Positions 1-64,000 of a stretch of DNA of 64,000 nucleotides are shown one piece after another. This DNA is from Thermoplasmata archaeon (GTDB lineage Archaea; Thermoplasmatota; Thermoplasmata; Methanomassiliicoccales; Methanomethylophilaceae). The stretch's first letter is position 1; each line of letters begins with the position of its first letter. The position numbers and the translations under genes are program-made. The notes beneath the pieces are model-generated. The model made no database searches. It was not told the DNA's origin and saw only the letters and a program-made list of their open reading frames with translations. The stretch is taken from NCBI GenBank assembly GCA_015063245.1, contig SUSV01000001.1, forward strand, positions 62,001 to 126,000. The letters run 5' to 3'.

Positions 1-55
1 CAGGGTCCTCCCCCAGCTCCACAAGATAATATGGGGAAACAAGCAGGGTGTATGA

Positions 56-391
56 TCACGCTGCGTTGTTCTTGTGCCTTCTCACGAAGTCCACGATGCA
101 CTGATCGATAGGCCCTTCCTCATCATATGAGACGAATATGTTGGCCCTTCTGAGGATATCGAGCCCGTGCATGCCGATCCCGCCAGTGATAACTGCATCC
201 GGCTGAAGGGTGGTGATGGCCTTGGCCACGGCGATCCCGGCCCCCTCGGGCGAATCAGCAAACTCGTTCTCTATCACATGGTAGTCCAGTGTGTCTGAGT
301 CCACCACTAGGAAGAAAGGGGCGTGGCCGAAATCCTCGGCCACTTCCGAGTCCAATGACTCGCCTTCGGAGATGACGACCAGTCTCATCAT
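56..391 (-). CDS. NifX/NifB-type dinitrogenase iron-molybdenum cofactor domain protein
   Basis: A 111-residue protein that is almost entirely one domain of the NifX/NafY/NifB-C-terminus family, small cytoplasmic proteins that bind or carry Fe-S or FeMo-type clusters. Seen: an N-terminal beta strand followed by a phosphate-loop-like segment, the stretch EDFGHAPFFLVVD, and a C-terminal GGIGMHGLDILRRANI typical of the family (usual length 100-130). The start ATG overlaps the stop of the upstream mrp gene (ATGA), so the two are probably translated together; a second ATG follows immediately. Pairing with an Mrp/NBP35 ATPase suggests Fe-S or metal-cluster delivery. A role in nitrogen fixation is not implied; no nifDK proper is seen. 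Confidence 0.85.
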   Translation of the reverse strand: MMRLVVISEGESLDSEVAEDFGHAPFFLVVDSDTLDYHVIENEFADSPEGAGIAVAKAITTLQPDAVITGGIGMHGLDILRRANIFVSYDEEGPIDQCIVDFVRRHKNNAA

Positions 392-1215
392 TCCACTGTC
401 TTGATGATCTTGTCGATGATTCCGTCGAAGGCCTTGGCGGATGCAGAATCGGGATACTTGAGAACGACAGGCATTCCGGAGTCTCCGCTGTCCACGACAG
501 CGGGCTCGATGGGAACGCGTCCGAGGAACTGGATGTTCATCTCCTTTGCTGTCGCTTCTCCTCCTCCTCTCTTGAAGATGTCGGTGACCTCTCCGCAGTG
601 CGGGCAGACGAAACCGCTCATGTTCTCGATGATTCCGATGATCGGGATCTTTGTCTCGGCAGCGAATCCGACGGATTTCCTGCTGTCGAGGAGTGCAACG
701 TCCTGAGGTGTGGTGACTACGACCATTCCGTCGGCCTTGGGGATGAGCTGTACGATGGACAGCGCCTCATCTCCGGTTCCCGGAGGCATGTCGATGACGA
801 GGTAGTCGAGATCTCCCCATTTGACATCCTCGATGAACTGCTGTACAGCGGACATCTTGACGGGTCCGCGCCACATGACTGGGACATCCTTGCTGGGGAG
901 CAGGAATGCCATGGACATGACCTTCAATGCCGGAGGCACTGTGATCGGGATCAGGAGCCTCTCCTCATTCGCCATGAGCTGCTCGTCCTCGATTCCGAAC
1001 ATCTTGGGGATGTTGGGTCCGGTGATATCGATATCCATCAATCCGGTCTGGTACCCTTTCATTGCAAGGGTCATCGCGAGGTTGGATGAGACAGTACTCT
1101 TTCCGACCCCTCCCTTTCCGCTGATAACGATGATGACATGTTTGATTTTGGCGAGCGTATCGTGGAGTTTCGTCTCCTTCTCGATAGATTCTCCGGTTAG
1201 AACATTTCCGGCCAT
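388..1215 (-). CDS. Mrp/NBP35-family P-loop ATPase, Fe-S cluster carrier
   Basis: A 275-residue member of the Mrp/ApbC/NBP35 family, cytoplasmic ATPases that carry and insert Fe-S clusters. Seen: deviant Walker A SGKGGVGKST at about residues 32-41, DIDITGPNIPKMFG, the family signature VIDMPPGTGDEALS near 140-153, and the CPHC cluster-binding motif near residue 205. Length matches archaeal Mrp. It overlaps the NifX-like gene downstream by 4 nt. The divergent CBS/ParB gene begins 95 bp away, and the AT-rich spacer should hold both promoters. Confidence 0.93.
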   Translation of the reverse strand: MAGNVLTGESIEKETKLHDTLAKIKHVIIVISGKGGVGKSTVSSNLAMTLAMKGYQTGLMDIDITGPNIPKMFGIEDEQLMANEERLLIPITVPPALKVMSMAFLLPSKDVPVMWRGPVKMSAVQQFIEDVKWGDLDYLVIDMPPGTGDEALSIVQLIPKADGMVVVTTPQDVALLDSRKSVGFAAETKIPIIGIIENMSGFVCPHCGEVTDIFKRGGGEATAKEMNIQFLGRVPIEPAVVDSGDSGMPVVLKYPDSASAKAFDGIIDKIIKTVE

Positions 1216-1310
1216 TTACAATCCTCTGACTGAGCAACTGCGGTCTAATCCTTAAAGGTATTGCCATAGGATTCGAACGGATATGATGCTCTACGAATGG
1301 AAGATATAAT

Positions 1311-2180
1311 ATGGCCGACCGCGATACTGACAATATGCCAGAAGACAAACCGTTGGTCGGAGAGTACATGGTCCGCAACGTTCAGACCGTGGACCCGAAC
1401 ATGACCGTCAAACAGGCCATCGACCAGATCACCAGGTCGGAGTTCCATGGATTCCCCGTTGCCGAGAACGGTTATCTGCTGGGTTTTGTCACAGCAAAGG
1501 AGCTGCTGCGTTTCATCGACCGCCCCAATGCCAAGATCCGTAACGTAATGAAGAGAGGAACGTTCTGTGCCGTGCCGTCGATGACCATCTCGGATGCCAC
1601 CCGTATCCTGTTCAGATACGGTCTCAGGAATCTTCCGGTCATCGATGACGACAGGAAGCTCATAGGTATCATCTCCAATCTGGATATCGTAAGGTCCCAG
1701 ATAGAGAAATCCCGTCCTAACAAGGTGGTCACCGTCAAAAGGTTCCTGGAGGAGCAGAACGGCATCAAACTGAAGGTCGTCAACAAGGAGATCGAGGTCG
1801 AGAGGGTCATCCCCACCCAGAAGGAGGTGTACATGGATGAGCTCGTCGGAAGGCAGTATGAGCTGAAGAGAGGGATGGTCGAGCCTCTGATAGTTGTGGA
1901 GCGGAGGAGCGGATACCTCGTCGTGGACGGGCATCACAGGATCCTCGCCGCGAAGAAGATGGGCATGAAGACATACAAGGCGATCGTTCTCGTCCCCAAT
2001 GATTACGACACCAAGCTCGGGCTCGAGAAGACCGCAGAGAAATGGGGCCTCAGGTCGCTGGATGATGTGAAGATCATCGAGGGTACCAAGCATCCGTTCA
2101 TGGAGGTCACCACGATGCTGCTGCCCGGCGAGGAGACAGATGCTCTCACAAAGAAGCTCATCGATCGCGATTCCAAGTGA
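1311..2180 (+). CDS. CBS-pair and ParB-like nuclease-fold domain protein
   Basis: A 289-residue soluble protein. Residues about 15-135 form two CBS motifs (MVRNVQTVDPNMTVKQAI, then MKRGTFCAVPSMTISDAT and a second strand set LPVIDDDRKLIGIIS), which usually bind adenosyl nucleotides and act as sensors. Residues about 165-230 form a ParB/sulfiredoxin-like domain with the signature VDGHHRILAAKKMG. Archaeal CBS-ParB proteins of this type occur in methanogens but I know of no firm role; regulation of a DNA- or nucleotide-linked process is inference. Its 3' end is overlapped on the opposite strand by the TIGR04076-like frame. Confidence 0.85.
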   Translation: MADRDTDNMPEDKPLVGEYMVRNVQTVDPNMTVKQAIDQITRSEFHGFPVAENGYLLGFVTAKELLRFIDRPNAKIRNVMKRGTFCAVPSMTISDATRILFRYGLRNLPVIDDDRKLIGIISNLDIVRSQIEKSRPNKVVTVKRFLEEQNGIKLKVVNKEIEVERVIPTQKEVYMDELVGRQYELKRGMVEPLIVVERRSGYLVVDGHHRILAAKKMGMKTYKAIVLVPNDYDTKLGLEKTAEKWGLRSLDDVKIIEGTKHPFMEVTTMLLPGEETDALTKKLIDRDSK

Positions 2181-2482
2181 TCTTCTATCGTCTCGATATA
2201 GAAGCTGACGGGTCTGAACCCGTCGTTGCATGAGATCATCGCCGAGCGCGGGTTCTTCATCCACCCGTCGTAGAAGTCCCCTCTTCCCTCGGCGAGCTCC
2301 TTTACGAAGTATTCCATGGATTCCCATGCGGAATCGCACAGTCCTTCAGGTTTCCTACCGTCAACGGAGATGAAGACATCCCCTTCGTTGATGTCGCACG
2401 CATGTTCGATGGGGTTCTCGTACTTCTCCATGAGGTCGCGGTGGCAGACCTTCCTGATGGCAGTTATCCTCACTTTGAACAT
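2003..2482 (-). CDS. TIGR04076-like small protein with unusual C-terminal extension
   Basis: Residues 1-105 resemble the TIGR04076 family (usually about 90-105 aa, unknown function): conserved pieces include KPEGLCDSAWESM and CNDGFRPVSFYIE, with cysteines near residues 29, 49 and 85. The family normally ends just after FYIE-type residues. Here no stop follows, and the frame runs about 55 more codons antisense into the end of the CBS/ParB gene. The tail is Ser/Val-rich and looks like a non-coding shadow. Either the stop was lost and the tail is translated, or the frame is damaged. The family part is clear; the tail is doubtful. Confidence 0.7.
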   Translation of the reverse strand: MFKVRITAIRKVCHRDLMEKYENPIEHACDINEGDVFISVDGRKPEGLCDSAWESMEYFVKELAEGRGDFYDGWMKNPRSAMISCNDGFRPVSFYIETIEDHLESRSMSFFVRASVSSPGSSIVVTSMNGCLVPSMIFTSSSDLRPHFSAVFSSPSLVS

Positions 2483-2483
2483 G

Positions 2484-2514
2484 TAAAAAAGGAAATGGCG
2501 GGGGACAGCCCCCG
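2484..2514 (-). terminator. Hairpin with U-run after ppsA
   Basis: On the minus strand just after the ppsA stop: a 6-bp G/C stem (2499-2504 with 2509-2514, 4-nt loop) followed by a run of six T in the transcript (2485-2490). Intrinsic-type terminator for ppsA. Confidence 0.65.
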
Positions 2515-2520
2515 TCGGTT

Positions 2521-4842
2521 TCAGAGTTTCTCCCTGAGCATCCTCAGGTCCCTGAGCATGATCTTCTGCTCAGCCGAGGCGATGATCCTCTTGGTCTTGT
2601 AGAATGTGTCGGGGTTAAGGGAGATACCGTCGATTCCCTCCTCGACAAGGAATTCCGTGAACTCGGGGTAGACCGAGGGTCCCTGACCGCAGATGCTGAC
2701 GTACTTGCCGTTCGCGTGTGCGACCTTGATAAGGTGCCTGATGGCCCTCTTCACACCCTCGTTCCTCTCGTCGAAGTATCCCATGTGTCCGAGGATATCG
2801 GAATCCCTGTCGCATCCCATTGTGAGCTGCGTCAGATCGTTGGATCCGATGGAGAATGCATCGCAGTACTTGCAGAACTCGTCCGCCATGAAGATGATGA
2901 CGGGGACCTCTGCCATGAAGTACAGCTTGAAGTCCTTGCTCCTCCTGAGTCCGATGGACTCCATCATGCGGGTGATCTCCTGGACCTCGTCGACTGTCCT
3001 TACGAAGGGCAGCATCATGTTCAGGTTCTTGAATCCCATCTCGTCCCTGACCTTCTTGATGGCCTTGAGCTCGCACATGAATGCATCGCGGTAGCTCTCC
3101 GAGACGTATCTGGAGCATCCTCTCCATCCGATCATGGGATTGTCCTCGTTGGGCTCATAGTCCGCACCGCCCTTCATGTCGTGGTACTCGTTGGTCTTGA
3201 AGTCTGATGTCCTGAGGACGATGGGCCTGGGGTAGAACGCCCTTGTGACCTTGGAGATACCGTCGGCCAGCTTGTCGACGAGCTCCTGCTCCCTTCCCTC
3301 TGCGATGAATGCGCAGGGGTGCTCTCCGACGTAGTTGGTGAAGAGGAACTCGATCCTCATGAGTCCGACTCCGTCGCAGGGGAGTTTGGAGATCTCATCG
3401 GCCTTCGCAGGCATGGACATGTTGACCATGACCTTGGTCCCGGTGATGGGCACGTACTCCCCGACAACTGTCTGTCCGGGAGATTCGGCAGATGAATCCG
3501 AGCTGCCTTTCTTCGCGATGATTCCCTTGTAGACGGTTCCTGTGGTTCCGTCCACGGTGACATCCATTCCGTTGGTGAGGATCTCGGTCGCGTTGCCTGT
3601 TCCAACCACACAGGGTGTTCCGAGCTCTCTTGAGATAATCGCGGCGTGGCAGGTCATTCCTCCCTCGTCTGTGATGATTCCGGCAGCCCTGCTCATTGCG
3701 GGGACCATGTCGGGCATCGTCATCTTGGTCACGAGGACATCGCCTTCCTTGATGACGTCGAGACTCATCGAGGTGTCGTAGATGATGACCTTTCCTGTCG
3801 CGAGTCCGGGGCTTGCTCCGAGACCGGTGGCGACGATGGCGTCGCTGGAGATGTCGTCTCCGACGGTCTCGTTGGTCACTGAGTTACCGGTAGCGGTGAT
3901 GGGCCTTGCCTGGACGATGTATGCCTTGTTGTCCTCGATGCACCACTCCATGTCCATGGGCTTGTTGTAGTGGATCTCGATCTGGCGTCCGATCTCCGCA
4001 ATTTCGAGCACGTGGTCGTCGTCGATCTTCTGGGCCTTGTGCATGTTGGCGGGCATGTCCTTCTTCTCGACACCGCCGTTCTTTCCGCGGATGTACTTCC
4101 AGGTCTGTGTAGAGATCCTCTTCTTCAGGATCTCCATCTTCTGCTTGTCGATGATGTATGTGTCGGGGGTGACCTCTCCGCCTACGATGGCCTCTCCGAG
4201 TCCGTATCCTCCCTCGATGACGATCTGCTTCGCACCGCTGTTGGGGTCGACGGTGAACATGATTCCTGAGAATTCGGAATTGACCATCCTCTGGACGACG
4301 ACTGCGAGCTTGACATCGCTGTGTGCGTATCCCTGCTTCTCACGGTATGCGATCGCCCTTGCCGTGAAGAGCGATGACCAGCACTTCCTGATCTTGTCGA
4401 AGAGGTCGTCCTGGTCCTTGACGTTGAGGTATGTCTCCTGCTGTCCTGCGAAACTCGCGTCGGGGAGGTCCTCGGCGGTCGCACTGGACCTGACTGCGAC
4501 GAATCCGATCTTTCCCTTGGGGAAGAGCATCTTGTACTTGGTGACGATCTCCTTCTTCAGGTCCTCGGGGATCTCGCACTCATCGAAGAGCGCCCTGATC
4601 TTCTCGGAGGCTGCTACGAGGGAATCGTCGGAGTTCCTGTCGATTCCGTCGAGCTCCTTGGTGATCTTATCGAAAATCTTGCTCTTGGAGAGGAAGTAGT
4701 CGTAGGCCACCGTGGTGAGGACGAATGCCTCAGGCACAGGGAAACCTGCGTTTGTCAGCTCTCCGAGGTTGGCTCCTTTACCACCTACGAAGGGCACATC
4801 TTCAACGTGCAGTTCGTTTACATCGACAATTTTCTTATCCAT
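2521..4842 (-). CDS. ppsA: Phosphoenolpyruvate synthase
   Basis: A 773-residue PEP synthase (pyruvate + ATP to PEP + AMP + Pi), the gluconeogenic step after pyruvate synthesis. Domains in order: ATP-binding domain (GGKGANLGEL near 21-30, VRSSATAEDLPDASFAGQQE near 120), phosphohistidine swivelling domain with catalytic His in GGMTCHAAIISRELGTPCVV near 395-415, and a C-terminal PEP/pyruvate TIM barrel with GSNDLTQLTMGCDRDS near 690. Length is normal. It is divergent from porCDAB across about 530 bp, so the enzymes making pyruvate from acetyl-CoA and PEP from pyruvate share one control region. Confidence 0.97.
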   Translation of the reverse strand: MDKKIVDVNELHVEDVPFVGGKGANLGELTNAGFPVPEAFVLTTVAYDYFLSKSKIFDKITKELDGIDRNSDDSLVAASEKIRALFDECEIPEDLKKEIVTKYKMLFPKGKIGFVAVRSSATAEDLPDASFAGQQETYLNVKDQDDLFDKIRKCWSSLFTARAIAYREKQGYAHSDVKLAVVVQRMVNSEFSGIMFTVDPNSGAKQIVIEGGYGLGEAIVGGEVTPDTYIIDKQKMEILKKRISTQTWKYIRGKNGGVEKKDMPANMHKAQKIDDDHVLEIAEIGRQIEIHYNKPMDMEWCIEDNKAYIVQARPITATGNSVTNETVGDDISSDAIVATGLGASPGLATGKVIIYDTSMSLDVIKEGDVLVTKMTMPDMVPAMSRAAGIITDEGGMTCHAAIISRELGTPCVVGTGNATEILTNGMDVTVDGTTGTVYKGIIAKKGSSDSSAESPGQTVVGEYVPITGTKVMVNMSMPAKADEISKLPCDGVGLMRIEFLFTNYVGEHPCAFIAEGREQELVDKLADGISKVTRAFYPRPIVLRTSDFKTNEYHDMKGGADYEPNEDNPMIGWRGCSRYVSESYRDAFMCELKAIKKVRDEMGFKNLNMMLPFVRTVDEVQEITRMMESIGLRRSKDFKLYFMAEVPVIIFMADEFCKYCDAFSIGSNDLTQLTMGCDRDSDILGHMGYFDERNEGVKRAIRHLIKVAHANGKYVSICGQGPSVYPEFTEFLVEEGIDGISLNPDTFYKTKRIIASAEQKIMLRDLRMLREKL

Positions 4843-4948
4843 TGGGAATCCCCGCTGTGTTTAACGCAGTTTGGAAGTTTTTGCGGCTATGGCCGCTCAC
4901 GGTGTTCAATAATTCTCATAGTAGATATAGTGTTTCGGTCAGCTCCGA

Positions 4949-4999
4949 AAAAAATAGTAAGTAAATTTTCAAGGGGGCTAAAATTACTTACTATTTTTT
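4949..4999. repeat. 16-bp perfect inverted repeat, operator-like
   Basis: Arms 4949-4964 and 4984-4999 are exact reverse complements (AAAAAATAGTAAGTAA) with a 19-bp spacer. After one mismatch, three further pairs extend the dyad inward. It lies about 107 bp upstream of the ppsA start. It may be a repressor/activator site or a transcript hairpin. Confidence 0.65.
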
Positions 5000-5231
5000 A
5001 CAATTCGAATATAAAATGATTATTACAGGGTCCGAATATGTGCATTAATTTTCATATCACAGCGAAAAACAGTCAGAAAAAGAGACCGGTAATAGGTCCA
5101 TTCATCCGACCCGTGCCCTCATATATTGATAATCCATAGGGGAGACGGAGACCAGATCGGATGGCAGATAACAGGCATGTCATCTGAAAACCCTCTGCGC
5201 AGTTTACGTTTATCTACAAAAAATCCTAGTA

Positions 5232-5255
5232 AATTCGTAGTAATTGATACGAATT
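5232..5255. repeat. 8-bp dyad upstream of por
   Basis: AATTCGTA (5232-5239) and TACGAATT (5248-5255) are exact inverted arms separated by 8 bp, about 80 bp ahead of the probable por TATA box. A related ACGAAT/ATTCGT dyad lies just after the operon (8381-8397). Confidence 0.45.
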
Positions 5256-5331
5256 CAATAGTTAATCCTGTCGAATTAATCGGTTTTTTGAGTCTGTTTC
5301 TCCATTATTCGTTAAAAAAGTGTTCAAAGAC

Positions 5332-5338
5332 TTTAAAT
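5332..5338 (+). promoter_or_regulatory. Probable TATA box of porCDAB
   Basis: TTTAAAT lies about 38 nt ahead of the porC ATG, giving a predicted transcription start near 5360 and a leader of about 12 nt. Confidence 0.4.
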
Positions 5339-5372
5339 GTATTACAGGGTATGTAGAGGATAGTGGTACCAA

Positions 5373-5930
5373 ATGGATATCGAAATACGTTGGCACGGCA
5401 GAGGCGGACAAGGAGTCGTCACTGCTAACGAGATCCTCGCAGAGACCGCGATACTCGCAGGAAAGTACGTCAAGGCCTTCCCCGAGTTCGGTCCCGAGAG
5501 GATGGGTGCACCTATCAGGGCATTCACCAGGATCTCAGAGAATCCCATCAGAATTCACAGTCAGGTCTACGAACCCGACATCGTCGTCATCATGGACGGA
5601 ACCCTTGTAGGAAAGGTCGATGTCACACAGGGAGCGAAGAAGGACACGATAGTTGTGGCCAACTACGCAGGCACACCCAAGGAGCTCCAGGATGCTCTCG
5701 GAACTGATATCGAGTGCCACACATTGGATGCACAGGAGATCGCAATCCAGGAGATCGGAAAACCCATGGTCAACACCGTCATGCTCGGAGCGATCATCAA
5801 ATGCTCCCCGCTGGTAGGATACGACCACCTTGAGGATCAGATCACATCCAAGTTCACCGGAAAGCTTCCGGAGAAAGTCATTCTCAAGAACCTCTCTGCA
5901 TTGAAGAGAGGATACCAGGAGGTGCAGTGA
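5373..5930 (+). CDS. porC: Pyruvate:ferredoxin oxidoreductase, gamma subunit
   Basis: A 185-residue gamma subunit of a four-subunit 2-oxoacid:ferredoxin oxidoreductase. The complex interconverts pyruvate + CoA and acetyl-CoA + CO2 with ferredoxin; in an autotroph or acetate user it runs toward pyruvate. Seen: the N-terminal signature IRWHGRGGQGVVTANEILA and FPEFGPERMGAPI, usual for gamma subunits. First of a tight gamma-delta-alpha-beta operon, the normal archaeal POR order. VOR or another 2-oxoacid enzyme cannot be excluded from this subunit alone, but the divergent ppsA favours pyruvate. Confidence 0.95.
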   Translation: MDIEIRWHGRGGQGVVTANEILAETAILAGKYVKAFPEFGPERMGAPIRAFTRISENPIRIHSQVYEPDIVVIMDGTLVGKVDVTQGAKKDTIVVANYAGTPKELQDALGTDIECHTLDAQEIAIQEIGKPMVNTVMLGAIIKCSPLVGYDHLEDQITSKFTGKLPEKVILKNLSALKRGYQEVQ

Positions 5931-5931
5931 T

Positions 5932-6207
5932 ATGGTAATGGCTAGCATCAGCGATCTGATCGTCGGAGGACGTATCATTAAGCCCGGTAACTCTGAGCAG
6001 TTCAACACCGGAGATTGGAGAACATACGTGCCTGTGGTCGACCAGGACAAGTGCATCGACTGCATGTCATGCTGGATCTACTGCCCTGACAACAGCATTG
6101 TCTTCAGGGAGGGACACATGTCCGGATTCAAGCTCACGCACTGCAAGGGATGCGGAATCTGTTCCAAGGTCTGCCCCAAGGACGCAATCACGATGAAGGA
6201 GGAGTGA
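5932..6207 (+). CDS. porD: Pyruvate:ferredoxin oxidoreductase, delta subunit (2x[4Fe-4S] ferredoxin)
   Basis: A 91-residue ferredoxin-like delta subunit with two CxxCxxCxxxC cluster motifs: CIDCMSCWIYCP near residues 43-54 and CKGCGICSKVCP near 71-82. It passes electrons from the thiamine-diphosphate site to external ferredoxin. It begins 2 bp after the porC stop, and its own 3' end supplies the ribosome-binding site (AAGGAGG, 6197-6203) for porA. Length is standard. Confidence 0.95.
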   Translation: MVMASISDLIVGGRIIKPGNSEQFNTGDWRTYVPVVDQDKCIDCMSCWIYCPDNSIVFREGHMSGFKLTHCKGCGICSKVCPKDAITMKEE

Positions 6208-6209
6208 AG

Positions 6210-7373
6210 TTGTCACAGGATATCGCAATCAACGGAGACAACGCTGTCGCACTCGCATGGAAGCAGATCGACCCCGATGTATGCGCAGCATACCCCATCA
6301 CCCCCCAGACAATCATCGTCGAGAAGTTCGCGGAGTACGTCGCCAACGCAGAAGTTTCCACAGAGTTCGTCTGCGTCGAGTCCGAGCACTCAGCCCTCAC
6401 CCTCTGTACCTCATCCGCATCAGCAGGAGCGAGGACATTCACCGCTACCGCATCCCAGGGTCTGGCGTACATGTGGGAGATGCTCCCCATCACCGCCGCA
6501 ATGAGGGTGCCCCTCATCATGGCCGTCGCCAACAGGGCCGTGAGCGGACCCATCAACATCAACAACGACCACGGGGACGTCATGTCCGCTCGTGACTGCG
6601 GATGGCTCCAGCTGTTCTCGGAGAACGTCCAGGAGGCCTACGACATGTCGATCGTGGCACCCAGGATCGCCGAGCACCATGAGATCCAGCTGCCCTGTAT
6701 GGTCAACCTGGATGGATTCGTCCTCACCCACGCCATCGAGAGGATGACGATGCTGGACACACAGGTCGTCAAGGATTTCGTCGGAGAGCACAAGCCCCTG
6801 TACCCCCTGCTCGACACCAAGCACCCCGTCTCCCACGGAAACATGGATGGACCCGACTTCTACTACCCTCACAAGTACCAGTCGGTGCTTGCTATGCAGA
6901 AAGCGCTGGAGGTCTGTCAGGAAGTCTTCGACGAGTTCGCGAAGATCTCCGGAAGGCAGTACAAGCTCGTCGAGGAGTACAAGTGCGATGACGCCGAGTT
7001 CGTCGCAGTCGTCCTCGGATCGTCCTTCGGAACGATGAAGGCGACAGTCGACCTGCTCCGCGAGAAGGGAATCAAGATCGGATGCGCGATGCCCCGTGTG
7101 TTCAGGCCCTGGCCTGTCGAGGCTCTCGCCAACATGATGAAGGGAAAGAAGGCTGTCGTCGTATTCGACAAGCACCTGAGCATCGGATCCTACGGACCCA
7201 TGTTCCCCGAGGTCGTCGCAGCAGCTTCGGATCTCGAGAAGCTTCCCAAGATGTACAATGTAATATACGGTCTCGGAGGAGCCGATGCTACCGTCGCAGG
7301 ATTCGAGAAGTCGCTGCAGGCGGTGGTCGACGGCAATGCCGAGAAGATCCACTATCTGGGGGTGAGGCTTTGA
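6210..7373 (+). CDS. porA: Pyruvate:ferredoxin oxidoreductase, alpha subunit (TTG start)
   Basis: A 387-residue alpha subunit carrying the pyrimidine-binding and transketolase C-like domains. Seen: AAYPITPQTIIVEKFAEYV near the N-terminus, the ESEHSALTLCTSSASAGART segment and GPININNDHGD. No ATG begins the family region. The best start is TTG at 6210, 2 nt after the porD stop with AAGGAGG 6 nt ahead. The upstream in-frame ATG lies inside porD and would give an unrelated N-terminus. Last codons overlap the porB start. Confidence 0.95.
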   Translation: MSQDIAINGDNAVALAWKQIDPDVCAAYPITPQTIIVEKFAEYVANAEVSTEFVCVESEHSALTLCTSSASAGARTFTATASQGLAYMWEMLPITAAMRVPLIMAVANRAVSGPININNDHGDVMSARDCGWLQLFSENVQEAYDMSIVAPRIAEHHEIQLPCMVNLDGFVLTHAIERMTMLDTQVVKDFVGEHKPLYPLLDTKHPVSHGNMDGPDFYYPHKYQSVLAMQKALEVCQEVFDEFAKISGRQYKLVEEYKCDDAEFVAVVLGSSFGTMKATVDLLREKGIKIGCAMPRVFRPWPVEALANMMKGKKAVVVFDKHLSIGSYGPMFPEVVAAASDLEKLPKMYNVIYGLGGADATVAGFEKSLQAVVDGNAEKIHYLGVRL

Positions 7374-8320
7374 CATCACTGGCACTCAAGGATTTACAGA
7401 AGTTACCCGTTAGGCTTACAAGCGGACACAGGCTCTGTGCAGGATGCGCCGAGTCCATTATCGCCAAGCAGATCCTCATGGGATCCGAGGATGAGATCGT
7501 CGTGTCTCTGTCCACAGGATGCTTCGAGGTCTCGACCACCGTGTTCCCGTACACATCGTGGAACGTCCCCTACGTGCACACAGCATTCGGGAACGGAGCC
7601 GCGACATGTGCAGGAGTAGAGACAGCGTACAACGCCCTCCACAAGAAGGGAAAGATCCCTCAGAACATCAACTTCGTCAACTTCGCAGGAGACGGAGCGA
7701 CCTACGATATCGGTCTCCAGGCACTGTCCGGAGCGATGGAGAGGGGACACAGGATGACATACGTCTGTCTCAACAACGAGGCATACATGAACACCGGAAT
7801 CCAGAGGTCTTCGGCCACCACCATCGGAGCCCAGACCACCACATCCTGGCCCGGATCCGTGTCATCGGGAAAGAAGGAGTTCTCCAAGGACCTCACCCAG
7901 ATCATGGTGGCTCACAACATCCCCTACGTCGCACAGGTCTCGCCCCACAACTGGAGGGACACCGTGCAGAAGGCACAGAAGGCATTCACCTGCGGAGGGC
8001 CCGCGTTCATCAACGCGCTGTCGCCCTGCCCCAGGGGATGGAGGTTCCCCTCCGACCAGACCATCGCGATGGCCAAGCTCGGAGTCGAGACCTGCGTATG
8101 GCCTCTGTTCGAGGTAGTCAACGGAAAGTACGAACTGACCGGAGAGAGCGCAAGGATCGCGGCAGGAAAGGCCGAGAAGAAGCCTGTCCTCGACTGGATC
8201 AACTCTCAGGGCAGGTACAAGCACCTTCTCCAGGACAGATGGGAGCCCGTCATCGAGCAGATGCAGGCCGAAGTCGACAGGAGATGGAACAAACTCATCA
8301 AGCTGACCGAGCTCGACTGA
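7370..8320 (+). CDS. porB: Pyruvate:ferredoxin oxidoreductase, beta subunit (TTG start)
   Basis: A 316-residue beta subunit that binds thiamine diphosphate and one [4Fe-4S] cluster. Seen: GHRLCAGCAES and a later TGCFE supplying cysteine ligands, and the TPP/Mg motif GDGATYDIGLQALSGAMERG followed by NNEAYMNTGIQRS. Start is TTG at 7370, sharing TTGA with the porA stop, with a GGGGGTGAGG ribosome-binding stretch just ahead. An ATG at 7082 in this frame lies within porA and is not used. A strong hairpin terminator follows. Confidence 0.95.
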   Translation: MTSLALKDLQKLPVRLTSGHRLCAGCAESIIAKQILMGSEDEIVVSLSTGCFEVSTTVFPYTSWNVPYVHTAFGNGAATCAGVETAYNALHKKGKIPQNINFVNFAGDGATYDIGLQALSGAMERGHRMTYVCLNNEAYMNTGIQRSSATTIGAQTTTSWPGSVSSGKKEFSKDLTQIMVAHNIPYVAQVSPHNWRDTVQKAQKAFTCGGPAFINALSPCPRGWRFPSDQTIAMAKLGVETCVWPLFEVVNGKYELTGESARIAAGKAEKKPVLDWINSQGRYKHLLQDRWEPVIEQMQAEVDRRWNKLIKLTELD

Positions 8321-8330
8321 AAACATTCAC

Positions 8331-8364
8331 GGCCGTGATCCCTTCGGGGGTCCGGCCTTTTTTA
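8331..8364 (+). terminator. Hairpin and U-run ending porCDAB
   Basis: GGCCG/CGGCC outer stem (8331-8335, 8353-8357) continued by GATCCC/GGGGTC inside (one bulge), then a T-rich run at 8358-8364. It begins 10 nt after the porB stop. Confidence 0.75.
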
Positions 8365-8474
8365 TTTGACAATAAGTAATACGAATTGATTATTCGTGAT
8401 AACAGACGATCCTTTTCTTTGGATGCTGAGAAAGTTATACGGAGCTCACGCTCTTCTGATAGAATGGTAAAAGT

Positions 8475-8597
8475 GGTTGACAGCGTGCCTGAGTTCCCGT
8501 ACGCTTGCGCAATACAGTACAGACAGGTACGCGGGAGGGCTTTACTGCCGGGTTCGGAATGGGACCGGGTGTGACTCCTCCGCTATGGCCGTCATAC
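8475..8597 (-). rRNA. rrf: 5S ribosomal RNA
   Basis: About 123 nt on the minus strand carry the archaeal 5S core (CACACCCGGTCCCATTCCG, followed by AACCCGG and AAGCCCTCCCGCG). The two ends pair as TGACGGC/GCTGTCA (one G-U), the 5S terminal stem. No 16S, 23S or tRNA adjoins it, so it is a detached 5S gene, as in Thermoplasma-related archaea whose rRNA genes are unlinked. A TATA box at 8621-8628 is correctly placed. Ends are accurate to a few nt. Confidence 0.93.
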
Positions 8598-8620
8598 CAA
8601 GACAAGGCATGCTGGACTGG

Positions 8621-8628
8621 TATATAAC
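8621..8628 (-). promoter_or_regulatory. TATA box of the 5S rRNA gene
   Basis: On the minus strand GTTATATA is centred about 27 nt ahead of the 5S 5' end, the archaeal spacing. Confidence 0.65.
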
Positions 8629-8665
8629 GATTATGGATTATGGGGGTGAGGGTGCTTTACAAGAA

Positions 8666-9388
8666 TCAGATGAGCATCCATACTGCACTTGCCGCCAAAG
8701 CGGCTATGAGCTCTGTCGACCAGTTGTTGGTGAATTTGGAGATGAGCCCCCTGTTCTCCAGGACCGCACCGAAGATGCTGTCCAGGATGTTCCCGAACAT
8801 ACCGAAGACGAACGGTATGATCAGCAGCCAGCTGAGGGATGCGGTCATAACCAGCCATCCGACGACAGCTATCCCTAGGGCGGCTACCGCCGATACCATC
8901 GTACCTAGCTTGGAGACGCCCCCGTTCACGCCCGGGCGCACAGGTTTCAGAGTGGTGATCATGATCGGATTGGGGTCCTTAATCCCGATCTCGCTGGCGA
9001 TGGTGTCCGCACCGGCGACGACGATGGTCGTGAGGAATGCGATGACATACAGCGTATCGTCCATGGGCTGGAAGTAATCGATCACTGTGATGAGCACAGG
9101 CGGGAAACCGACGGCTGCCACGTTCTTCCATCCGCGTTCTCCGAATTGCCCCTCTTGAAGTCCCATGGCCAGTTTCTTGTCGATATCCTTCATCGTGGCG
9201 AAGAAGCTCACTATGACGAACAGGGTCAGGATGAAGAATGCGTTGACTGTCCCGAATATCGCCAGGATGACCCCGATGATGAGGGATGCAACAGCACCGC
9301 TCTTGGATAGACAGTGGAGCTTGTACACCTCCACGGCTAGAATCGCTGTGATGATGACCTCGATGGTCATCATTACATAGGGGTCCAT
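8666..9388 (-). CDS. DUF92 family membrane protein (VTE6-like)
   Basis: A polytopic membrane protein of about 240 aa of the DUF92/TIGR00297 family. Its plant member VTE6 is a phytyl-phosphate kinase, so archaeal members may phosphorylate isoprenoid alcohols (inference). Seen: about six hydrophobic helices and the family motifs GERGWKNV, GADTIASEIG, GVNGGVSKLGT and DSIFGAVLENRG. The first in-frame start is TTG at 9397; I prefer ATG at 9388, because the GGAG sequence would lie only about 1 nt from the TTG. It ends 69 bp from the 5S gene and is probably the last gene of the pyrBI-led minus-strand run. Confidence 0.85.
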   Translation of the reverse strand: MDPYVMMTIEVIITAILAVEVYKLHCLSKSGAVASLIIGVILAIFGTVNAFFILTLFVIVSFFATMKDIDKKLAMGLQEGQFGERGWKNVAAVGFPPVLITVIDYFQPMDDTLYVIAFLTTIVVAGADTIASEIGIKDPNPIMITTLKPVRPGVNGGVSKLGTMVSAVAALGIAVVGWLVMTASLSWLLIIPFVFGMFGNILDSIFGAVLENRGLISKFTNNWSTELIAALAASAVWMLI

Positions 9389-9431
9389 GAGTATCAATCA
9401 AGCTCCTTTATATTAATGTTCTCGAACAGTA

Positions 9432-9698
9432 TCAGAGATACTGTTCGAGGATCTCGGTCGCATATTTGATGCATGTCGCCTTGTCGGAAAGGGGGAAGAA
9501 CATGACCTTTCCAGGCCTGTAGAGGGTGGTCTCCATGTTGTTCCAATCGTAGACGATCATCTGGTCGTCCTTGGATTTGATGTTGAGACCTTCAGCCTCT
9601 ATCTTCTTGGCAGCCGCCTCCATGTCGATATCCATGATATCCACGGATACCGCCATGAGGGCCTGCCCCCCGCACAGGCGGGCGATCGAGAATTTCAT
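9432..9698 (-). CDS. Small conserved-looking protein, function unknown
   Basis: An 88-residue acidic protein. I do not recognise the family. The start ATG at 9698 overlaps the stop of the UPF0200 gene (ATGA), which rules out the longer frame beginning at 9803 inside that gene. It has an alternating strand/helix pattern (FSIARLCGGQALMAVSVDI, then AAAKKIEAEGLNIKSKDD, then TTLYRPGKVMFFP), suggesting a compact alpha/beta fold with a TBP-like strand order. Co-translation with the nucleotide-kinase-like gene is likely. Confidence 0.75.
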   Translation of the reverse strand: MKFSIARLCGGQALMAVSVDIMDIDMEAAAKKIEAEGLNIKSKDDQMIVYDWNNMETTLYRPGKVMFFPLSDKATCIKYATEILEQYL

Positions 9699-10225
9699 CT
9701 GATCATCTCCAGGGTCTCTCTGACCTTCTTCTGGAAACAATCGAGATCCGAATCGTTGATTATGAGGTAATCGGACAGTGCCAGAACGCTCCCCATCCCC
9801 CATCCGAGCTCGCGGTTGTCGCGCTCATCGAACTCATAGATGTCATGGGGTGCGTCTTCGCGCCCTCTCTTCACAAGTCTGTCGTAACGGATCATGCGGG
9901 GCGCGTGCACACCGATGATGTAGACCTCCTTGCTCAGCCCTTTGTAGGAGTTGACCTCGTCGAGGCTCCTGCATCCGTCCACGAGGAATATGTCGCCGTG
10001 CATCTGCTCTATGGCCCTCTTGGCCCAGATGTCCTTGCCGTGCTTCTCCCTCTCGCCGTTGGCGACCTGTCCTACGGACAGTCCTTTCTCGGCGGCACCG
10101 GATCTGGCATGGAAATCCCTGACGATATCGCCCATCCTGAGGAACGGGATGCCCATGGAACGTGCGACGTTTAGGAGCTCCTCCTTCCCCGCACCGGGCA
10201 TTCCTGTGACCAGTAGGATCTTCAT
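9695..10225 (-). CDS. UPF0200 family nucleotide-kinase-like protein
   Basis: A 176-residue archaeal UPF0200 protein, similar in fold to dephospho-CoA and adenylate kinases; the substrate is not known to me. Seen: P-loop GMPGAGKE at residues 8-15, FLRMGDIVRDFH, FLVDGCRSLDEVNSY, and DERDNRELGWGMG, all family signatures. The usual Ser/Thr after the P-loop Lys is Glu here. It lies 4 bp downstream of pyrI and overlaps the next small gene by 4 nt. Confidence 0.88.
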   Translation of the reverse strand: MKILLVTGMPGAGKEELLNVARSMGIPFLRMGDIVRDFHARSGAAEKGLSVGQVANGEREKHGKDIWAKRAIEQMHGDIFLVDGCRSLDEVNSYKGLSKEVYIIGVHAPRMIRYDRLVKRGREDAPHDIYEFDERDNRELGWGMGSVLALSDYLIINDSDLDCFQKKVRETLEMIR

Positions 10226-10229
10226 CTTA

Positions 10230-10709
10230 TCACAGCAGATGGTCCGAGATGTTCATCAGGATCTTGTCGCAGTAGCAGCACCTGAGCTGCATCGGGTACT
10301 TGGATACTACCTGGAACTCGGGGTCGATTGGTTCGCCCTTGTTCGTTATGCAGTTCGGATTGCTGCATCTGGCCAGTCCGACCACGCGCTCTCCGATCTT
10401 GACCTGATACTTCTCGGCTATGTAGTAATCTCTGACGATCGAGATCGTCGCATCGGGTGCGACGAGTGCGATCTTCTCCGCTTTCTTGGAATCCAGCTCC
10501 ATGTCCTCGATCTTGATGATGTCCTTCCATCCCCCGAGGGTGCTGGAGCTCACGTGGATGCCCATGCTGATGGATGAGTAGACGTTGTTCTCGTTGATGC
10601 CGAGTATCTTGATGACGTTCAGAGCCTGTCCGCAGGCGATGTGATCGATGACTGTCCCGTTCCTGATGGGGGTGAGCCTCACCTCCTTGATCGGATTGTC
10701 CTTGGACAT
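10230..10709 (-). CDS. pyrI: Aspartate carbamoyltransferase regulatory subunit
   Basis: A 159-residue PyrI that binds nucleotide effectors and bridges PyrB trimers. Seen: N-terminal allosteric domain (VRLTPIRNGTVIDHIACGQA) and C-terminal zinc domain with ligands arranged as CSNPNC and CCYC (Cys-x4-Cys, then Cys-x2-Cys). Start ATG overlaps the pyrB stop by one base (TGATG). Length is typical. Confidence 0.96.
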   Translation of the reverse strand: MSKDNPIKEVRLTPIRNGTVIDHIACGQALNVIKILGINENNVYSSISMGIHVSSSTLGGWKDIIKIEDMELDSKKAEKIALVAPDATISIVRDYYIAEKYQVKIGERVVGLARCSNPNCITNKGEPIDPEFQVVSKYPMQLRCCYCDKILMNISDHLL

Positions 10710-11638
10710 CAGAGTTCACCTCCCATGAGGGCGTTGAGCAGGGCCATCCTGACGGGCACTCCGTTGGCAGCCTGCTGGAAGTATTTCGCATGAGGCGTCG
10801 AGTCGACCTCTGGGGCGATCTCGTTGACCCTGGGGAGGGGATGCATGACTATCAAGTCCGACCTGGCGTTCTCAAGGAGCGCCTTGTCGACCCTGTATGT
10901 CCCGGCGACCTTGAGGTATTCGTTGGGGTCCGGGAATCTCTCCCTCTGGATCCTTGTGACGTACAGCACATCCGTGTCCGAGACAGCGTCCTCGAGGTCC
11001 GTCATGATCCTAGGGTGGCATCCGTTCGATGAGAGGTGGTCGACGATGTCCTTGGGCATCATCAGGCTCTCCGGGGCCACAAGCGTGATCTTCATTCCGA
11101 ATTTGGTGAGTGCCTGTGCGAGGGAGTGGACCGTCCTGCCGTACTTCAGGTCTCCCACAAGCGTGATGTTCAATCCGTTCAGCGAACCTTTGGCCTGTCT
11201 CATGGTGAATAGGTCGAGGAGGGTCTGGGTCGGGTGCGATCCAGCTCCGTCGCCCGCGTTGATGACCGGGTGGTCGGAGAATTTCGCAGCCAGTCTCGCA
11301 GCGCCTTCGAACGGGTGTCTCAGGACCGTCGCATCGCAGTAGGCATCCACGATCTTGATCGTGTCGGCAAGGGTCTCCCCCTTCGCCATCGATGTCATCG
11401 ACATCTCGGAGACATCGATGACATTGCATCCTAGCCTGTAGGCGGCACTCTCGAAGGAGAGCTTCGTACGGGTCGAGGGCTCGAAGAACAGGTTGCCGAG
11501 GATCTTTCCGTCCAGTGTGCGCTTGATCTTCTCTCCTCTCGCGTAGGGAACCATCTTCTCAGCCATATCAAGAATGCCTTCGATGTCGTCCTTAGAAAAG
11601 TCCATGATTGAGACGACATCCTTGTGATACAGGTCCAT
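10709..11638 (-). CDS. pyrB: Aspartate carbamoyltransferase catalytic subunit
   Basis: A 309-residue PyrB that makes carbamoyl-aspartate in pyrimidine synthesis. Seen: carbamoyl-phosphate motif FFEPSTRTKLSFE near residue 50, the HPVINAGDGAGSHPTQTLLD segment, and DVLYVTRIQRERFPD. I start at ATG 11638 because the protein then opens with DLYHKDVVSIMDFSKDDI, aligning with known PyrB; an upstream GTG-initiated frame adds 19 poorly conserved residues. First gene of pyrB-pyrI-UPF0200-small protein. Confidence 0.96.
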   Translation of the reverse strand: MDLYHKDVVSIMDFSKDDIEGILDMAEKMVPYARGEKIKRTLDGKILGNLFFEPSTRTKLSFESAAYRLGCNVIDVSEMSMTSMAKGETLADTIKIVDAYCDATVLRHPFEGAARLAAKFSDHPVINAGDGAGSHPTQTLLDLFTMRQAKGSLNGLNITLVGDLKYGRTVHSLAQALTKFGMKITLVAPESLMMPKDIVDHLSSNGCHPRIMTDLEDAVSDTDVLYVTRIQRERFPDPNEYLKVAGTYRVDKALLENARSDLIVMHPLPRVNEIAPEVDSTPHAKYFQQAANGVPVRMALLNALMGGEL

Positions 11639-11725
11639 GTTTGTTCCTATACGCGTACGGATTATTAAATTTAAAGCCACCGCTTCGATGACCACTTTTT
11701 ATAGGATGATTCGGGTCGTGGTAGC

Positions 11726-13411
11726 ATGTTGGATGTGCTTTCGAGATCCCAAAGGGCGAGGGTCTGCGAATACAAGAGGAACGAATCAAAGATCGTCACG
11801 CCGTGCGTAGTGCGTTCGGACGTCGATTCCGACGTCAGGGTGTGCACCTCAGGCGGGGACAGGATTCTTCAGGTCATGGGCACCGAGGTTGTGCTGGAAT
11901 CCGGTCTGAGGACCACTTCGAACTCCGGTATGAAGTCGGAGATCGAGGTCAAGGACGGGATCGCAGTAGTGAGGCTCCCTCTCCCCGAGGAGCTGGTATT
12001 CGATGATTCGGTCGAAATGGTCGTCGTTCCCAACGCATATGAGCTCAGGAAGGACCCGAGGCGCATCGTGGACAATGTCATCAAGCTCAGGACAGCCGCA
12101 GGCTTCAACCGTCTGCTGTATCTCTCGGGACTCGGGGAACCGTCGACGCTGGCACTGCTTGCATACATGGGTGTCGACATGTTCGACGACACCCTTCCGA
12201 GAGCGGCCGGAATCAGCGGTATCAGACTGATACCCGAGGCCGAGATCGCCACCGGAGAGGACGAATCGGAGCACAACATAGAGGCGATGGAACAGGAGAT
12301 CGAGAAGATCAGGATGTTCATCAGGTCCGACCGTCTGAGGGAGCTCGCAGACCAGAGAGCGCCCTCCACGCCCACCTCCGTCGCTCTGCTCAGGCTCTAC
12401 GACGATGCAGGTTACAGGTATGCGGAAGAGACCTGCTCCTTCGTCGGATGCAGGTTCAGCTGCAACACCACGCAGGCCCTCAGGAGGCCTGACATAAAGA
12501 GATACAAGGAGCGTATGGCGGAGTACAGGAAGCCGGAGCACAAGAGGGTTCTCCTCCTGCTCCCCTGCTCTGCGAAGAAGCCCTATCACATCTCCAAATC
12601 GCACAAGGCATTCTCATCGGCGATCCACACGGCTCCCCACGACACCCTCGTCCAGGAGGTAATCGTGACATCGCCTCTCGGAGCGGTCCCAAGGGAATTG
12701 GATGCATTCTACCCAGCGAACTCATATGACATCCCTGTCACAGGGGAATGGAAGCCCGAGGAGAAGGCAATGATCCGCCAGATGATCGGCGACATAATAG
12801 CACAGGGTTGGGACAGGATCGTCTGTCATCTCGGTGACGATTACGAACTGGTCGAAGGTCTGGCCGATATGGAATGCACCGTCGTCGGCGACGGCACATC
12901 GCCAGCATCCCTCCAGAACCTCGACAAGGCGCTCAGGGAGGCTACCAAGGGCATGGAAGCCGTCGACTACTCCCTCGACAGGGACTGTCAGATGAGGAAC
13001 ATGCTCAGATTCCAGTTCGGAGCGGAAGCAGCCGACATCCTCATGGACGAGAACACCCACGCCATGGGCAAGTTCCCATACTTCAAGCTGTTCCGCGAGG
13101 ATGCGGACCATAAGAAGACGCAGCTCGGCATGTTCACCCCGGAGAGGGGAGGCATATCCCTCACGCTCGAGGGGGCACAGATCCTGGCCGATTCAGGATA
13201 TCCCGTCATAGACATCATGGACTTCGAGATGAAAGGTAATCTATTCGCGGTCGGAGTGATCAAGGCCGACCCAAGCATCCATGTGGGCGATGAGGCGATC
13301 GCCGTCTGCAACGGCAAGGTCCGCGCTGTCGGAGTGGCCGAGATGTGTGGCCGCGAGATGACCGATCTGAAGAGGGGCATAGCCGTAAAGACCAGGCACA
13401 AGTCCAAATGA
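11726..13411 (+). CDS. arcS: Archaeosine synthase (ArcS, TgtA2)
   Basis: A 561-residue ArcS, which completes archaeosine at G15 of archaeal tRNAs after ArcTGT inserts preQ0. Seen: a TGT-like N-terminal region, Cys-containing ETCSFVGCRFSCNT near residues 233-246, the ArcS catalytic-core signature LLPCSAKKPYHISKSH near residue 280, and a C-terminal PUA RNA-binding domain (about 490-561). The partner arcTGT lies at 48.0-49.9 kb. hisS follows after 43 bp with its own promoter. Confidence 0.93.
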   Translation: MLDVLSRSQRARVCEYKRNESKIVTPCVVRSDVDSDVRVCTSGGDRILQVMGTEVVLESGLRTTSNSGMKSEIEVKDGIAVVRLPLPEELVFDDSVEMVVVPNAYELRKDPRRIVDNVIKLRTAAGFNRLLYLSGLGEPSTLALLAYMGVDMFDDTLPRAAGISGIRLIPEAEIATGEDESEHNIEAMEQEIEKIRMFIRSDRLRELADQRAPSTPTSVALLRLYDDAGYRYAEETCSFVGCRFSCNTTQALRRPDIKRYKERMAEYRKPEHKRVLLLLPCSAKKPYHISKSHKAFSSAIHTAPHDTLVQEVIVTSPLGAVPRELDAFYPANSYDIPVTGEWKPEEKAMIRQMIGDIIAQGWDRIVCHLGDDYELVEGLADMECTVVGDGTSPASLQNLDKALREATKGMEAVDYSLDRDCQMRNMLRFQFGAEAADILMDENTHAMGKFPYFKLFREDADHKKTQLGMFTPERGGISLTLEGAQILADSGYPVIDIMDFEMKGNLFAVGVIKADPSIHVGDEAIAVCNGKVRAVGVAEMCGREMTDLKRGIAVKTRHKSK

Positions 13412-13424
13412 GCCCCGGCCGAAC

Positions 13425-13433
13425 CTTATATAT
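13425..13433 (+). promoter_or_regulatory. TATA box of hisS (leaderless)
   Basis: CTTATATAT is centred 26 nt before the hisS ATG, so the transcript should begin at or next to the start codon. Confidence 0.6.
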
Positions 13434-13454
13434 CATCCCAGTTATGCGAGGGAT

Positions 13455-14699
13455 ATGATTCAGTGTCCGCGCGGTACTAGGGATTTCCTCCCTGATGAGA
13501 TGGAGAAACGCAGGTTCTATGAGAACAAGCTCAGGCATACCGCACAGACATTCGGATTCAGGGAGATCGAGACCCCCATCTTCGAGGATGCGGAACTCTT
13601 TATCCTGAGGTCCGGACCCAACGTCCTCAAGGAGCTCTACGCCTTCAAGGACAAGGGCGACAGGGACATCGCGCTCCGTCCCGAGATGACCGCACCTGCC
13701 ATCAGGATGTTCGTCAACGGGATGAGCAACGAGCCCAAACCAATCAAGATATTCTATTTCGGACAGTGCTTCAGATATGAGAGGCCACAGAGCGGAAGGT
13801 ACAGGGAGTTCTTCCAGTTCGGTGCCGAGCTCATAGGGTCCGCCACGCCGGAGACCGACGCGGAGGTCATCTGCATGGCTGCGGCCATGATCAAGCAGCT
13901 CGGGCTCAAGGACTATAAGATCCACATCGGGCACATCGGTGTCCTCAGGCAGGCCATCGCTGATGCGGGTGTGCCCAAGGAGAGGACTGCAGAGGTCCTG
14001 CAGAAGCTGGACAAGAAGCTCTACGACGAGGCAAGGCCCCTCCTCGAGGAGATGAATGTCGCATCGGACGTCATCGACAGCATATTCACTCTGACCGAGA
14101 CGGTCGGAGGGGAGGAGGTCCTGGAGAAGGTCCCGGGGGATGCCGGCGACTACCTCAGGCAGGTCACAGCCTACATGCACGCCATGGGCGTCCACAACTT
14201 CGACATCGACCTCGGTGTCGTCAGAGGACTCGATTACTACACAGGTATGGTCTTCGAGGCAGAGGCCCCCGCACTCGGTGCGGAGAAGCAGATCTGCGGA
14301 GGAGGCTCCTATACGCTCTCCGAGCTCTTCGGAGGGGAGAAGGTCTTCTCCACCGGTTTCGCGATCGGATTCGACAGGATCCTGCTCGCCATCGAGAAGG
14401 AGGGACAGGTCTACGAGCCCAAGGGAATCGGCGCCTATGTCGTCCCCGTCTCCGACGATGTCAGGCTTAAGGCGGCGGAGATCGTAGCTATGCTCCGCAG
14501 CGAGGGTGTATCATCCGATATCGACATCATGGGACGCAAGATGGCGAAGGCCATGAAGTATGCGTCATCGATAAGAGCCAGATATGCCGTTATCGTCGGT
14601 GCCAAGGAGCTCGAGGAGGACTCTGTGACGCTCAGGGACATGACCTCTGGAGAGCAGACTCTCGTCAAGATCTCCGAGCTCGCATCCAAGATCAACTGA
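13455..14699 (+). CDS. hisS: Histidyl-tRNA synthetase
   Basis: A 414-residue class II aminoacyl-tRNA synthetase charging tRNA-His. Seen: motif 1 region near residue 45-60, motif 2 FRYERPQSGRYREFFQFG near 112-129, the histidine-specific segment RGLDYYTGMVFEAE near 257-270, motif 3 near FAIGFDRILLAIE, and a C-terminal anticodon-binding domain (about 325-414). Length is as in other HisRS. It ends 2 bp before the convergent rnhA. Confidence 0.97.
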   Translation: MIQCPRGTRDFLPDEMEKRRFYENKLRHTAQTFGFREIETPIFEDAELFILRSGPNVLKELYAFKDKGDRDIALRPEMTAPAIRMFVNGMSNEPKPIKIFYFGQCFRYERPQSGRYREFFQFGAELIGSATPETDAEVICMAAAMIKQLGLKDYKIHIGHIGVLRQAIADAGVPKERTAEVLQKLDKKLYDEARPLLEEMNVASDVIDSIFTLTETVGGEEVLEKVPGDAGDYLRQVTAYMHAMGVHNFDIDLGVVRGLDYYTGMVFEAEAPALGAEKQICGGGSYTLSELFGGEKVFSTGFAIGFDRILLAIEKEGQVYEPKGIGAYVVPVSDDVRLKAAEIVAMLRSEGVSSDIDIMGRKMAKAMKYASSIRARYAVIVGAKELEEDSVTLRDMTSGEQTLVKISELASKIN

Positions 14700-14701
14700 T
14701 C

Positions 14702-15100
14702 TCAGTGCCTGTCCATTTCCTGGTTCAGAAGGAAGTCCGCACGGGGGATGAACTCCTCCGACCTGCGGACGTTGCGGAACGTGACCTTAGGTATCATCGA
14801 CGACAGAGTCTTCGCATCGTCGTACAATGCCTTCATGTCGGGACTCTTCACCTTGTACTCGCCGTTCATCTGCCTGATGACCAGCTGAGAGTCCATGACG
14901 AACTCCGCTTCAGCGCCCTTCAGGTCGAGCACCTTGGCGATGCCTGCGATTAGTCCGCGGTATTCCGCATAATTGTTGGTGTGCACCCCGAGATACTCTG
15001 CATGCTCGTGGACGACCTTCCCGTTCTCCGTTACAACGATAGCATAAGCGGATTTCCCCGGATTGCCCCTGGAACCTCCGTCGGAATATACCGTGTACAT
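14702..15100 (-). CDS. rnhA: Ribonuclease HI
   Basis: A 132-residue RNase HI that cuts RNA in RNA-DNA hybrids. Seen: first catalytic Asp in SDGGSRGNPG, Glu in NNYAEYRGLIAGI, Asp in VMDSQLVIRQMNGEYKVK, and a final Asp in RADFLLNQE. It lacks an N-terminal hybrid-binding domain. Its ATG overlaps the panD stop (TGATG), so it follows panD in one transcript although the functions are unrelated. Confidence 0.93.
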   Translation of the reverse strand: MYTVYSDGGSRGNPGKSAYAIVVTENGKVVHEHAEYLGVHTNNYAEYRGLIAGIAKVLDLKGAEAEFVMDSQLVIRQMNGEYKVKSPDMKALYDDAKTLSSMIPKVTFRNVRRSEEFIPRADFLLNQEMDRH

Positions 15101-15447
15101 CAGTAGACCAGCTCTCTGGATACGGCGTTCTTCTCATCCACCAGCAGGACCTTGGCCTTGATGGGCTTGTCGGTGAGTTCGTAGCCCATGATGATGACCT
15201 TGTCGCCCTCGCTGCAGAGGTGGGCTGCGGCACCGTTGATCGCGATGATCCCGGAATCGCGCTTGCCGGGCAGAATGTATGTGTCGAAACGGTTGCCGTT
15301 GTTCACGTTGGCGATGGTAACTTTCTCCCCTACCCACATGCCGCATCTCTCCAGCAGACTCTCGTCTATGGTGATACTTCCCTCGTAATCTAGGCGGGTC
15401 TGCGTGACCGTGGCCCTGTGGATCTTGCTGCGGAGCATCCAACGCAT
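15100..15447 (-). CDS. panD: Aspartate 1-decarboxylase, pyruvoyl-dependent (PanD)
   Basis: About 116 residues matching bacterial PanD, which makes beta-alanine for pantothenate/CoA. Seen: KIHRATVTQTRLDYEGSITI with the Gly-Ser self-cleavage site that generates the pyruvoyl group, then NGNRFDTYILPG and INGAAAHLCSEGDKVII. Start is uncertain: ATG at 15447 (chosen), ATG at 15438, or an upstream TTG at 15459; the conserved part begins with MLRSKIHR at 15438. Many archaea use a PLP-type decarboxylase instead, so transfer from bacteria is plausible. Confidence 0.93.
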   Translation of the reverse strand: MRWMLRSKIHRATVTQTRLDYEGSITIDESLLERCGMWVGEKVTIANVNNGNRFDTYILPGKRDSGIIAINGAAAHLCSEGDKVIIMGYELTDKPIKAKVLLVDEKNAVSRELVY

Positions 15448-15551
15448 GTATGCTCTCAAAGACTCTCTCTTAAAGAAATTTTTGGTATGTAGCTTGTTCT
15501 GTATCCATTAGGTCTATCGCTCTGTTATCCAGAAAGTCCCTATTAGGCACC

Positions 15552-15615
15552 TAGTGTTATTATTTGATTATTTTTATCATAATTAGTAACACTAATAGAT
15601 AGTATTTTAACACTA
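15552..15615. repeat. Three TAACACTA elements ahead of ABC importer
   Basis: The 8-mer TAACACTA occurs at 15587-15594 and 15608-15615 in direct orientation, 21 bp apart (two helical turns), and inverted at 15552-15559. The first pair forms a dyad around an A/T-rich stretch. They end 35 bp before the start of the binding-protein gene, where a metal- or corrinoid-responsive regulator would bind. Confidence 0.6.
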
Positions 15616-15650
15616 AGGTGTATACACGGGGATGGGACAAGTCTGATACA

Positions 15651-16760
15651 ATGTCTTCAAAAATGGTTAGGAAATCCGCAGCCGTAGCTGCGATCATGAT
15701 TCTCGCATTCTCAGTTGTATCGATTATGATACCTTCGGATACGGATGCAGCATCATCGTACACGGTCAAGGATGGAACAGGAGCGGAATTCTCATTCGAA
15801 TCGGCGCCCGAACACATCGCAACAGTCGGTACCGGAATCACCGCAACCGCGATTCAGATCGGTGCTCTTGAGAAGATCGTTGTCACTGACAAGTACACAA
15901 AGGACAACAGTTCATCGGTGTTCAAGGACCTCAAGGATAGGATCAGCGACGGAAAGGTCAGGGCGAACGGGAGCGGCTGGACATCAGGCCAGAGCGATCT
16001 GCTCGCAGACATCATCTACATGTCCGAGAAAGGCGTTCTGGATAAGAACGACGACTTGATCATCATCACCGGATCTTACAGCACACTGAGTTCATTCGTC
16101 GATAATCTCAAGAAACTCGGATTCGAGAAGGTCATGGTCTGGCAAGACATCAAGGATTACACGGAAATCTCTGCATTCGTTGAATCCGTTTCAAAGGCAA
16201 TCAACGGAGAGGTCTCGTCTTATGTCGAGCAGATGGACTACGTTGCAGAGTACATCGCGGAACATCTCGAGGGAGTGGAGAAGAAGAAAGGGATGTTCAT
16301 AACCTTCTCCTCAGGAGACTACAAGGTGGGAAACAAAGGCTCTCTTGCGAACTCCATGATCAACGCCGCAGGAGGAATATCCATCTCCGAGGATTCGTCA
16401 AAGAGCGGTTCGACATACGGTGATAAGAACACGATGGCGAGCCTCATCATCGCCAACCCCGATGCGGTGCTGTTCCTGAACAGCAGCGTTGCGGATAATC
16501 AAGAACAGGTGAACGAGATCTCCGCCATGGGCAATGACAGTAACAAGCTCGTCGCGTTGGATAGCCTGTGGAACAACTACAGCATAGCCAGCATGGACGG
16601 AGTATGGACGATGGCATGCGCCCTGTACCCGGACATCTTCGAAGGGGATGTACCGACCGTTGAGAGCGATGAAGAGGACAACCTCATGCTGTATGCCGGA
16701 ATCGCCGTTGCCGCTATGGCCATCATCGGGATCGTTGCATTCCTGATAATCAGAAGGTGA
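15651..16760 (+). CDS. Membrane-anchored substrate-binding protein of BtuFCD/FecBCD-type ABC importer
   Basis: A 369-residue extracytoplasmic binding protein. Seen: an N-terminal signal helix (about residues 8-30, ending near SDTDAAS), a two-lobed periplasmic-binding fold resembling BtuF/FepB/TroA-type proteins (GAEFSFESAPEHIATVG, then GVLDKNDDLIIITG), and a C-terminal transmembrane helix (about 344-366) followed by IRR, the usual archaeal way to tether a binding protein. ATG at 15651 is preferred over an upstream GTG at 15618, which lies directly against the repeat region. Ligand could be an iron/cobalt chelate or corrinoid; sequence alone does not decide. Confidence 0.85.
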   Translation: MSSKMVRKSAAVAAIMILAFSVVSIMIPSDTDAASSYTVKDGTGAEFSFESAPEHIATVGTGITATAIQIGALEKIVVTDKYTKDNSSSVFKDLKDRISDGKVRANGSGWTSGQSDLLADIIYMSEKGVLDKNDDLIIITGSYSTLSSFVDNLKKLGFEKVMVWQDIKDYTEISAFVESVSKAINGEVSSYVEQMDYVAEYIAEHLEGVEKKKGMFITFSSGDYKVGNKGSLANSMINAAGGISISEDSSKSGSTYGDKNTMASLIIANPDAVLFLNSSVADNQEQVNEISAMGNDSNKLVALDSLWNNYSIASMDGVWTMACALYPDIFEGDVPTVESDEEDNLMLYAGIAVAAMAIIGIVAFLIIRR

Positions 16761-16801
16761 TCTCGAAAAATTATAAACCCTTTAATCTTAACGGGGCCTG
16801 A

Positions 16802-17821
16802 ATGAAAAGAAAGATCTCGATCCTGGTCGCGATAGCGGCTATCCTGGCGATCACCATCGTCTGCGTTATGTTGGACCTTTCTTGGATTTCAGGCCGCGAT
16901 TATTATTCCTTCAAGGAGGTCTGGGATGCCCTGATGGGGAACGAGTCCTGGGGGACTGAGTATATGGTGCGTGAGATCAACGCACCGCGTGTCGTGGCAG
17001 GATTGTTCGTCGGTGCAGGCCTTGCGGTATGCGGTGCAGCGATGCAGGCCGTCTTCAGGAACCCGCTCGCATCGCCATACATCCTCGGACTGTCATCGGG
17101 AGCCTCCGTAGGTGCTGCGCTAAGCATCCTGTTCGCTATCCCTTTCATCCCGCTGGCTATTGCGACGCCGCTCCTGGCTTTCGTCACATGTACAGGCACC
17201 ATGGTGCTGGTCTACCTGATGTCGCGTGCAGGCGGATATGTCAAGACTGAGACGCTGATCCTCTCTGGAGTCGCGGTGTCATCGCTCCTGTCCGCGATCG
17301 TATCATTCCTCACATTCATCTCTGGCGAGAAGCTCGAAGGCATAGTGTTCTGGACCATGGGTAACCTCGGCAATGCGGATTGGAATGAGATAGTCCTGAT
17401 GGCCCCTATAATCGTCATGTGCTCATTGCTGCTGATAACTCAGGCGAAGAGCCTCAACGCTATGATGCTCGGAGACATCCACGCATTGGATCTGGGAGTT
17501 GATGTGAGGAAGGTGCGCCTGTTCATCCTGTTCATCACCACAGTAATAGTGGCTGTCGCAGTGGCCTTCGTCGGAACGATAGGATTCATAGGGCTCGTCA
17601 TACCGCATATCCTCAGGATCCTTCTCGGTCCCGACAACCGCGTCATCATGCCGCTGAGCATGTTCGCCGGCGCAGCCTTCATACTGATATGCGACTTCCT
17701 TTCACACATCGTTGCACCAAGCTACGGCACGCTGCCGATCGGTGTGGCGACATCGCTCATCGGTGCACCTATCTTCATCTACCTGCTCATCCGCAGGAGG
17801 AGGTCGGTAGGATGGTCGTGA
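16802..17821 (+). CDS. FecCD/BtuC-family ABC permease
   Basis: A 339-residue permease with about ten hydrophobic helices. Family motifs: REINAPRVVAGLFVGAGLAV near 60, GAAMQAVFRNPLASPYILG near 80, LGVDVRKVR, and FVGTIGFIGLVIPHILRILLG near 258-278. It imports siderophore, haem or vitamin B12-type ligands together with the flanking genes. It overlaps the ATPase start by 10 nt. Confidence 0.95.
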   Translation: MKRKISILVAIAAILAITIVCVMLDLSWISGRDYYSFKEVWDALMGNESWGTEYMVREINAPRVVAGLFVGAGLAVCGAAMQAVFRNPLASPYILGLSSGASVGAALSILFAIPFIPLAIATPLLAFVTCTGTMVLVYLMSRAGGYVKTETLILSGVAVSSLLSAIVSFLTFISGEKLEGIVFWTMGNLGNADWNEIVLMAPIIVMCSLLLITQAKSLNAMMLGDIHALDLGVDVRKVRLFILFITTVIVAVAVAFVGTIGFIGLVIPHILRILLGPDNRVIMPLSMFAGAAFILICDFLSHIVAPSYGTLPIGVATSLIGAPIFIYLLIRRRRSVGWS

Positions 17822-18606
17822 ACCCGCTCGAGGTCAAGGACCTCAAGTACACCTATTCCAAACAGATCGTCCTCGACGGCGTCGATCTGAAGATAGAAGA
17901 GGGCGAGATTCTGGGGATCCTCGGTCCGAACGGATGCGGGAAGACCACTCTCCTGAGGAATCTCAACAAGAACCTGTCCCCGGACGGCGGATGCGTTCTG
18001 CTGGACGGTTCGGATCTCGAGCAGATACCGAAGAAGGAGGTCGCACAGAGCATAGCGGTGGTCCCTCAGACCAACGAGATCAGCTTCTCATTCACCGTCA
18101 GGGACATCATCGCGATGGGAAGGATGCCTTTCAAGAAGGTGATGGATCCCGAGACGAGGGACGATATTGAGCTCATCGATCAGGCCATCGAGGCCACCGG
18201 ACTTCAGAATCTCCAGGACCGCAGGATCAACACCATGAGCGGAGGAGAGAGGCAGAGGGTCATGATCGCCCGTGCCCTCGTCCAGACCCCCAAGATACTT
18301 CTGATGGACGAACCCACCCTCCATCTCGACATCAACACTCAGTTCGAGGCCTTGGACCTCGTGTCGAAACTGGCAAGGGAGAAAGGGCTGACCGTGGTCA
18401 TCGTGTCGCATGATCTCCCGATGGTCGCCAGATACTGCGACAGGGTCGCCATGATCCATGATCACAAGATGATGTGCGTCGGAACACTCCAGGAGGTCCT
18501 GACTCCGGAGAACATGCGCACCGTCTTCAAAGTCGATGCAGAATTGGGTATCGATTCCAAGACCGGAAAGCAGACCGTTTTCCTGCATGGTGTGTCAAGC
18601 GATTGA
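17812..18606 (+). CDS. ABC importer ATPase, FecE/BtuD type
   Basis: A 264-residue ATPase energising the preceding permease. Seen: Walker A GPNGCGKT, Q-loop VVPQTNEISFSFTV, signature MSGGERQRVMIARAL, Walker B ILLMDEPTLHLD (Thr-Leu replacing the usual Thr-Ser/Ala) and switch His in VIVSHDLPMV. ATG at 17812 overlaps the permease end. Third gene of a binding protein-permease-ATPase operon. Confidence 0.95.
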   Translation: MVVNPLEVKDLKYTYSKQIVLDGVDLKIEEGEILGILGPNGCGKTTLLRNLNKNLSPDGGCVLLDGSDLEQIPKKEVAQSIAVVPQTNEISFSFTVRDIIAMGRMPFKKVMDPETRDDIELIDQAIEATGLQNLQDRRINTMSGGERQRVMIARALVQTPKILLMDEPTLHLDINTQFEALDLVSKLAREKGLTVVIVSHDLPMVARYCDRVAMIHDHKMMCVGTLQEVLTPENMRTVFKVDAELGIDSKTGKQTVFLHGVSSD

Positions 18607-18691
18607 TACGGTCATCGGACAGTTTTTTCCCAAGCCGGGATAAAATCACGCGGGCAGATGACCCAGATGAATGATTGATAGAAGAGATGAG

Positions 18692-18764
18692 CGCCCTGGA
18701 CGGAATTCGAATCCGTGTCGAAGCCTCGACAGGGCTTCATGATAGGCCGCTACACTACCAGGGC
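18692..18764 (-). tRNA. tRNA-Asp (GTC)
   Basis: A 73-nt cloverleaf on the minus strand: acceptor GCCCTGG/CCAGGGC, discriminator G, anticodon stem AAGCC/GGCTT with loop CTGTCGA (anticodon GTC at 18730-18728), and T-loop GGATTCGAATTCC. No encoded CCA and no intron. Confidence 0.96.
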
Positions 18765-18786
18765 AACAGTCCAGAGTATAATGGAG

Positions 18787-18794
18787 ATATATTT
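18787..18794 (-). promoter_or_regulatory. TATA box of tRNA-Asp
   Basis: AAATATAT on the minus strand is centred about 26 nt ahead of the tRNA 5' end. Confidence 0.55.
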
Positions 18795-18843
18795 AACACT
18801 TGGGGATGCATTGTTTTTCTTAGCCAGAAGTGCTCGGTCATTG

Positions 18844-18850
18844 TTTATAA
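18844..18850 (+). promoter_or_regulatory. TATA box of the VOC gene (leaderless)
   Basis: TTTATAA centred 27 nt before ATG 18874. This predicts a leaderless mRNA and excludes the longer frame that runs back through the tRNA gene. Confidence 0.6.
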
Positions 18851-18873
18851 GCGACCTATGCGATGGTACGGAT

Positions 18874-19275
18874 ATGCCTCTAGGAGATCCCCACGGAGCC
18901 AATTTCGAGTACACGGTAGAAGGCCTTCCCGAATCGATACATGTATGCACGATCCCGGTGAAGGACGTCTCCAGGGCCATCGGTTTCTATACGGACATCC
19001 TATGCATGGAGCTCCTGGAGAAGGATGATGAGGTCGCATATCTCATCAGAGGGGCCTGCAGGATAATCCTCAGGAGGTCGCAGACCACCGGCATAGATAC
19101 GGGACTGTACTTCGGTGTGGACAGCCCTTACAATACACGCAGGCGTCTGATCGACGAAGGCGTAGTATTCGTCCAGGAACCGAAGCACGGTCCGTTCGGA
19201 ACATTCTGTTCGATACGCGATGATGACGCTAACGTGATACATCTCATCGAGACCAAGGCCGAATTCCGCATCTGA
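18874..19275 (+). CDS. Glyoxalase/VOC-superfamily protein
   Basis: A 133-residue VOC-fold protein: two beta-alpha-beta-beta-beta modules, with VCTIPVKDVSRAIGFYTDIL in the first and GPFGTFCSIRDDDANVIHLIE in the second. VOC proteins use paired modules to bind a metal (glyoxalase I, dioxygenases, epimerases) or a ligand. Candidate metal ligands include the N-terminal His and the C-terminal Glu of HLIE. No substrate can be named. The frame extends upstream, but the TATA position fixes the start at 18874. Confidence 0.82.
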   Translation: MPLGDPHGANFEYTVEGLPESIHVCTIPVKDVSRAIGFYTDILCMELLEKDDEVAYLIRGACRIILRRSQTTGIDTGLYFGVDSPYNTRRRLIDEGVVFVQEPKHGPFGTFCSIRDDDANVIHLIETKAEFRI

Positions 19276-19620
19276 TCAGAATACGAATGCATCCTTCTTT
19301 CCGAAGATGATCTCAGAGGCCTGCTCTATCTGTTCGACAGGCACCTGTCTCGGCTGGAGTCCGGCGGAGTCGGTCCATTCCGTCCACTTCTGAACGAATT
19401 GGATTGAGTCCTTGCCTTGGATGTATCTGATGTCCCCGAGGGCCATGCTCAGCAGGATGGCTTGGATGCCGGGTGAGCCGTCGAATCCGGAGACAATGGT
19501 ATCGAAGAGCTCTTTCATTTTGCCCATCGCTTCATCCGACTCTGAATTCTCCATGAAATAGACCGTGGCCTGAATCTCGGTGATCTTCCTCTGAACCTGC
19601 GAAATCTGATCCATGCCCAT
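19276..19620 (-). CDS. Hypothetical protein
   Basis: A 114-residue, probably helical protein with no family I recognise. The N-terminal third (QISQVQRKITEIQATVYFMEN) looks coiled-coil-like. No membrane segment or cysteines. It ends directly against the convergent VOC gene and lies after the sufBD terminator, so it probably has its own promoter; residual readthrough from suf is possible. Confidence 0.6.
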   Translation of the reverse strand: MGMDQISQVQRKITEIQATVYFMENSESDEAMGKMKELFDTIVSGFDGSPGIQAILLSMALGDIRYIQGKDSIQFVQKWTEWTDSAGLQPRQVPVEQIEQASEIIFGKKDAFVF

Positions 19621-19639
19621 GCCTCGAAAAAGTAAAAGA

Positions 19640-19656
19640 AAGGGGGATGTCCCCTT
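19640..19656 (-). terminator. Hairpin after sufBD
   Basis: AAGGGG/CCCCTT stem with a 5-nt loop just after the sufBD stop; the minus-strand transcript then runs through a T-rich stretch to about 19627. Confidence 0.6.
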
Positions 19657-19664
19657 GTGTTTCC

Positions 19665-20876
19665 TCAGTCCCCGACGTTGGCCTTGGCGATGGCCTCGTC
19701 AAGTTCCCTCTGGAGCTCCGGCGGGAGCCCTTTGATTCCGCCCGAGAGGAATCCCTTGACGATGAGGCTGACAGCGTCATCCTCGGACAGTCCTCTGGAC
19801 ATGATGTACTCGATCTGATCCTGGGCGATCTTTCCGACCGCGGCCTCATGGGTCATCTCAACGTCAGCGATATGGGCCTCCAGCTCAGGGATGGCAAGAG
19901 TTGCTCCGCCGTCCTTCAGGATGATGCTCCTGCACTCAAGGTGTCCCTTGGCTTCGGGCGCGTTGCCGACCATGCGCCCGCGAGCGGTCATGTGCCCGCC
20001 CATGGATATGGACCTGCTGAGGATCTGGGCCTTGGACTGGAATCCGTTGAGGTTGACCATCCCTCCGGTGTCGATCTCAGAGTTCTCATGTGCGATGCAC
20101 ATCGTGTTGTAGGTGGCCGATGAGTTGTCCCCCAATGTTGCGACGGGGAAGCTCTGGAGGCTTCCGACGGGATTCAGGATGACATAGTTGTTGGTGTAGT
20201 TGGAGTTCTTTCCGACGATGCAGTTCGTTCTGGGGCGCACACCGGTCTGCTTTCCCCAGCTGTGGATCATGCTGAATGTGAGGTTGGCGTTGTCGCCGAC
20301 GAATATCTCCGAGACTCCGACGTGGAGCGCATCGTTGGCATGGTGCGCGGTGGAGCATCCCGTGAGCATCTCCAGCGAGGCATTGTCCTCGACGATGACG
20401 ATGTTGTGGACGTTCTGGATGGACTTGTCCTTGTTGAGGAGCATGCAGGTCTGGACCGGGTTCTTGATGTGGTATCCGGACTTGACCCTGATGAAGTAGC
20501 CGTCCCCGTCCTCGAGATAGGTCTTGGCGGTGTACTTGTCCTTGGTGGGGTCCATGGCCTTCCAGAAGTAGTCCTTGAGTCCGTCATATCTGGCGAGAGC
20601 CTGCTTGGTGGACATCATCTCGATTCCCTCCTGGAGCTTCGTGGAGCAGTGGCTGGGGTTGTTGTCGACGAACAGAAGGGTTCCTGTGCGGTCCATCTCG
20701 TCGGCCATGATTCCGACCTGCTCCATGTACTTCTTGTACTCAGAGCTCTCGAGGTCGTCGACCTCGATGGTCTCGTCGGCCCTCTCGTCGTAGTGATCAA
20801 GGTCGAGATCCTTTCCGAATGCTGCCTTCTTGTTCAGTGCTTCCTTGACTGTCTCGCTGTTCGGCATTTCACTCAT
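19665..20876 (-). CDS. SufB/SufD-family Fe-S scaffold protein
   Basis: A 403-residue SufBD-family protein forming the Fe-S assembly scaffold with SufC. Seen: an N-terminal helical part and a long right-handed beta-helix core with conserved segments such as GDNANLTFSMIHSWG and ARGRMVGNAPEAKGHLECR, ending in LSEDDAVSLIVKGFLSGGI. It lies within the size range of archaeal single SufBD proteins. Only one SufB/D is present, so it may form a homodimer on SufC. It overlaps sufC by 8 nt. No cysteine desulfurase is nearby; many methanogens lack it. Confidence 0.93.
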   Translation of the reverse strand: MSEMPNSETVKEALNKKAAFGKDLDLDHYDERADETIEVDDLESSEYKKYMEQVGIMADEMDRTGTLLFVDNNPSHCSTKLQEGIEMMSTKQALARYDGLKDYFWKAMDPTKDKYTAKTYLEDGDGYFIRVKSGYHIKNPVQTCMLLNKDKSIQNVHNIVIVEDNASLEMLTGCSTAHHANDALHVGVSEIFVGDNANLTFSMIHSWGKQTGVRPRTNCIVGKNSNYTNNYVILNPVGSLQSFPVATLGDNSSATYNTMCIAHENSEIDTGGMVNLNGFQSKAQILSRSISMGGHMTARGRMVGNAPEAKGHLECRSIILKDGGATLAIPELEAHIADVEMTHEAAVGKIAQDQIEYIMSRGLSEDDAVSLIVKGFLSGGIKGLPPELQRELDEAIAKANVGD

Positions 20877-21600
20877 CCTCCTCTCCGTAGCCGTTCTCCC
20901 TGATATCGTTGAGGATCTCCATCGGCTTTCCGCTGCTGATAATCCTTCCGTTCCTCATGACATAGCCGCAGTCCGCACCGATGTAATCCATGATCTGTCC
21001 CGTGTGGGTGATGACTAGGGACGACACATGTCTCTGCGATCCGTTCTCGGCATCCTCGAAGAGCAGGTCGTGGACCTTCCTTCCGATGAGGTCTATGTTC
21101 TGGAGGTCGACCCCGGACTCGGGTTCGTCCAGAAGTATGAACTCGGGTTTCTGTGCGGTGAGCTGAAGCAGTTCCGACCTCTTGATCTCCCCTCCGGAGA
21201 ATCCTACATTGATCTCCCTGTCGAGGAATTTCTCCATCTTGAAGTTATCAGCCTCGTCGAGGACCTTGTCCGCATTCTCGGCCGCGGCAGTCCTGATGAG
21301 GTTCTCAAGAGTGACGCCGAAGATGTTCGGAGGCCTCTGCATCATCATGCCGATGCCGAGCTTGGCACGGCTGTCAACGGTCATCTCGGTGATGTTCTCC
21401 CCTTTGAAGAATATCTCACCGCTGGTGACCTTGATTGAACTGTATCCCATGATCGTTGAAAGGAGGGTGGATTTACCCGAACCGTTGGGTCCGAAGAGGA
21501 CGACGGTCTCCCCTTCCTTAATCGTCAGATCGACTCCTTTAAGGATCTCCCTCCCGCCTGCTTCCGCGTGGAGGTCGACAATCTTCAGCATATCGGTCAT
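20869..21600 (-). CDS. sufC: SufC Fe-S assembly ATPase
   Basis: A 243-residue ABC-type soluble ATPase of the SUF system. Seen: Walker A GPNGSGKS, Q-loop MMMQRPPNIFGV, signature GFSGGEIKRSELLQL (SufC-type), Walker B FILLDEPESGVD and SLVITHTG. ATG at 21600 has GGTGATG directly ahead; a TATA box at 21635-21643 is correctly spaced for it and excludes the longer frame from 21708. Operon sufC-sufBD. Confidence 0.95.
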   Translation of the reverse strand: MTDMLKIVDLHAEAGGREILKGVDLTIKEGETVVLFGPNGSGKSTLLSTIMGYSSIKVTSGEIFFKGENITEMTVDSRAKLGIGMMMQRPPNIFGVTLENLIRTAAAENADKVLDEADNFKMEKFLDREINVGFSGGEIKRSELLQLTAQKPEFILLDEPESGVDLQNIDLIGRKVHDLLFEDAENGSQRHVSSLVITHTGQIMDYIGADCGYVMRNGRIISSGKPMEILNDIRENGYGEEDE

Positions 21601-21634
21601 GTCATCACCTAATGGAGCACCGATAATGTCGTTG

Positions 21635-21643
21635 TATATATTT
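21635..21643 (-). promoter_or_regulatory. TATA box of sufC-sufBD
   Basis: AAATATATA on the minus strand, about 39 nt ahead of the sufC ATG, predicting a leader of about 12 nt. Confidence 0.5.
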
Positions 21644-21764
21644 GCGCGCGTCGGAGACACGCGCGTTCTGAAAGGATTCGTGCCTTTTTCAGCGATATCC
21701 GTCAGCAATTCATGCCATGGTCATGCGTCCGGACAGAACAATTAATACTCAGGGCTGATTACGA

Positions 21765-22352
21765 ATGGGCATGAAGATCATCGCCATCAACGGAAGCCCG
21801 CGCCCCATCGGCAACACAAGCAATGTCCTGAACGAGGTCCAGGACCAGTTCGAGAGGGAAGGCATCGAGATGGAGATCATCAACATTTACGAATACAACC
21901 TGATGAACTGCAACGTGTGCCTGACATGCGAGATCCGCGGCGACGGAAGATGCATGGACGAGGACGACGGTCTCAACGACATCCTCGACAGGCTCAGGCA
22001 GGCCGACGGTCTTCTCATCGCATCGCCCACCTATTCCAACGCATGCCCGAGCGTCCTGCAGACATTCATGGAAAGGGCTCAGCTGGTCTATCAAAATGGT
22101 GATCTGGGTCTTAATGGAAAAGTCGGCGGGGCGATAGCGATATGCAGCCACGATGGTGGATCATTAGTCTACAATCAGATCGTCGATTTCCTTCTCCGCA
22201 ACGGCATGTCGGTCTGCGGTTCGAACCCGCTGCCGATCATCCATGCGCTCAACTCTCCTCAGTACGAGGACGACAAAAAGGGGATGAAGGGTGTGCATGC
22301 TCTGGTGAAGAACATGACGACACTCCTTCTCCGTCTGAACGGCTACGCCTGA
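21765..22352 (+). CDS. Flavodoxin-fold NAD(P)H-dependent FMN reductase / iron-sulfur flavoprotein-like
   Basis: A 195-residue flavodoxin-like protein. Seen: phosphate-binding loop NGSPRPIGNTSNVL at residues 9-22, a cysteine set CNVCLTCEIRGDGRC near 46-60 as in iron-sulfur flavoprotein relatives (compact Cys cluster able to bind [4Fe-4S]), and ASPTYSNACPSVLQTFMER near 86-104. A redox carrier or quinone/FMN reductase role follows from the family. The next gene is convergent and 1 bp away. An ATG two codons downstream is an alternative start. Confidence 0.85.
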   Translation: MGMKIIAINGSPRPIGNTSNVLNEVQDQFEREGIEMEIINIYEYNLMNCNVCLTCEIRGDGRCMDEDDGLNDILDRLRQADGLLIASPTYSNACPSVLQTFMERAQLVYQNGDLGLNGKVGGAIAICSHDGGSLVYNQIVDFLLRNGMSVCGSNPLPIIHALNSPQYEDDKKGMKGVHALVKNMTTLLLRLNGYA

Positions 22353-22353
22353 T

Positions 22354-23049
22354 TCAGAAGAAGTACCAGCCGCATTCCTCTGCGACCGAGATCTTAGCGA
22401 CCGCTTCCATCCTCTCGACGGGACCTTTGTAGCGGTTCACGTAGACCTTCCCCTCCTTGGGGAGGGCATCCCTGAGGATCTCAATCTCCTTCAGGAGGTT
22501 CTCTGCATCCTCGGGTGTGAATATCTTGTGGGATTTGGCCGACTTGGGTGCCGATGCCACGATTGGGCAGTCGTATTTCTCGGCGATCTCGGGGAGCTTG
22601 CTGGTGTCGGGTCCGAATGCACCGATGCATCCGCGTCCCTTGTCCCATGACAGGGGGCACTTGGAGCAGAGCTCGTTCATCTCGTCGAACTCCAGCTGGT
22701 CCCATCCGGTGATGATGTCATCTTTTCCGGCGACCTTGAGGACTTCGGCCTTCCTCTCATCGGAGAGGCCTTCCATCTCGATCCATCCGGTGCAGACCTT
22801 CTTCGCACAGGGCTTCAGGAGTTTGATGTCCTCTTCCTTCTTCACCTTGGACATGTAGATGGCGTCGGACTCCTTGTTGATCCTGTTCCTCTTGATGAAG
22901 TCCTCCCAGTCACCGACCTTCTTCTTTGCGACTTCGAGGTCTACGATATCCTCATACTGGACGATGTCCTCGAAACCTTTGGGCTTATCCACATGGACTC
23001 TGATTATGGTGGATCTGAGATCCTTGCAAGATGCGTTCTTCGCTTCCAT
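22354..23049 (-). CDS. Cysteine-containing orphan protein
   Basis: A 231-residue soluble protein of no family I recognise. Seven cysteines include CAKKVC near residues 81-86 and CSKCPLSWDKGRGC near 127-140, arranged like metal or Fe-S ligands. The C-terminal third (SHKIFTPEDAENLLKEIEIL) looks like a helical regulatory or redox-partner domain. A TATA box at 23075-23083 predicts a nearly leaderless mRNA. It is divergent from the nitrogenase-like fusion gene across 192 bp, so a shared role in Fe-S or tetrapyrrole chemistry is possible but unproven. Confidence 0.72.
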   Translation of the reverse strand: MEAKNASCKDLRSTIIRVHVDKPKGFEDIVQYEDIVDLEVAKKKVGDWEDFIKRNRINKESDAIYMSKVKKEEDIKLLKPCAKKVCTGWIEMEGLSDERKAEVLKVAGKDDIITGWDQLEFDEMNELCSKCPLSWDKGRGCIGAFGPDTSKLPEIAEKYDCPIVASAPKSAKSHKIFTPEDAENLLKEIEILRDALPKEGKVYVNRYKGPVERMEAVAKISVAEECGWYFF

Positions 23050-23074
23050 TTCGCAAATTCCGATGTTGATTCCC

Positions 23075-23083
23075 GTTTTATAT
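23075..23083 (-). promoter_or_regulatory. TATA box of the Cys-containing orphan
   Basis: AATATAAAA on the minus strand, centred about 29 nt ahead of the ATG at 23049. Confidence 0.5.
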
Positions 23084-23168
23084 TCCCCCCGAAGGTGAAT
23101 TATGCATCGCGCTGTGATTATAGAACGTTTACGTCTTGCTTTGCGATTTTCGTACTATTGTCTGTGCA

Positions 23169-23220
23169 GGTAGGGAAACTAGTATTGGATATTTCGTCCA
23201 ATAGTATATTACGCCCTACC
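23169..23220. promoter_or_regulatory. Nested inverted repeats over the promoter of the nitrogenase-like operon
   Basis: Outer arms GGTAGGG (23169-23175) and CCCTACC (23214-23220) enclose inner arms TATTGGA (23183-23189) and TCCAATA (23197-23203). A probable TATA element GTATATTA (23204-23211) lies inside, 31-38 nt before ATG 23242. A protein bound to the inner dyad would block TBP. Confidence 0.6.
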
Positions 23221-23241
23221 GAGATTACATGCCGAACACCG

Positions 23242-25389
23242 ATGTATCAGATAGCTCTGTATGGAAAGGGCGGTATCGGGAAATCCACCATGGCCGCCAA
23301 TATTTCAGTCGCCTTGGCCAGGAAAGGCCTGAAGGTCATGCAGGTGGGATGCGATCCCAAGCATGATTCCACAAGACTGCTCCTTGGAGGGAAGGCACAG
23401 CCTACGGTTCTGGAGTATGTTAGGAACACGCCTATGGCGAAGAGGAGATTGGAGGATCTGATCATGGAGGGTACGGACGGAGTGCTATGTACGGAAGCCG
23501 GCGGACCGGAACCCGGTATAGGATGTGCCGGACGCGGTATCCTGACCACGTTCGATACGTTGAAGAAATTGGGCTCCGACAAACTCGATGTGGACATAAA
23601 GGTGTACGACGTCCTCGGGGATGTGGTATGCGGAGGTTTCGCGGTCCCGCTGAGAGGGGAGTATGCCGACGGCATAATGCTCGTCACATCCGGTGAGTTC
23701 ATGGCCATGTACGCGGCAAACAACATCATGAAAGGTCTGTCCAATTTCGACACGGGCTCCCCGCGTCTCATAGGCATAATCCTCAATTCACGCGGTGTCG
23801 AGGGCGAGGAGACCCTCGTAAGGAGATTCGCCGAGGCCACGGGAACGGAGGTCATCGCTGTCATGCCACGTGACAGGCTTTTCGCAGAGGCCGAGGGCCA
23901 GGGCCATACGGTGCGCGAGCTGTTCCCAGATTCGGACATCTCCAAAGTGGTGGATTCCATAGCCCAGCGCCTGATAGATGTCTCCGAGGGTAAGGCCGAG
24001 TGCGTATACCCTCACCCGCTGAACGACGATCAGCTGTCGGATCTCGCCGCAGGAAGGGAGATCAGGAAAGCGGAATCCGGATCAGAGAAACGAGATGGGT
24101 GCGGTGCATGTACCAGCTGCAAGAGGTCCATCAAGGACTCGCGCATCATGATGTCCTGCGCCGCATACGGCGCCCTTGCGGCATATTCGAAGATGAACGA
24201 CTTCGCCGTGGTGCTCCACGGGCCCGAGAGCTGCCTGTACTTCATGGACACATCACGTGCGAAGGCGGTCCTGGAGCTCTACGACCGTGACATCTTCGAG
24301 GTGGAGCCGGCTCATAACGTGAGATGCACGATGATGGATGACGCGGTCTCGATATTCGGCGGTGTGAAGTACCTCGAGAAGGCGCTGAACGATACGATCG
24401 CGGATGGATTCACGAAGATCGCCGTCGTGACCACATGCATGCCGGGGATCATAGGGGATGACTGCATCAGCGTCATAGACAAGGTGATGAAGCACAATCC
24501 CGGGATAGACATACAGTACGTTCCAACGGACGGGGATGTCGTTGGGGATTACACGGACGGTTTCATGATGGCGGCCTCCAACATCGTCCATATGATAGAC
24601 ACCTCTGTCGAACCGCAGAGGGGGCTGGTGAATCTGATAGGGACATCGTTCTTCGACCTCCATTCAAGGAAGCACATCGGGGAGCTGGACAGGATGTTCG
24701 GCAGGTTCGGCCTGGAGGTCAACTGCAGGTTCCTGGACGAGACCACTTCGGAGTCGGTGGAGAATTTCTGCAGAGGCTCGATCGACATGATACTCAACGA
24801 TACCGCCAACAACCGCGAGCTGTGCGACATGATACGTCAGCGCACGGGAAGGGAGGTGTTCGATGTACCGATTCCGGTCGGACGCTACGATTACGAGGAA
24901 TGGCTGGGCTGCATCGGGGATATCATGGGCATGGAGGATAGGGCCAGGGAGGAGATGGATCTGGTCGAATCCGAGTACGAATCATTCGTGGAGGAGCACA
25001 GGCCGCGTTTCAAGGGCAAGAAGGTGCTCCTTCTTAACAAGCTGTCATTCAACATCGATTGGCTGATAGACATCCTGCTCGACCTGGAGGTGGACTTCAT
25101 AAGGGTCGCCTGCCAGACGAGCCCCAGGAAGAGGGAGACGACCACGGTGTCGCGCCATATCGATATGATCACACAGAACTACACTGCGGAGATGATGAAG
25201 GAGGACATCAGGACGGGGCATCCCGATCTGATAATCTCGGATATCATGATGCCGACCGGGGGAACGAGGTTCGCCAGGGTCGGGAAGGTCGGATTGGGTC
25301 TGAGGCCCTCGTTAGACTATGTGGTGTATCTGGAGAACATAATGCGCCTTCCTAATGACGAGGGATGGAAGAAAGGGGGCAGGGCATGA
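23242..25389 (+). CDS. NifH-NifD fusion, nitrogenase/DPOR-like reductase
   Basis: A 715-residue fusion. Residues 1-265 are NifH/BchL/CfbC-like: P-loop GKGGIGKST (8-16), GCDPKHDST (36-44), and the two cluster cysteines of the dimer interface, Cys95 in GIGCAGRG and Cys130 in GDVVCGG. A linker carries Cys287, Cys290 and Cys293 (CxxCxxC). Residues about 300-715 are NifD/BchN/CfbD-like with Cys306, Cys331 (HGPESC) and Cys399 (TTCMPGIIGDD), spaced as the NifD P-cluster ligands. ATG 23242 is the family start; the frame open upstream is not conserved. The next gene overlaps by ATGA. Expected chemistry is ATP-driven low-potential reduction of a tetrapyrrole-like substrate (inference). cfbA, cfbB and cfbE are absent, so it is not clearly the F430 enzyme. 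Confidence 0.9.
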   Translation: MYQIALYGKGGIGKSTMAANISVALARKGLKVMQVGCDPKHDSTRLLLGGKAQPTVLEYVRNTPMAKRRLEDLIMEGTDGVLCTEAGGPEPGIGCAGRGILTTFDTLKKLGSDKLDVDIKVYDVLGDVVCGGFAVPLRGEYADGIMLVTSGEFMAMYAANNIMKGLSNFDTGSPRLIGIILNSRGVEGEETLVRRFAEATGTEVIAVMPRDRLFAEAEGQGHTVRELFPDSDISKVVDSIAQRLIDVSEGKAECVYPHPLNDDQLSDLAAGREIRKAESGSEKRDGCGACTSCKRSIKDSRIMMSCAAYGALAAYSKMNDFAVVLHGPESCLYFMDTSRAKAVLELYDRDIFEVEPAHNVRCTMMDDAVSIFGGVKYLEKALNDTIADGFTKIAVVTTCMPGIIGDDCISVIDKVMKHNPGIDIQYVPTDGDVVGDYTDGFMMAASNIVHMIDTSVEPQRGLVNLIGTSFFDLHSRKHIGELDRMFGRFGLEVNCRFLDETTSESVENFCRGSIDMILNDTANNRELCDMIRQRTGREVFDVPIPVGRYDYEEWLGCIGDIMGMEDRAREEMDLVESEYESFVEEHRPRFKGKKVLLLNKLSFNIDWLIDILLDLEVDFIRVACQTSPRKRETTTVSRHIDMITQNYTAEMMKEDIRTGHPDLIISDIMMPTGGTRFARVGKVGLGLRPSLDYVVYLENIMRLPNDEGWKKGGRA

Positions 25390-26660
25390 GGAGAACATTG
25401 CCGGACGGGTTCGTCGGAGCAGTGATGGCCGTAGAAAGCATATCGGATGCCATAGTGTTCCTCCACGGACCGGGAGGATGCAGGGTCAGGTTCATGGTCT
25501 ATTCCAGCGCCGTATATCCGAGGATGACCCTCGAGGAGAGCGATTCATACTTCATACCCTATTTCTACGGTTACCCGAGGGTACCTGCCACGTTCCTCGA
25601 CGAGTACGATTACATCAACGGCGCGTTCTACAAGCTCGAGGAGGGACTCCCCATAGTAGACTCCAAGGATCCCGGGCTGGTCGTTGTCATCAATTCCCCC
25701 GGTGCCGGTCTCATCGGCGACAACCATGAGAAGGCGATCAGGGAGGCTCACATGGAGGACAGGGCGATCTACATGGGCGAGGCCCTCGTATCCATGCCGA
25801 TGACACAGGGATATGACCACACGCTCAGACAGATATTGGAGCATCTGGCACCTGTGAGGGACTCCCCGGAGAAGGATACCGTCAACCTGCTGGGGATGAC
25901 GGTCCTCGACAAGGATTGGGCGGCCGCCGTGGAGGAGTTCAGGGAGAATCTCGAATCCATGGGATTGAAGGTCAGATGCGTCCCCGGAGCAGGGGCCGAG
26001 CTCGGAGACCTGAGGGATTCGCTCAATTCCGAGTACTGCATCGTGGTCTGTCCAGAGGCATGCGCATCGCTGTGCGACTACTACGAATCCAAGGGGCTGA
26101 AGATAATACGCTCGAAGGCTGGAGCGCCGGTAGGCTTCGATGCCGTGGAGGGATGGTACAGGACCATTGCCGATGCTACTGGTAAGGATCCATCCGTCCC
26201 CATAGCTAAGATAGATAAGGCCAGGACCAAGATCTATCAGAAGTTCGTCGGCATGAAGTACAACGCGCTCCGCATCAAGGGGCTGAAGTTCTCTGCCGCA
26301 GGCACCGCATCGGTCGTGAGGCCGCTCACGAAGTGGATGTACTACTATCTCGCGACCGCCCCCATCGCCGTCGATACGGATCTGGGTTCCGACGAGGACG
26401 AGGTGAGGGAGCTAAGGGAGTTCCTGGAATCCATAGATTATGCCGAATCCTTCGGGGTCGAGCCGAAGATAGGTTCGGACATCGTCCTCAGCGAGGGGAT
26501 AACCGCGCTCACCATGAAGATAAACGGACAGTGCAGCATCGGGATCCCGATCGGTCATTCATCGATGGGTCTGGACGATGTGATCCCCCGTCCGGTATAC
26601 GGCGTGCAGGGTGCCCTCTACATCCTCGACGAGATACTCCACGGGGTCCGCGGAAGCTGA
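25386..26660 (+). CDS. Second nitrogenase-like subunit (NifK/BchB-position)
   Basis: A 424-residue NifD/K-superfamily protein, translationally coupled (ATGA) to the fusion gene, hence probably its heteromeric partner. The segment residues 7-32 aligns without gaps to residues 306-331 of the fusion: Asp7 replaces the first cluster Cys, and HGPGGC (Cys32) keeps the second. The third position reads INSPGAGLIGD (Ser104) instead of Cys. An Asp at the first position also occurs in BchB of dark protochlorophyllide reductase, where it ligates the shared [4Fe-4S] cluster. CIVVCPEACASLC near 218-230 is a further Cys cluster. NifE/N-like assembly factor is an alternative. Confidence 0.87.
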   Translation: MRRTLPDGFVGAVMAVESISDAIVFLHGPGGCRVRFMVYSSAVYPRMTLEESDSYFIPYFYGYPRVPATFLDEYDYINGAFYKLEEGLPIVDSKDPGLVVVINSPGAGLIGDNHEKAIREAHMEDRAIYMGEALVSMPMTQGYDHTLRQILEHLAPVRDSPEKDTVNLLGMTVLDKDWAAAVEEFRENLESMGLKVRCVPGAGAELGDLRDSLNSEYCIVVCPEACASLCDYYESKGLKIIRSKAGAPVGFDAVEGWYRTIADATGKDPSVPIAKIDKARTKIYQKFVGMKYNALRIKGLKFSAAGTASVVRPLTKWMYYYLATAPIAVDTDLGSDEDEVRELREFLESIDYAESFGVEPKIGSDIVLSEGITALTMKINGQCSIGIPIGHSSMGLDDVIPRPVYGVQGALYILDEILHGVRGS

Positions 26661-26662
26661 TC

Positions 26663-27439
26663 TCAGATCTTTCTGACCTTGAGCATGTAATGGCTCAGTG
26701 CGAAGATCACCACTCCGAACACGACCAGTACCGCCAGGGAAATCCATGGGAAGTCCGTGTAGAAGTCCGGCAGGCATGCCGCTCTTATGCAAAGGCTCGA
26801 GTGTGTCAGAGGCAGACAGTAGAGGATGCCCTGGAAGATGGGCTCCAGCGAATCGACCTCGAAGAAGGTACCGCACAGGAAGGTCATCGGAAGGATGATC
26901 AGGCTGTTGAACGTGGACATGCTCTGATGCGATTTCGCGATGAGGGCCGCAAGCATACCCAGCATGGAGAAAACCATGCAGCTGATGATGACGCAGATCA
27001 CCGCAAGGGGCGTGAGCTCGAGATCGGGTGCAAGCACCAGTCCGATGGCGTACATAAGGAAGCATCCCATAAGCCCTCTTACCAATCCGAGCATGCTCTT
27101 GCCGAGTACGATCGCAGCGTTGCTCAGAGGACAGAGCATCATCTCGTCGAAGCTCTTGTAGTACAGCCTCTGGACGTTGATCCTGGTGGATGTGGACGAG
27201 AACGATCCCGAAAGGGATGTCAGTGCCATGATTCCGGGGATGACGAATGCGACGTACGACACTCCGATGTCCGTCTCTCCCGACCTCAGCCCGTATCCGA
27301 ACGCGATGAGATAGAGAAGCGGACCCATGATCGTCATGATTATGGTGTTCAGGAGGTTGTGCTTCAGGAACATCAGGTCGGACCATGCTACGTGGTAGAC
27401 CTGATGGAAGAAACCGGTGTTCCTCTTGTATTCGCTCAT
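26663..27439 (-). CDS. ABC-2 type exporter permease (first copy)
   Basis: A 258-residue permease with six predicted helices of the ABC-2/NodJ/DrrB family (MGPLLYLIAFGYGL, MTFLCGTFFEV, LPLTHSSLCIRA). Its start overlaps the ATPase gene by 4 nt. It is clearly paralogous to the permease at 43316-44062: the order of motifs, VQRLYYKSFDEMMLCP versus VQRLFYMSFDELLLCP, and PMTFLCGT are shared. Such exporters move drugs, lipids or glycans, and some handle haem-related compounds. Convergent with the nitrogenase-like operon, 3 bp apart. Confidence 0.9.
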   Translation of the reverse strand: MSEYKRNTGFFHQVYHVAWSDLMFLKHNLLNTIIMTIMGPLLYLIAFGYGLRSGETDIGVSYVAFVIPGIMALTSLSGSFSSTSTRINVQRLYYKSFDEMMLCPLSNAAIVLGKSMLGLVRGLMGCFLMYAIGLVLAPDLELTPLAVICVIISCMVFSMLGMLAALIAKSHQSMSTFNSLIILPMTFLCGTFFEVDSLEPIFQGILYCLPLTHSSLCIRAACLPDFYTDFPWISLAVLVVFGVVIFALSHYMLKVRKI

Positions 27440-28215
27440 CTCTGATCACCTACCGATTTCCCGGTGAGCTCCACGAACACGTCCTCCAGGTTGGTCTTCC
27501 TGACGGTCGCATCCTCATGCCCGCCGGCGGAGACGAACTTCTGCGCCTCGTCCATGCTGTGGAAGTAATTGTAGACAGTCTTCCCGTCCTCCATGTACTC
27601 GACGGCGGTCCTTCCGGTCTGCTCGATCAGGACGGAGGGCTTGTCCAGCGCGATGATCTTACCGTGGTCGATGATGCCGACCCTATCGCACAGGGCCTCG
27701 GCCTCCTCGATGTAATGTGTGGTCAGGACTATGGTCGTGCCGCTCTGGTTGAGCCTCTTGACGACATCCCACAGGAGACGTCTGGCGTTGATATCGAGGC
27801 CGGATGTCGGCTCGTCGAGGAAGAGGACCTTGGGCTGATGCAGCATGGCGCATACGATCGCAGCCCTCTTCTTCCAACCTCCCGAAAGGGAATCGACGGG
27901 TTTGTCAAGATATTCCTCCAATCCGAAGTAGTCGGAAAGGTCCTTGATCCTGGCGTTCCTCTCCGCCTTCCCCATCCCATGGTACATCGCATGGGAGACC
28001 ATGTTCTCGCGGATGGTGAGGTCCTTGTCGAGGGAGATGGTCTGCTGGATGACCCCCATGAACTTCTTGGCCTTGGTCTGCTCCTTCACGACATTGACGC
28101 CGTTGACGTAGATCTCTCCCGAGGTGACGTTGGTGAGGGTGGAGATGCATCTCACAGTAGTGGTCTTGCCGGCACCGTTGGGGCCGAGGAATCCGAAAAG
28201 CTCTCCCTCCTCCAC
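27436..28215 (-). CDS. ABC-2 exporter ATPase (first copy), start codon unclear
   Basis: ATPase partner of the permease. Walker A GPNGAGKTTT, Q-loop GVIQQTISLDKDLTI, signature LSGGWKKRAAIVCAML (an unusual SGGWK form shared with the second copy), Walker B VLFLDEPTSGLD and H-loop LTTHYIEEAEAL. The first standard start codon is GTG at 28215, but it would cut off the first beta strand. In the same frame conserved residues (IIKIIGLVKKYGEKTAVDG) continue to an ATA at 28284, with GGAG 3 nt ahead, and no ATG/GTG/TTG before the next stop. Either a rare start codon is used or the start has mutated. Confidence 0.85.
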   Translation of the reverse strand: MEEGELFGFLGPNGAGKTTTVRCISTLTNVTSGEIYVNGVNVVKEQTKAKKFMGVIQQTISLDKDLTIRENMVSHAMYHGMGKAERNARIKDLSDYFGLEEYLDKPVDSLSGGWKKRAAIVCAMLHQPKVLFLDEPTSGLDINARRLLWDVVKRLNQSGTTIVLTTHYIEEAEALCDRVGIIDHGKIIALDKPSVLIEQTGRTAVEYMEDGKTVYNYFHSMDEAQKFVSAGGHEDATVRKTNLEDVFVELTGKSVGDQR

Positions 28216-28654
28216 CGTGAATGAGATGCCGTCTACCGCGGTCTTCTCGCCGTACTTCTTGACGAGGCCGATAATCTTGATTATATCTCCCGTGAAACCA
28301 CCTGTTGCCAGAACACTGGCTTGCAGGATATTTAGGATTTATCATCCAGCTGATGCGTTTTCCAACTTCCAGGCCGTTCAACATGCAGGCAAGGTGTGTA
28401 ATACCATGCTCCCAGGATTCTTCTGGATTATCGGTGTCGTTGCGACGATATTAATGCATCACATTGGTCGCTTTGGTGACGTCTTTTTCATTCATCGTTG
28501 AAGCGTTAATTGGAATGTTATGGTGAAGGCGCGTCTGTGTATCTGCATCCCCATAGGGGCACTACCGGAGTGCAAATGTCTGCGCTGCTAGAGAGAATAT
28601 TAGTTTGAAATTTACAGAATTTTTTTAATAATTTCAAACTAATTTTTTTCTATC
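28216..28654. other. Intergenic region before the DUF4143 ATPase
   Basis: Up to 28284 this is the conserved N-terminal coding part of the ABC ATPase. The remaining 370 bp hold a small GCCAG/CTGGC hairpin (near 28307-28322) and, at the far end, the long dyad 28599-28643. No convincing gene; short frames here show no family resemblance. Confidence 0.5.
28599..28643. repeat. 14-bp perfect inverted repeat, operator-like
   Basis: ATTAGTTTGAAATT (28599-28612) and its exact reverse complement (28630-28643), 17-bp A/T-rich spacer, then a T-run. It ends 11 bp before the ATPase ATG, suiting autoregulation or a leader hairpin. Confidence 0.65.
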
Positions 28655-29875
28655 ATGTCCGAGAGACTGCTGTTCCGTGAGAAATACCTGGAAAGAATAA
28701 GGCCATACTATGAGATGGATACTGTCAAGGTGATAGCAGGACCCAGGCGTGCAGGTAAGTCAGTGATTCTCGCTGCTATCAGGGACGAGATTGATGCTGA
28801 CTCCGAACACAAGATCTACGTGAATTTCGAGGATATGGATTATGATTACATCAGGAACGCCTCGGATCTGAACAGATATGTATCCCAAAGAATCGGAGAG
28901 GGGAGGTATTACCTTTTCTTCGATGAGATACAGCATGTAATGCACTTCGAGAAGGCCATAGCATCATTCAAATCGAAATACGACTGTTCCATCTTTATAA
29001 CTGGAAGCAACAGCGAGCTGCTGTCGGGCGAATTGTCGACACTTCTAGTCGGAAGGACAAAAGAGTTTCTGATCCAGCCGTTCACTTACTCGGAGGCGAA
29101 AGAATATCTGGAGCTGTCGGGGAAGGAAACGGAAGGTGCTTTTGATAGCTATCTTCGCATGGGCGGTTACCCCCAGCGTTTCCAACAGCCGTCGGAGAAT
29201 GCAGTGAGGGAATATCTTCAGGATCTCTTTGAATCCATACTCAGGAAAGATCTACTCAAAAGGAACAATGAACGTACCGCCGAGAAACTTAGAAGGGTAG
29301 CATCGTTCGTATTGGCCAACAGCGGTTCGAGATTCTCCGCTCAGAACGTGGTGGATTATCTGAACAAGATACACAAATCGGAGAAGTACATATCCCTTCA
29401 GACGGTGTACAATTATCTTGAGAGGATGGAGAAGGCCTTCCTGATAAAAGGCGTGAGGAAGTACAATATCGCAGGGAAAGAGGTGAAGAGCTCCGTTGCC
29501 AAGTACTATGCTTTGGACAACGGGATGTCGTTCATCAATACCAATTCCACCGACATCAGAGATACCTTCTTCTTGGAGTCACTGGTCTATCAGGAATTGA
29601 TCTCCCGTGGTTATGAGGTCTATGTGGGTGAAACGTACAGGAGCGAGGTGGATTTCATCGCTGTGAAAAACGGGAAGAAATGCTTCGTGCAAGTGGCATA
29701 CTTGCTTGCCGACGAAAGGACAATCGAAAGGGAATTCGGAGCATTCGGTCCGATAAGGGACAATTCTCCTAAATTCGTGCTTTCGCTGGACAGACTGGAT
29801 ATGTCACGCGACGGCATCACTCATATGAACATTATCGATTATTTGGAAGGGAAATCGGACCTCATACTGACGTAA
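28655..29875 (+). CDS. AAA ATPase with DUF4143 domain
   Basis: A 406-residue member of the large AAA(14)-DUF4143 family. Residues 20-150 form a P-loop ATPase: Walker A GPRRAGKSV near 28-36, Walker B LFFDEIQHV near 89-97, and ITGSNSELLSGELSTLLVGR sensor region. The C-terminal part is a DUF4143 domain with a restriction-endonuclease-like segment (YVGETYRSEVDFIAV and KCFVQVAYLLAD). Such genes are patchily distributed, often in many copies per genome, and function is unsettled. Base use is more A/T-rich than its neighbours and it carries its own dyad, which suggests acquisition. It interrupts the chelatase/reductase locus. Confidence 0.93.
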   Translation: MSERLLFREKYLERIRPYYEMDTVKVIAGPRRAGKSVILAAIRDEIDADSEHKIYVNFEDMDYDYIRNASDLNRYVSQRIGEGRYYLFFDEIQHVMHFEKAIASFKSKYDCSIFITGSNSELLSGELSTLLVGRTKEFLIQPFTYSEAKEYLELSGKETEGAFDSYLRMGGYPQRFQQPSENAVREYLQDLFESILRKDLLKRNNERTAEKLRRVASFVLANSGSRFSAQNVVDYLNKIHKSEKYISLQTVYNYLERMEKAFLIKGVRKYNIAGKEVKSSVAKYYALDNGMSFINTNSTDIRDTFFLESLVYQELISRGYEVYVGETYRSEVDFIAVKNGKKCFVQVAYLLADERTIEREFGAFGPIRDNSPKFVLSLDRLDMSRDGITHMNIIDYLEGKSDLILT

Positions 29876-30060
29876 AGATTGGGAATCCCTGGAATAATTC
29901 CCGGAATTCCAAACAAACGAATGTGCATCTACCTTCCGAGAACAATTATTGTTGCTGATGACGTGTAGATTCATTGCGGATTTACTTTCCATTAGTGCGA
30001 CCATGTAACTATGTTTTCAGTCGGTACTGAGAGAGTGGAAATTGAGTCAGGGAAGCCCCC

Positions 30061-30075
30061 GGCCCCGAAGGGGCC
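30061..30075. terminator. GGCCCC/GGGGCC hairpin after the flavodoxin gene
   Basis: A perfect 6-bp stem with a 3-nt loop between the ATPase and the convergent flavodoxin gene; no clear U-run. The rest of 29876-30102 shows only imperfect short repeats. Confidence 0.4.
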
Positions 30076-30102
30076 TGAGGGCCTGTTAAAGTTTAGATAA
30101 TC

Positions 30103-30624
30103 TCAGAGCTTCGAAGCGAAGTCCCTGATCTCCTTCAGCTTCGCATCGGACTTGTTCTCTCCGCCGTTGGCGGTGATGACTCCCATGTCCTGGATTCCGG
30201 TGTATGCCATGTATCCCTTGTACTGGGCGATGGCGGAGTCGTACACTCCGGGCGATCTGGAGGAGAGGAGCAGTGCTGCCTTTTTGGCTTTCTGGGGCTT
30301 TCCGACGCAGTATACCCTCTGGATGGCGCTCTCCATCTGGGCGGTCATTCCGAAGTAGTAGATCGGTGATGCGAACACGACCATATCTGCCTCGAGGTAT
30401 GCGGGCATGATCTTCTCGAGGTCGTCCTTCTGCACGCACTGTCCCTGTCCTTTCGTGTGGCAGTACTCGCAGCCGAGGCATCCGGCGATCTTCATCTTTC
30501 CTACCTGGTATTCCTCGACCTCGTGTCCTGCGGCCTTCGCTCCCTCGCAGAATGCCTGGACCATTGCCGAAGTGTTCTCTTTCCTAGGGCTTCCGTTGAA
30601 AATTGCAATCTTCATGATGTTCAT
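30103..30624 (-). CDS. Flavodoxin-fold NADPH-dependent FMN reductase family protein
   Basis: A 173-residue flavin reductase/flavodoxin. Seen: FMN loop NGSPRKENTSAMVQAF at about residues 10-25, cysteines in GCLGCEYCHTKGQGQC near 48-63, and ASPIYYFGMTAQM near 85-97. It shares the layout of the protein at 21.8 kb, including the compact Cys set. A third-codon ATG (30615) gives a shorter start. A short frame upstream ends in an ATGA overlap with this start. Confidence 0.88.
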   Translation of the reverse strand: MNIMKIAIFNGSPRKENTSAMVQAFCEGAKAAGHEVEEYQVGKMKIAGCLGCEYCHTKGQGQCVQKDDLEKIMPAYLEADMVVFASPIYYFGMTAQMESAIQRVYCVGKPQKAKKAALLLSSRSPGVYDSAIAQYKGYMAYTGIQDMGVITANGGENKSDAKLKEIRDFASKL

Positions 30625-30773
30625 CTCTTCGTCTTAAGCGGTTTCCACCAGTGTCTCGGCGAATACGCTCCAGCCTCATGGATCAGCATCTCGTCGGGAT
30701 CAATCTCACAGATTCCACCGGCGGTCCCCCGAAGGGACCGATGGTATAGGGAGTCATCTGTTCTGGGTGTTCC
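30621..30773 (-). pseudogene. Possible decayed small gene upstream of the flavodoxin
   Basis: The 30625-30852 gap holds a short frame that ends in an ATGA overlap with the flavodoxin start and reads GGICEIDPDEMLIHEAGAYS, then PRHWWKPLK, which looks protein-like. Its only ATG (30689) gives 22 residues. An ATG in a neighbouring frame near 30760 opens with MTPYTIGPFGGPP and stops soon after. Together they suggest a frameshifted small gene; chance is possible. Confidence 0.25.
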
Positions 30774-30852
30774 TTCAGATATCGATAATGTAGATATTAT
30801 ACTGACGGTGGGTCCATCGTGTCCGGGCTAAGCACGCCGTCAGCGACACGGC

Positions 30853-31872
30853 TCATTCCTGCTCGCGGAACTCTTCGAGCATCTTGTTGAGGGATGCCGG
30901 GTCGTTCTGCAGGCTGCGGAACGAGAGTTCGGTGGGGTTGAAACCGTTGTATCCGTAGTCGATGAAGAGATCGGCTGCATCGAGGATCTGCTTGACGTAG
31001 TATGTGATCGAGTATGTCATCCATTCCGTCTTGTCCTCGGTGGAGGCGTCGACGACGCTCTTTGTGTCAGTCAGTGTGCAGTCCTTGGTGACATCGAAGG
31101 CCGGGGCCATCCTGGCAGCCGTCTTATCGAGGCCTTCGAAGGAGAATTCTATCTTCGCGAAGCGCTCCGGATCGGATTCGAGCAGATTCCTGGTGACCTT
31201 CGAGAACCTGGACTTCTGCTTCACGGAGTCCACCATCTCGCAGACCTTGGAGTTCTCGATGTCGAGATACAGGTCGCCGGTGAACGGGAGCGTGAAGATC
31301 TGCGTCATCTCTCCGATGATCCCGGGCTTCACGCATCTCCTGCCCTTCCTGACCCCTGATGTGAGGTATGTGGCGACAGCGAACTCGGCATACTCGCGTG
31401 TGCGCGGAGGGAAGTTGTCGAACCACTCCTTCGTCTCCTTGTAGTTGGGGTCGTCAGGCTTGCTCATGGTCTTCCACATCATCTGGAATCCCATAAGCCC
31501 TCCCGAATCGTCAGTGGGCGAGACCTCTTGATAGTCGACGAGCGTGGGGATGAGATAATCTTCCGATGTCCCCATCCATTCGACGGTGGTCTCCCACCTG
31601 TCGCCGAAATCGTAGTTGTAGTGGATGGGTTGATCCTGATAATCCGCGATGGCGAACTCCCTCTCATCCTTGACGTCGGGGATGGCCGTATGGCCGATGA
31701 GCTCCCTCTGCTTCCCTACGACGAACTCGTGGAGATGGGAGTCGATCCATCCGAATGAATCCTGAATCGCACGGTGGAGGTCGAAGAACGACGACTCTGC
31801 GGGAATCGCTACCGTTCTCGTGATCTGCGGCTTGGAGCCGTCCAGTGTGAATTTCAGGATGAATGAGGTCAT
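30853..31872 (-). CDS. Plasmid pRiA4b ORF-3-like (TnpR-like) family protein
   Basis: A 339-residue protein. Residues 1-180 match the pRiA4b ORF-3 family (FILKFTLDGSKPQITRTVAI, then FFDLHRAIQDSFGWIDSHLHEF, and YNYDFGDRWETTVEWMG), a domain of unknown function first noticed next to IS1096 and on plasmids but widespread on chromosomes. The C-terminal 150 residues are not recognisable. No insertion-sequence ends were seen around it. It lies 25 bp after the first CobN gene and in the same direction, so it could be read through from it. Confidence 0.85.
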   Translation of the reverse strand: MTSFILKFTLDGSKPQITRTVAIPAESSFFDLHRAIQDSFGWIDSHLHEFVVGKQRELIGHTAIPDVKDEREFAIADYQDQPIHYNYDFGDRWETTVEWMGTSEDYLIPTLVDYQEVSPTDDSGGLMGFQMMWKTMSKPDDPNYKETKEWFDNFPPRTREYAEFAVATYLTSGVRKGRRCVKPGIIGEMTQIFTLPFTGDLYLDIENSKVCEMVDSVKQKSRFSKVTRNLLESDPERFAKIEFSFEGLDKTAARMAPAFDVTKDCTLTDTKSVVDASTEDKTEWMTYSITYYVKQILDAADLFIDYGYNGFNPTELSFRSLQNDPASLNKMLEEFREQE

Positions 31873-31897
31873 GCGGTGCCCGATGACATCGATATAA

Positions 31898-34800
31898 TTA
31901 TGATTTGTCCTGCAGTCCCTCGATTCTCTCCTCGAGGTCCATGAAGAGGTCCTTCAGCTTCTCGATGGTCTCCGGATCGGCATTCCACATGCCTCTGTCG
32001 TAAGCTTCCATGAGGCGGTTCACCATCTCCATGGTCGCATAGGGGTTGCTCTCCTCCATCCACTCCCGCGTCTCAGGGTCGAATAGGTATTTTTCTGCAA
32101 GACCTTGATACATCCAGTCATCCGCGATATCCGACGTGGCGTCCCACCCGAAGGTGAACTCCGTCAGGTTGGTGACCTCAGCCACGCCGCGGAAGCCATG
32201 CTGTTTCAGACCATTGATGTACTTCGGATTGAGCGCCTTGCTCCTGTACACGAACTGGAGCTCCTGCTTTGAATCCCTCAGCTTCACCTTGTCCGGATCG
32301 GAGCCGTCGCCCATGAATGATACCGCGTCCTGATTGCCGTAAGCCTTGACGAATGCGTTCAGCCCGCCCAGATACGAGTAGAAGTCGTCGACATCGAGCA
32401 CATCTATCTCTCTGTCCGGGACGTTCTTGACTGTGATGCCCACCTTACCGAACCTCTTCATGAACTGGTCCTTCATCTGGACCCCGGACATGCCCCTGCC
32501 GTAGGCATAGCTGCCCCATTCCATGTAGATGTCCGCCAGGTCCCTGACGGTCTTCCAGTCCCCGTATTCGATGGCATGGTTCACACCTGCGCCGTAGGCG
32601 CCCGGAGGGCATCCGAATATACGGACGGAGTTCTTCTTCCTCGCCTCGTCGACGGTCATGCCGTTCGCAAGCGATTCCACGATGTCCCTGCGGAGATTGG
32701 CGGCGAGATAGTTGTCCTTGTCGTCCTCATCCAGTTCAGAGACCATCCTGACCGCATCGTCTATGAGATCTATCAGATTCGGGAACGCATCCCTGAACAG
32801 GCCTGTGATCCTGACGGTGACGTCGATCCTCGGCCTTCCCAGCTCGGACAGGGGGATTACCTCCAATCCCGTGACCTGCCCGCCCGTCTCCGACCAGACC
32901 GGTCTGACGCCCATCAGCCATAGGATGTAAGCAACGTCGTCCCCGTTGGTCTTCATCGTATCGGTGGCCCAGATGATGAAGCCGACCTCCTGCGGATACA
33001 TGCCCTTGTCGTCGATGTACCTTTGGATCATCTGGTCGGCCATCTTCCTCCCGATCTCCCATGACGACTTCGGAGGTATGGTATCGGGATCCACGCTGTA
33101 GTAGTTCCTGCCCATCGGGAGTATGTGGGCGTTCCCCCTCATCGGGGCGCCCGAAGGTCCCGGGAGAACATACCCGCCGTCACAGGCATGGATGATGTTG
33201 TCCATCTCGTCGCTCATTTTCGAGATGTTCTTCGAGAGTGTGCTGCAAACGTATACGACAGAGGCCCTCAGATCATCCGTCATCGGGTCGAACAATCCAA
33301 TGCAGGAATCGAGGTCGTAATCCTTCTCGCGCATCTGTGCCAGCAATCCCATAAGTTCAGAATCCAACCTGTCGATTATGAGTCCGTTGACCTCTCCGCC
33401 GGTCAAGGAAGACGGGGATTCCAAGAGGGCATCGATGTCATACGATCTCGATGCATAGAACGATGCTCTGAGCGATGGGACGTCCCCGTTCCTGAGTCTC
33501 ATGAGGCCGTAGATCATCTCGTCCAAAAGCTCCCCTTCGGGCGCCCTTCCGAGGATGTGCAGGCCATCCCTGATCAGAGCATCCTTGACCTCCGTGATGT
33601 ACTCGTGTATGTCGTCAAGATGGTATTCCAGCTCCTCGGCAGTTATGCCGCTGTCAAGGTTCAGATCTCTGAGCATATCCGATTTCTTCAGCGCTTCAAG
33701 TATCTCTGTAAGCATCGCCTTCTTCCTCTCATCGTTCTGCGATGCCTTGGATCTGAAGTAGCTCTGAAGGGGCTCATCAACCGCCGAGATGTCGTCGTAG
33801 CTGCCTGCGCGTGTCATGGTCGGGCACATGTGGCCGATGAGTACTGCCTCCGACCTGCGTTTGCATTGGATTCCCTCGCCCGGATCATCGATGATGTATG
33901 GATAGATGTGCGGTATCCCGTCCAGCACCAGGTCGGGGAAGCATTTCGACGAGAGCCCGTGGTTCTTACCGGGAAGCCATTCCAGTGTGCCGTGGGTGCC
34001 GATATGGAACACGACATTGGCTTTGAAATCGTTCTTCAGCCACCTGTAGAACTCGAGATACTGGTGCGGGCACGGTATGAGCGGATCGTGATAGACGGCC
34101 TCCATCTGCTCCGCCCATCCCCTGAGGGGCTGGAACCCGATGTAGATGTTCCCGTTCACTATGCCGGGGATGACGAACTTCCCCGAATCCACTGAGATCT
34201 CACCCGGCGGCTTCCCCCAGCTCCTCTCCATCATATTCCTGTTGAACTCGGAGAGCCTGTTGTAATGCTCAAGATAATCGGAGTTGTCCACCAGAGCCAC
34301 GGCCTTCTCCCTGACCCTCTCAGAGGAGGACCATTCGAGGTCGTTGGTTATGTTGTCCACGATCTCATCGATCAGGGCCTTGCCGTTCTCAGGTACATGG
34401 TCAAGCGTGTATCCCTCTTTACCGAATCTTTTCAGCATATCGCTGATGCTCTCGATGCTGTCCAGCCCTGCGGCTCCGCCGATGCGCCCCGTCTCGGGCC
34501 TGGATTGGTACATCAGGATCGCTATCCTTCTCTCCGAACGAGGTGTCCGTGAAAGGATCGCCCAGGACCTCATCATCTTCGCCAGATGATCGATCCTGTC
34601 ATCTATCGGGGAGTATCTCTTCATGCTTTTCCCGGATTCGTTGCTGGCGATGGGCACCGTGATTATCTGACCGTCGAGCTCCGGCCATATTATGCTCATG
34701 CTGAGCTCCGCTTTGCTCAGCCCCTCGGTCGTCTCCTCATAGTCGGCGAAATGGCCGGATATCATCATCACCTGCATCACGGGGATGTCGGTGAGGGTAT

Positions 34801-35638
34801 GGAAGAAGTTCTGTTCATCGGGCGTGTATATCCCGTAACAGTCCCTTGAGTTGTTTATCTGAGAGAATGCTGTGCACATGGCGATGGCATCCACCCTTCT
34901 CTTGTCCCCGTCCATGAAGTATCTCTTCACGACGTCCCTGGTCCCGAGCCTCTCGTCCGCATTGTGGGCGGTGACGCTGAAGAACACCGGGATGACGTTC
35001 ATCCCGAGAGATTCCATCTTGCGGATCAATGCTATGATGTGCTCCTGATTGTTGTAGATCCAGAGGTTCGACGTGTACAGGATGCCTATAGTTGGTCTGC
35101 CCGGGACGAGGTGTTTTAGATATTCCTCAAGAGTAATGTTCTCATCGAAATCTGGGTGGTAGATCCCATCCTCCCTCGTTGTGACAGGTTCAGGAGGATT
35201 GCCTGTGCCAGTAAGCTTCCATTGCAGCCAATGGAACACTCCCGCGTCGTTCTCCTTGCAACGGTTGGAGAGATAGGTCCTCAGACGGAGGAAGTCCTCA
35301 TCCGTTCCCTTGAACAGGTCCCTGTAGAGGAGGGCTACATCACCGCTCCCTGAATGGATCATGACGTATCCCGGACACGTGTCCAAGACCTTCTCCAGCT
35401 TTTCGAACCTTTTCATCTTGGTGGGGTCGGCCATGCACCTTATCAGGACAAGATCGGCTTCTTTCACCCTCAGGGTGAGCTCATGGTAGGTCAGGGGATC
35501 GTCGTCAACCTGCTCTCCGTTCCTGTGGTACAATTCAACCTGGATGCCCGTGGCCTCGGAGAAAAGATCGATCCCGGCCTTGATGGTACTAGAATCGGCG
35601 CTTTGAACAGAGATGTAAACCACTTTGAGAGGGCTCAT
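31898..35638 (-). CDS. CobN/BchH-family chelatase large subunit (first copy)
   Basis: A 1246-residue large subunit of the cobalto-/magnesium-chelatase family, which binds the tetrapyrrole and receives the metal. Seen: N-terminal region MSPLKVVYISVQSADSST, the core HIGTHGTLEWLPGKNHGLSS near residue 545, IYPYIIDDPGEGIQCKRRSE, and GFIIWATDTMKTNGDDVAYI with GCPPGAYGAGVNHAIE toward the C-terminus, all CobN hallmarks. Length agrees with CobN. ATG 35638 is chosen over an upstream non-conserved frame from 35728. It is divergent from the chlI-chlD-CobN operon across 105 bp. True cobalamin CobN partners CobS/CobT are absent; the BchI/BchD-type partners are next door. Confidence 0.94.
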   Translation of the reverse strand: MSPLKVVYISVQSADSSTIKAGIDLFSEATGIQVELYHRNGEQVDDDPLTYHELTLRVKEADLVLIRCMADPTKMKRFEKLEKVLDTCPGYVMIHSGSGDVALLYRDLFKGTDEDFLRLRTYLSNRCKENDAGVFHWLQWKLTGTGNPPEPVTTREDGIYHPDFDENITLEEYLKHLVPGRPTIGILYTSNLWIYNNQEHIIALIRKMESLGMNVIPVFFSVTAHNADERLGTRDVVKRYFMDGDKRRVDAIAMCTAFSQINNSRDCYGIYTPDEQNFFHTLTDIPVMQVMMISGHFADYEETTEGLSKAELSMSIIWPELDGQIITVPIASNESGKSMKRYSPIDDRIDHLAKMMRSWAILSRTPRSERRIAILMYQSRPETGRIGGAAGLDSIESISDMLKRFGKEGYTLDHVPENGKALIDEIVDNITNDLEWSSSERVREKAVALVDNSDYLEHYNRLSEFNRNMMERSWGKPPGEISVDSGKFVIPGIVNGNIYIGFQPLRGWAEQMEAVYHDPLIPCPHQYLEFYRWLKNDFKANVVFHIGTHGTLEWLPGKNHGLSSKCFPDLVLDGIPHIYPYIIDDPGEGIQCKRRSEAVLIGHMCPTMTRAGSYDDISAVDEPLQSYFRSKASQNDERKKAMLTEILEALKKSDMLRDLNLDSGITAEELEYHLDDIHEYITEVKDALIRDGLHILGRAPEGELLDEMIYGLMRLRNGDVPSLRASFYASRSYDIDALLESPSSLTGGEVNGLIIDRLDSELMGLLAQMREKDYDLDSCIGLFDPMTDDLRASVVYVCSTLSKNISKMSDEMDNIIHACDGGYVLPGPSGAPMRGNAHILPMGRNYYSVDPDTIPPKSSWEIGRKMADQMIQRYIDDKGMYPQEVGFIIWATDTMKTNGDDVAYILWLMGVRPVWSETGGQVTGLEVIPLSELGRPRIDVTVRITGLFRDAFPNLIDLIDDAVRMVSELDEDDKDNYLAANLRRDIVESLANGMTVDEARKKNSVRIFGCPPGAYGAGVNHAIEYGDWKTVRDLADIYMEWGSYAYGRGMSGVQMKDQFMKRFGKVGITVKNVPDREIDVLDVDDFYSYLGGLNAFVKAYGNQDAVSFMGDGSDPDKVKLRDSKQELQFVYRSKALNPKYINGLKQHGFRGVAEVTNLTEFTFGWDATSDIADDWMYQGLAEKYLFDPETREWMEESNPYATMEMVNRLMEAYDRGMWNADPETIEKLKDLFMDLEERIEGLQDKS

Positions 35639-35686
35639 TGGATGTATAATCCGTTCAACCGATATCAATCTGTCTTTGCATCCACC

Positions 35687-35717
35687 ACTAAATAAATTGA
35701 ACTGGCTTTTATTTAGT
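35687..35717. promoter_or_regulatory. Symmetric bidirectional promoter between the two chelatase units
   Basis: ACTAAATAAA (35687-35696) and TTTATTTAGT (35708-35717) are exact inverted arms, 11 bp apart. Each arm resembles a TATA box for one direction: the right arm is about 30 nt ahead of the chlI-like ATG (35744, leaderless), and the left about 50 nt ahead of the CobN ATG (35638). One regulator could control both. Confidence 0.6.
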
Positions 35718-35743
35718 TGGACGAACATTCAAAATCCGATATC

Positions 35744-36769
35744 ATGGACAAACTCATTTTCCCGTTCGTCTCGATAGTCGGACAGGACGATATGAAGAAG
35801 GCGCTTCTTCTGAATATGGTCGATCCGAGCATCGGGGGAGCACTCATAAAAGGCGAGAAGGGTACCGCCAAATCTACCACGGTACGTTCGCTCTCGCAGA
35901 TCCTTCCGTACAGAACAGTGGTGGATGGATGCGTCTTCAACTGCGATCCGTCCAAGCCCGAGAACATGTGCCCGTATTGCTCGGAGAGGCTCTCCAAAGG
36001 GGAGGAGCTGAAGAGCAGACAGGTGCAGATGAGGGTGGTCGAGCTGCCGCTCAGCGCCACCGAGGACCGTGTGGCCGGAACCTTGGACATAGAGCATGTC
36101 CTCAAGACAGGTGAGAAGAAGTTCGAACCCGGAGTTCTTGCGCAGGCCAACGGCAATCTCCTCTATGTGGATGAGGTGAATCTGCTCGACGACCATATCG
36201 TGGACCTCCTTCTGGATTCGGCAGCTATGGGAGTGAACTACATCGAGAGGGAAGGCGTCTCATTCTCGCACCCATCCAGGTTCATCCTCGTAGGGACCAT
36301 GAATCCCGAGGAGGGCGAGCTCAGGCCCCAGCTTCTGGACAGGTTCGGACTGTCGGTAGACGTCAAGGGCGACAAGGATACGGAGCTCCGCATGGAGGTG
36401 GTCAAGAGGAGGATCGCGTTCGATACCGACCCCGCAGGATACACCAAGAAATGCCAGGCGGAGACCGATGCGATGCGCCAGAAGATCACCGATGCCCGCG
36501 AGAACCTGCCTAAGGTGGAGGCAGGGGACGGCATAATAAAGGCCATTGTGACAATCACAACCAATTTCGAGATCGACGGACACAGGGCGGACATAACCAT
36601 GCTGAAGGCCGCTAAGGCCAATGCAGCCCTGGACGGCAGGATCGAGGTGACCAAGGACGATATAAGGGCGGTCGCCTCCCTCGTGCTCTCGCACCGTATG
36701 AGGCGCAGACCCTTCGAAGAGGCCGCGTTCGATACCGAGGAACTCGAAAAATGTCTTCAGTCGATCTGA
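35744..36769 (+). CDS. Magnesium-chelatase I-like AAA+ ATPase
   Basis: A 341-residue BchI/ChlI-type AAA+ motor that drives metal insertion with the D and H subunits. Seen: Walker A GEKGTAKST at 37-45, an insert with Cys63, Cys67, Cys76 and Cys79 (zinc-finger-like, known in CobN-associated I subunits), Walker B LLYVDEVN at 139-146, and sensor GTMNPEEGELRPQLLDRFGL. BchI length is typical. The upstream TTG frame adds 9 residues and is unlikely, since the dyad's TATA arm points to ATG 35744. It overlaps the D-like gene by 19 nt. Confidence 0.94.
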   Translation: MDKLIFPFVSIVGQDDMKKALLLNMVDPSIGGALIKGEKGTAKSTTVRSLSQILPYRTVVDGCVFNCDPSKPENMCPYCSERLSKGEELKSRQVQMRVVELPLSATEDRVAGTLDIEHVLKTGEKKFEPGVLAQANGNLLYVDEVNLLDDHIVDLLLDSAAMGVNYIEREGVSFSHPSRFILVGTMNPEEGELRPQLLDRFGLSVDVKGDKDTELRMEVVKRRIAFDTDPAGYTKKCQAETDAMRQKITDARENLPKVEAGDGIIKAIVTITTNFEIDGHRADITMLKAAKANAALDGRIEVTKDDIRAVASLVLSHRMRRRPFEEAAFDTEELEKCLQSI

Positions 36770-38643
36770 GATACTTCCCCTTCTCGGCAGTATACGGCGT
36801 GGACGATGCCAAAAGGGCGCTCCAGTGCTTATTGGTCAGCCCCAGCCTGAGGACCGTGCTCATAAGGGGCGGACAGGGTTCTGGCAAGACCCTCATCGCG
36901 AGGTCGATCACCAAGATCTCGGGCAAGAAGGTCATCAACATCCCGGTGAATGTCTCGGAGGAGCAGCTCTTCGGCGGTATGGACCTTGACGAGACCATCA
37001 AGCAGGGCAAGCCCGTGGTACAGCCTGGACTGCTCTCCAAGGCCGACGGGCAGCTGGTCTATGTCGACGATGTCAACCTCATGGACCAGAAGATCCTGAT
37101 GACCCTTCTGAACTCGGTCATCGACGGAAGGGTCGTGCTGGAGAGGGAAGGGGTATCCGCCGAGTACACCACCGATGTGAAGCTCATCGCCACGATGAAT
37201 CCGAAGGACACGGACATCAGCCCCCATGTACTGGACCGTTTCGACCTCTGCGCCTACATTACGCCTCCGGAGAACGATGAGGAGAAGGCGGAGGTGCTGA
37301 GAAGGAACATGGATTTCCAGAAGGACCCCTATGCATTCTCTATCCATTACATGGAGGATGACGAGGAGGTTAGGTCCAACATTGAGAGGGCGAAGACGCT
37401 CCTCCCCCTGGTCACGGTCACCGATGATCTCATAGAGGTGTCCGTGGAGCTGGCCGTCAAGGTCATGGCCGACGGTATGCGCGGAGACATAACATTGATC
37501 AACACGGCGGTCTCGATGGCGGCCCTGAACGGCCGCGACGAGGTCATGAAGAAGGACATAGAGGAAGCCGCGATGCTGTGTCTGGCTCATAGGCGCAACT
37601 ATGCTCAGGAGCCTCCTCCGGAACAGCCTCCGGAGAATCAGAATGACACGGAGGACCAGCCGGACGAGCCCCCGCCGCAGGATGACAGGAACGATGATGA
37701 GAGGTCCGATGAGGAGCCCCCGGAGGATCAGGATGATACGGATGATCAGCAGGAGCCCCCGGACAACGATTTCCAGCAGCTCCTGGACGAGATGGTGTTC
37801 GAGATCGGCGAGCAGTTCAGGGTGGTCGATTATCTGAGCGACAGGCACAGGAGGATCTCCAAGACCTCCGCCAAGAAGGGTCGCAGGATGATGGTCGAGA
37901 GCTCGGATGCAACGGGCCGCTATGCAAGGCCGAGGATACCGTCCGAGAAGACAAGCGACATCGCGTTCGATGCCACCGTGAGGGCCGCCGCCCCATACCA
38001 GAGGAGCAGGGAGCACAGCGGATTGGCCATCAACATCCAGAAGCAGGATGTGAGGGAGAAGGTCCGCGAGATGCGCGCAGGATGCACCATCCTGTTCCTG
38101 GTCGATGCAAGCGGTTCCCTCGGGGTCAGGAAGAGGATGACGGCCGTCAAGGGTGCCGTGCTGTCCATGCTCAAGGACAGCTATGTCAAGAGGGACAGGA
38201 TAGGCATGATGGCGTTCCGCCGCGACTCCGCGGAGCTGGTGCTCCCGCCGACGAGATCGGTCGAGTACAGCTACCGCAAGCTGGAGGAGATGCCCACGGG
38301 AGGCAAGACGCCCCTCGCGGAGGCATTGGTCACCGTGAACGAGTACATGACCGCGTACTCGAGGTCCCATGAGGGAGAGATGTGCTACATCGTCCTCATA
38401 ACGGACGGCCGTGCGAACGTCCCGCTGAAGGAGGGGGCGAACGCCAACGAGGAAGTGATCAGCCTGGCGGAGCGTATGGCGATACCGCAGGTCAAATGGA
38501 TAGTCATAGACGCGAGTGCAGGATTCATCAGATTCGACAACGCCAACAGGTTGGCGGAGGCACTCGAAGGCACGTATTTCAGATTGGAGGATCTGAACGC
38601 CGACAGGCTCGCGGAGAGCGTGAGGGCCGCGATAAACAGATGA
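36751..38643 (+). CDS. Magnesium-chelatase D-like protein (AAA+, acidic linker, VWA)
   Basis: A 630-residue BchD/ChlD-type subunit. Residues 1-280: AAA+ domain with Walker A GGQGSGKT (40-47) and LVYVDDVNLMD. Residues about 286-340: Pro/Glu/Asp/Gln-rich linker, a usual feature of D subunits. Residues about 440-630: von Willebrand A domain with MIDAS DASGS at 452-456 and VLITDGRAN. The VWA part contacts the CobN/BchH subunit. Overlaps the I-like gene; the second CobN starts 28 bp downstream with a strong AAAGGAGG site. Confidence 0.95.
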   Translation: MSSVDLRYFPFSAVYGVDDAKRALQCLLVSPSLRTVLIRGGQGSGKTLIARSITKISGKKVINIPVNVSEEQLFGGMDLDETIKQGKPVVQPGLLSKADGQLVYVDDVNLMDQKILMTLLNSVIDGRVVLEREGVSAEYTTDVKLIATMNPKDTDISPHVLDRFDLCAYITPPENDEEKAEVLRRNMDFQKDPYAFSIHYMEDDEEVRSNIERAKTLLPLVTVTDDLIEVSVELAVKVMADGMRGDITLINTAVSMAALNGRDEVMKKDIEEAAMLCLAHRRNYAQEPPPEQPPENQNDTEDQPDEPPPQDDRNDDERSDEEPPEDQDDTDDQQEPPDNDFQQLLDEMVFEIGEQFRVVDYLSDRHRRISKTSAKKGRRMMVESSDATGRYARPRIPSEKTSDIAFDATVRAAAPYQRSREHSGLAINIQKQDVREKVREMRAGCTILFLVDASGSLGVRKRMTAVKGAVLSMLKDSYVKRDRIGMMAFRRDSAELVLPPTRSVEYSYRKLEEMPTGGKTPLAEALVTVNEYMTAYSRSHEGEMCYIVLITDGRANVPLKEGANANEEVISLAERMAIPQVKWIVIDASAGFIRFDNANRLAEALEGTYFRLEDLNADRLAESVRAAINR

Positions 38644-38671
38644 AGGGTACAGGGAAAGGAGGCAGAAATGT

Positions 38672-41600
38672 ATGAGGTTCGTGAACATATCGATCGGGAC
38701 CATCGACAGCTATCTGATGAACGAGGCTGTCAAATCGGTGCGTTCGGAGGGTTACGATGTGGATTACCACAACTATGACAATGTGGATCTGGATGACGAT
38801 CCGCTTTATCTCGCATCGGCCATCAAGGTGATATCGAAGGCCGATTTCATCACGATAAAGGTCCATGGGGACACCTCCTACTGCAAGAAGTTCGACAAGA
38901 TCCTCAACACGATAGAGAAGCACAGCATATGCACCCATCTCAGCTGCACGGATGATTGCGTCACCGACGCCTTCAGAAGGCTGTTCATAGGGACGGATGA
39001 GGAATACGGCAGGATAATGGCCTATGCGGTCCTCGGAGGGGACGATAACTTCGAAGCACTGATCAAATGGGGGCTGAGGAGGTTCGACGGCATAGACCTT
39101 GAGGTGGCTGAACCGAAGCACCCTCTGACAGAGGGAGTGTACATCCCAGGTTCGGATGACAACGACATAGGGAAGTATCTCGATTCGCTGGATGCGTCCA
39201 AGCCCAACATAGGGATATTCTTCTATCAGAAGCAGTGGGTCACAGGCAACCTCGGGAACATCGACGGGCTCATCAGGGCCGTCGAGGACCTGGGAGGCAA
39301 CCCTGTGCCGGTGTTCCTCAACACATACGAGAACAAGATCGATGGCTCCAAGGGGGTGAAGAGGCTGCTCAGGGAGGACCTGACCCGCAACGGGAAGCCG
39401 GTCCTCGATGCCATCATCGAGACCATGAGCTTCAGCCAGACCCTGGTGGCGAACCCGGGTACGGGGGACCAGGTCTGCAATGACAACTTCTTCGACGAGT
39501 ACGGGGTCCCGGTGCTGCAGACCACGACCATGGTCTCAACGGAAGAGTATTGGAAATGCCATCTCGAGGGATTATCCCCTGCGGAGATAGCATACGACAT
39601 CGTGCATCCTGAGTTCGACGGCCAGATCATAGTCCCCGCATCTGCGACCAACGAGATGGACGGGGACGTCCGCTATTACAAATCATTGACAGACAGAGCC
39701 TACCGCGTTGCGGATATGGCAATGATGTGGGCGAGGCTCAGGCACATCGAGAACAGGGACAGGAAGGTTGCTATCCTGCTCTATCAGTATCCTCCCAAGA
39801 ACGCGGGAGCGGGCGGAGCGGCAGGACTCGACACTTTCGCCAGTGTAGTTAACATCCTGCACAGGATGAGGGATGACGGATACAACGTCGGCGATTCGAT
39901 CCCGGAGACAGCGAAGGAGCTGGTGGATGTGCTGCTGTCCGGCCTCACCAACGATACCGAGATGATGTCATCGGACGAGGTCAGCAGGCGCGCGGAGGAC
40001 ATGATACCTCCGGAGCAGTACAACATATGGTACAGGGAGCTCTCGGAGGCAGCCAGGGCGAGGATCGAGAAGGACTGGGGGAAGCCTCCCGGCGAGTTCT
40101 ACACGGTAGGGAAGGACATCATCGTACCCGGAACGGTGTTCGGGAACATCATAGTGGGCTTCCAGCCTGACAGGGGAAAGGACATTCAGTCTGATTACCA
40201 CGACCCGGACTGCGTGCATCCCCATCAGTATTATGCATACTACAAGTGGCTCAGACACGATTTCGGAGCCAAGGCGGTCATCCATGTGGGTACCCATGGG
40301 ACCCTCGAATGGCTTCCGGGGAAGGCGGTGGCGCTCAGCGGAGACTGCTGTCCCGACTATGTCATGTCCTCTCTCCCGGACATATATCCGTACGTCATCG
40401 GCAACCCCGGAGAGGGAGTTCAGGCCAAGAGGCGTGCGGCCGCGGTCATCATCGACCATATGATCCCGACGATGACCCGCGCAGGAGGCTATGATGAGAT
40501 CCTGGAGCTGGAGGGCACCGTCCAGAACTACCTGAAGGCGGTGACGCAGGGCCAGGAACAGAGCGCGGCGATGATCCTTGAGAAGATCAGGGAGATCCTG
40601 ACCCGCATGGACATGTTCAACGACCTAAAGCTCGATCCGGGATGCTCGGACAAGGAGCTGGAGGCCAAGGTCAACGACCTCTACGATTACATAGTCGACA
40701 TTAAGGAGAATCTGATCAAGGACGGCCTGCACATCCTCGGGGAGATCCCCGAAGGGAAGAGGCTGGAGGAGGACGTCTACAGCCTGACCCGCATGCCCAA
40801 CGGCGAGGTGCCGTCATTGAGGGCGGGGATCGCATCCTCGATGGGCTACGACATATTCGACCTCCAGAACAACTCGTCGGAAAGGAACGCCGAAGGCGTC
40901 CTCAAGGGGCAGATACTGGAGGATGTCGAGACGAGGATGGAGGACCTCATCAAGGATATGCACGAGGCTGGATTCGATAAAGCTCAATGCCTGTCACTCG
41001 TATCCGATTACAACGAGGATGTGAAGGCCGTGACCTCGTTCATCTGCGACGAGCTGTATCCTAACCTGCTGCATATGGACAATGAGATCGACAGCGTCAT
41101 GAAGGCATTGCAGGGGAGGTTCGTGGAACCCGGTCCCTCGGGATGCCCGACCAGAGGGAGGGCGCAGATCCTGCCGACCGGCAGGAACTTCTATTCAATC
41201 GACCCGGATGCGGTCCCCTGGCACTCCAGCTGGGAGATTGGTAAGAAGATGGCCGACCAGATGATAGAGCGCTATGTGGAGCAGCACGGCGCATATCCGA
41301 AGAACGTCGGTATCGTCATGTGGGCCACCGATACGATGAAGACCGGGGGCGACGACACCGCATACGTCCTGTGGCTGATGGGTATACGCCCGGTCTGGAC
41401 CGGGTATGCTGGGCGCGTCAAGGACCTCGAGGTCGTCCCGGTATCCGAGCTTGGAAGGCCCAGGATCGACGTCACGCTGAGGATCAGCGGTCTTTTCAGG
41501 GACACGTTCCCCAACCTAGTCAGGATGATCGACCGTGCCGTCCATATGGTCGCCGAACTCGATGAATCAGAAGAGGAGAACTATATCCTGGCCAATCTGC

Positions 41601-42391
41601 GCAGGGATATAGTGCTCTCCATCGAGGAGGGGATGCCCGAGGATCAGGCGAGGGAGGATGCGATGATACGCATCTTCGGGGATGCCCCGGGAACCTACGG
41701 TTCAGGTACCAACATCCTCATCAGGACCTCGGATTGGAAGGAGCAGGACGAGATCGGGAAGATATACCGCGACTATGGTGAATATGCCTACGGCAACGGA
41801 AGGTACGGCGAGAGGAAATCGGATGCGTTCAGGCACAAGCTCATGAACATGGATGTGACCGTGAAGAACAGCGTCAGCAGGGAGTATGACATGTTCGACA
41901 ACGACGATGTCTACACGGATCTGGGAGGTTTCAACGCAGCCGTGAAGTCCGTGCGCGGGGAGATGCCGACTTCTATCATCGGATTCTCGGCGGATACGGC
42001 TAACATCAAGACGAAGACCATCGAGGAGGAAGGGCGCTACATCTTCCGCAGCAAGATCAACAATCCGAAATGGGTCGAGGGTCTGAAGCCCCACGGATTC
42101 AAGGGGGCCCAGGAGATATCGAAGATGACCGAATACGTATTCGGATGGGGTGCGACATCGGATATAATCGAAGGCTGGGAGTACAAGTCCATCGCGGACA
42201 ACTTCCTGTTCGATAAGGAGAACTCCGAATGGTTCAGGGACGCGAACCCCTATGCCATGTTCGAGGTGACATCCCGTCTGCTCGAGGCGATCTACCGCGA
42301 GATGTGGGATGCCGATGAGGAGACGGAGGAGAAGCTGAAGGAGCTCTACGAGGATCTCGAAGGAGACTTGGAAGGTCTCAGCGATAGGTGA
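38672..42391 (+). CDS. CobN/BchH-family chelatase large subunit (second copy)
   Basis: A 1239-residue paralogue of the protein at 31.9-35.6 kb. Shared core: HVGTHGTLEWLPGKAVALSG near residue 538, YVIGNPGEGVQAKRRAAAV, VGIVMWATDTMKTGGDDTAY and GDAPGTYGSGTNI. The N-terminal 300 residues differ most from the first copy, suggesting a different tetrapyrrole or metal, or a second role. Same operon as the I- and D-like subunits, start ATG with GGAAAGGAGG about 9 nt ahead. A second exporter operon follows 67 bp later. Confidence 0.94.
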   Translation: MRFVNISIGTIDSYLMNEAVKSVRSEGYDVDYHNYDNVDLDDDPLYLASAIKVISKADFITIKVHGDTSYCKKFDKILNTIEKHSICTHLSCTDDCVTDAFRRLFIGTDEEYGRIMAYAVLGGDDNFEALIKWGLRRFDGIDLEVAEPKHPLTEGVYIPGSDDNDIGKYLDSLDASKPNIGIFFYQKQWVTGNLGNIDGLIRAVEDLGGNPVPVFLNTYENKIDGSKGVKRLLREDLTRNGKPVLDAIIETMSFSQTLVANPGTGDQVCNDNFFDEYGVPVLQTTTMVSTEEYWKCHLEGLSPAEIAYDIVHPEFDGQIIVPASATNEMDGDVRYYKSLTDRAYRVADMAMMWARLRHIENRDRKVAILLYQYPPKNAGAGGAAGLDTFASVVNILHRMRDDGYNVGDSIPETAKELVDVLLSGLTNDTEMMSSDEVSRRAEDMIPPEQYNIWYRELSEAARARIEKDWGKPPGEFYTVGKDIIVPGTVFGNIIVGFQPDRGKDIQSDYHDPDCVHPHQYYAYYKWLRHDFGAKAVIHVGTHGTLEWLPGKAVALSGDCCPDYVMSSLPDIYPYVIGNPGEGVQAKRRAAAVIIDHMIPTMTRAGGYDEILELEGTVQNYLKAVTQGQEQSAAMILEKIREILTRMDMFNDLKLDPGCSDKELEAKVNDLYDYIVDIKENLIKDGLHILGEIPEGKRLEEDVYSLTRMPNGEVPSLRAGIASSMGYDIFDLQNNSSERNAEGVLKGQILEDVETRMEDLIKDMHEAGFDKAQCLSLVSDYNEDVKAVTSFICDELYPNLLHMDNEIDSVMKALQGRFVEPGPSGCPTRGRAQILPTGRNFYSIDPDAVPWHSSWEIGKKMADQMIERYVEQHGAYPKNVGIVMWATDTMKTGGDDTAYVLWLMGIRPVWTGYAGRVKDLEVVPVSELGRPRIDVTLRISGLFRDTFPNLVRMIDRAVHMVAELDESEEENYILANLRRDIVLSIEEGMPEDQAREDAMIRIFGDAPGTYGSGTNILIRTSDWKEQDEIGKIYRDYGEYAYGNGRYGERKSDAFRHKLMNMDVTVKNSVSREYDMFDNDDVYTDLGGFNAAVKSVRGEMPTSIIGFSADTANIKTKTIEEEGRYIFRSKINNPKWVEGLKPHGFKGAQEISKMTEYVFGWGATSDIIEGWEYKSIADNFLFDKENSEWFRDANPYAMFEVTSRLLEAIYREMWDADEETEEKLKELYEDLEGDLEGLSDR

Positions 42392-42458
42392 TCCCATCGG
42401 CTGCGGATGAGAGCGTTTATCATTATTGGCGGATATATCCCACTAAAAGAGGTATCGG

Positions 42459-43319
42459 ATGGACAATATCGTTGAAGTGAGGGACCTAGTAGTCAAATTC
42501 GGCGATTTTACGGCAGTGGACGGTATATCATTCGATGTCAAGAAGGGCGAGATCTTCGGTTTCCTCGGTCCCAACGGGGCAGGGAAGACCACCACGATCC
42601 GCACCATCACAACCATTCAACAATACACATCTGGCTCTGTGTCGATAGACGGCCATGACATAAAGGACGAGTACCTTGAGGCGAGGAAGCTCATAGGCAT
42701 CGCCCAGCAGCATATCTCCTTGGACAAGGACCTGACCGTCCGGCAGAATCTCAAGCACCATGCGATCCTCCATAAGATACCGAAGAAGGATATCGACCGC
42801 ATCGTCAACGAGACAGCGGACATCCTCGAGCTGAGGGAGTTCATGGACCACAAGGTCATGGACCTGTCCGGCGGGTGGAAGAGGAAGGCGGCGATAATCG
42901 CGGCGATCATCCATCAGCCCAAGATACTGCTCCTCGACGAGCCTACCGCCGGATTGGATACGCGTTCCCGCTACATGCTGTGGGATCTGGTCCGGATGCT
43001 CAACGAGCGCGGGACCACCATCTTCCTTACGACGCATTACATCGAGGAGGCGGAAGCCCTGTGCGACAGGGTCGCCATCATCAACAACGGGAAGCTGGTC
43101 GCGATCGGAACGGTCGACGAGCTCCGCGACTTGATCGGACAGGTGGCCGTGGAGACCACGGACGACTCAGGCAAGCGCAAGGTCCATTATTTCAGGACAA
43201 GGGAGGAGGCGACGGATTTCGCCCATACGCTGACAGATAGGCTCTACAGCGTCAGGAAGACCACTCTGGAGGATGTGTTCCTCGAGATCACCGGAGAGGA
43301 CGGAGGGAAGCTGCAATGA
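42459..43319 (+). CDS. ABC-2 exporter ATPase (second copy)
   Basis: A 286-residue ATPase paralogous to the one at 27.4-28.2 kb. Walker A GPNGAGKTTT, Q-loop GIAQQHISLDKDLTV, signature LSGGWKRKAAIIAAII, Walker B ILLLDEPTAGLD, H-loop LTTHYIEEAEALCDRV, and the same C-terminal ending TLEDVFLEITGE. Its complete N-terminus (IVEVRDLVVKFGDFTAVDG) shows what the first copy lacks a proper start for. Overlaps the permease by 4 nt. A TATA-like GGATATATCC lies near 42430. Confidence 0.94.
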   Translation: MDNIVEVRDLVVKFGDFTAVDGISFDVKKGEIFGFLGPNGAGKTTTIRTITTIQQYTSGSVSIDGHDIKDEYLEARKLIGIAQQHISLDKDLTVRQNLKHHAILHKIPKKDIDRIVNETADILELREFMDHKVMDLSGGWKRKAAIIAAIIHQPKILLLDEPTAGLDTRSRYMLWDLVRMLNERGTTIFLTTHYIEEAEALCDRVAIINNGKLVAIGTVDELRDLIGQVAVETTDDSGKRKVHYFRTREEATDFAHTLTDRLYSVRKTTLEDVFLEITGEDGGKLQ

Positions 43320-44062
43320 GCATCCTGGACGAGACCTACCGCGTGGCATGGGGAGACCTACAGTACATGTGGGGGAACAAGATCGAGGTCCTGCTCTCAT
43401 CTCTGATCGGACCCCTGCTCTATCTCCTCGCATTCGGATTCGGTGTTGGAGGCACGATGGAGGATCCGGACACCTACGTGATGTACATCGTACCCGGAAT
43501 AATCTCGCTCACAACGCTGTCCGCGACGTTCAGCACGGTGTCCATGAAGGTACTGGTCCAGAGGCTGTTCTACATGAGCTTCGACGAGCTGCTCCTGTGC
43601 CCGATACACATAACCTCCATAATCCTCGGAAAGACGGTCCAGGGAATAGTGAGGGCATTCATCAGCTGCACCATACTCCTTGTGGTGGGATGGCTCATCT
43701 CGCCGGAGGTCGTGATCAGCCCGTGGATAATCCTGGCGATCCTTGTTGGAGGGCTCATGTTCTCACTGCTGGGGCTGCTTGCCGGAATCCTCACCAACAA
43801 GACTCAGAACCTGTCACTGTTCTCCAGCATCGTCGTCGTCCCCATGACATTCCTGTGCGGGACGCTGTTCGATGTGGACGTCCTTCCGGATGCTGTAGCG
43901 TATGCAATCTACGTCCTTCCCCTGACGCATCTGAGCAATCTGATGAGGGGCATCATGCTGACGGACTACAGCGTGGGGGTGGACTCGGTCGCTATCATCT
44001 TCATCTACATCGCCGTGATGTTCGGCGCCTGCTATTACATGATAAAGAACAACAAATGCTGA
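43316..44062 (+). CDS. ABC-2 type exporter permease (second copy)
   Basis: A 248-residue six-helix permease, paralogous to the first copy (shared IGPLLYLLAFGFGV, VQRLFYMSFDELLLCP, VVPMTFLCGTLFDVD). ATGA-coupled to its ATPase and in line with the chlI-chlD-CobN operon, which suggests the exported or membrane-moved compound is related to the chelatase product; this is inference from context. Confidence 0.92.
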   Translation: MSILDETYRVAWGDLQYMWGNKIEVLLSSLIGPLLYLLAFGFGVGGTMEDPDTYVMYIVPGIISLTTLSATFSTVSMKVLVQRLFYMSFDELLLCPIHITSIILGKTVQGIVRAFISCTILLVVGWLISPEVVISPWIILAILVGGLMFSLLGLLAGILTNKTQNLSLFSSIVVVPMTFLCGTLFDVDVLPDAVAYAIYVLPLTHLSNLMRGIMLTDYSVGVDSVAIIFIYIAVMFGACYYMIKNNKC

Positions 44063-44072
44063 GGGAATCGCA

Positions 44073-44642
44073 ATGACTGTAGGAGACAAGAAGAAGGTGG
44101 CCGCCGTGCCCAAGGATGACAGGAAGCTCGCTCTGGTCATCGTGGATGTTCAGAAGAAGTTCCTGACCGGCGATAAGGATGCTACCATGGAGACCATCAG
44201 GGAGAACACGCCGCAGATGCTGAATGTCATCTCACGTTTCAGGGAGGCAGGAAGGCCTGTGATCTGGATACTGTACGAGGGCGAGACCTGCGTGCAAGGG
44301 ATCACCGATGATTCCGACATCCTCTTGGACGGTTTCAAGATAGAGGAGGGGGATTCCGTCGTGAGGAAGTATCACATGAACTCGTTCCTCAACACCAACC
44401 TATCGGATGTGATCCGCTCCAAAGGCTGTGACGGGGCCCTGCTGATGGGGATGTACGCTCAGCACTGCGTCATGTCCACATACTGGGGCGCGTTCGACAA
44501 GGACATCTCCCCGTACATGATGGAAGGCTGCCTGATCAGCACCGACAGGAAATACTGCGATCTGGCGATAGAGCTGTGCAAGCACTACACCATGGAGGAG
44601 CTGGAATCCAATCTCAGGGTCAATTCCAAGAAGGCTGCCTGA
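44073..44642 (+). CDS. Isochorismatase/nicotinamidase-family cysteine hydrolase
   Basis: A 189-residue cysteine hydrolase with the full triad: Asp25 (VIVDVQKKF), Lys99 (VVRKYHMNSF) and Cys132 (QHCVMSTYWGA), including the cis-peptide-like turn before Cys. Family members cleave amides or vinyl ethers (nicotinamide, isochorismate, carbamoyl groups). The start is 10 bp after the permease, so it belongs to the chelatase-exporter operon, where it could hydrolyse an amide side chain (speculative). Confidence 0.88.
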   Translation: MTVGDKKKVAAVPKDDRKLALVIVDVQKKFLTGDKDATMETIRENTPQMLNVISRFREAGRPVIWILYEGETCVQGITDDSDILLDGFKIEEGDSVVRKYHMNSFLNTNLSDVIRSKGCDGALLMGMYAQHCVMSTYWGAFDKDISPYMMEGCLISTDRKYCDLAIELCKHYTMEELESNLRVNSKKAA

Positions 44643-45635
44643 TCATCCCTTCTCATGCTTCTCGATGACTTCCCTGTAGAAGTTCTCGATGGCATCCGAC
44701 GGCGAGAGGCCCTGCTCCATCAGGATCTTCTCCGCCTTCAGCTTGATGATGGGGTCTATGCGGGCATTTACCACAGCGCCCCTCTCGAGCTGCTTCTTCC
44801 CGTAGACCACCTCATCGTAGAATATCGCGATGAGGTTCGCATAACCGACCCCTCTGTCCCTGGCGATGGCGCGGATGAGGTCCGTGGTACCGGAACCGTA
44901 CTGCGAGGACTTCTTCTTGCGCTCCGCCAGGAAACCGTATCCGAGGTCTATGGCTACATCCTTCAGCACCTGCTTCCTGGAGTCCATGTCCTTGGGGACC
45001 AGCGCCTCCGGGTCGATCTTCTTCACCTCGTTCAGGACGTTCTTGTCAAGATAGGGATAGATGAGGGTCTTGCGGAAGTACTTGGCGATCTCCTGCTCGC
45101 AGGGGACCGATACGTTGAGCAGCCTCTCAACCCCGGCGTTCTTCAGGAGCTCGAACTCCTCCTCGCTCTGGCCGACGTACTTGGCGCATCCCATGAAGAA
45201 TTCGTCCGCACCCTGTCCGGTGAGAATTATGTTCTCCTTGCACTCCTTGCAGACGCTGAAGAGCTGGAGCTCGTATGAAATGGTGAACGGATCGGACACG
45301 CCGGTGGCGGTGACCATCTCCTTTATGAGGTCCTCGATCACACCTTTGGAGATTTGGACATGAACGAACGGGAGGTCGAGCTTCTTAGAGAGATCCTTGG
45401 CCATGGCGACATCGAACGCATTGGCGGTTCCGCAGGTGTACAGTGTCACGGATTCCGCATACTCCTTGGCGATGGCCGACACAAGCCCGGAATCGAGCCC
45501 GCCCGAGCAGGCTATACCTATCCTTTTGCCCTCTACGTTCCTTCTGATGACGTCGACTATCGAATCCCTCAGTCCGTCCCACATGCCTGAATGATTGGAG
45601 GGGATGTAAATGAAACTATGTCCTGTCGGTTTCAT
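44643..45635 (-). CDS. Asparagine-synthase-like ATP pyrophosphatase with RelB/DinJ-like C-terminus
   Basis: A 330-residue protein. Residues about 15-275 form an N-type ATP-pyrophosphatase domain like the synthetase half of asparagine synthase: PP-loop SGGLDS at 44-49, and ILTGQGADEFFMGCAKY near 175-190. The N-terminal glutaminase domain of AsnB is missing, so ammonia or a partner amidase would supply nitrogen, or a different amidation/adenylation is catalysed. Residues about 286-330 (VVNARIDPIIKLKAEKILM, then GLSPSDAIENFYREV) match the ribbon-helix-helix start of RelB/DinJ antitoxins. Convergent with the isochorismatase-like gene, with no gap. Confidence 0.82.
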   Translation of the reverse strand: MKPTGHSFIYIPSNHSGMWDGLRDSIVDVIRRNVEGKRIGIACSGGLDSGLVSAIAKEYAESVTLYTCGTANAFDVAMAKDLSKKLDLPFVHVQISKGVIEDLIKEMVTATGVSDPFTISYELQLFSVCKECKENIILTGQGADEFFMGCAKYVGQSEEEFELLKNAGVERLLNVSVPCEQEIAKYFRKTLIYPYLDKNVLNEVKKIDPEALVPKDMDSRKQVLKDVAIDLGYGFLAERKKKSSQYGSGTTDLIRAIARDRGVGYANLIAIFYDEVVYGKKQLERGAVVNARIDPIIKLKAEKILMEQGLSPSDAIENFYREVIEKHEKG

Positions 45636-45789
45636 GTTTTTTCGGAATCGAATCCCGAATTTTCATAATCATCAGCAGATACGGGTCCCCATCCCATCCG
45701 CAGGACTGAATGATCGGACAGAAGAATGAAACGATGCTCCGCTCGCCATTTTATTATATACACGTGGCGATGCACATCCAGGTGCACTA

Positions 45790-46893
45790 ATGGGATTCCT
45801 CGATAAGGTCAAGTCCACGGTAGATGATGTTACCGAATCCGTCAGCAGGAAGATCGGTGTCGAGAAATACGACATGAAGATCAAGGACGAGCAGAAGATC
45901 ATCGACAGGACATACACCGAGATCGGAAGGATAGTATCCGAATGCTTCCTCAGAGGGGAGCCTTTCAAAAGGGAGCTGGTGGAGGAGCAGTATCTCATCA
46001 TCCAGGAATCCCAGAGGAGAATCGCGGAATTCAATGCGATGAAGGAGCAGTACGGCACCAAGCAGGAGAAGCCCAAGGAGGAAATCCCGGAGGAGCCCCA
46101 GGCGGAAGCGACCGAGGGGTCTGAAGAGATCTCTCAGCCGGAACCCGATATCGCTGTGCCTACCGAGCCTGCTGTTGAGGAAGCCGCACCGGCAGAGGAA
46201 AAGCCTCCAGTCGAGGAGGAGCCTGTCCAGGAACCTCCTGCAGAGCCTAAGAACGATTTCATGAAGAAGCTGGTCCTGTCCAGGAATGTGAGCAGAGCCC
46301 CTGCAGCGCCCGTATCCGAAGAGGAGACGCCCGCAGAAGGATCCGAAGCTGATTCACAGAGCATCGCCGAGGAGCCGGCGCCTGCCGATGAAGAGCCCTC
46401 GAAGGAAGAGGTCATCGAGGAACCCTTGGAGGACGAAGCCGCTGTCGAGGCGGAGGAGCCTGAGGAAAACGCCGAAGAGATATCTGAGGAGACAGCGTCC
46501 GAAGAGGAACCGATCAAAGAATCATCAGAGGAACCTGAGTCCGAAGAGGAATCGGAGCCTTCTGTGCTAGATGTTCAGGAAGAAGCAGAATCCGAGTCTC
46601 AGGATGAACCCTCCGAGGTCGAGGAGAACATCGAGGAAGAATCTCCGAAGCAGGAGGGGATCGTCGAGGAAAAGACTGAGGAAACCGCCCCGGCTCAAGA
46701 CGAGCAGTCGCCTGCCGAGGAGAATGCAGGGGAACCTGAGGTCGATGAACCCGAAGCTCAGGACGAGCCCCATACGCTAAAGAAACCTCAGGAAGAGGAT
46801 CCCGACAAGGGTGCGGATGCTCCGGAAGAGGGTTCGTTGCTCTCCCGTATCAAGCCCTACAGGTCAGCCAACTATCAGGACAGGGACAATTGA
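45790..46893 (+). CDS. Acidic Glu/Pro-rich protein with N-terminal coiled coil
   Basis: A 367-residue soluble protein. Residues 1-95 are helical and charged (GFLDKVKSTVDDVTESVSRK, then ELVEEQYLIIQESQRRIAEF), resembling a zinc-ribbon-less relative of small archaeal coiled-coil proteins. Residues about 97-345 are a low-complexity tail of Glu, Pro, Ser and Ala in EEP/PAE-type repeats, probably disordered and strongly negative. A short basic end (LLSRIKPYRSANYQDRDN) follows. No catalytic motif. A TATA-like TTATTATATACA lies at 45752-45763. Function unknown. Confidence 0.8.
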   Translation: MGFLDKVKSTVDDVTESVSRKIGVEKYDMKIKDEQKIIDRTYTEIGRIVSECFLRGEPFKRELVEEQYLIIQESQRRIAEFNAMKEQYGTKQEKPKEEIPEEPQAEATEGSEEISQPEPDIAVPTEPAVEEAAPAEEKPPVEEEPVQEPPAEPKNDFMKKLVLSRNVSRAPAAPVSEEETPAEGSEADSQSIAEEPAPADEEPSKEEVIEEPLEDEAAVEAEEPEENAEEISEETASEEEPIKESSEEPESEEESEPSVLDVQEEAESESQDEPSEVEENIEEESPKQEGIVEEKTEETAPAQDEQSPAEENAGEPEVDEPEAQDEPHTLKKPQEEDPDKGADAPEEGSLLSRIKPYRSANYQDRDN

Positions 46894-46978
46894 ACGTCGA
46901 ATGCGGATAGACGTTCCGCAGACGGTGCAATGGAAATGATTATCTCTTATAGTGCCTTACGGAGTAAGGTTACGAAAC

Positions 46979-47422
46979 ATGACCGATTATTCAGTCTATT
47001 TCATTCTGTTGATCCTTTCATCGATCTTGCTGAGGCTGGCACGCATAGGGTACGCGCGCGTCAGGGGCGGCGGCATTATGTCGGTGAACCGCGGGCTGAC
47101 CATGCTCATCCTCCACATCCTTGGCTTCATAGCATTCGGTCTTCTGCTGTACACCTTCCTCGGATTGGAGGACAAGATAACGGTGACCGACTGCATCCTC
47201 ACATCGTTCACCATCTACATCTGCGTCAACACGCTGATCGGCATCTATCTCAGACAGAAGCTGAAGCGCAAGATCATAAAGAAGATCCAGACCGCATGCA
47301 TCAATTATTGCAGGGAATGCGGATATCCGATGGCAGGGGAGTACGACTTCTGCGTCAGATGCGGTGCGAAGTTCAAGACGGCGAATCCTGTGGATACAAT
47401 ATCGGCAGACAATGCTGAATAA
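46979..47422 (+). CDS. Two-helix-pair membrane protein with C-terminal zinc ribbon
   Basis: A 147-residue membrane protein with three hydrophobic stretches (about residues 5-20, 42-62, 70-90) and a cytoplasmic zinc ribbon at the C-terminus (CRECGYPMAG, CVRCGAKF; two Cys-x2-Cys pairs). ATG 46979 is preferred to a GTG at 46952. No family with known function recognised. Confidence 0.75.
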   Translation: MTDYSVYFILLILSSILLRLARIGYARVRGGGIMSVNRGLTMLILHILGFIAFGLLLYTFLGLEDKITVTDCILTSFTIYICVNTLIGIYLRQKLKRKIIKKIQTACINYCRECGYPMAGEYDFCVRCGAKFKTANPVDTISADNAE

Positions 47423-47463
47423 GAAGCGACTATCCATTCGGATAGCTGGTCCATATATATTCA

Positions 47464-47964
47464 ATGGCCGTTAAGCATCCCATGGGATATCTGGAAGACG
47501 CAAAAAAGAGGTTTGACAGGCCGCAGATAATCAGGGCTGTCGGCTCATTCATCGGAATAGGGTTCCTCGGTGTCCTCTATTATTTCTACGATCTCCCGCT
47601 GCTCCTGGCCTCGTTGGGTTCCACGGCGGTGACCCTTTTCGGACTGCCCAAGGCGCCCGCGGCCAAGCCGAGGTCGGCTCTTGTCGGCCAGATCTCCGCT
47701 GCCATCGTCGGATGGTGCACACAATATTTCCTGGGGTCTGAATGGTATGCGGCAGCAGTCGCGGTAACGCTGTCGCTGGTCGTAATGGTCCTTCTCAATG
47801 CGGTGCATCCTCCCGGAGGAGCCACAGCGCTCACGGCTATACTCACGCCTCAGGAATGGACGTTCATCATCGCGCCTATCGCTGTAGGAGTGGCGTTCCT
47901 TGTCCTGGTCGCGTATCTGACCAACAAGGCCTGTGAGAGATATGAGAAGAAGCCTGAGGCCTGA
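47464..47964 (+). CDS. HPP-family membrane protein
   Basis: A 166-residue integral membrane protein with four hydrophobic helices and the defining motif HPPGGATALTAI near 117-128. HPP proteins in plants and cyanobacteria have been linked to nitrite transport; the archaeal role is unknown. A TATA-like run TATATATTC sits directly before the ATG, and the convergent tgtA gene ends 38 bp downstream. Confidence 0.88.
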   Translation: MAVKHPMGYLEDAKKRFDRPQIIRAVGSFIGIGFLGVLYYFYDLPLLLASLGSTAVTLFGLPKAPAAKPRSALVGQISAAIVGWCTQYFLGSEWYAAAVAVTLSLVVMVLLNAVHPPGGATALTAILTPQEWTFIIAPIAVGVAFLVLVAYLTNKACERYEKKPEA

Positions 47965-47990
47965 ATCGTAAAGAAGCGATCGGCCTCAGG
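47953..47990. terminator. Bidirectional hairpin between HPP and arcTGT genes
   Basis: CCTGAGGCC (47953-47961) and GGCCTCAGG (47982-47990) pair perfectly, with an inner ATCG/CGAT pairing. The left arm overlaps the end of the HPP gene; an A/T-rich stretch follows. Confidence 0.55.
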
Positions 47991-48002
47991 ATATTATTAG
48001 AA

Positions 48003-49934
48003 TCATTCGTCGCTGGAACCGGAACGTACCTTCACCGCCATTCCCTTCTTCATCTGCTTTATCTCGAAGGGGATGAGGAATGCGCGTCCGGTCGCGACGG
48101 GGTTGTCATCCTTATCGGTGACGATGACCTCCTCCATCAGACGGATCTCCGGGTCGCAGTCTGTGACGAACTGAGCAAACACGTTCCTTCCGTCTGCTGC
48201 GAAGGGTACGGCATCGTCGGCGATCTGGACCCTCATGTGCGGTTTGGGAACGGCTTTGACGATCCTCTTCGCTCCATCGAGCTTGAGGGTGTAGAGCCCG
48301 TCTCCTGCACGCATCGAAAGCACATGCTCGCCGTCGGATATGACATTCCTGATCTTCCCGGTCTTCCTGCTTGTGACCAGCTCGACGGGCTCCCTGAACA
48401 GGGCATCCGCCGCCTCGATACCGAACTGGTATCTGGCGACCGCCTTCGCCCTGAGCATGTCCGCATTGTATTCCTCGGTCCCGTCATCGGGGATCTGGTC
48501 CTGGAGGATGACCTCCTTGACGTTCATCTTGCTGAGGAACTGGTAGGTGATCCTCTCTGATTCCGTCTCCGTCTCCATATCGGGGATCTGGGGGAAGAGG
48601 GACTGTGCCAGCGGGTAGACCTCGTCGAGCTCTGCAGGGACAGGTCCGAAGGGGGATACGACTATCGGCGTGTACCCTGCTTTCCTAGCCTTATCGAACT
48701 CGTGCTCGTACGGTCTGCTGTACGGCTTCCCGTGCGTGTCGTCGAAGAGGACGACCTTGTCCGTGGGGAGGACGTACCTGGTCCCGAGCCTGTCGAGGTA
48801 TCTCTTGAAGACAGGGCGGCCCCTCGTCTCCGGTCCGGTGTAGAATATGGCGCCGTCGCGGCTGATAGGGTCGTACTGCTCCATGACGTCCTGATAATCC
48901 CTGAGCTTTCTCAGGGCCTCGAGAAGAGCGGGGTGGGACCTGCATCTGAGCTCGGCGAGCTCCCACAGGCGTCCCTCGCGGATGTACCTCCTGACGAGGT
49001 TCAGCTCGTTGACGATCTGATAGAGGTTGTGCTCCGCAATGAGCTTGGTCCTCTTGGACTTGTCCATCTTCCTGAGCTCTTCCAGCGTGTGGCCGCGGCA
49101 TGCGGGGCAGTTGCAGTCCAGGGATTCCATCTCAGCGAGACGGAATGTCCCGTCGACGAACATCATCCTGTCATCGCGGGCGAACTTCGCATATGATGCG
49201 GAATCGAAGAAATCGCATCCCATGAGCGCAGCGAAAGCGAGGATCATGGGGTGTCCCGCACCGAACAGATGGACGGGGCGGTTGGGGTTCAGGCCCTTCT
49301 TGCTGGACATGATGACGTCTACGAGCTCCGCGTACCTGTACTGCTCCATGAGGGGGACGACTCCTCCGATGGGGTGGACGTCGATGTCCATGGTAGCCAT
49401 CCTCCTTGCGCAGTCTTCCCTGAGGTCGGGATAGATGGAACCCTGCGCGACTCCGTTGATCATCATGTCGCCCTTCATATCGCAGGCCTGCTGCGTCCTC
49501 TCGAGGGTGACCTCGATGGATGCGGCGGTCTCCTCCTTCGTCCAGTAGGGCTCCGTGAAGATGTCGAGAACGGTTCCTATGTCGGTGCCGATGGATTTCT
49601 GGAACTCCACGATCTCCTCGTTGGTAAGTTCGACCTCACCGTACATATGGCTCTGGAACGTACCGGAATCGGTCATGATGATCCCGGGGAAGTCAAGCAT
49701 CTCATGGAGTCCCATGGACTGGGCCTTCTCCTTCAGGTCGGGGGTGTTCTTGATGATGTACGAGTTCGTGATAAGGGACTTGAATCCGAACGTGTCGTAG
49801 AGCTCCCTCGCGGGTACGGTGTTGATCTTAGGATTGATGACCGGGAACAACGCCGGCGTCTCCATCGTACGGCCTGATTTGGTTGTGAATTTTCCGATGC
49901 GGGCGAGCCCGTCCCTTCTGATGATCTCGAACAT
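48003..49934 (-). CDS. tgtA: tRNA-guanine(15) transglycosylase (ArcTGT)
   Basis: A 643-residue archaeal TGT that exchanges G15 of tRNA for preQ0, the step before ArcS. Seen: catalytic-domain motifs METPALFPVINPKINT and MTDSGTFQSHMYGEV with the nucleophile-region Asp, zinc site CNCPACRGH near 281-289, central domains C1/C2, and a C-terminal PUA domain (about 565-643). Length is typical of the archaeal enzyme. Confidence 0.96.
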   Translation of the reverse strand: MFEIIRRDGLARIGKFTTKSGRTMETPALFPVINPKINTVPARELYDTFGFKSLITNSYIIKNTPDLKEKAQSMGLHEMLDFPGIIMTDSGTFQSHMYGEVELTNEEIVEFQKSIGTDIGTVLDIFTEPYWTKEETAASIEVTLERTQQACDMKGDMMINGVAQGSIYPDLREDCARRMATMDIDVHPIGGVVPLMEQYRYAELVDVIMSSKKGLNPNRPVHLFGAGHPMILAFAALMGCDFFDSASYAKFARDDRMMFVDGTFRLAEMESLDCNCPACRGHTLEELRKMDKSKRTKLIAEHNLYQIVNELNLVRRYIREGRLWELAELRCRSHPALLEALRKLRDYQDVMEQYDPISRDGAIFYTGPETRGRPVFKRYLDRLGTRYVLPTDKVVLFDDTHGKPYSRPYEHEFDKARKAGYTPIVVSPFGPVPAELDEVYPLAQSLFPQIPDMETETESERITYQFLSKMNVKEVILQDQIPDDGTEEYNADMLRAKAVARYQFGIEAADALFREPVELVTSRKTGKIRNVISDGEHVLSMRAGDGLYTLKLDGAKRIVKAVPKPHMRVQIADDAVPFAADGRNVFAQFVTDCDPEIRLMEEVIVTDKDDNPVATGRAFLIPFEIKQMKKGMAVKVRSGSSDE

Positions 49935-50038
49935 TGTTCAAAGGATGGGGATGTCGTAATAATATGTTGGCATCGCGCGGATGCTTAAAAGGAGATGAAA
50001 ATAGGTTGGAGGATGGTGTCGGCCATCCTCAGGGATGA

Positions 50039-50440
50039 TCACTGTGCGTTCAGTTCCTTCTGCCTCTCGTCGGCGTAGACCTTGGCGATCGCGTTCTTCA
50101 TGATGGTGTCGGGAACGTCTTCAACGTACCTCTCCTTCCAATCAAGGGTCGGACGTCCGAAGAGGACCTTGGAGGGCTTGCCGTGGTCGCAGCTCTCCTC
50201 GACATCGAGGTGCCTGATCTCGAGGCCTTCGATGATATCCTTGATGGTCCTGTTGTTTATCAGGACGGTGTTCTCGCCCTCGGCGATGATCGTCTCCTTG
50301 AACGAGCAGGGTATATCCCCGGACTTCATCTCATGGATGAGTCCCTGGATGTAGGACTTCATCTTCCCGGTGGTCGTCCGTCTGATGGTGGGGTCATCGA
50401 TCTCATTCTCGGTGTGGATGTATTCGATATCGATCATCAT
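50039..50440 (-). CDS. Hypothetical protein (DUF2703-like)
   Basis: A 133-residue protein. A middle section (ENTVLINNRTIKDIIEGLEI, then DVEESCDHGKPSKVLFGR) recalls DUF2703 proteins, small thioredoxin-fold-like families of unknown role, but the CxxC motif of that fold is absent here (single Cys near 45 and 84). Assignment is tentative. It is divergent from thiM across 92 bp. Confidence 0.6.
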   Translation of the reverse strand: MMIDIEYIHTENEIDDPTIRRTTTGKMKSYIQGLIHEMKSGDIPCSFKETIIAEGENTVLINNRTIKDIIEGLEIRHLDVEESCDHGKPSKVLFGRPTLDWKERYVEDVPDTIMKNAIAKVYADERQKELNAQ

Positions 50441-50532
50441 GGCGAGTGGATATGAATAGGATAGAAAAAAGGATAGGTTCTGACGTTCGTATCCAGCGAA
50501 TCATTATTTACTAAATCATATGATGGTGAATC

Positions 50533-51327
50533 ATGGTTTCCAGTTATGCGGAATTCATGGACAAGGTTCGTGAGGTGCACCCGCTCGTGCACCACATAAC
50601 CAATTATGTGACTGTAAACGACTGTGCTAACATCTGCATATGCTCCGGAGGCGCTCCCGTTATGACAGACGAGGCCAAGGATGTCAGAGGGATGGTACCG
50701 ATCGCCAGTGCAGTGGTCATCAACATGGGTACACTCAACGAGCGTACCGTCAAATCGATGCTCATCGCAGGGAAGATCGCGAAGGAGAAAGGGATCCCGG
50801 TGATCTTCGATGCAGTGGGCGCGGGAGCTACGGGCTACCGTAACGAAGTCGCGAAGGACATAATCAAGACAGTCAAGCCCGACGTCATCAAGGGAAATGA
50901 TGGGGAGATATCCTTCCTCTCGGGAATCGAGGGAGGGGTCAGGGGCGTGGACGCCACCTCGACATCCGGCGACATGGGTTTGCTGGTGAAGGATCTGGCA
51001 CAGAGGCACGGATGTGTAGTAGTATCCACCGGAAAGATCGATCACGTCTCCGATGGGGATGTCGTCTACGAGCTGTCCAACGGTACGGACCTCGAGTCCG
51101 CAGTGTCGGGAACAGGATGCATGCTGTCCTCCGTCCTTGGATCATACGCAGGGGCCAACGGGGTCTCCGCGGAGGCCATGGTCGCAGGAATAACCGCATT
51201 CAACATCGCTGCAGAGAAATCGGCGGCGGACGCCAAGGGTCCCGGCTCGTTCAAGGTCGGACTCTTCGACAACCTCTTCAACCTCAGGAACGAGGATCTG
51301 AAGGATGCAAAGGTAAAACAGCTCTGA
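50533..51327 (+). CDS. thiM: Hydroxyethylthiazole kinase
   Basis: A 264-residue ThiM that phosphorylates 4-methyl-5-hydroxyethylthiazole for thiamine salvage. Seen: VHHITNYVTVNDCANICICS near the N-terminus, DAVGAGATGYRNE near 96-108, and SGTGCMLSSVLGSYAG near 194-209 with the catalytic Cys of the anion hole. A TATA-like TTTACTAAAT sits near 50505. No TPP riboswitch sequence was seen in the leader. Ends 1 bp from convergent pth2. Confidence 0.96.
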   Translation: MVSSYAEFMDKVREVHPLVHHITNYVTVNDCANICICSGGAPVMTDEAKDVRGMVPIASAVVINMGTLNERTVKSMLIAGKIAKEKGIPVIFDAVGAGATGYRNEVAKDIIKTVKPDVIKGNDGEISFLSGIEGGVRGVDATSTSGDMGLLVKDLAQRHGCVVVSTGKIDHVSDGDVVYELSNGTDLESAVSGTGCMLSSVLGSYAGANGVSAEAMVAGITAFNIAAEKSAADAKGPGSFKVGLFDNLFNLRNEDLKDAKVKQL

Positions 51328-51708
51328 TCAGAGCATCTTGAGCTCGCCGGTTATCTTGTCGAGCTCGCTGACAGGCGCAGGTCCCAACCCCATGCATGTC
51401 GTCGTGCCGGGGGCGATCTGCGTCCTGCCAGCATCCGTTATGACAGCGATATGGATCCCGGAGCTGCTGGCGATCTTGCGGTACTCGTCAAGCTCCTCCA
51501 TGGAGTCCACTCTGAGAACGATCTTGGCCTGACCCGAGCTGTGCCAGGCATCGAAGGCTTTCTTGTTCTTCTTCTCTGCGAAGAGGGCGCACTCAACCGC
51601 CGCATGGGCGACCTGGGCAGCAATCTTGCCTTTGCCCATCTTGAGATCGTTCCTGACTAGGACGACGAGCTTGTACTCCTCACTGGGTTTCGAGAATGTG
51701 AAAGCCAT
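51328..51708 (-). CDS. pth2: Peptidyl-tRNA hydrolase, archaeal/eukaryotic type
   Basis: A 126-residue Pth2 that frees tRNA from stalled peptidyl-tRNA. Seen: KLVVLVRNDLKMGKGKIAAQ, VAHAAVECAL, and ITDAGRTQIAPGTTTCMGLG near 90-109, which hold the conserved Lys, His/Asp and Thr residues of the family. Length typical. Confidence 0.96.
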   Translation of the reverse strand: MAFTFSKPSEEYKLVVLVRNDLKMGKGKIAAQVAHAAVECALFAEKKNKKAFDAWHSSGQAKIVLRVDSMEELDEYRKIASSSGIHIAVITDAGRTQIAPGTTTCMGLGPAPVSELDKITGELKML

Positions 51709-51725
51709 GATGACACCGACCCATC

Positions 51726-53057
51726 TCAGATATTTGATTTCTTCTCCATGACGTACACGGGGAAGTCGACCCCCGTTCCGTGGAATGTCACGGTCTTCCC
51801 GTCGCTGGAGACTGCGTATGCCGAGCTGAGCCTTCCGAGTCCGAGATCGGAATCCGTATCGGCCACGGTGAACATCGTCCCGCCGCTATCTATCATCACA
51901 GGCGTCGAGATGAAGCTGTGCGACATGTCCAGGCTGATGGCGGCCACGGTTCTGTCAGGGAGGCCGATCAGCGCCACGGAGACCTTCGGATCTGACAGGT
52001 TGCTGGCCATCAGGGCGCAGAACAGGATGGCACGGTCCTCATCGTCCCCGCACCCCCAGAGAACGGTCTCGGCAGGGTATGCCCAGTAGTCCTCCACACC
52101 ATAGACGGAGCTGTCCGGCACATCCGGGAAGCACTGCTGGACGAAAGAGAGTATGAAGTCCGCATATCCGTCGGATGTGTACGTGTAGCTGAGGTCGCTG
52201 TAAAGCCTCATGAGTTTCCTGTCCAATTCGGATACGGCCTGGCCGAGTGCGATGAAGTCTGCCATGTCCGCCCTGGTCTGCATGTCCATCCTCTCGGTCA
52301 GGTCGTACTCCAGGCAGGTCCTGACATCATCCTGGGACAGGGTGTAGCTGAGCTTGCACGTCTTCCCCTCGTATTCCCATAGGTAAGAGGCATCGAGCTT
52401 GCCGTAGTATGTGCCGAAGCCGCTGTGGATCCTGCATTCGCCGTCGTATGTGTAGCATTCCGCAGTGACGCTGAACCTTCCGACCAGCACATTGCCCCAC
52501 GTGACGGTGCCTATGGCCGAATCATCGCTGTCCCTGATCTTCGTCACCTTCGTGTAGAAGGGATTCTTGGAATTGCTCCCGTTGTACCCTTCGGTCTTGA
52601 CGACCCATATGATCTTATTGTAATCGGATTCCAGGCCCTCGTCCAGCGATATCTGTATCCTCAGGTCCGGGTCGTACAGGGGGAGGACCTTCAGCGTGCC
52701 GTCGGTGAAATCCCCTGTTAGGTCCATGTACCCGTTGGTGGCGATCCTGACGACAATACCTTCGGTCACAGGGGAATCATCATCGGAATCGTCGGAGTTG
52801 TGAGAATCAATGTAATCGAAAATGACAAGGCACCCGGCGAACACTAGGGCGACGACGACAACCGTCATAGCTACCCTCACCTTGGGGCTCTTCATATCGA
52901 TGTTGGTGGCATCCTGGACCTTACGGAGGACCGGTCCGAGGTCGTCGTTGTACTGCCTGATGTCCTGACCGCAGTTGGGGCAGGTATCGTGACCGCTCTC
53001 GAACTCGCTACCGCAGAACGGGCAGAATCCCTTTCCGGTGCGCTTATCCTCAGCCAA
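51726..53057 (-). CDS. Membrane-anchored protein with zinc ribbon and transglutaminase-like outer domain
   Basis: A 443-residue protein from TTG 53057 (GGTGGT precedes it; upstream starts in frame fall inside the PAS gene). Residues 11-31: zinc ribbon (CPFCGSEF, CPNCGQDI), cytoplasmic. Residues about 62-85: transmembrane helix. Then an Asp/Ser-rich spacer and a large extracytoplasmic part whose middle has a transglutaminase-like pattern (LWGCGDDEDRAILFCALMA near 357, then DMSHSF with a possible catalytic His). Last of three co-directional genes with the PAS protein and the membrane regulator. Confidence 0.75.
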   Translation of the reverse strand: MAEDKRTGKGFCPFCGSEFESGHDTCPNCGQDIRQYNDDLGPVLRKVQDATNIDMKSPKVRVAMTVVVVALVFAGCLVIFDYIDSHNSDDSDDDSPVTEGIVVRIATNGYMDLTGDFTDGTLKVLPLYDPDLRIQISLDEGLESDYNKIIWVVKTEGYNGSNSKNPFYTKVTKIRDSDDSAIGTVTWGNVLVGRFSVTAECYTYDGECRIHSGFGTYYGKLDASYLWEYEGKTCKLSYTLSQDDVRTCLEYDLTERMDMQTRADMADFIALGQAVSELDRKLMRLYSDLSYTYTSDGYADFILSFVQQCFPDVPDSSVYGVEDYWAYPAETVLWGCGDDEDRAILFCALMASNLSDPKVSVALIGLPDRTVAAISLDMSHSFISTPVMIDSGGTMFTVADTDSDLGLGRLSSAYAVSSDGKTVTFHGTGVDFPVYVMEKKSNI

Positions 53058-53067
53058 GGGACCACCG

Positions 53068-53439
53068 TCAGAAGTTGTATCTCGGCGTATCATCCCTCTT
53101 ACGGGATTCGTGCTTCTCGTAGTATCCGATGAGCTCTCCGTCATCGTCACGGAGCGCGACCATGTAGACATCCTTGTCGCGCCTCTCATCGTAGAATGTG
53201 TGGATCTTGTTGTGGTCCTTGCTCTCCGCGAACCATTTGGTTACTTTCGTTATGAGCTCGCTGGACCTGGGGTTATGGCAGTCATGGATGTTCCTGCCGA
53301 GAAGTATCTCCCCGCCGTGCCCGCTGTAGTATTCGATCCCTGTCGGGTTCATGTAGACTATCGTATCCGACGCGTCGCATACCACTACGGGCATATCATC
53401 CTGGTCGATGATGCTCTTGAACAGCTGATCGAGCGTCAT
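53068..53439 (-). CDS. Single PAS-domain protein
   Basis: A 123-residue stand-alone PAS domain: DMPVVVCDASDTIVYMNPTG, GGEILLGRNIHDCHNP near 42-57, and YMVALRDDDGELIGYYEKHE near 92-111. The GRNIHDCHNP loop resembles haem- or ligand-binding PAS variants (DUF438-type). It lacks an output domain. It overlaps the regulator gene upstream by one base (TGATG), so it may be its sensor subunit. Confidence 0.85.
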   Translation of the reverse strand: MTLDQLFKSIIDQDDMPVVVCDASDTIVYMNPTGIEYYSGHGGEILLGRNIHDCHNPRSSELITKVTKWFAESKDHNKIHTFYDERRDKDVYMVALRDDDGELIGYYEKHESRKRDDTPRYNF

Positions 53440-55871
53440 CAGTAGAGGTCCCTGTCCTCGCAGACGAGCTTGATGTCTCCCGCGGGAGGTACGTCGAGGG
53501 AGAAGCAGTTGTCGTAATCCAGTTGCACGGGTACCCCGTCGGCATAGATGTCGACGTTCCTGTCGCCAACCAGCCTGAGCTGTATCGATGTGACGCCCTT
53601 CTCAAGCTGTATCTGTCCGGAGACGATCTGGTCGCCGAAATAGTAGGATTCCTTGCCGAGGTCGATGACCTTCGTCTCCTGAGGCATCTCCTTGACCTCG
53701 AGCTCGCTGAAGTTGAGGCTGGTGCATGTGTATTCGCTGAGGAGCCTGTCGGTCTCGGCCGCCGATGCGGATTCGATGTAGTATCCGTAATCCGCAAAGA
53801 CCCTAATCTTGTTGTTGGCGGGAACGTAGAGTCCCTCGGACTTCTTCTCGTACTCCTCGGAGTCTATGAACCTGACCGACGAATCGTCGGAGATGGGCTT
53901 GCTGGAGCTGAACAGCGAGAACGAGCAGTTCAGCAGCTCCTTGTCGGAGATGTCGAAGAGACGCTCGATGTGGAGGTCCGATGTCATTGTGATGGAATAG
54001 CTCCCGTCCTCTGAAGGCTGCAGCAGGTACGCTATGCCGTCGTGCACGTAACCCATGTCCGCCGCTTCGGAGACGGAGAGCGTCAGGACGGATCCCGAAC
54101 GCACATCGTACGGATAGGTGAGCTCGCGGCCGTCGACATCGTACACGCTGATCCCGAGGCCGTCATCCACGGTCAGGCTGACCGTTCCTGCCTCTACGTC
54201 CGTTCCGGAGTCCGTGATGCTGAACACCAGGATGCCTGTGAGCATGATGAGGAACACCGCCGCGGTGATGTACCTGACGGTCCTGAGCGGTTTGCCGTCG
54301 GTCTTCTGGCTGCGGTTGAGAAGCGCCGTCTTGACCGACGATGTCCGCTTCTTCGCGGCAGGGGCCGCGAGGTTCTCGACCTTGACTCCCTTGACAGGGG
54401 TCATGCTGAGCGCGGGATAGATCTCCTTGAACGAGATGTTCTCCTCCTCCACGCTCCTGACGAAGATTCCGCTGCTGGCCATCTCGAGCCCCTGGTGGGC
54501 CATTCCCTTGATGAACGTCATGGCCTGGGCCATTCCGGATGCGGGGTCGCTTCCGGAGATTCCGATGGTGAGCGGGTAGACTGATACGATGCTGAGCGAC
54601 AGACCGATGGTCTGGGCTATATCGGACATCTGTCCGAAGTAGGTGTCGAAGTTGCCCTTGGTGTCGGCCGAGCCCATGGCCCTCATGTACTTGGCACCGA
54701 GGACGACCATGATGTACTCCGAGTCGAACCCGAACTTCTTGAGACAGGCCATGGTGTAGAGCAGCAGGCCCTCCATGAAGCCGCCTTCCTTGTCCTTGGC
54801 CGCATCCAGGGTGTTGCGGATGTCCTCGTTATCCGCCGATATGGGGCGCGACCTCTTGGCGAGGATCGAGCACGCGAGACCGTAGTATGCGGCTCCCGAC
54901 TCGGCGTAGAAAACCGAGATGACCCCCTCCTCGACCATCCTGAGAAGGTTCGAGGTGATCGTGGACCTGGGGGAGTCGACCCTGTTGACGATGTCGGTGA
55001 TGCACAGGGGCCTCTCGTAGATCGCATCGACGATCTCCATCTGGACGTCGCTGGTCATGAGTCCGGCGTTCCCATCCAGGTCTACCACGAGGAAACGGTG
55101 GTCGTCCCTGTGGTGGAGGCTGCTGTTGAGGTAGGGCGGCTGAGCCTTCTCCGTGCGCTCCATCGTGACCTTTATGGCGGTCTCGGAGCCGTTGAAGTCC
55201 TCCAGCGAGGCGATCTTGTAGGTCCTGCCTGTGGAGTTCTCTATGAGTCTGATGATGAAATGCATCATCATGTCCGATTTGGACCTGATGGTGTCGTCAC
55301 CCGTCACCACGAGTGTGAGGGGCGAGAACGAGAATACAGTGAAGTTGAAGCCTGTGAGCCTTGAGAAGATGTCCCTGACGTCGAGGATCGCATCCTCGAG
55401 GTTCGCTTTCTTCGAGGGGATGGAGTCTGCAAGGTCCTCGGCATATTTGCGCTTGATAGGGCTGACGTCAAGTCCGATCTCGGAGACGTAGCAGTCCAGC
55501 ATGTTCGCCAGCGAGGACAGACCGGAATAGTTCCTCAGCGGATCCTCGAACGTCTTCTGGGAGGCGCATCTCGCCCTGTCATCTGTCTCTTCTGAGCGGG
55601 CGAGGACGATGGCGCTTGTTGAATAGTAGACTGTCTTCTTGTCCGTCTCTGGTTTGATCCTGTCGACTATGCCGGAATCCGCCATCTTGTCGATTATGAA
55701 ATGGAGCGATGAAGAGCTGAGCCCGAGCTCAGAAGTGAGGTCGCTGGGCCTCTTCATCCCGTTCTTCAGGCTTTTGTAGACTGCTATCTGCAGCGGGTCT
55801 GTAAGGGGTATGATACCCTTGTCCGTCAATAGGATGCAGAAATTGCGCAGATATTCATCCTGTGCTCCCAT
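53439..55871 (-). CDS. Membrane-bound transcription regulator with two winged-helix domains
   Basis: An 810-residue protein. Residues about 20-85: ArsR-like winged helix (LQIAVYKSLKNGMKRPSDLT, then ELGLSSSSLHFIIDKM). Residues about 265-340: a second one (DIVNRVDSPRSTITSNLLRM, VISVFYAESGAAYYGL). Residues about 530-552: one transmembrane helix. Residues about 555-810: an extracytoplasmic beta-rich domain. This ToxR-like layout fits a one-component sensor that keeps its DNA-binding part at the membrane. Followed by a PAS protein and a transglutaminase-like membrane protein. Duplicated-segment similarity between residues 85-250 and 340-500 (both include repeats of a methanogen regulatory-domain pattern) is likely but not tested. 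Confidence 0.78.
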   Translation of the reverse strand: MGAQDEYLRNFCILLTDKGIIPLTDPLQIAVYKSLKNGMKRPSDLTSELGLSSSSLHFIIDKMADSGIVDRIKPETDKKTVYYSTSAIVLARSEETDDRARCASQKTFEDPLRNYSGLSSLANMLDCYVSEIGLDVSPIKRKYAEDLADSIPSKKANLEDAILDVRDIFSRLTGFNFTVFSFSPLTLVVTGDDTIRSKSDMMMHFIIRLIENSTGRTYKIASLEDFNGSETAIKVTMERTEKAQPPYLNSSLHHRDDHRFLVVDLDGNAGLMTSDVQMEIVDAIYERPLCITDIVNRVDSPRSTITSNLLRMVEEGVISVFYAESGAAYYGLACSILAKRSRPISADNEDIRNTLDAAKDKEGGFMEGLLLYTMACLKKFGFDSEYIMVVLGAKYMRAMGSADTKGNFDTYFGQMSDIAQTIGLSLSIVSVYPLTIGISGSDPASGMAQAMTFIKGMAHQGLEMASSGIFVRSVEEENISFKEIYPALSMTPVKGVKVENLAAPAAKKRTSSVKTALLNRSQKTDGKPLRTVRYITAAVFLIMLTGILVFSITDSGTDVEAGTVSLTVDDGLGISVYDVDGRELTYPYDVRSGSVLTLSVSEAADMGYVHDGIAYLLQPSEDGSYSITMTSDLHIERLFDISDKELLNCSFSLFSSSKPISDDSSVRFIDSEEYEKKSEGLYVPANNKIRVFADYGYYIESASAAETDRLLSEYTCTSLNFSELEVKEMPQETKVIDLGKESYYFGDQIVSGQIQLEKGVTSIQLRLVGDRNVDIYADGVPVQLDYDNCFSLDVPPAGDIKLVCEDRDLY

Positions 55872-55929
55872 ATGCGATAGTATCGACTCGGAGTATATTT
55901 AATAGCGCGCGTTTTTGTCAGTCTTTGTA

Positions 55930-56553
55930 TTAAAGGCGGGCCTTGAGGATCAGGTCCCTGAGGTCATGTGCCGCTTTCCTGACATCATCCTGTGCGACGA
56001 CAGCGGATACGACAGCCGCAGAGTCGGCACCTGCACGGATGACATCCTGGACATTGCCCTGGTTGATGCCCCCTATCGCGACGATCGGGATGTCCACAGC
56101 CTGGCTGATCTTGTACAGCATGTCGAGTCCCAGGCCCTGTGCCGCATCGAGCTTCGTGGTCGTGGTGAAGATGGAACCGACGCCGACGTATGTAGCGCCG
56201 TTCTCCTTCGCCTCGATCGCCTCCTCCACTGTGGTGACCGATATCCCGATTATGGCATCGTCGCCGAGGATCTTGACAGCCTCCTTCAGCGGCATATCCG
56301 ACTGACCCAGATGCACTCCGTCCGCTCCCGAGTCGAGAGCGACCTTGACGTTGTCGTTCACCACGAAGAACCTGTTCATCTCGTCTGCGATCTTCTGAAT
56401 CTCCTTGGCATCCTTCAGCATGTCCTCGTAGGAGGCGTTCTTCATTCTGAGCTGAACGATGTCGGCTCCCCCTTCATATGCCATCCTGGCTATTTCGACA
56501 TTGGAGCGTCCTTTGGACAATGATTCATCTGTCACGACATAGAGATCGAACAT
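55930..56553 (-). CDS. thiE: Thiamine-phosphate synthase
   Basis: A 207-residue ThiE that joins HMP-diphosphate and thiazole phosphate. Seen: DLYVVTDESLSKGRSN at the start, VQLRMKNASYEDML near 33-46, FFVVNDNVKVALDSGADGVH, LGQSDMP, YVGVGSIFTTTTK and PIVAIGGINQGNV. ATG 56553 is preferred; the longer frame from 56742 adds 63 unrelated residues antisense to the FKBP gene. A second TMP synthase module (ThiN) sits in thiDN at 58.9 kb. Confidence 0.95.
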   Translation of the reverse strand: MFDLYVVTDESLSKGRSNVEIARMAYEGGADIVQLRMKNASYEDMLKDAKEIQKIADEMNRFFVVNDNVKVALDSGADGVHLGQSDMPLKEAVKILGDDAIIGISVTTVEEAIEAKENGATYVGVGSIFTTTTKLDAAQGLGLDMLYKISQAVDIPIVAIGGINQGNVQDVIRAGADSAAVVSAVVAQDDVRKAAHDLRDLILKARL

Positions 56554-56602
56554 GCACCGGACATAGTTGGATGAGTAGATAATCCATTTGCCTGCGCAAT
56601 TA

Positions 56603-56610
56603 CTATAAAA
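56603..56610 (+). promoter_or_regulatory. TATA box of the FKBP gene
   Basis: CTATAAAA about 53 nt ahead of ATG 56660, predicting transcription from near 56633 and so excluding the first ATG at 56630. Confidence 0.5.
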
Positions 56611-56659
56611 GTAGACAAAGGACTTTAATATGGGGTTTAGAATCGCTTTTGCGGTTAAA

Positions 56660-57550
56660 ATGACTGGCGAAAATAAGGCCAAGAAAGACAGGGACCCAAT
56701 CTTCACGATTTGTTTCGTTGTCTTTGTTATCGCAGCCGTCATCGCTGTCGGATATTACGTCTACGACGAGATCTCCGACGAAGAGGATGGAACGGCAATG
56801 TATGGGGACACTGTATCCGTGGATTACACGGGAACGCTTTACGGCGAGTACGGATCAGAGAACGCAGTGGTTTTCGACACCAGCTACTCAAGTGTCGCCA
56901 AGAACAGCAAGATCGCCAAGTCTAACGATTTCGAGAAGAGGAGCTCATACAAGCCCCTGTCCTTCCAGATCGGAAAGGGAACAGTCCTCAAGGATTTCGA
57001 GAACGCAGTCATCGGACTCGATGTCGGCGATGAAGTCAAGATCAAGATTCTTGCAGCCAACGGTTACGTCGCAGCGAACATCACAGGAAGCCTGAACAAG
57101 TCTGGAAACACGATGGCCTCTTCGGTAACCATGACTTACTCCATGTTCAACAGCCTGTACTCCGATGTCTCCGTCAAAGGAAACAGCAACGTGAAGTTCA
57201 CCAGCATCTACGGATGGGACGCTTATGCGACCTGCACCGACCAGGACACTGCAGTCATCGTCTCGTATATACCCACGGTCGACGAGGAGTACACAGCATA
57301 CGAGTCCGGGGATGTCGTCGTCAAGTACAAGGTCACCTCATTCGAGGCGGGAACGATCACATACGACATCGCTATCGACGGAGCCAAGGAGGTCGACGAC
57401 GAGGGTCACATCCAGATGATCAAGCTCGACCTCGGTGACAAGGTCGTCTACATCAACAAGATCACCGACTCCGCTTACGAGTACAAGGAAGGAAAGGAAG
57501 TCTCCAACGAGGACCTTTACTTCAAGATCAAGCTCGTATCAGTCAACTGA
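56660..57550 (+). CDS. Membrane-anchored FKBP-type peptidyl-prolyl isomerase
   Basis: A 296-residue protein with one N-terminal transmembrane helix (about residues 15-37) and an extracytoplasmic FKBP-like domain: YGDTVSVDYTGTLYGEYG, VVFDTSY, LSFQIGKGTVLKDFENAVIG and LDVGDEVKIKI near 105-145. The remaining 150 residues form the inserted-in-flap and C-terminal region usual for large archaeal FKBPs. It should help fold exported proteins. ATG 56630 in the same frame is a longer alternative. Confidence 0.85.
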   Translation: MTGENKAKKDRDPIFTICFVVFVIAAVIAVGYYVYDEISDEEDGTAMYGDTVSVDYTGTLYGEYGSENAVVFDTSYSSVAKNSKIAKSNDFEKRSSYKPLSFQIGKGTVLKDFENAVIGLDVGDEVKIKILAANGYVAANITGSLNKSGNTMASSVTMTYSMFNSLYSDVSVKGNSNVKFTSIYGWDAYATCTDQDTAVIVSYIPTVDEEYTAYESGDVVVKYKVTSFEAGTITYDIAIDGAKEVDDEGHIQMIKLDLGDKVVYINKITDSAYEYKEGKEVSNEDLYFKIKLVSVN

Positions 57551-57563
57551 AACAGTCATTAAC

Positions 57564-57583
57564 TCCCGGGCACCCGCCCGGGA
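57564..57583. terminator. 8-bp perfect hairpin between convergent FKBP and MFS genes
   Basis: TCCCGGGC and GCCCGGGA around an ACCC loop, with no U-run on the plus strand; it can serve both genes. Confidence 0.55.
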
Positions 57584-57598
57584 TAACCATAGTTCTTC

Positions 57599-58789
57599 TC
57601 AATCTTTCTTCACAGAACCCTTCGGTATCTTTCCGCTGGCGACCAGTCTTCCGTGAAGAAGGCAGTACATGATGAGCGAGACTACCGCCACCCCTGCCAT
57701 CACCAGATAGTTCTCCTGATATCCCATCTCGTCGATGAGCGACCCATGTATGACCGGACCTATGACGTAAGCAAGGTCGATGAAGATGTTGAACGTGGAT
57801 ATCGCGACAGCGACACGATCGGCTGATGTCAACTTGATGACGATCGAATTGCCTGCGGAGACGAGCATGGCAACGTTGACCCCCATCATCGCTCCGGAGA
57901 TGAGTAGCACCCATCCGTTGTCCGTGGTGGCCATCAGGACCATCCCTGCGATGAACAGGATAAATGATGGAATCAGCAGGATGTTCTCCCCTCTGACATC
58001 GTAGACCTTGCCCAGGAACATCCTCGAGAGGAGTGTGCTGATGGAGAGGGCTACGAAGAAGAACGTAGCGAAGGATCCGAGGCCGATGTGATCCCCGAAC
58101 GGGGACATGAACGACAGTACCCCGGAATAGGCCAGGAAGAACACCAGGGCGACGATGGATATCGGCAGGGCCGAGCGTTCGATGAGGCCTTTGGAACCTC
58201 TCGTGGGGCCTGTCTCTCCCTTGTCGCCTGATAAGAGTACTGCGAACACCGTTCCTATTAGGCTCATGACGAACCCGATCATGAATATGTCAGTGTATAT
58301 CCCGTCGTCATCAAGGATCATGCTCAGCATCGGGCCGACAGCCGATCCGATGCTCATACTCAGCATGAAATAGCCCATTCCCTCGCCCATCCTCTCGGAC
58401 GGGATGGTGCGGGCGACCTTGGTGTTTACGGCTGTGCTAGCCGCTCCGTATGTCATTCCGTGAAGGAATCTCAGGACGCTCATCGAGGAGACATCCCAAA
58501 CGACGAAGTACAGGAGGGACAGGACGGTGCTTGCCGCCAATGACAGGGCGATGAGGTTCTTCAGGCCGATCGCCGCGATGGCCTTCCCCGAAAGAAGTCT
58601 TGCGACAAGGTCCCCGACGATGAACAGGCTGACCGTGACCGCCGCAAGGGCGCTGTCCGTACCGAATTCCAGTTTGACGTACGATGTCATCCCTGTGTAG
58701 GTCATGAAGAACATGACTACGCAGAAGAACAGTATCATCGTGCACAGCATGAAATCGCGAGTGAAGAGGGTACCGTCCTTCTCTGACAT
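57599..58789 (-). CDS. MFS transporter
   Basis: A 396-residue major facilitator with 12 hydrophobic helices. Seen: FIVGDLVARLLSGKAIAAIG after helix 2 (a loop 2-3 motif), a PSERMGEGMGYF segment after helix 4-5, and a central cytoplasmic loop (SGDKGETGPTRGSKG). It resembles drug/sugar efflux-type MFS proteins; substrate unknown. It lies between thiE and thiDN, so thiamine-precursor uptake is a possibility from context only. ATG 58789 is preferred over GTG 58792. Confidence 0.92.
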   Translation of the reverse strand: MSEKDGTLFTRDFMLCTMILFFCVVMFFMTYTGMTSYVKLEFGTDSALAAVTVSLFIVGDLVARLLSGKAIAAIGLKNLIALSLAASTVLSLLYFVVWDVSSMSVLRFLHGMTYGAASTAVNTKVARTIPSERMGEGMGYFMLSMSIGSAVGPMLSMILDDDGIYTDIFMIGFVMSLIGTVFAVLLSGDKGETGPTRGSKGLIERSALPISIVALVFFLAYSGVLSFMSPFGDHIGLGSFATFFFVALSISTLLSRMFLGKVYDVRGENILLIPSFILFIAGMVLMATTDNGWVLLISGAMMGVNVAMLVSAGNSIVIKLTSADRVAVAISTFNIFIDLAYVIGPVIHGSLIDEMGYQENYLVMAGVAVVSLIMYCLLHGRLVASGKIPKGSVKKD

Positions 58790-58866
58790 CACGACGGAGA
58801 TAGGGTTTGATGGATATATGAGGGTAGTGAGAAATGTCCGGCCTCATCGGCCGGAATGAATGTGTT

Positions 58867-60153
58867 TCAAAGGATGTTATCGAGCTTCTGCATCATGAGT
58901 TCCGGATCTCTGGCTATTATCCTGATGATCCTGTCCTTCTTGGCTCCCTTGTCGACGATGGCGTCGGGGACCCTGCCCGCTATGGCGATCGCTTTGGCTG
59001 TCGCCTCTGATATCTGATCCTTGGGCATCTCGACGGATACGGCGGTCATCCCGACCTCCTCCATGATGTCGATGATGTCGTCGCGGTATGCAAGGCTCAT
59101 GATGCATCTGGCCTTGGGGTCGTGCTTCATGACCTCGAGGAGCACATAGGACAGATGATCCGCGGCTCCGAACTTGGCGGGGCCGTTCTTCTTGAGGATC
59201 CCGTTGTGGACGACGAGCCTCTTGTCGATGGCCGCGATCTCCTCCGGTCCTGCCGCATCCTTCAGCGCGTAGGCGATGTTCATCCCTGATTTGGGTACGA
59301 ACTCGTCCGGGACGAGATCGACGATCTTCGCTGCGGCATTGTCGAGGGCATCGAGGACCTTGAACCTGTCCGTGTCGCCCTTCATCTTCACGAGGGGATT
59401 GACGACAACGTCCCCGTGGCCGATCGCATACTGCGTAGCGATGGATTCCTGTATAAGGCCCCTGGATTTCATGACCGCGTTCACGATGTCCAATCCCTTG
59501 GCCATGTTGGCCGTGATGAATGCGGACAGGCAGCATCCGCTTCCGTGTCCCGCCTTGTTGAGCCTGGGGTACTCGAGCTTGTTGAACTCGGAGGACAGGT
59601 AAAGGTAGTCGACGACCTTGGGTCCTTTGAGGTGTCCTCCCTTGAACAGGACCGAAGAGCCCTGTTTGCCGATGAGCTCGCATGCGAGCGTGATGTCATC
59701 CTCGCTCTTGATGCTCATGCCTGCAAGGACCTCGGCCTCGTGCCTGTTGGGCGTGACCAGTTCGCAGATGGGAAGCAGTTTCTTCTTCAGTGCCTTCACG
59801 AAATCGTCGTCGCAGAGCGAGAATCCTGTTCCCGATATCATCACGGGATCCACGATGAGCGGGACCTCGTGGTCCTCCAGGATGTCCGCCACCGTTTCCA
59901 CGATCTCTGCGTTGTAGAGCATACCGGTTTTGACCGCCTTGATGTCGCAGTCCTTCAGCACCGCTTCGAGCTGAGCCTGTACGAATTCCTCAGGCATGGG
60001 GAAGATGCCGTCGACCCCCTGCGTGTTCTGGGCGGTGACGGCGGTAATGACTGAAGTGGCGTGGATCCCGACGACCGACATGGCCTTGATATCCACTTGG
60101 ATACCTGCTCCGCCTATCGAGTCCGACCCAGCCACGGTAAGAGCTGTTCTCAT
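58867..60153 (-). CDS. thiDN: Bifunctional HMP(-P) kinase / ThiN thiamine-phosphate synthase
   Basis: A 428-residue fusion. Residues 1-255: ThiD, phosphorylating hydroxymethylpyrimidine and its phosphate (TVAGSDSIGGAGIQVDIKAM, VDPVMISGTGFSL near 102-114, KAGHGSGCCLSAFI near 208-221). Residues about 265-428: ThiN (VPDEFVPKSGMNIAYALKDA, then GAADHLSYVLLEVMKHDPKA), an archaeal TMP synthase domain unrelated to ThiE. ThiDN is a standard archaeal arrangement. Together with thiE and thiM this gives full salvage capacity. Confidence 0.96.
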   Translation of the reverse strand: MRTALTVAGSDSIGGAGIQVDIKAMSVVGIHATSVITAVTAQNTQGVDGIFPMPEEFVQAQLEAVLKDCDIKAVKTGMLYNAEIVETVADILEDHEVPLIVDPVMISGTGFSLCDDDFVKALKKKLLPICELVTPNRHEAEVLAGMSIKSEDDITLACELIGKQGSSVLFKGGHLKGPKVVDYLYLSSEFNKLEYPRLNKAGHGSGCCLSAFITANMAKGLDIVNAVMKSRGLIQESIATQYAIGHGDVVVNPLVKMKGDTDRFKVLDALDNAAAKIVDLVPDEFVPKSGMNIAYALKDAAGPEEIAAIDKRLVVHNGILKKNGPAKFGAADHLSYVLLEVMKHDPKARCIMSLAYRDDIIDIMEEVGMTAVSVEMPKDQISEATAKAIAIAGRVPDAIVDKGAKKDRIIRIIARDPELMMQKLDNIL

Positions 60154-60207
60154 TAGAGGTTCCTAAATAATAAGGTATTAATAAAGTGTGTCAGCTAACG
60201 TGGACCG

Positions 60208-60573
60208 ATGAAGGTCAGCAGCGTCCATTTCGTTCTGAAGGGAAAATCGGATTACAAGGATTTGGCACCCGTGTTCCCGGATATCTTGAAGATGTTCCTC
60301 GAGGCGATCGACCAGATGCCCGAAGAGGAGGAGCTTCTCCAGATGCTGATCGAGCTCAACATGATCGATATCGAGCAGAACAGGAAGCCCGAGGGATACA
60401 ACAGGAAGGGAAAGATCAGGCTCGTCTTCCCCATGGATTCCAAGGAATTCTATCTCAAGACCTTCGGAAAGGCTACCGAGCTCAAGCCCATCGCGGACAA
60501 GATCAGCGATATGCTGACCGCAGCCAACATCAAGTTCGAGATCAAAGAGAACGATCGTGTCGAATACGATTGA
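60208..60573 (+). CDS. Hypothetical protein
   Basis: A 121-residue charged alpha/beta protein with no family I recognise. An acidic helix (EAIDQMPEEEELLQMLIELN) is followed by strands (KGKIRLVFPMDSKEFYLK). No Cys or membrane segment. An A/T-rich TATA-like TATTAATAAA lies near 60175. It is divergent from thiDN. Confidence 0.65.
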   Translation: MKVSSVHFVLKGKSDYKDLAPVFPDILKMFLEAIDQMPEEEELLQMLIELNMIDIEQNRKPEGYNRKGKIRLVFPMDSKEFYLKTFGKATELKPIADKISDMLTAANIKFEIKENDRVEYD

Positions 60574-60654
60574 TCCTCTTCGAAGGTTTTCTAAGTAACA
60601 CGATTAACTATCAGTGCTACCTGTTGCTGCAAAGCGTCTCAATGGGAGAACAGG

Positions 60655-62097
60655 TCATTCCAGAAGGTTCTTCCAGCAGTTCTCTATGAGCTGTGTCTCC
60701 TGACGCACGATCTCCTCGCGCTTCATGAGCTGCTCTATTGCCTTGCTGATCTGCACATCCGTCGATGACGGGGCGGTGCCTCCATAGGATTCCCTTCTCT
60801 CGGCGCATCTTCTGACCGTTATGAAGTCGTAGACATCCTTCTCGATCCTGTCGGAGAATGTCCTGAGCTTATCGAGGGGCATGTCCTCCAGGTTGACTCC
60901 GGACTCGATGCTCTCCCTGACAGCGGCACCCACGATGGCATGGGCCTCGCGGAACGGGATGCCCTTGGTGACCAGGTAATCGGCAAGGTCGGTTGCGTTG
61001 ATCTGTCCCCTGCTGGTGACCTCCATCATCCTGTCCTTCCTGAATGTGGTGGTGGAGATGACCTTCGCCATGATCTGGAGGCAGTAGATGACAGTATCCA
61101 TAGAATCCATCACCGGTTTCTTGTCCTCCTGCAGGTCGCGGTTGTATGTGAGAGGTAATCCCTTGGTCATGACCAGCATGGTCATCAGGGACCCCACAAC
61201 ACCGCCGGTCTTGCCTCTGACGAGCTCGGCGATGTCGGGGTTCTTCTTCTGGGGCATGATGGACGATCCGGTGGTGTACTTGTCATCCATCTCGACGAAT
61301 CCGAACTCCTGCGAGGACCAGAGCACGAGCTCCTCGCAGAGCGATGAGAGGTGTATCTGGGTCTGTGCCGCACAGAAGGAGAGCTCGTTGACGAAGTCCC
61401 TGTCGCTGACCGAATCCATGGAGTTCTCCGTCGGCTCCCTGAATCCGAGGAGCTCGGCGGTCATGAACCTGTCGATGGGATATGTGGTCCCGGCGAGGGC
61501 CGCGGATCCGAGAGGGCATTTGTCCATCCTCTCGAATGCGTCGAGGAACCTGTCCGCATCCCTCGAGAACTTGAAGACATATGCGAGCATGTGCTGCGCC
61601 AGCGTGACGGGCTGCGCGTGCTGCATGTGCGTGAAGCCGGGCATGATCGTGTCCGGATTCTTCTCGGCCACGTCAAGCAGGCTCGTGATGATGCCGCCAA
61701 GAGCGGAGGCGGCCTTGAGCGCCCTGTCCCTCAGGTACATCCTGAAGTCCACTGCGACCTGGTCGTTCCTGCTCCTGCCGGTGTGCAGTTTTCCGCCTGC
61801 GGGACCTATCCTCTCGGTGAGGGAGAACTCGATGTTGGTGTGGATGTCCTCCAGCTTGTAATCGAGCTCGAACGTCCCTTCCTCGATCTCCTTGAGGATG
61901 GCCTTCAGGCCTTCGATGATCCTGTCAACGTCCTCTGGCGGCAGGATGTCGCACTTCTTCAGCATCCTGACGTGCGCCAAGGAGCCCATGACATCGTAGA
62001 ATGCCATCTTCGAATCCACATCCAGGGAGGATGTGAAATCCAGGGTGGAGTCATCCATCTTGTCCTTGAACCTACCAGACCAGAGGGCTTGTTTCAA
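60655..62097 (-). CDS. argH: Argininosuccinate lyase (TTG start)
   Basis: A 480-residue ASL that splits argininosuccinate to arginine and fumarate. Seen: KQALWSGRFKDKMDD at the start, HTGRSRNDQVAVDFRMYLRD near 105-124, and the lyase signature GSSIMPQKKNPDIAELVRGK near 280-299. The only start compatible with ASL is TTG at 62097, 4 nt after the argG stop; the ATG at 62265 lies inside argG and its reading is not ASL-like. Operon argG-argH. Confidence 0.95.
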   Translation of the reverse strand: MKQALWSGRFKDKMDDSTLDFTSSLDVDSKMAFYDVMGSLAHVRMLKKCDILPPEDVDRIIEGLKAILKEIEEGTFELDYKLEDIHTNIEFSLTERIGPAGGKLHTGRSRNDQVAVDFRMYLRDRALKAASALGGIITSLLDVAEKNPDTIMPGFTHMQHAQPVTLAQHMLAYVFKFSRDADRFLDAFERMDKCPLGSAALAGTTYPIDRFMTAELLGFREPTENSMDSVSDRDFVNELSFCAAQTQIHLSSLCEELVLWSSQEFGFVEMDDKYTTGSSIMPQKKNPDIAELVRGKTGGVVGSLMTMLVMTKGLPLTYNRDLQEDKKPVMDSMDTVIYCLQIMAKVISTTTFRKDRMMEVTSRGQINATDLADYLVTKGIPFREAHAIVGAAVRESIESGVNLEDMPLDKLRTFSDRIEKDVYDFITVRRCAERRESYGGTAPSSTDVQISKAIEQLMKREEIVRQETQLIENCWKNLLE

Positions 62098-62101
62098 GTG
62101 A

Positions 62102-63421
62102 TCACTTCTTCTTCGTAGCTGTCTTCTTGGCGGTCGACTTCTTGGCAGGGGCCTTAGCATGCGCCTTGGCCGCCGTCTTTCCGGGAAGTCCCCAGCAGTA
62201 GATGAATCCGACAGCGGAGTTGTGGTCGAACTCGTCTCCCTTGGCGTATGTGCTGAGTCCGACATCGTACAGGGAGTAGGGTGACTTCCTTCCGACTACG
62301 GTCGCGGTACCCTTGTACAGCTTGACCCTGACGACTCCGGTGACGTACTCCTGGCTGCTCTCGATGAACGCCTGGAGGTTCTCTCTGAGTCCCTCGTACC
62401 AGAGGCCGTCGTAGATGATCTCGCTGAACTTCTGCTCGATGATGCGCTTGAACTCGATCGTGTTCTTGGGCAGTGTGAGCGACTCGAGGGCTCTGTGCGC
62501 AGTGATGAGTGTGATCGCCGCAGGGCACTCGTATGTCTCGCGGCTCTTGATTCCGACGAGACGGTCCTCGACGTGGTCGATCCTTCCGACACCGTACTTT
62601 CCTGCGAGATCGTTGAGTGTCTCGATGAGCTTGACTCCGTCCATCCTCTCTCCGTCGAGGCAGACGGGGACTCCCTTCTCGAATCCGATCTCGATGTACT
62701 TGGGTGCCGCGGGTGCCTTCGCAGGGTCGACGGTGTATGCCCATGCTCCTGCAGGGGGCTCCTCCCAGGGGTCCTCGAGGACTCCGCATTCGCATGAGTT
62801 GCCCCAGAGGTTCTCGTCACGGCTGTAGGGGCTGGACTTCTTGACGATGATCTCGATTCCGTTCTTCTTGGCGTAATCGATCTCCTCCTCTCTGGTGGTG
62901 ATCCATTCCCTCATGGGTGCGATGATCTTGAGCTCGGGGTTCTGAGAGATTAGTCCGACATCGAACCTGACCTGGTCGTTTCCCTTTGCGGTACATCCGT
63001 GTGCGATGTACTTGGCGCCCTCCTTCTTGGCGACGTCGGCGAGGACCTTTGTGATCAGGGGCCTTGCCACTGCTGTGCTGAGGGGGTAAACGTTCTGATA
63101 CATGGCGTTGGCCTTGAGTGCGGGCCAGATGAAGTCCTCGACGAACTCCTTCCTAACGTCGATGAAGTCTGCTTTGATGGCTCCGTTCCTGAGTGCACGT
63201 GCTACGATGTCGTCTTTGCTCGGGGGCTGTCCGACGTTGACCGCGATCGCGATGACGTCTACGTTGTAGTTCTCCTGCAACCAGTGGATGTCGACCGAGG
63301 TGTCGAGTCCTCCGGAGTATGCGAGGACGACTTTGTCCCTTACCTTCTCCACAGGTGCCGCCTTCACGGTCTTCTTCGCTGTGCTAGCTTTCTTTGTTGC
63401 TGCTTTCTTCGCTACTGCCAT
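62102..63421 (-). CDS. argG: Argininosuccinate synthase with Lys/Ala-rich tails
   Basis: A 439-residue ASS that joins citrulline and aspartate. Core from about residue 29: VVLAYSGGLDTSVDIHWLQ (ATP loop), HGCTAKGNDQVRFD near 140-153, and TLITAHRALESLTLPKNT. The core fits the usual ~395-400 aa. About 25 residues precede it (AVAKKAATKKASTAKKTVKA) and about 25 follow it (KAHAKAPAKKSTAKKTA), both basic and low in complexity, like histone H1 tails; they are not part of the enzyme fold. ATG 63421 starts the protein; a TTG at 63433 is an alternative. TATA at 63451-63458. Confidence 0.95.
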   Translation of the reverse strand: MAVAKKAATKKASTAKKTVKAAPVEKVRDKVVLAYSGGLDTSVDIHWLQENYNVDVIAIAVNVGQPPSKDDIVARALRNGAIKADFIDVRKEFVEDFIWPALKANAMYQNVYPLSTAVARPLITKVLADVAKKEGAKYIAHGCTAKGNDQVRFDVGLISQNPELKIIAPMREWITTREEEIDYAKKNGIEIIVKKSSPYSRDENLWGNSCECGVLEDPWEEPPAGAWAYTVDPAKAPAAPKYIEIGFEKGVPVCLDGERMDGVKLIETLNDLAGKYGVGRIDHVEDRLVGIKSRETYECPAAITLITAHRALESLTLPKNTIEFKRIIEQKFSEIIYDGLWYEGLRENLQAFIESSQEYVTGVVRVKLYKGTATVVGRKSPYSLYDVGLSTYAKGDEFDHNSAVGFIYCWGLPGKTAAKAHAKAPAKKSTAKKTATKKK

Positions 63422-63736
63422 GCTAACCGGCAAAACGATGTGACTTCCTTTATTAAAGACTTAAGAGGGCGTGTGTGCGCGTGGAGACGTACCGCAGGGT
63501 AACATGTGCGAAAAGGGACAACAGATGTTCACCCTCTCTATCCCACGGTCCGCAGGCGTTTGGCGGAATCATCTCCGAAAACACATCCATGCTACTCATT
63601 CTCATGTCCCCAATCCGTCGGGGATATCCTGGTATCAACTCAATGTCAATAATCAGACAAGATGTGTTCGATATAGAACATCATCCTTAATATAGGGGAA
63701 TGTATGGGTCTTTTGAATCTATTTGGAGGAATATCC
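63422..63736. promoter_or_regulatory. argG/argC divergent intergenic region
   Basis: 315 bp without a recognisable gene or tRNA. TTTAATAA-type TATA for argG at 63451-63458 (minus) gives an almost leaderless argG mRNA. A dyad TGTTC-GATATA-GAACA (63665-63680) abuts a TATA element TTAATATA (63687-63694) of argC, a likely arginine-responsive site. The stretch between 63480 and 63650 shows nothing I can interpret. Confidence 0.5.
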
Positions 63737-64000
63737 ATGGTAAGAGTCGGAATAATAGGAGGAACCGGATACACCGGCGGTGAGCTGTCGCGCTTATTGT
63801 GCACCCACCCCGATGTCGAGATAGCTGCGCTCACGTCCCGTACCAATGCAGGAAAGAAGGTACAGGATGTGCACACATTCCTCAGGGGCTATGTCGATCT
63901 CGAGTTCACAGAGAAGATATCCGACACCAAGGATCTGGACTTCGTCTATGTGGCGACGCCCCACGGTGTCGCGATGAAGGAGGTGCCCGCCCTGATCGAT
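63737..64000 (+). CDS. argC: N-acetyl-gamma-glutamyl-phosphate reductase, 5' part
   Basis: The first 88 codons, truncated by the window end. Seen: NADP-binding start VRVGIIGGTGYTGGELSRLL, SRTNAGKKV and VYVATPHGVAMKEV, all ArgC signatures. ArgC makes N-acetylglutamate semialdehyde in arginine synthesis. Start ATG 63737 has TTGGAGGA 6 nt ahead. A LysY-type homologue acting on the lysine pathway cannot be excluded from this fragment, but argG/argH next door favours arginine. Confidence 0.92.
   Translation, partial: MVRVGIIGGTGYTGGELSRLLCTHPDVEIAALTSRTNAGKKVQDVHTFLRGYVDLEFTEKISDTKDLDFVYVATPHGVAMKEVPALID

Follow-up and report, generated by a model that had tools for sequence, protein, structure and literature searches.

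We analysed a window of 64,000 nt from a Thermoplasmata archaeon of the Methanomethylophilaceae (GCA_015063245.1, SUSV01000001.1, positions 62,001-126,000 of the forward strand); all positions below are counted within this window. Two genes encode large subunits of class I chelatases, CobN_A (31,898-35,638, minus strand, 1246 aa) and CobN_B (38,672-42,391, plus strand, 1239 aa), and they are the only two CobN genes of the genome. The length of CobN_A refers to the start that aligns with CobN_B, while an upstream ATG at 35,728 would give 1276 aa. The profile search showed that both proteins match PF02514 over their full length (1200 and 1208 bits, respectively) and that both lie above the 822-bit cut-off of TIGR02257, the CobN equivalog model (911 and 952 bits). 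Their fold is clear from solved relatives. The first-pass annotation had described two large subunits of these lengths with conserved core motifs and diverged N-terminal thirds, and this description was borne out: both ORFs are present, each retains an undamaged active-site motif (HxGTHGTLEWLPGK), and both contain the CobN-type motifs GxHGxLEWxPGK and RE.D..D.DD. Global identity between them is 528/1229 (43%), ranging from 24-39% over the first ~490 residues to as much as 70% in the C-terminal core. With no active-site residue missing and the motifs intact in both proteins, a decayed copy was rejected.

The motor subunits are ChlI (AAA+; 35,744-36,769, plus strand; TIGR02442/TIGR02030) and ChlD (AAA+ and VWA; 36,751-38,643, plus strand; TIGR02442/TIGR02031 and VWA_2). 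The ChlI ORF opens at a TTG at 35,717, and its ATG start was inferred at 35,744. The earlier count of one chlI and one chlD is correct for the locus and incorrect for the genome, in which contig C3 carries a second pair (ChlI 61% identical) beside genes for a trimethylamine methyltransferase and a corrinoid protein, giving two CobN and two ChlI/ChlD pairs in all. Among near-complete relatives, CobN genes outnumber ChlI genes (about seven against two in G009, seven against three in G007), and G015, which has just one ChlI/ChlD pair genome-wide, encodes both A and B. The counts in relatives support a motor that is shared among several large subunits.

In the phylogenetic tree, A and B formed two old clades with an SH-aLRT of 100 each, which together with the 43% identity excluded a recent, near-identical tandem duplication. 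Active-site residues are fixed in both clades. Twenty genomes encoded A together with core-B, six encoded A only and none encoded core-B only, counts that come mostly from draft MAGs and are uncorrected for kinship. The answer to the question of whether the two types always co-occur is therefore asymmetric: core-B was never found without A, and A was found without B. Because of the first of these results, and because A and B frequently lie side by side, we regard them as a conserved pair and not as a recent duplication. The first-pass annotation had offered either one motor serving two substrate- or metal-specific large subunits or a heteromer; motor sharing is supported by the relatives, and the asymmetric co-occurrence makes a functional pair, whether a heteromer or sequential partners, a better fit than two independent metal specificities. 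Nevertheless, A and B may be independent chelatases for different metals or substrates that share one motor and were brought together by co-transfer, a doubtful possibility that would be compatible with corrinoid salvage. In green sulfur bacteria, one I/D pair is known to go with several large subunits (BchH, BchS and BchT; PMC8620254), relatives contain lone A genes as well as extra A, B and other copies, and the N-terminal thirds differ strongly. Against this stand the absence of core-B without A and the comparison of the clades, in which 160 positions were fixed identically and only 2 were fixed differently, so that no strong two-pocket signature was found. An Asp/Asn difference between A and B precedes PGEG.

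The window also encodes a nitrogenase-like enzyme, consisting of a NifH-NifD fusion (23,242-25,389, plus strand, start inferred at 23,242; PF00142 and PF00148) and a NifK-like subunit (25,365-26,660, plus strand) whose closest solved structures are those of DPOR BchB. Three NifD cysteines are invariant in 30/30 sequences and one NifK cysteine in 33/33; NifK has a cysteine at the position of BchB Asp36. The cysteine ligand of an M-type cofactor is replaced by Asp in the window and was never present among the 30 NifD-like sequences, where D, N, S, V and F are the commonest residues, and a true nitrogenase (NifHDK) was thus rejected. Identity with CfbCD was also rejected, as the CfbC model scored 322 of the 402 bits needed and a NifK-like partner is present. 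CobN copy number tracks the number of nitrogenase-family genes (Spearman 0.72-0.78, uncorrected for kinship and mostly from draft MAGs).

CobN genes cluster not only with NifHD/NifK but also with BtuFCD-type importers, drrAB-type exporters and CbiZ. The importer of the window comprises a Btu/Fec-type substrate-binding protein (15,618-16,760, plus strand; TIGR04281, with PF01497 at 26.7 bits, just under the 27.5 cut-off), a BtuC/FecCD permease (16,802-17,821, plus strand; BtuC is its best NCBIfam match) and a BtuD-like ATPase (17,689-18,606, plus strand, the true start lying further inside the ORF), homologues of which, in relatives, are partnered by FecCD permeases next to CobN. It lies ~13 kb from CobN_A, and importers directly adjoin CobN in relatives and in Bathyarchaeota. 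Exporter L consists of an ABC-2 permease (26,663-27,439, minus strand) and an ATPase (27,436-28,215, minus strand), both from families recurrent in relatives. Exporter R consists of a DrrA/NodI-like ATPase (42,459-43,319, plus strand; TIGR01188), the same gene coming after cobN in Bathyarchaeota as well as in many relatives, and a DrrB-like ABC-2 permease (43,316-44,062, plus strand; PF01061), and is followed by a recurrent exporter neighbour, an isochorismatase-family hydrolase (44,073-44,642, plus strand; PF00857) found near 14/64 CobN loci. An importer or exporter was present within 5.5 kb in 47/64 CobN loci. In five complete genomes, 34 FecCD permeases lay within 10 kb of CobN/Nif genes against 6.2 expected, and in relatives CbiZ lay within 12 kb of CobN in 15/48 cases against 2.4 expected. 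The CbiZ pair of this genome is on the same contig, ~76 kb away and not adjacent to CobN. In Bathyarchaeota, which belong to another phylum, the parts form a single operon, chlID-SBP-FecC permease-ATPase-cobN-cbiZ-drrA-drrB. The host organisms are dwellers of animal guts.

Promoters of the CobN-linked gene set are marked by a candidate operator, a palindrome with the consensus TTGGAT-N5-ATCCAA. The four highest motif scores of the window fell at the promoters of the nitrogenase-like genes (TTGGATATTTCGTCCAA, 23,185-23,201, score 22.3, one mismatch), of CobN_A/ChlI, where the site lies directly upstream of CobN_A in the divergent promoter (TTGGATGTATAATCCGT, 35,638-35,654, 18.3, two mismatches), of exporter L (TAGGATTTATCATCCAG, 28,333-28,349, 17.3, two mismatches) and of exporter R (42,426-42,442, 9.1, weak by itself). 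The motif occurred 6-32 times per genome versus 0-3 times for the reversed control. In this genome it was also found at a B12-dependent RNR, the CobA/BtuR adenosyltransferase and importers, and in relatives without CobN at CbiC/CbiMN (cobalt uptake), CbiK, CobD/CbiB, MtaB and corrinoid-protein/methyltransferase genes. Some sites adjoin unrelated genes. Others have genes for methyltransferase-ArsR fusion proteins next to them, and these proteins are candidate regulators. The symmetric promoter noted earlier corresponds to CTAAATAAA-N11-TTTATTTAG, an exact palindrome at 35,688-35,716 that possibly represents two divergent TATA boxes. About 14 palindromes of this kind, this one included, occur within the window, and in relatives it was not found ahead of chlI; the conserved element is the palindrome at 35,638-35,654. 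A search of the window for a cobalamin riboswitch found none.

The gene content, intact active sites, two clades, asymmetric co-occurrence, neighbourhood statistics and shared operator, all established by computation, tip the balance slightly towards a model in which two anciently paired large subunits and the one ChlI-ChlD ATP motor serving them belong to a cobalt/corrinoid regulon for the uptake and remodelling of external corrinoids or related tetrapyrroles. The role is likely corrinoid salvage and not the synthesis of B12 or F430. Neither this context nor the nitrogenase-like partner and the shared operator figured in the first-pass annotation. In this model, the BtuFCD-type importer would bring a macrocycle into the cell, CbiZ would trim off its side chains, CobN with ChlID would carry out an ATP-driven insertion, removal or exchange of the central metal, NifHD/NifK would supply the macrocycle or its metal with low-potential electrons, and a product would leave through the DrrAB-type exporter. 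A and B may cooperate as a heteromer or act on successive forms of the substrate. We infer the corrinoid nature of the substrate, the order of the steps, the metal and the direction of its transfer, and any physical complex. Scavenged corrinoids already holding cobalt need no cobalt insertion, which counts against a salvage chelatase. Also speaking against the model are the distances of the importer and CbiZ from CobN in this genome, the two mismatches in the CobN_A and exporter L sites, the weak exporter R site and the occurrence of the operator at unrelated genes.

It is also conceivable, if unlikely, that the module serves to synthesise a novel metallo-tetrapyrrole endogenously, with CobN-ChlID inserting the metal, the NifHDK-like enzyme reducing the ring, and the product being exported or kept as a cofactor. 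Mg-chelatase and DPOR/COR in chlorophyll synthesis provide the parallel, and the BchB-like NifK, the retained cysteines, the missing cysteine ligand of the nitrogenase cofactor, the correlated copy numbers and the exporters adjoining both CobN and nif-like genes are all consistent with it. However, the recurrent importers and CbiZ, and the operator common to cobalt and corrinoid genes, point to imported corrinoids; moreover, no dedicated ring-building genes are linked, and gene presence is patchy even inside one genus. In a bolder and distinctly unlikely reading, A and B form a two-part ATP-driven metal exchanger that acts together with the nitrogenase-like reductase: cobalt would be removed from imported corrinoids or swapped, the ring reduced and a modified tetrapyrrole exported. 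If true, gut methanogens would have a novel enzyme function and perhaps a novel natural product. Quite improbable is a de-chelatase like HmuS, with A and/or B demetallating haem, corrinoids or other metallo-tetrapyrroles after their import and before export of the metal-free ring. HmuS belongs to the same family and is encoded in an import operon (PMC12583661), the bathyarchaeotal order importer-CobN-exporter fits import, demetallation and export, and the hosts inhabit animal guts. Yet the HmuS motif LSLDHxxEFMGG is absent from A and B, which have Asp (within the CobN-type RE.D..D.DD) and Ser/Thr at the places of His1209 and Glu1212; ChlID is linked here, whereas HmuS is ATP-independent, and the operator points to cobalt/corrinoid genes and not to haem. 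An ordinary cobaltochelatase (CobNST) of the aerobic B12 pathway is hardly credible even though both proteins pass the CobN equivalog model, as ChlI/ChlD and not CobS/CobT lie beside CobN, genes for tetrapyrrole methylases and small class II CbiX-type chelatases are present in the genome along with cobalt-early B12 genes, and complete relatives without any CobN retain CbiC and CbiM (G014 also CbiK).

Corrinoid salvage, the favoured role, would carry ecological weight in ruminant guts because corrinoids are central to methyl-dependent methanogenesis there. A 2025 study of the chelatase superfamily describes the function of the many archaeal CobN-like proteins as unclear and these proteins as unassociated with cob genes (PMC12583661). 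In two archaeal phyla, the present evidence connects such proteins with corrinoid importers, exporters, CbiZ and a nitrogenase-like enzyme, and the operator connects them with cobalt/B12 genes, so that the question of their function becomes directly testable. This suggests a so far unknown corrinoid-handling role for common archaeal CobN proteins. Literature searches combining CobN with Methanomassiliicoccales or the nitrogenase superfamily gave no results. Bathyarchaeotal Mg-chelatase genes have been taken to indicate chlorophyll synthesis (PMC7110647), a reading that the evidence presented here calls into question.

Among known systems, operon-2 of Dehalobacter restrictus supports corrinoid salvage because it unites comparable parts in one regulated set: FepBCD/BtuCDE, two CbiZ, CobN and Mg-chelatase subunits, raised 346-fold in transcript and 46-fold in protein under corrinoid starvation (PMC4285132). 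Operon-2 is bacterial and under a cobalamin riboswitch, and the passages on it name one CobN and mention no nitrogenase-like enzyme (PMC4285132). The set studied here is split over several promoters with a palindromic operator, has its CbiZ pair ~76 kb away, and includes the A/B pair and NifHD/NifK. Salvage has also been proposed, as speculation, for haloarchaeal cobN-chlID (HVO_B0051/HVO_B0050), where CobN likewise adjoins a Mg-chelatase-type motor; there, a single CobN goes with a fused ChlID, unlike the A/B pair here (PMC8305020). In green sulfur bacteria, BchH, BchS and BchT share one BchI and one BchD as A and B may share their motor, but they are Mg-protoporphyrin chelatases of bacteriochlorophyll synthesis (PMC8620254 and its references 75 and 76), and A and B are CobN-type, scoring 756 and 779 bits with TIGR02025, under its 829-bit cut-off, so that a BchH/ChlH magnesium chelatase was rejected. 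The CobN of CobNST (Mycobacterium 7c6o; 9uk9) has the same fold family and motifs with a full-length match, but its partners are CobS/CobT, in contrast to ChlI/ChlD in an organism with cobalt-early B12 genes. HmuS shares the superfamily and the link to import but needs no ATPase motor, and its His/Glu motif is absent from A and B (PMC12583661). Finally, NifHD/NifK resembles CfbCD, DPOR and COR in its predicted [4Fe-4S] site replacing the nitrogenase cofactor, and differs from them in having a NifH-NifD fusion with NifK as its partner.

The window (C5:62001-126000) lies in an archaeal genome of 1.49 Mb, whose nearest named relatives are Candidatus Methanomethylophilaceae and further Methanomassiliicoccales, many from ruminant and termite guts. 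It carries the only CobN genes of this genome, encoding the full-length CobN-type chelatase subunits CobN_A (31898-35638, minus strand) and CobN_B (38672-42391, plus strand), with the motor genes chlI and chlD located between them. The two proteins were 43% identical, most in the C-terminal core and least in the N-terminal third. Both clades alike keep the motifs HxGTHGxLEWxPGK and RE.D..D.DD. These results agree with the first-pass annotation, which had described conserved core motifs and differing N-terminal thirds. Across A and B, 160 aligned positions were fixed on the same residue and 2 on different residues, one being Asp (A) to Asn (B) before PGEG. The single chlI and chlD described earlier hold for the locus but not genome-wide, as a second pair (C3:60250-62084, L072) adjoins mttB (trimethylamine methyltransferase) and mttC (its corrinoid protein). 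Because chlI/chlD pairs are also present in CobN-free relatives (G033, G050), the C3 pair may serve another role, possibly as an activase for corrinoid enzymes.

CobN_A and CobN_B fell into separate clades in trees of 153 distinct sequences and of 41 sequences; in the latter, better-modelled tree both clades had full SH-aLRT support. The A/B pair is therefore old. Most genomes compared were draft assemblies, and several counts were transcribed by hand from tables. Among 33 CobN-bearing genomes, 20 carried A and core-B, 6 A alone, none core-B alone and 7 neither (Fisher p = 0.0004, shared ancestry left uncorrected). The proposed check of whether the two types always co-occur was answered for one side: core-B was always accompanied by A, but A also occurred without core-B. 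The two genes adjoined or almost adjoined in many genomes, divergently around chlID in some, as in the window, and head to head or in tandem in others. The suggestion that one motor serves two large subunits gained support from relatives, as CobN copies exceeded ChlI copies in several genomes and one (G015) had A and B yet a single ChlI/ChlD pair, where the motor must be shared if both need one; the own genome has two CobN and two chlI/chlD pairs. Some full-length CobN genes of relatives contained one or two in-frame TAG codons (G030:C1:48733-52434, G067:C1:1098652-1102380, G003:C4:104859-108542). TAG can be decoded as pyrrolysine in archaea of this order, and these proteins may hold it. One contig labelled Bacteroidetes bacterium ADurb.Bin145 (L154) is probably misbinned, its CobN being closely related to those of the methanogens.

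Recurrent CobN neighbours in relatives were BtuFCD/FecCD-type importers, drrAB-type exporters, a nitrogenase-like pair (NifHD/NifK) and a gene of the isochorismatase family. FecCD permeases lay within 10 kb of CobN or a nif-like gene 34 times against 6.2 expected (rotation, five complete genomes), and CbiZ, an amidohydrolase of corrinoid salvage, within 12 kb of CobN in 15/48 cases against 2.4 expected. CobN and nitrogenase-family gene counts correlated across 34 genomes (Spearman 0.72; 0.78 with three genomes bearing true nif operons removed; shared ancestry left uncorrected in both). Bathyarchaeota and Methanomethylicota conserved a single operon of fused chlID, substrate-binding protein, permease, ATPase, cobN, cbiZ, drrA and drrB (L181, L183-L187, L193, L194, L204).

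Promoter inspection in relatives revealed a palindrome, TTGGAT-N5-ATCCAA, with 117 occurrences in the examined loci at no more than one mismatch. A subset of loci held 38 sites against 0-1 with shuffled arms, and individual genomes had 6-32 against 0-3 for the reversed pattern. Sites in CobN-free relatives lay at CbiC/CbiMN, CbiK, CobD and CbiB following BtuCD, the methanol methyltransferase MtaB, a corrinoid protein and a drrA-type exporter; those in the own genome lay at an adenosylcobalamin-dependent ribonucleotide reductase and at CobA/BtuR, the corrinoid adenosyltransferase, and also at corrinoid proteins and several importers. Some sites stood at unrelated genes. With a matrix built excluding the window, the four best scores in the window were upstream of NifHD (22.3), CobN_A/ChlI (18.3), exporter L (17.3) and exporter R (9.1), the exporters being DrrAB-type; the remainder scored at most 6.1. 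Two-mismatch sites in the window were not significant by mismatch count alone, so the operator claim rests on site positions and on relatives. The palindrome appears to mark a cobalt/corrinoid regulon throughout the order (G014:C1, G034; L227-L243). In the own genome, one site lies 74 bp upstream of a manganese efflux pump of the MntP type (L210:1414-1974), which is at odds with a purely corrinoid regulon. Fusions of a SAM-methyltransferase domain with an ArsR-type HTH (L208:724-1893, L229:872-2014) adjoin sites and substrate-binding proteins, and are candidate regulators.

Three Cys were invariant in NifD (30/30) and one in NifK (33/33), and none of the NifD-like sequences had Cys at the nitrogenase-cofactor-binding position, which held Asp, Asn, Ser or other residues. 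The best match of NifK among solved structures was DPOR BchB, with Cys in NifK at the position of the BchB ligand Asp36. A three-plus-one Cys cluster that is probably similar occurs in chlorophyllide reductase. On these features NifHD/NifK is likely a [4Fe-4S] reductase akin to tetrapyrrole reductases, but substrates of nitrogenase-like enzymes include other compounds as well (PMC11423573).

Simple metal removal as by HmuS is less likely for the chelatase, because the HmuS-type catalytic motif was not found in CobN_A or CobN_B. A role in B12 or F430 synthesis is contradicted by other pathway genes and CobN-free relatives: the own genome has six tetrapyrrole-methylase matches (4/6 on one contig) and several class II, CbiX-type chelatases, F430 synthesis relies on CfbA, a small chelatase (PMC7242693), and neither CobN nor ChlI was found in the complete relatives G014 and G034, which nonetheless have genes for cobalt uptake and corrin synthesis (CbiM and CbiK in G014; CbiC, CbiQ and CbiB in G034). 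CobN number varied from zero to about ten per near-complete genome, as expected for an accessory function.

Cobalamin salvage has been guessed as the role of haloarchaeal CobN-ChlID (PMC8305020), and for Chlorobium a genomic link to cobalamin transporters has been pointed out (PMC8620254). On these precedents and that of Dehalobacter, we favour a chelatase with a paired large subunit for corrinoid salvage or remodelling, which may insert, remove or exchange the metal. The nearest precedent backed by data is Dehalobacter operon-2, in which CobN and Mg-chelatase subunits are encoded together with importers and two CbiZ, and which is strongly induced on corrinoid starvation (PMC4285132).

Follow-up and report, generated by a model that had tools for sequence, protein, structure and literature searches.

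A candidate co-component regulator in archaea: a membrane-anchored tandem MsvR and its cysteine-less transglutaminase-like partner

The locus presented here raises the question of whether a membrane-anchored transcription regulator and its neighbours form one surface-sensing system in archaea. A sequence-only reading of the window (the whole stretch of 64,000 nucleotides that was analysed) had described a ToxR-like regulator of 810 residues, a lone PAS domain protein and a transglutaminase-like membrane protein as a three-gene system. Partnered membrane-anchored regulators have been described for bacteria, and the accessible text of the paper that defines such co-component systems does not use the word archaea (PMC9214523); no archaeal case was found in our limited literature search. 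The regulator (REG) and the transglutaminase-like protein (TG) probably constitute an archaeal co-component membrane transcription regulator, derived through duplication of MsvR, cysteine loss, anchoring and the adoption of TG as partner. The features of the locus are collected in Table 1.

Table 1. Features of the REG-TG locus, in positions of the window.
Feature	Position	Strand	Details
TG gene	51726..53057	-	443 aa, TTG start; zinc ribbon-TM-outer protein, cysteine-less transglutaminase-like domain
TG dead active-site motif GCGDDED	52035..52055	-	unlinked homologs read GDCED
TG transmembrane helix	52818..52880	-	residues 60-80, predicted N-in/C-out
TG zinc ribbon CPFC...CPNCG	52959..53027	-	residues 11-33, cytosolic side
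Lone PAS domain protein	53068..53439	-	123 aa; accessory; PAS_4 E=3.4e-7
REG gene	53439..55871	-	810-aa predicted membrane-anchored tandem-MsvR regulator
REG outer domain	53442..54203	-	residues 557-810; predicted mostly beta (low confidence); fast-evolving
REG transmembrane helix	54216..54278	-	residues 532-552, predicted N-in/C-out
REG unit 2	54372..55106	-	residues 256-500; ArsR-type winged helix + V4R-like domain
REG unit 1	55107..55844	-	residues 10-255; MarR/ArsR-type winged helix + V4R-like domain
TATA box TATTAAATATA	55894..55904	-	about 28 nt before REG ATG
Conserved element upstream of REG TATA box	55915..55932	-	ortholog consensus TcaCACAtnttCCGAgCA; candidate operator

The 810-residue open reading frame was confirmed, and its 41-70% identity over the whole length with copies in 20 genus mates indicates that it is not a chance product. 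Both winged helices of the earlier reading were recovered at residues ~28-90 and ~272-345 (Pfam MarR, E=1.8e-6, and ArsR/HTH_5, E=5.6e-6). MarR_2 and HTH_5 match all 22 aligned REG-type proteins, and the Pfam matches of these 22 include no ToxR/CadC-type family; the best family matches are of MarR/ArsR/MsvR type. As had been claimed, there is one strong transmembrane helix, found singly in 21 of 21 orthologs; the K and R residues on its two sides sum to 99 versus 0 across these orthologs, which by the charge rule places the N-terminus inside. REG thus unites a predicted DNA-binding domain and a predicted transmembrane region in one protein, which is the definition of a TTR in the accessible text of PMC10269533. 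The outer domain also stood, and a Pfam search with it gave no match. Median identity to the window copy is 0.77 for the second winged helix, the most conserved portion of REG, 0.59 for the first and 0.24 for the outer domain; fast-evolving outer domains beside a slower DNA-binding half are the pattern of co-component cassettes as well (PMC9214523, accessible text).

AlphaFold models of REG and TG were both poor (pLDDT 40; two sequences each). The listed Foldseek matches of the REG model are nearly all winged-helix proteins, the best being ArsR/MarR folds at E 2e-3 and none reaching 1e-3, a weak result because of the low model confidence; the winged helices therefore hold by sequence and weakly by fold. 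No similarity between the REG and TG outer domains was detected by hhalign (prob 0.5 and 2.3). A tRNA-Arg predicted inside REG was rejected, as it is unsupported by Rfam and its position is conserved coding sequence. The diverged row L086 of alignment A1 was excluded from the unit hhalign, the cysteine count, the topology and neighbour counts and the identity and correlation figures, and L087 was never part of this alignment.

MsvR is the methanogen-specific V4R regulator, a redox regulator that is a homodimer in solution (PMC3729527). As judged from its sequence, REG is a tandem MsvR on a predicted membrane anchor, since each winged helix sits in a complete unit of winged helix and V4R-like domain. 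The units share the domain order of MsvR, and profile similarity extends over most of the unit, twice: hhalign against canonical MsvR gave prob 98.2 for unit 1 and 95.5 for unit 2. The units were also matched separately in a genome scan, with the MsvR HMM reaching E 9.5e-8 for unit 1 (G000:C5:117302-117826), while NCBIfam MsvR (NF053755) matches the whole protein at E 3.6e-16 in two stretches, the best at 272-439, with 59.6 bits, far below the equivalog cut-off of 220. At E <= 0.001, scanning for the MsvR family lacks specificity when taken alone (matches in 14 of 14 control genomes, 1 above cut-off), and whole-unit coverage was therefore relied upon. Pfam V4R (PF02830) matches canonical MsvR (L100 and L102) but gives no match to REG or to the window genome's own single-unit MsvR-like paralog.

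The V4R cysteines scored were C206, C232 and C240 of MaMsvR, with a spacing of 26 and 8. All three are missing from each of the 42 REG units, and the 8 single-unit MsvR-like proteins of REG's family likewise lack them; in canonical MsvR the first and third are present in 18/18 and the second in 11/18. For the count, the 30 best of the listed MsvR loci were fetched and 26 were used; L116 and L118 gave no frame, and L120 and L121 were incomplete. Unlike MsvR, REG has two units per chain, a transmembrane anchor and an outer domain, and lacks the V4R cysteines, and its tandem could imitate the MsvR homodimer.

The build ascribed to TG was borne out. The CPxC...CPxCG zinc ribbon is invariant in 21/21 copies, K+R residues flanking the transmembrane helix number 80 versus 3 on its two sides, and 14 of the 21 members match Pfam Transglut_core (best E 5e-5, with the window copy below the Pfam threshold there), which speaks against a lipocalin in that region. 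Against the PDB, the TG profile matched the putative cysteine protease 4u65 (E 2.2e-5) and the periplasmic protein 4fgo (E 0.01), which we take to be LapG, and NCBIfam LapG matched the window copy at E 0.0028. These matches liken TG to LapG-like/transglutaminase-core exoproteins, from which it differs in that none of the 21 REG-linked copies has the nucleophilic Cys, its place being taken by D (10), S (6), Q (2), T (2) or E (1). All 20 unlinked homologs examined (9 + 11, two sets) retain the catalytic Cys within GDCED. The active-site His remains in 5/21 copies, as counted by eye, so that residual or altered chemistry is possible. At first reading, both the V4R-like domain on each winged helix and the missing catalytic Cys of TG had been passed over.

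Besides the window genome, 20 of 30 genus mates carry full-length REG, and TG adjoins it, co-directionally, in all 21 loci. The lone PAS domain gene was confirmed; it lies between REG and TG in only 3/21 loci and elsewhere in the genome in 3 other genomes. PAS is accessory and optional, and a two-gene pair takes the place of the three-gene system, two of whose three genes are linked in relatives. The interval 53057-55871 given for all three genes omits the third, at 51726-53057. The downstream genes had also been described as overlapping, which is true of the PAS start ATG and the REG stop; TG starts 10 nt past the PAS stop, as orthologs support a TTG start at 53057. An apparent REG-TG fusion in L079 (1218-aa ORF) proved to be an overlapping open frame. 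Two further relatives were found: G002 lacks TG and has a diverged REG with a transmembrane helix and only a short outer part, and in G001 a soluble 465-aa relative occupies the same thiE slot.

Judged by predicted features, the organisation, topology and fast outer domains of REG-TG match ToxR/ToxS and VtrA/VtrC, with unrelated domains. Set against the accessible text of PMC9214523, REG shares with these systems an inside winged helix, a single transmembrane helix and an outer domain, and the TG gene likewise lies downstream in the same direction and encodes a second membrane-anchored protein with an outer domain (20/20 relatives and the window). REG differs in being archaeal with units of MarR/ArsR/MsvR type rather than ToxR type, and TG in combining a zinc ribbon with a cysteine-less transglutaminase-like domain. 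A lipocalin-like partner domain and an obligate heterodimer are traits of the ToxRS/VtrAC superfamily; TG showed no sign of a lipocalin, the Transglut_core matches speaking against one in their region and the beta domain being poorly modelled. The term ToxR-like is thus apt for the build, downstream membrane partner included, and misleading as to descent. ArnR and ArnR1 of Sulfolobus are also membrane-bound, one-component archaeal transcription factors, and REG is set apart from them by the description in the abstract of PMC6396743, which names no MsvR tandem or partner protein.

We propose that an MsvR-type unit was duplicated in tandem, that its V4R cysteines were then lost, and that a transmembrane helix and an outer domain were added. 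TG would have arisen from a zinc-ribbon-anchored transglutaminase-like exoprotein through loss of the catalytic Cys, becoming a binding or structural subunit, and the two proteins would sit side by side, both single-pass and N-in/C-out. An extracellular ligand or surface polymer may be bound by the cysteine-less TG domain, the REG outer domain or both, and the signal would pass via the transmembrane helices to the two winged-helix units, which in one chain would imitate the MsvR homodimer. DNA binding near the promoter would change, probably including REG's own, at the element just upstream of the TATA box. Contact between REG and TG, ligand sensing, the DNA target and the single-chain dimer are thus all inferred, as is surface sensing by the pair. 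Whether archaea independently built a ToxRS-style receptor in this way, with MsvR doubled to a single-chain pseudo-dimer, stripped of cysteines and anchored, and an exoenzyme turned into a dead surface sensor subunit, we would answer with a tentative perhaps. If so, the lack of relationship between the parts would mean that the two-gene design had more than one origin. REG would have a concrete origin story with the G001 and G002 relatives as possible intermediates, TG would be a pseudo-enzyme whose catalytic loss goes together with regulator linkage, and the pair is a testable surface-sensing candidate in gut-type methane-producing archaea.

REG might instead be an ordinary single-protein transmembrane regulator, with TG a co-transcribed bystander held by general synteny, which we consider rather unlikely. 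Flanking genes are indeed syntenic at nearly every locus (thiE or a thiE-like gene <=160 nt upstream of REG and PTH2 <=100 nt downstream of the pair, each in 19/20 relatives), so that the adjacency is partly inherited; TTRs are common in archaea, at 1,384 in 367 of 404 archaeal species (PMC10269533, accessible text); and the partial correlation of the REG outer domain with the TG domain proper is a weak 0.15, that with the TG beta domain being a moderate 0.46. Yet full-length TG orthologs accompany full-length REG in 20/20 genus mates and occur in 0/10 genus mates without it, the Cys is lost in all REG-linked copies and retained by the unlinked homologs examined, and the pair is intact where thiE lies 3.8 kb from REG (L072) or PTH2 is absent (L073).

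Another reading, which seems to us unlikely, gives the V4R-like domains of REG an MsvR-like role: they would still detect redox state or small ligands within the cell, the anchor would only position REG, and TG would sense something else. In its favour, the V4R-like domains have been retained with median identities of 0.50 and 0.66, above that of the outer domain, and phenols are ligands of the V4R domains in MopR-type sensors (PMC10715001, accessible text); the loss of all three cysteines and the failure of Pfam V4R on REG argue against it. Regulated proteolysis, in which a surface signal would lead to REG being cut from the membrane and its soluble half acting in the cytosol while TG protects or exposes the outer domain, appears very improbable. 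The soluble G001 relative implies that the cytosolic half can stand alone, and TcpH inhibits TcpP proteolysis in Vibrio cholerae (PMC11323476, accessible text), but the named neighbours of REG include no protease gene. The co-component reading of REG-TG is preferred.

Like MsvR, REG has a candidate element at its own promoter. With the TATA box so close to the ATG, the REG transcript is consistent with being leaderless. The element recurs in 21 REG promoters with an LLR of 130 versus 55 +/- 3 in 12 shuffles, the near-identical L068 and L085 having been excluded from the search. The search for binding sites proposed earlier thus yielded this candidate and, unlike in MsvR, no TTCGN7-9CGAA box upstream of REG. 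The window holds 6 such boxes versus 3.55 expected by chance, the nearest at 50486, 5 kb off and near thiM; that one was rejected, since it is missing at thiM of relatives and the window count is near chance. Across 8 genomes the element pattern gave 20 promoter matches, 4 of them at REG itself, and the reversed pattern used as control gave 11, so that the excess for a candidate regulon is weak. Two matches, in G014 and G015, precede apparent orthologs of one gene, which presumably encodes a ribose-1,5-bisphosphate-isomerase-like protein.

REG, an 810-residue membrane-anchored regulator, is encoded together with TG, a 443-residue protein with a zinc ribbon, a transmembrane (TM) segment and a transglutaminase-like outer domain, and with PAS, a 123-residue lone PAS protein, in an archaeal assembly of 1.49 Mb, of which the window takes up G000:C5:62001-126000. 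Methyl-CoM reductase alpha is also encoded in this genome, which identifies the organism as a methanogen. The interval 53057-55871, which the sequence-only reading had assigned to a three-gene ToxR-like surface-sensing system, covers REG and PAS but ends where the third gene, TG, begins. Of the genes described there as overlapping, PAS does have a start codon that overlaps the stop codon of REG, whereas TG begins 10 nt beyond the PAS stop, at a TTG codon that is supported by ATG starts of orthologs at this position. The plus-strand gene beyond PTH2 is presumably thiM. A tRNA-Arg (tct) was called by ARAGORN within the REG coding sequence (54850-54945, minus strand), but is without Rfam support and probably a false positive.

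Features of the REG-TG locus (window coordinates)
Feature	Position	Strand	Remarks
REG	53439-55871	minus	first gene leftward of thiE
PAS	53068-53439	minus	separates REG from TG in the window
TG	51726-53057	minus	start codon TTG at 53057
PTH2	51328-51708	minus	Pfam; leftward of TG
thiE	rightward of REG		Pfam

The two winged helices first read in REG were confirmed by Pfam, which detected only these (MarR at residues 40-81 and ArsR-type at 277-319). The NCBIfam MsvR model matches REG in two stretches (E 3.6e-16; best 272-439), and an MsvR profile scan of the genome matched the two halves separately, at profile positions 3-182 and 10-182 of 236. Profile comparison with the canonical order-level MsvR gave probabilities of 98.2 for unit 1 (residues 10-255) and 95.5 for unit 2 (residues 256-500); the values were 99.4 and 96.0 against the family's single-unit MsvR-like paralogs, and 92.0 between the two units. 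On this profile evidence, REG is a tandem MsvR. The window genome has kept a single-unit MsvR-like protein (C9:219038-219730) and encodes a second tandem MsvR-like protein of about 500 residues (C5:296776-298170), so the doubling is not unique to REG. Tandem proteins resembling the latter were also found in other genera of the host's family.

The V4R cysteines of Methanosarcina acetivorans MsvR are given in PMC3729527 as C206, C232 and C240, with spacings of 26 and 8. Among the 26 loci compared, drawn from the best 30 MsvR loci listed, the canonical MsvR of sister families have the same spacing, with two of the three cysteines in 18/18 and the middle one in 11/18. None was found at the three positions in 42/42 REG units or in 8/8 single-unit MsvR-like proteins of the host's family (L122-L129), whose MsvR-like regulators thus seem to lack the V4R redox cysteines that sister families retain. 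Judging from the spacings, the MsvR cysteines may occupy the same site as the zinc cysteines of MopR-type V4R domains. In the latter, zinc is held by three Cys and one Glu (PMC10715001).

The zinc ribbon cysteines of TG (CPxC...CPxCG) are invariant in 21/21 members, and 14/21 match Transglut_core (best E 5e-5). In PDB, the TG profile matched the putative cysteine protease 4u65 (2.2e-5) and the periplasmic protein 4fgo (0.01), presumably LapG. TG relatives elsewhere in these genomes carry the motif GDCED, and Cys is retained in 20/20 unlinked homologs with an aligned motif (L054, L056, L057 and L059-L064, plus 11 from a second alignment). In the 21 REG-linked copies, the residue after GD is D in 10, S in 6, Q and T in 2 each and E in 1, and the active-site His, inspected by eye, is retained in five (L077-L081). 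As aligned, TG is without its catalytic cysteine. Several loci among L077-L081, L084, L088 and L089 also encode a second, larger transglutaminase-like protein (about 570-670 residues) with GDCED intact; its gene lies close to thiM or tgtA and is read from the other strand.

Each of the 21 REG orthologs has one strong TM segment, in agreement with the single helix originally noted. In total, the 15 residues preceding this segment in these orthologs contain 99 K+R and 21 D+E, and the 15 following it 0 and 67, respectively; the flanks in TG hold 80 and 38 (N side) and 3 and 81 (C side). This charge bias predicts that both proteins are single-pass with the N-terminus inside. Median identities of 20 REG orthologs to the window copy were 0.59 (wHTH1), 0.50 (V4R1), 0.77 (wHTH2) and 0.66 (V4R2) in the DNA-binding half, 0.56 in the linker and TM, and 0.24 in the outer part, while the three parts of TG gave 0.28, 0.28 and 0.32. 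AlphaFold models from two sequences had a mean pLDDT of 40 for both proteins, with only parts of REG unit 1 at about 70; the nearest PDB folds to the low-confidence REG model were ArsR/MarR proteins (E 2e-3 or worse).

Bacterial co-component systems, as presented in PMC9214523, combine an anchored DNA-binding protein with a co-encoded membrane partner and have fast-evolving outer domains, a design shared by REG-TG. The pair also falls within the transmembrane transcription regulators, a broad class that PMC10269533 describes as widespread in archaea. The earlier ToxR-like label holds for the design, an anchored regulator with a membrane partner, but not for the DNA-binding domains, since REG lies outside the ToxRS superfamily by any DNA-binding domain tested. 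REG is also set apart from MsvR by the cysteines, box and score tested. REG-TG would probably work like a co-component system built with MsvR parts. No literature title or abstract describing the pair was found in a search with subscription journals mostly outside its coverage.

Full-length REG (a match over 640 residues or more) was found in the window genome and 20/30 genus mates, and was absent from the other 69 of the 99 relatives searched. TG is the next co-directional gene in all 20 mates (with a gap between -76 and +107 nt, and of 433 nt where PAS intervenes), so the proposed three-gene linkage stands for REG and TG but not for PAS, which intervenes only in the window, G003 and G012. 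Across 41 genomes searched, PAS also occurs, unlinked, in G007, G018 and G019, in two of which its neighbour appears to be a GTP cyclohydrolase-like gene; PAS is an accessory. No full-length TG ortholog was detected in the 10 genus mates without full-length REG, some of whose assemblies are incomplete, and the TG matches listed there were weak (best E 3.2e-15) and covered part of the query. In G001, a soluble 465-residue REG relative occupies the thiE slot and TG is absent. G002 (61% complete) likewise lacks TG and has a TM-bearing relative whose outer part is short. The open frame of this diverged REG (L086, 5211-7634) runs on into PTH2, through fusion or assembly error. Since thiE or a thiE-like gene (31-34%) lies within 160 nt upstream of REG in 19/20 loci and PTH2 within 100 nt downstream in 19/20, general synteny is strong and linkage alone is modest evidence. 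The REG relatives L088 (G018) and L089 (G026) contain several in-frame TAG codons in otherwise open frames, as would be seen if TAG encoded an amino acid, although this is not conclusive, as long antisense frames contain TAGs too. Pyrrolysine is known in the host's order.

REG orthologs carry a TATA-like box some 28 nt upstream of the ATG, which points to leaderless transcription. In 21 promoters, a set that omits the near-identical L068 and L085, a conserved element with the consensus TcaCACAtnttCCGAgCA was identified just upstream of this box, in most cases 60-62 nt ahead of the ATG. The 18-base model had an LLR of 130.2, a value inflated by relatedness, against a mean of 54.9 (SD 3.2, maximum 60.1) in 12 shuffles. 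The element is still present at 41-50% protein identity, is weaker in G001 and G002, and fits poorly in L072, L074 and L082. The known MsvR box was absent upstream of REG, and the pattern of the conserved element was not clearly enriched elsewhere in 8 genomes (20 matches, four of them REG, vs. 11 for the reversed control). A similar element also precedes an apparently orthologous gene, which we take to be ribose-1,5-bisphosphate-isomerase-like, in L131 (G014) and L146 (G015).
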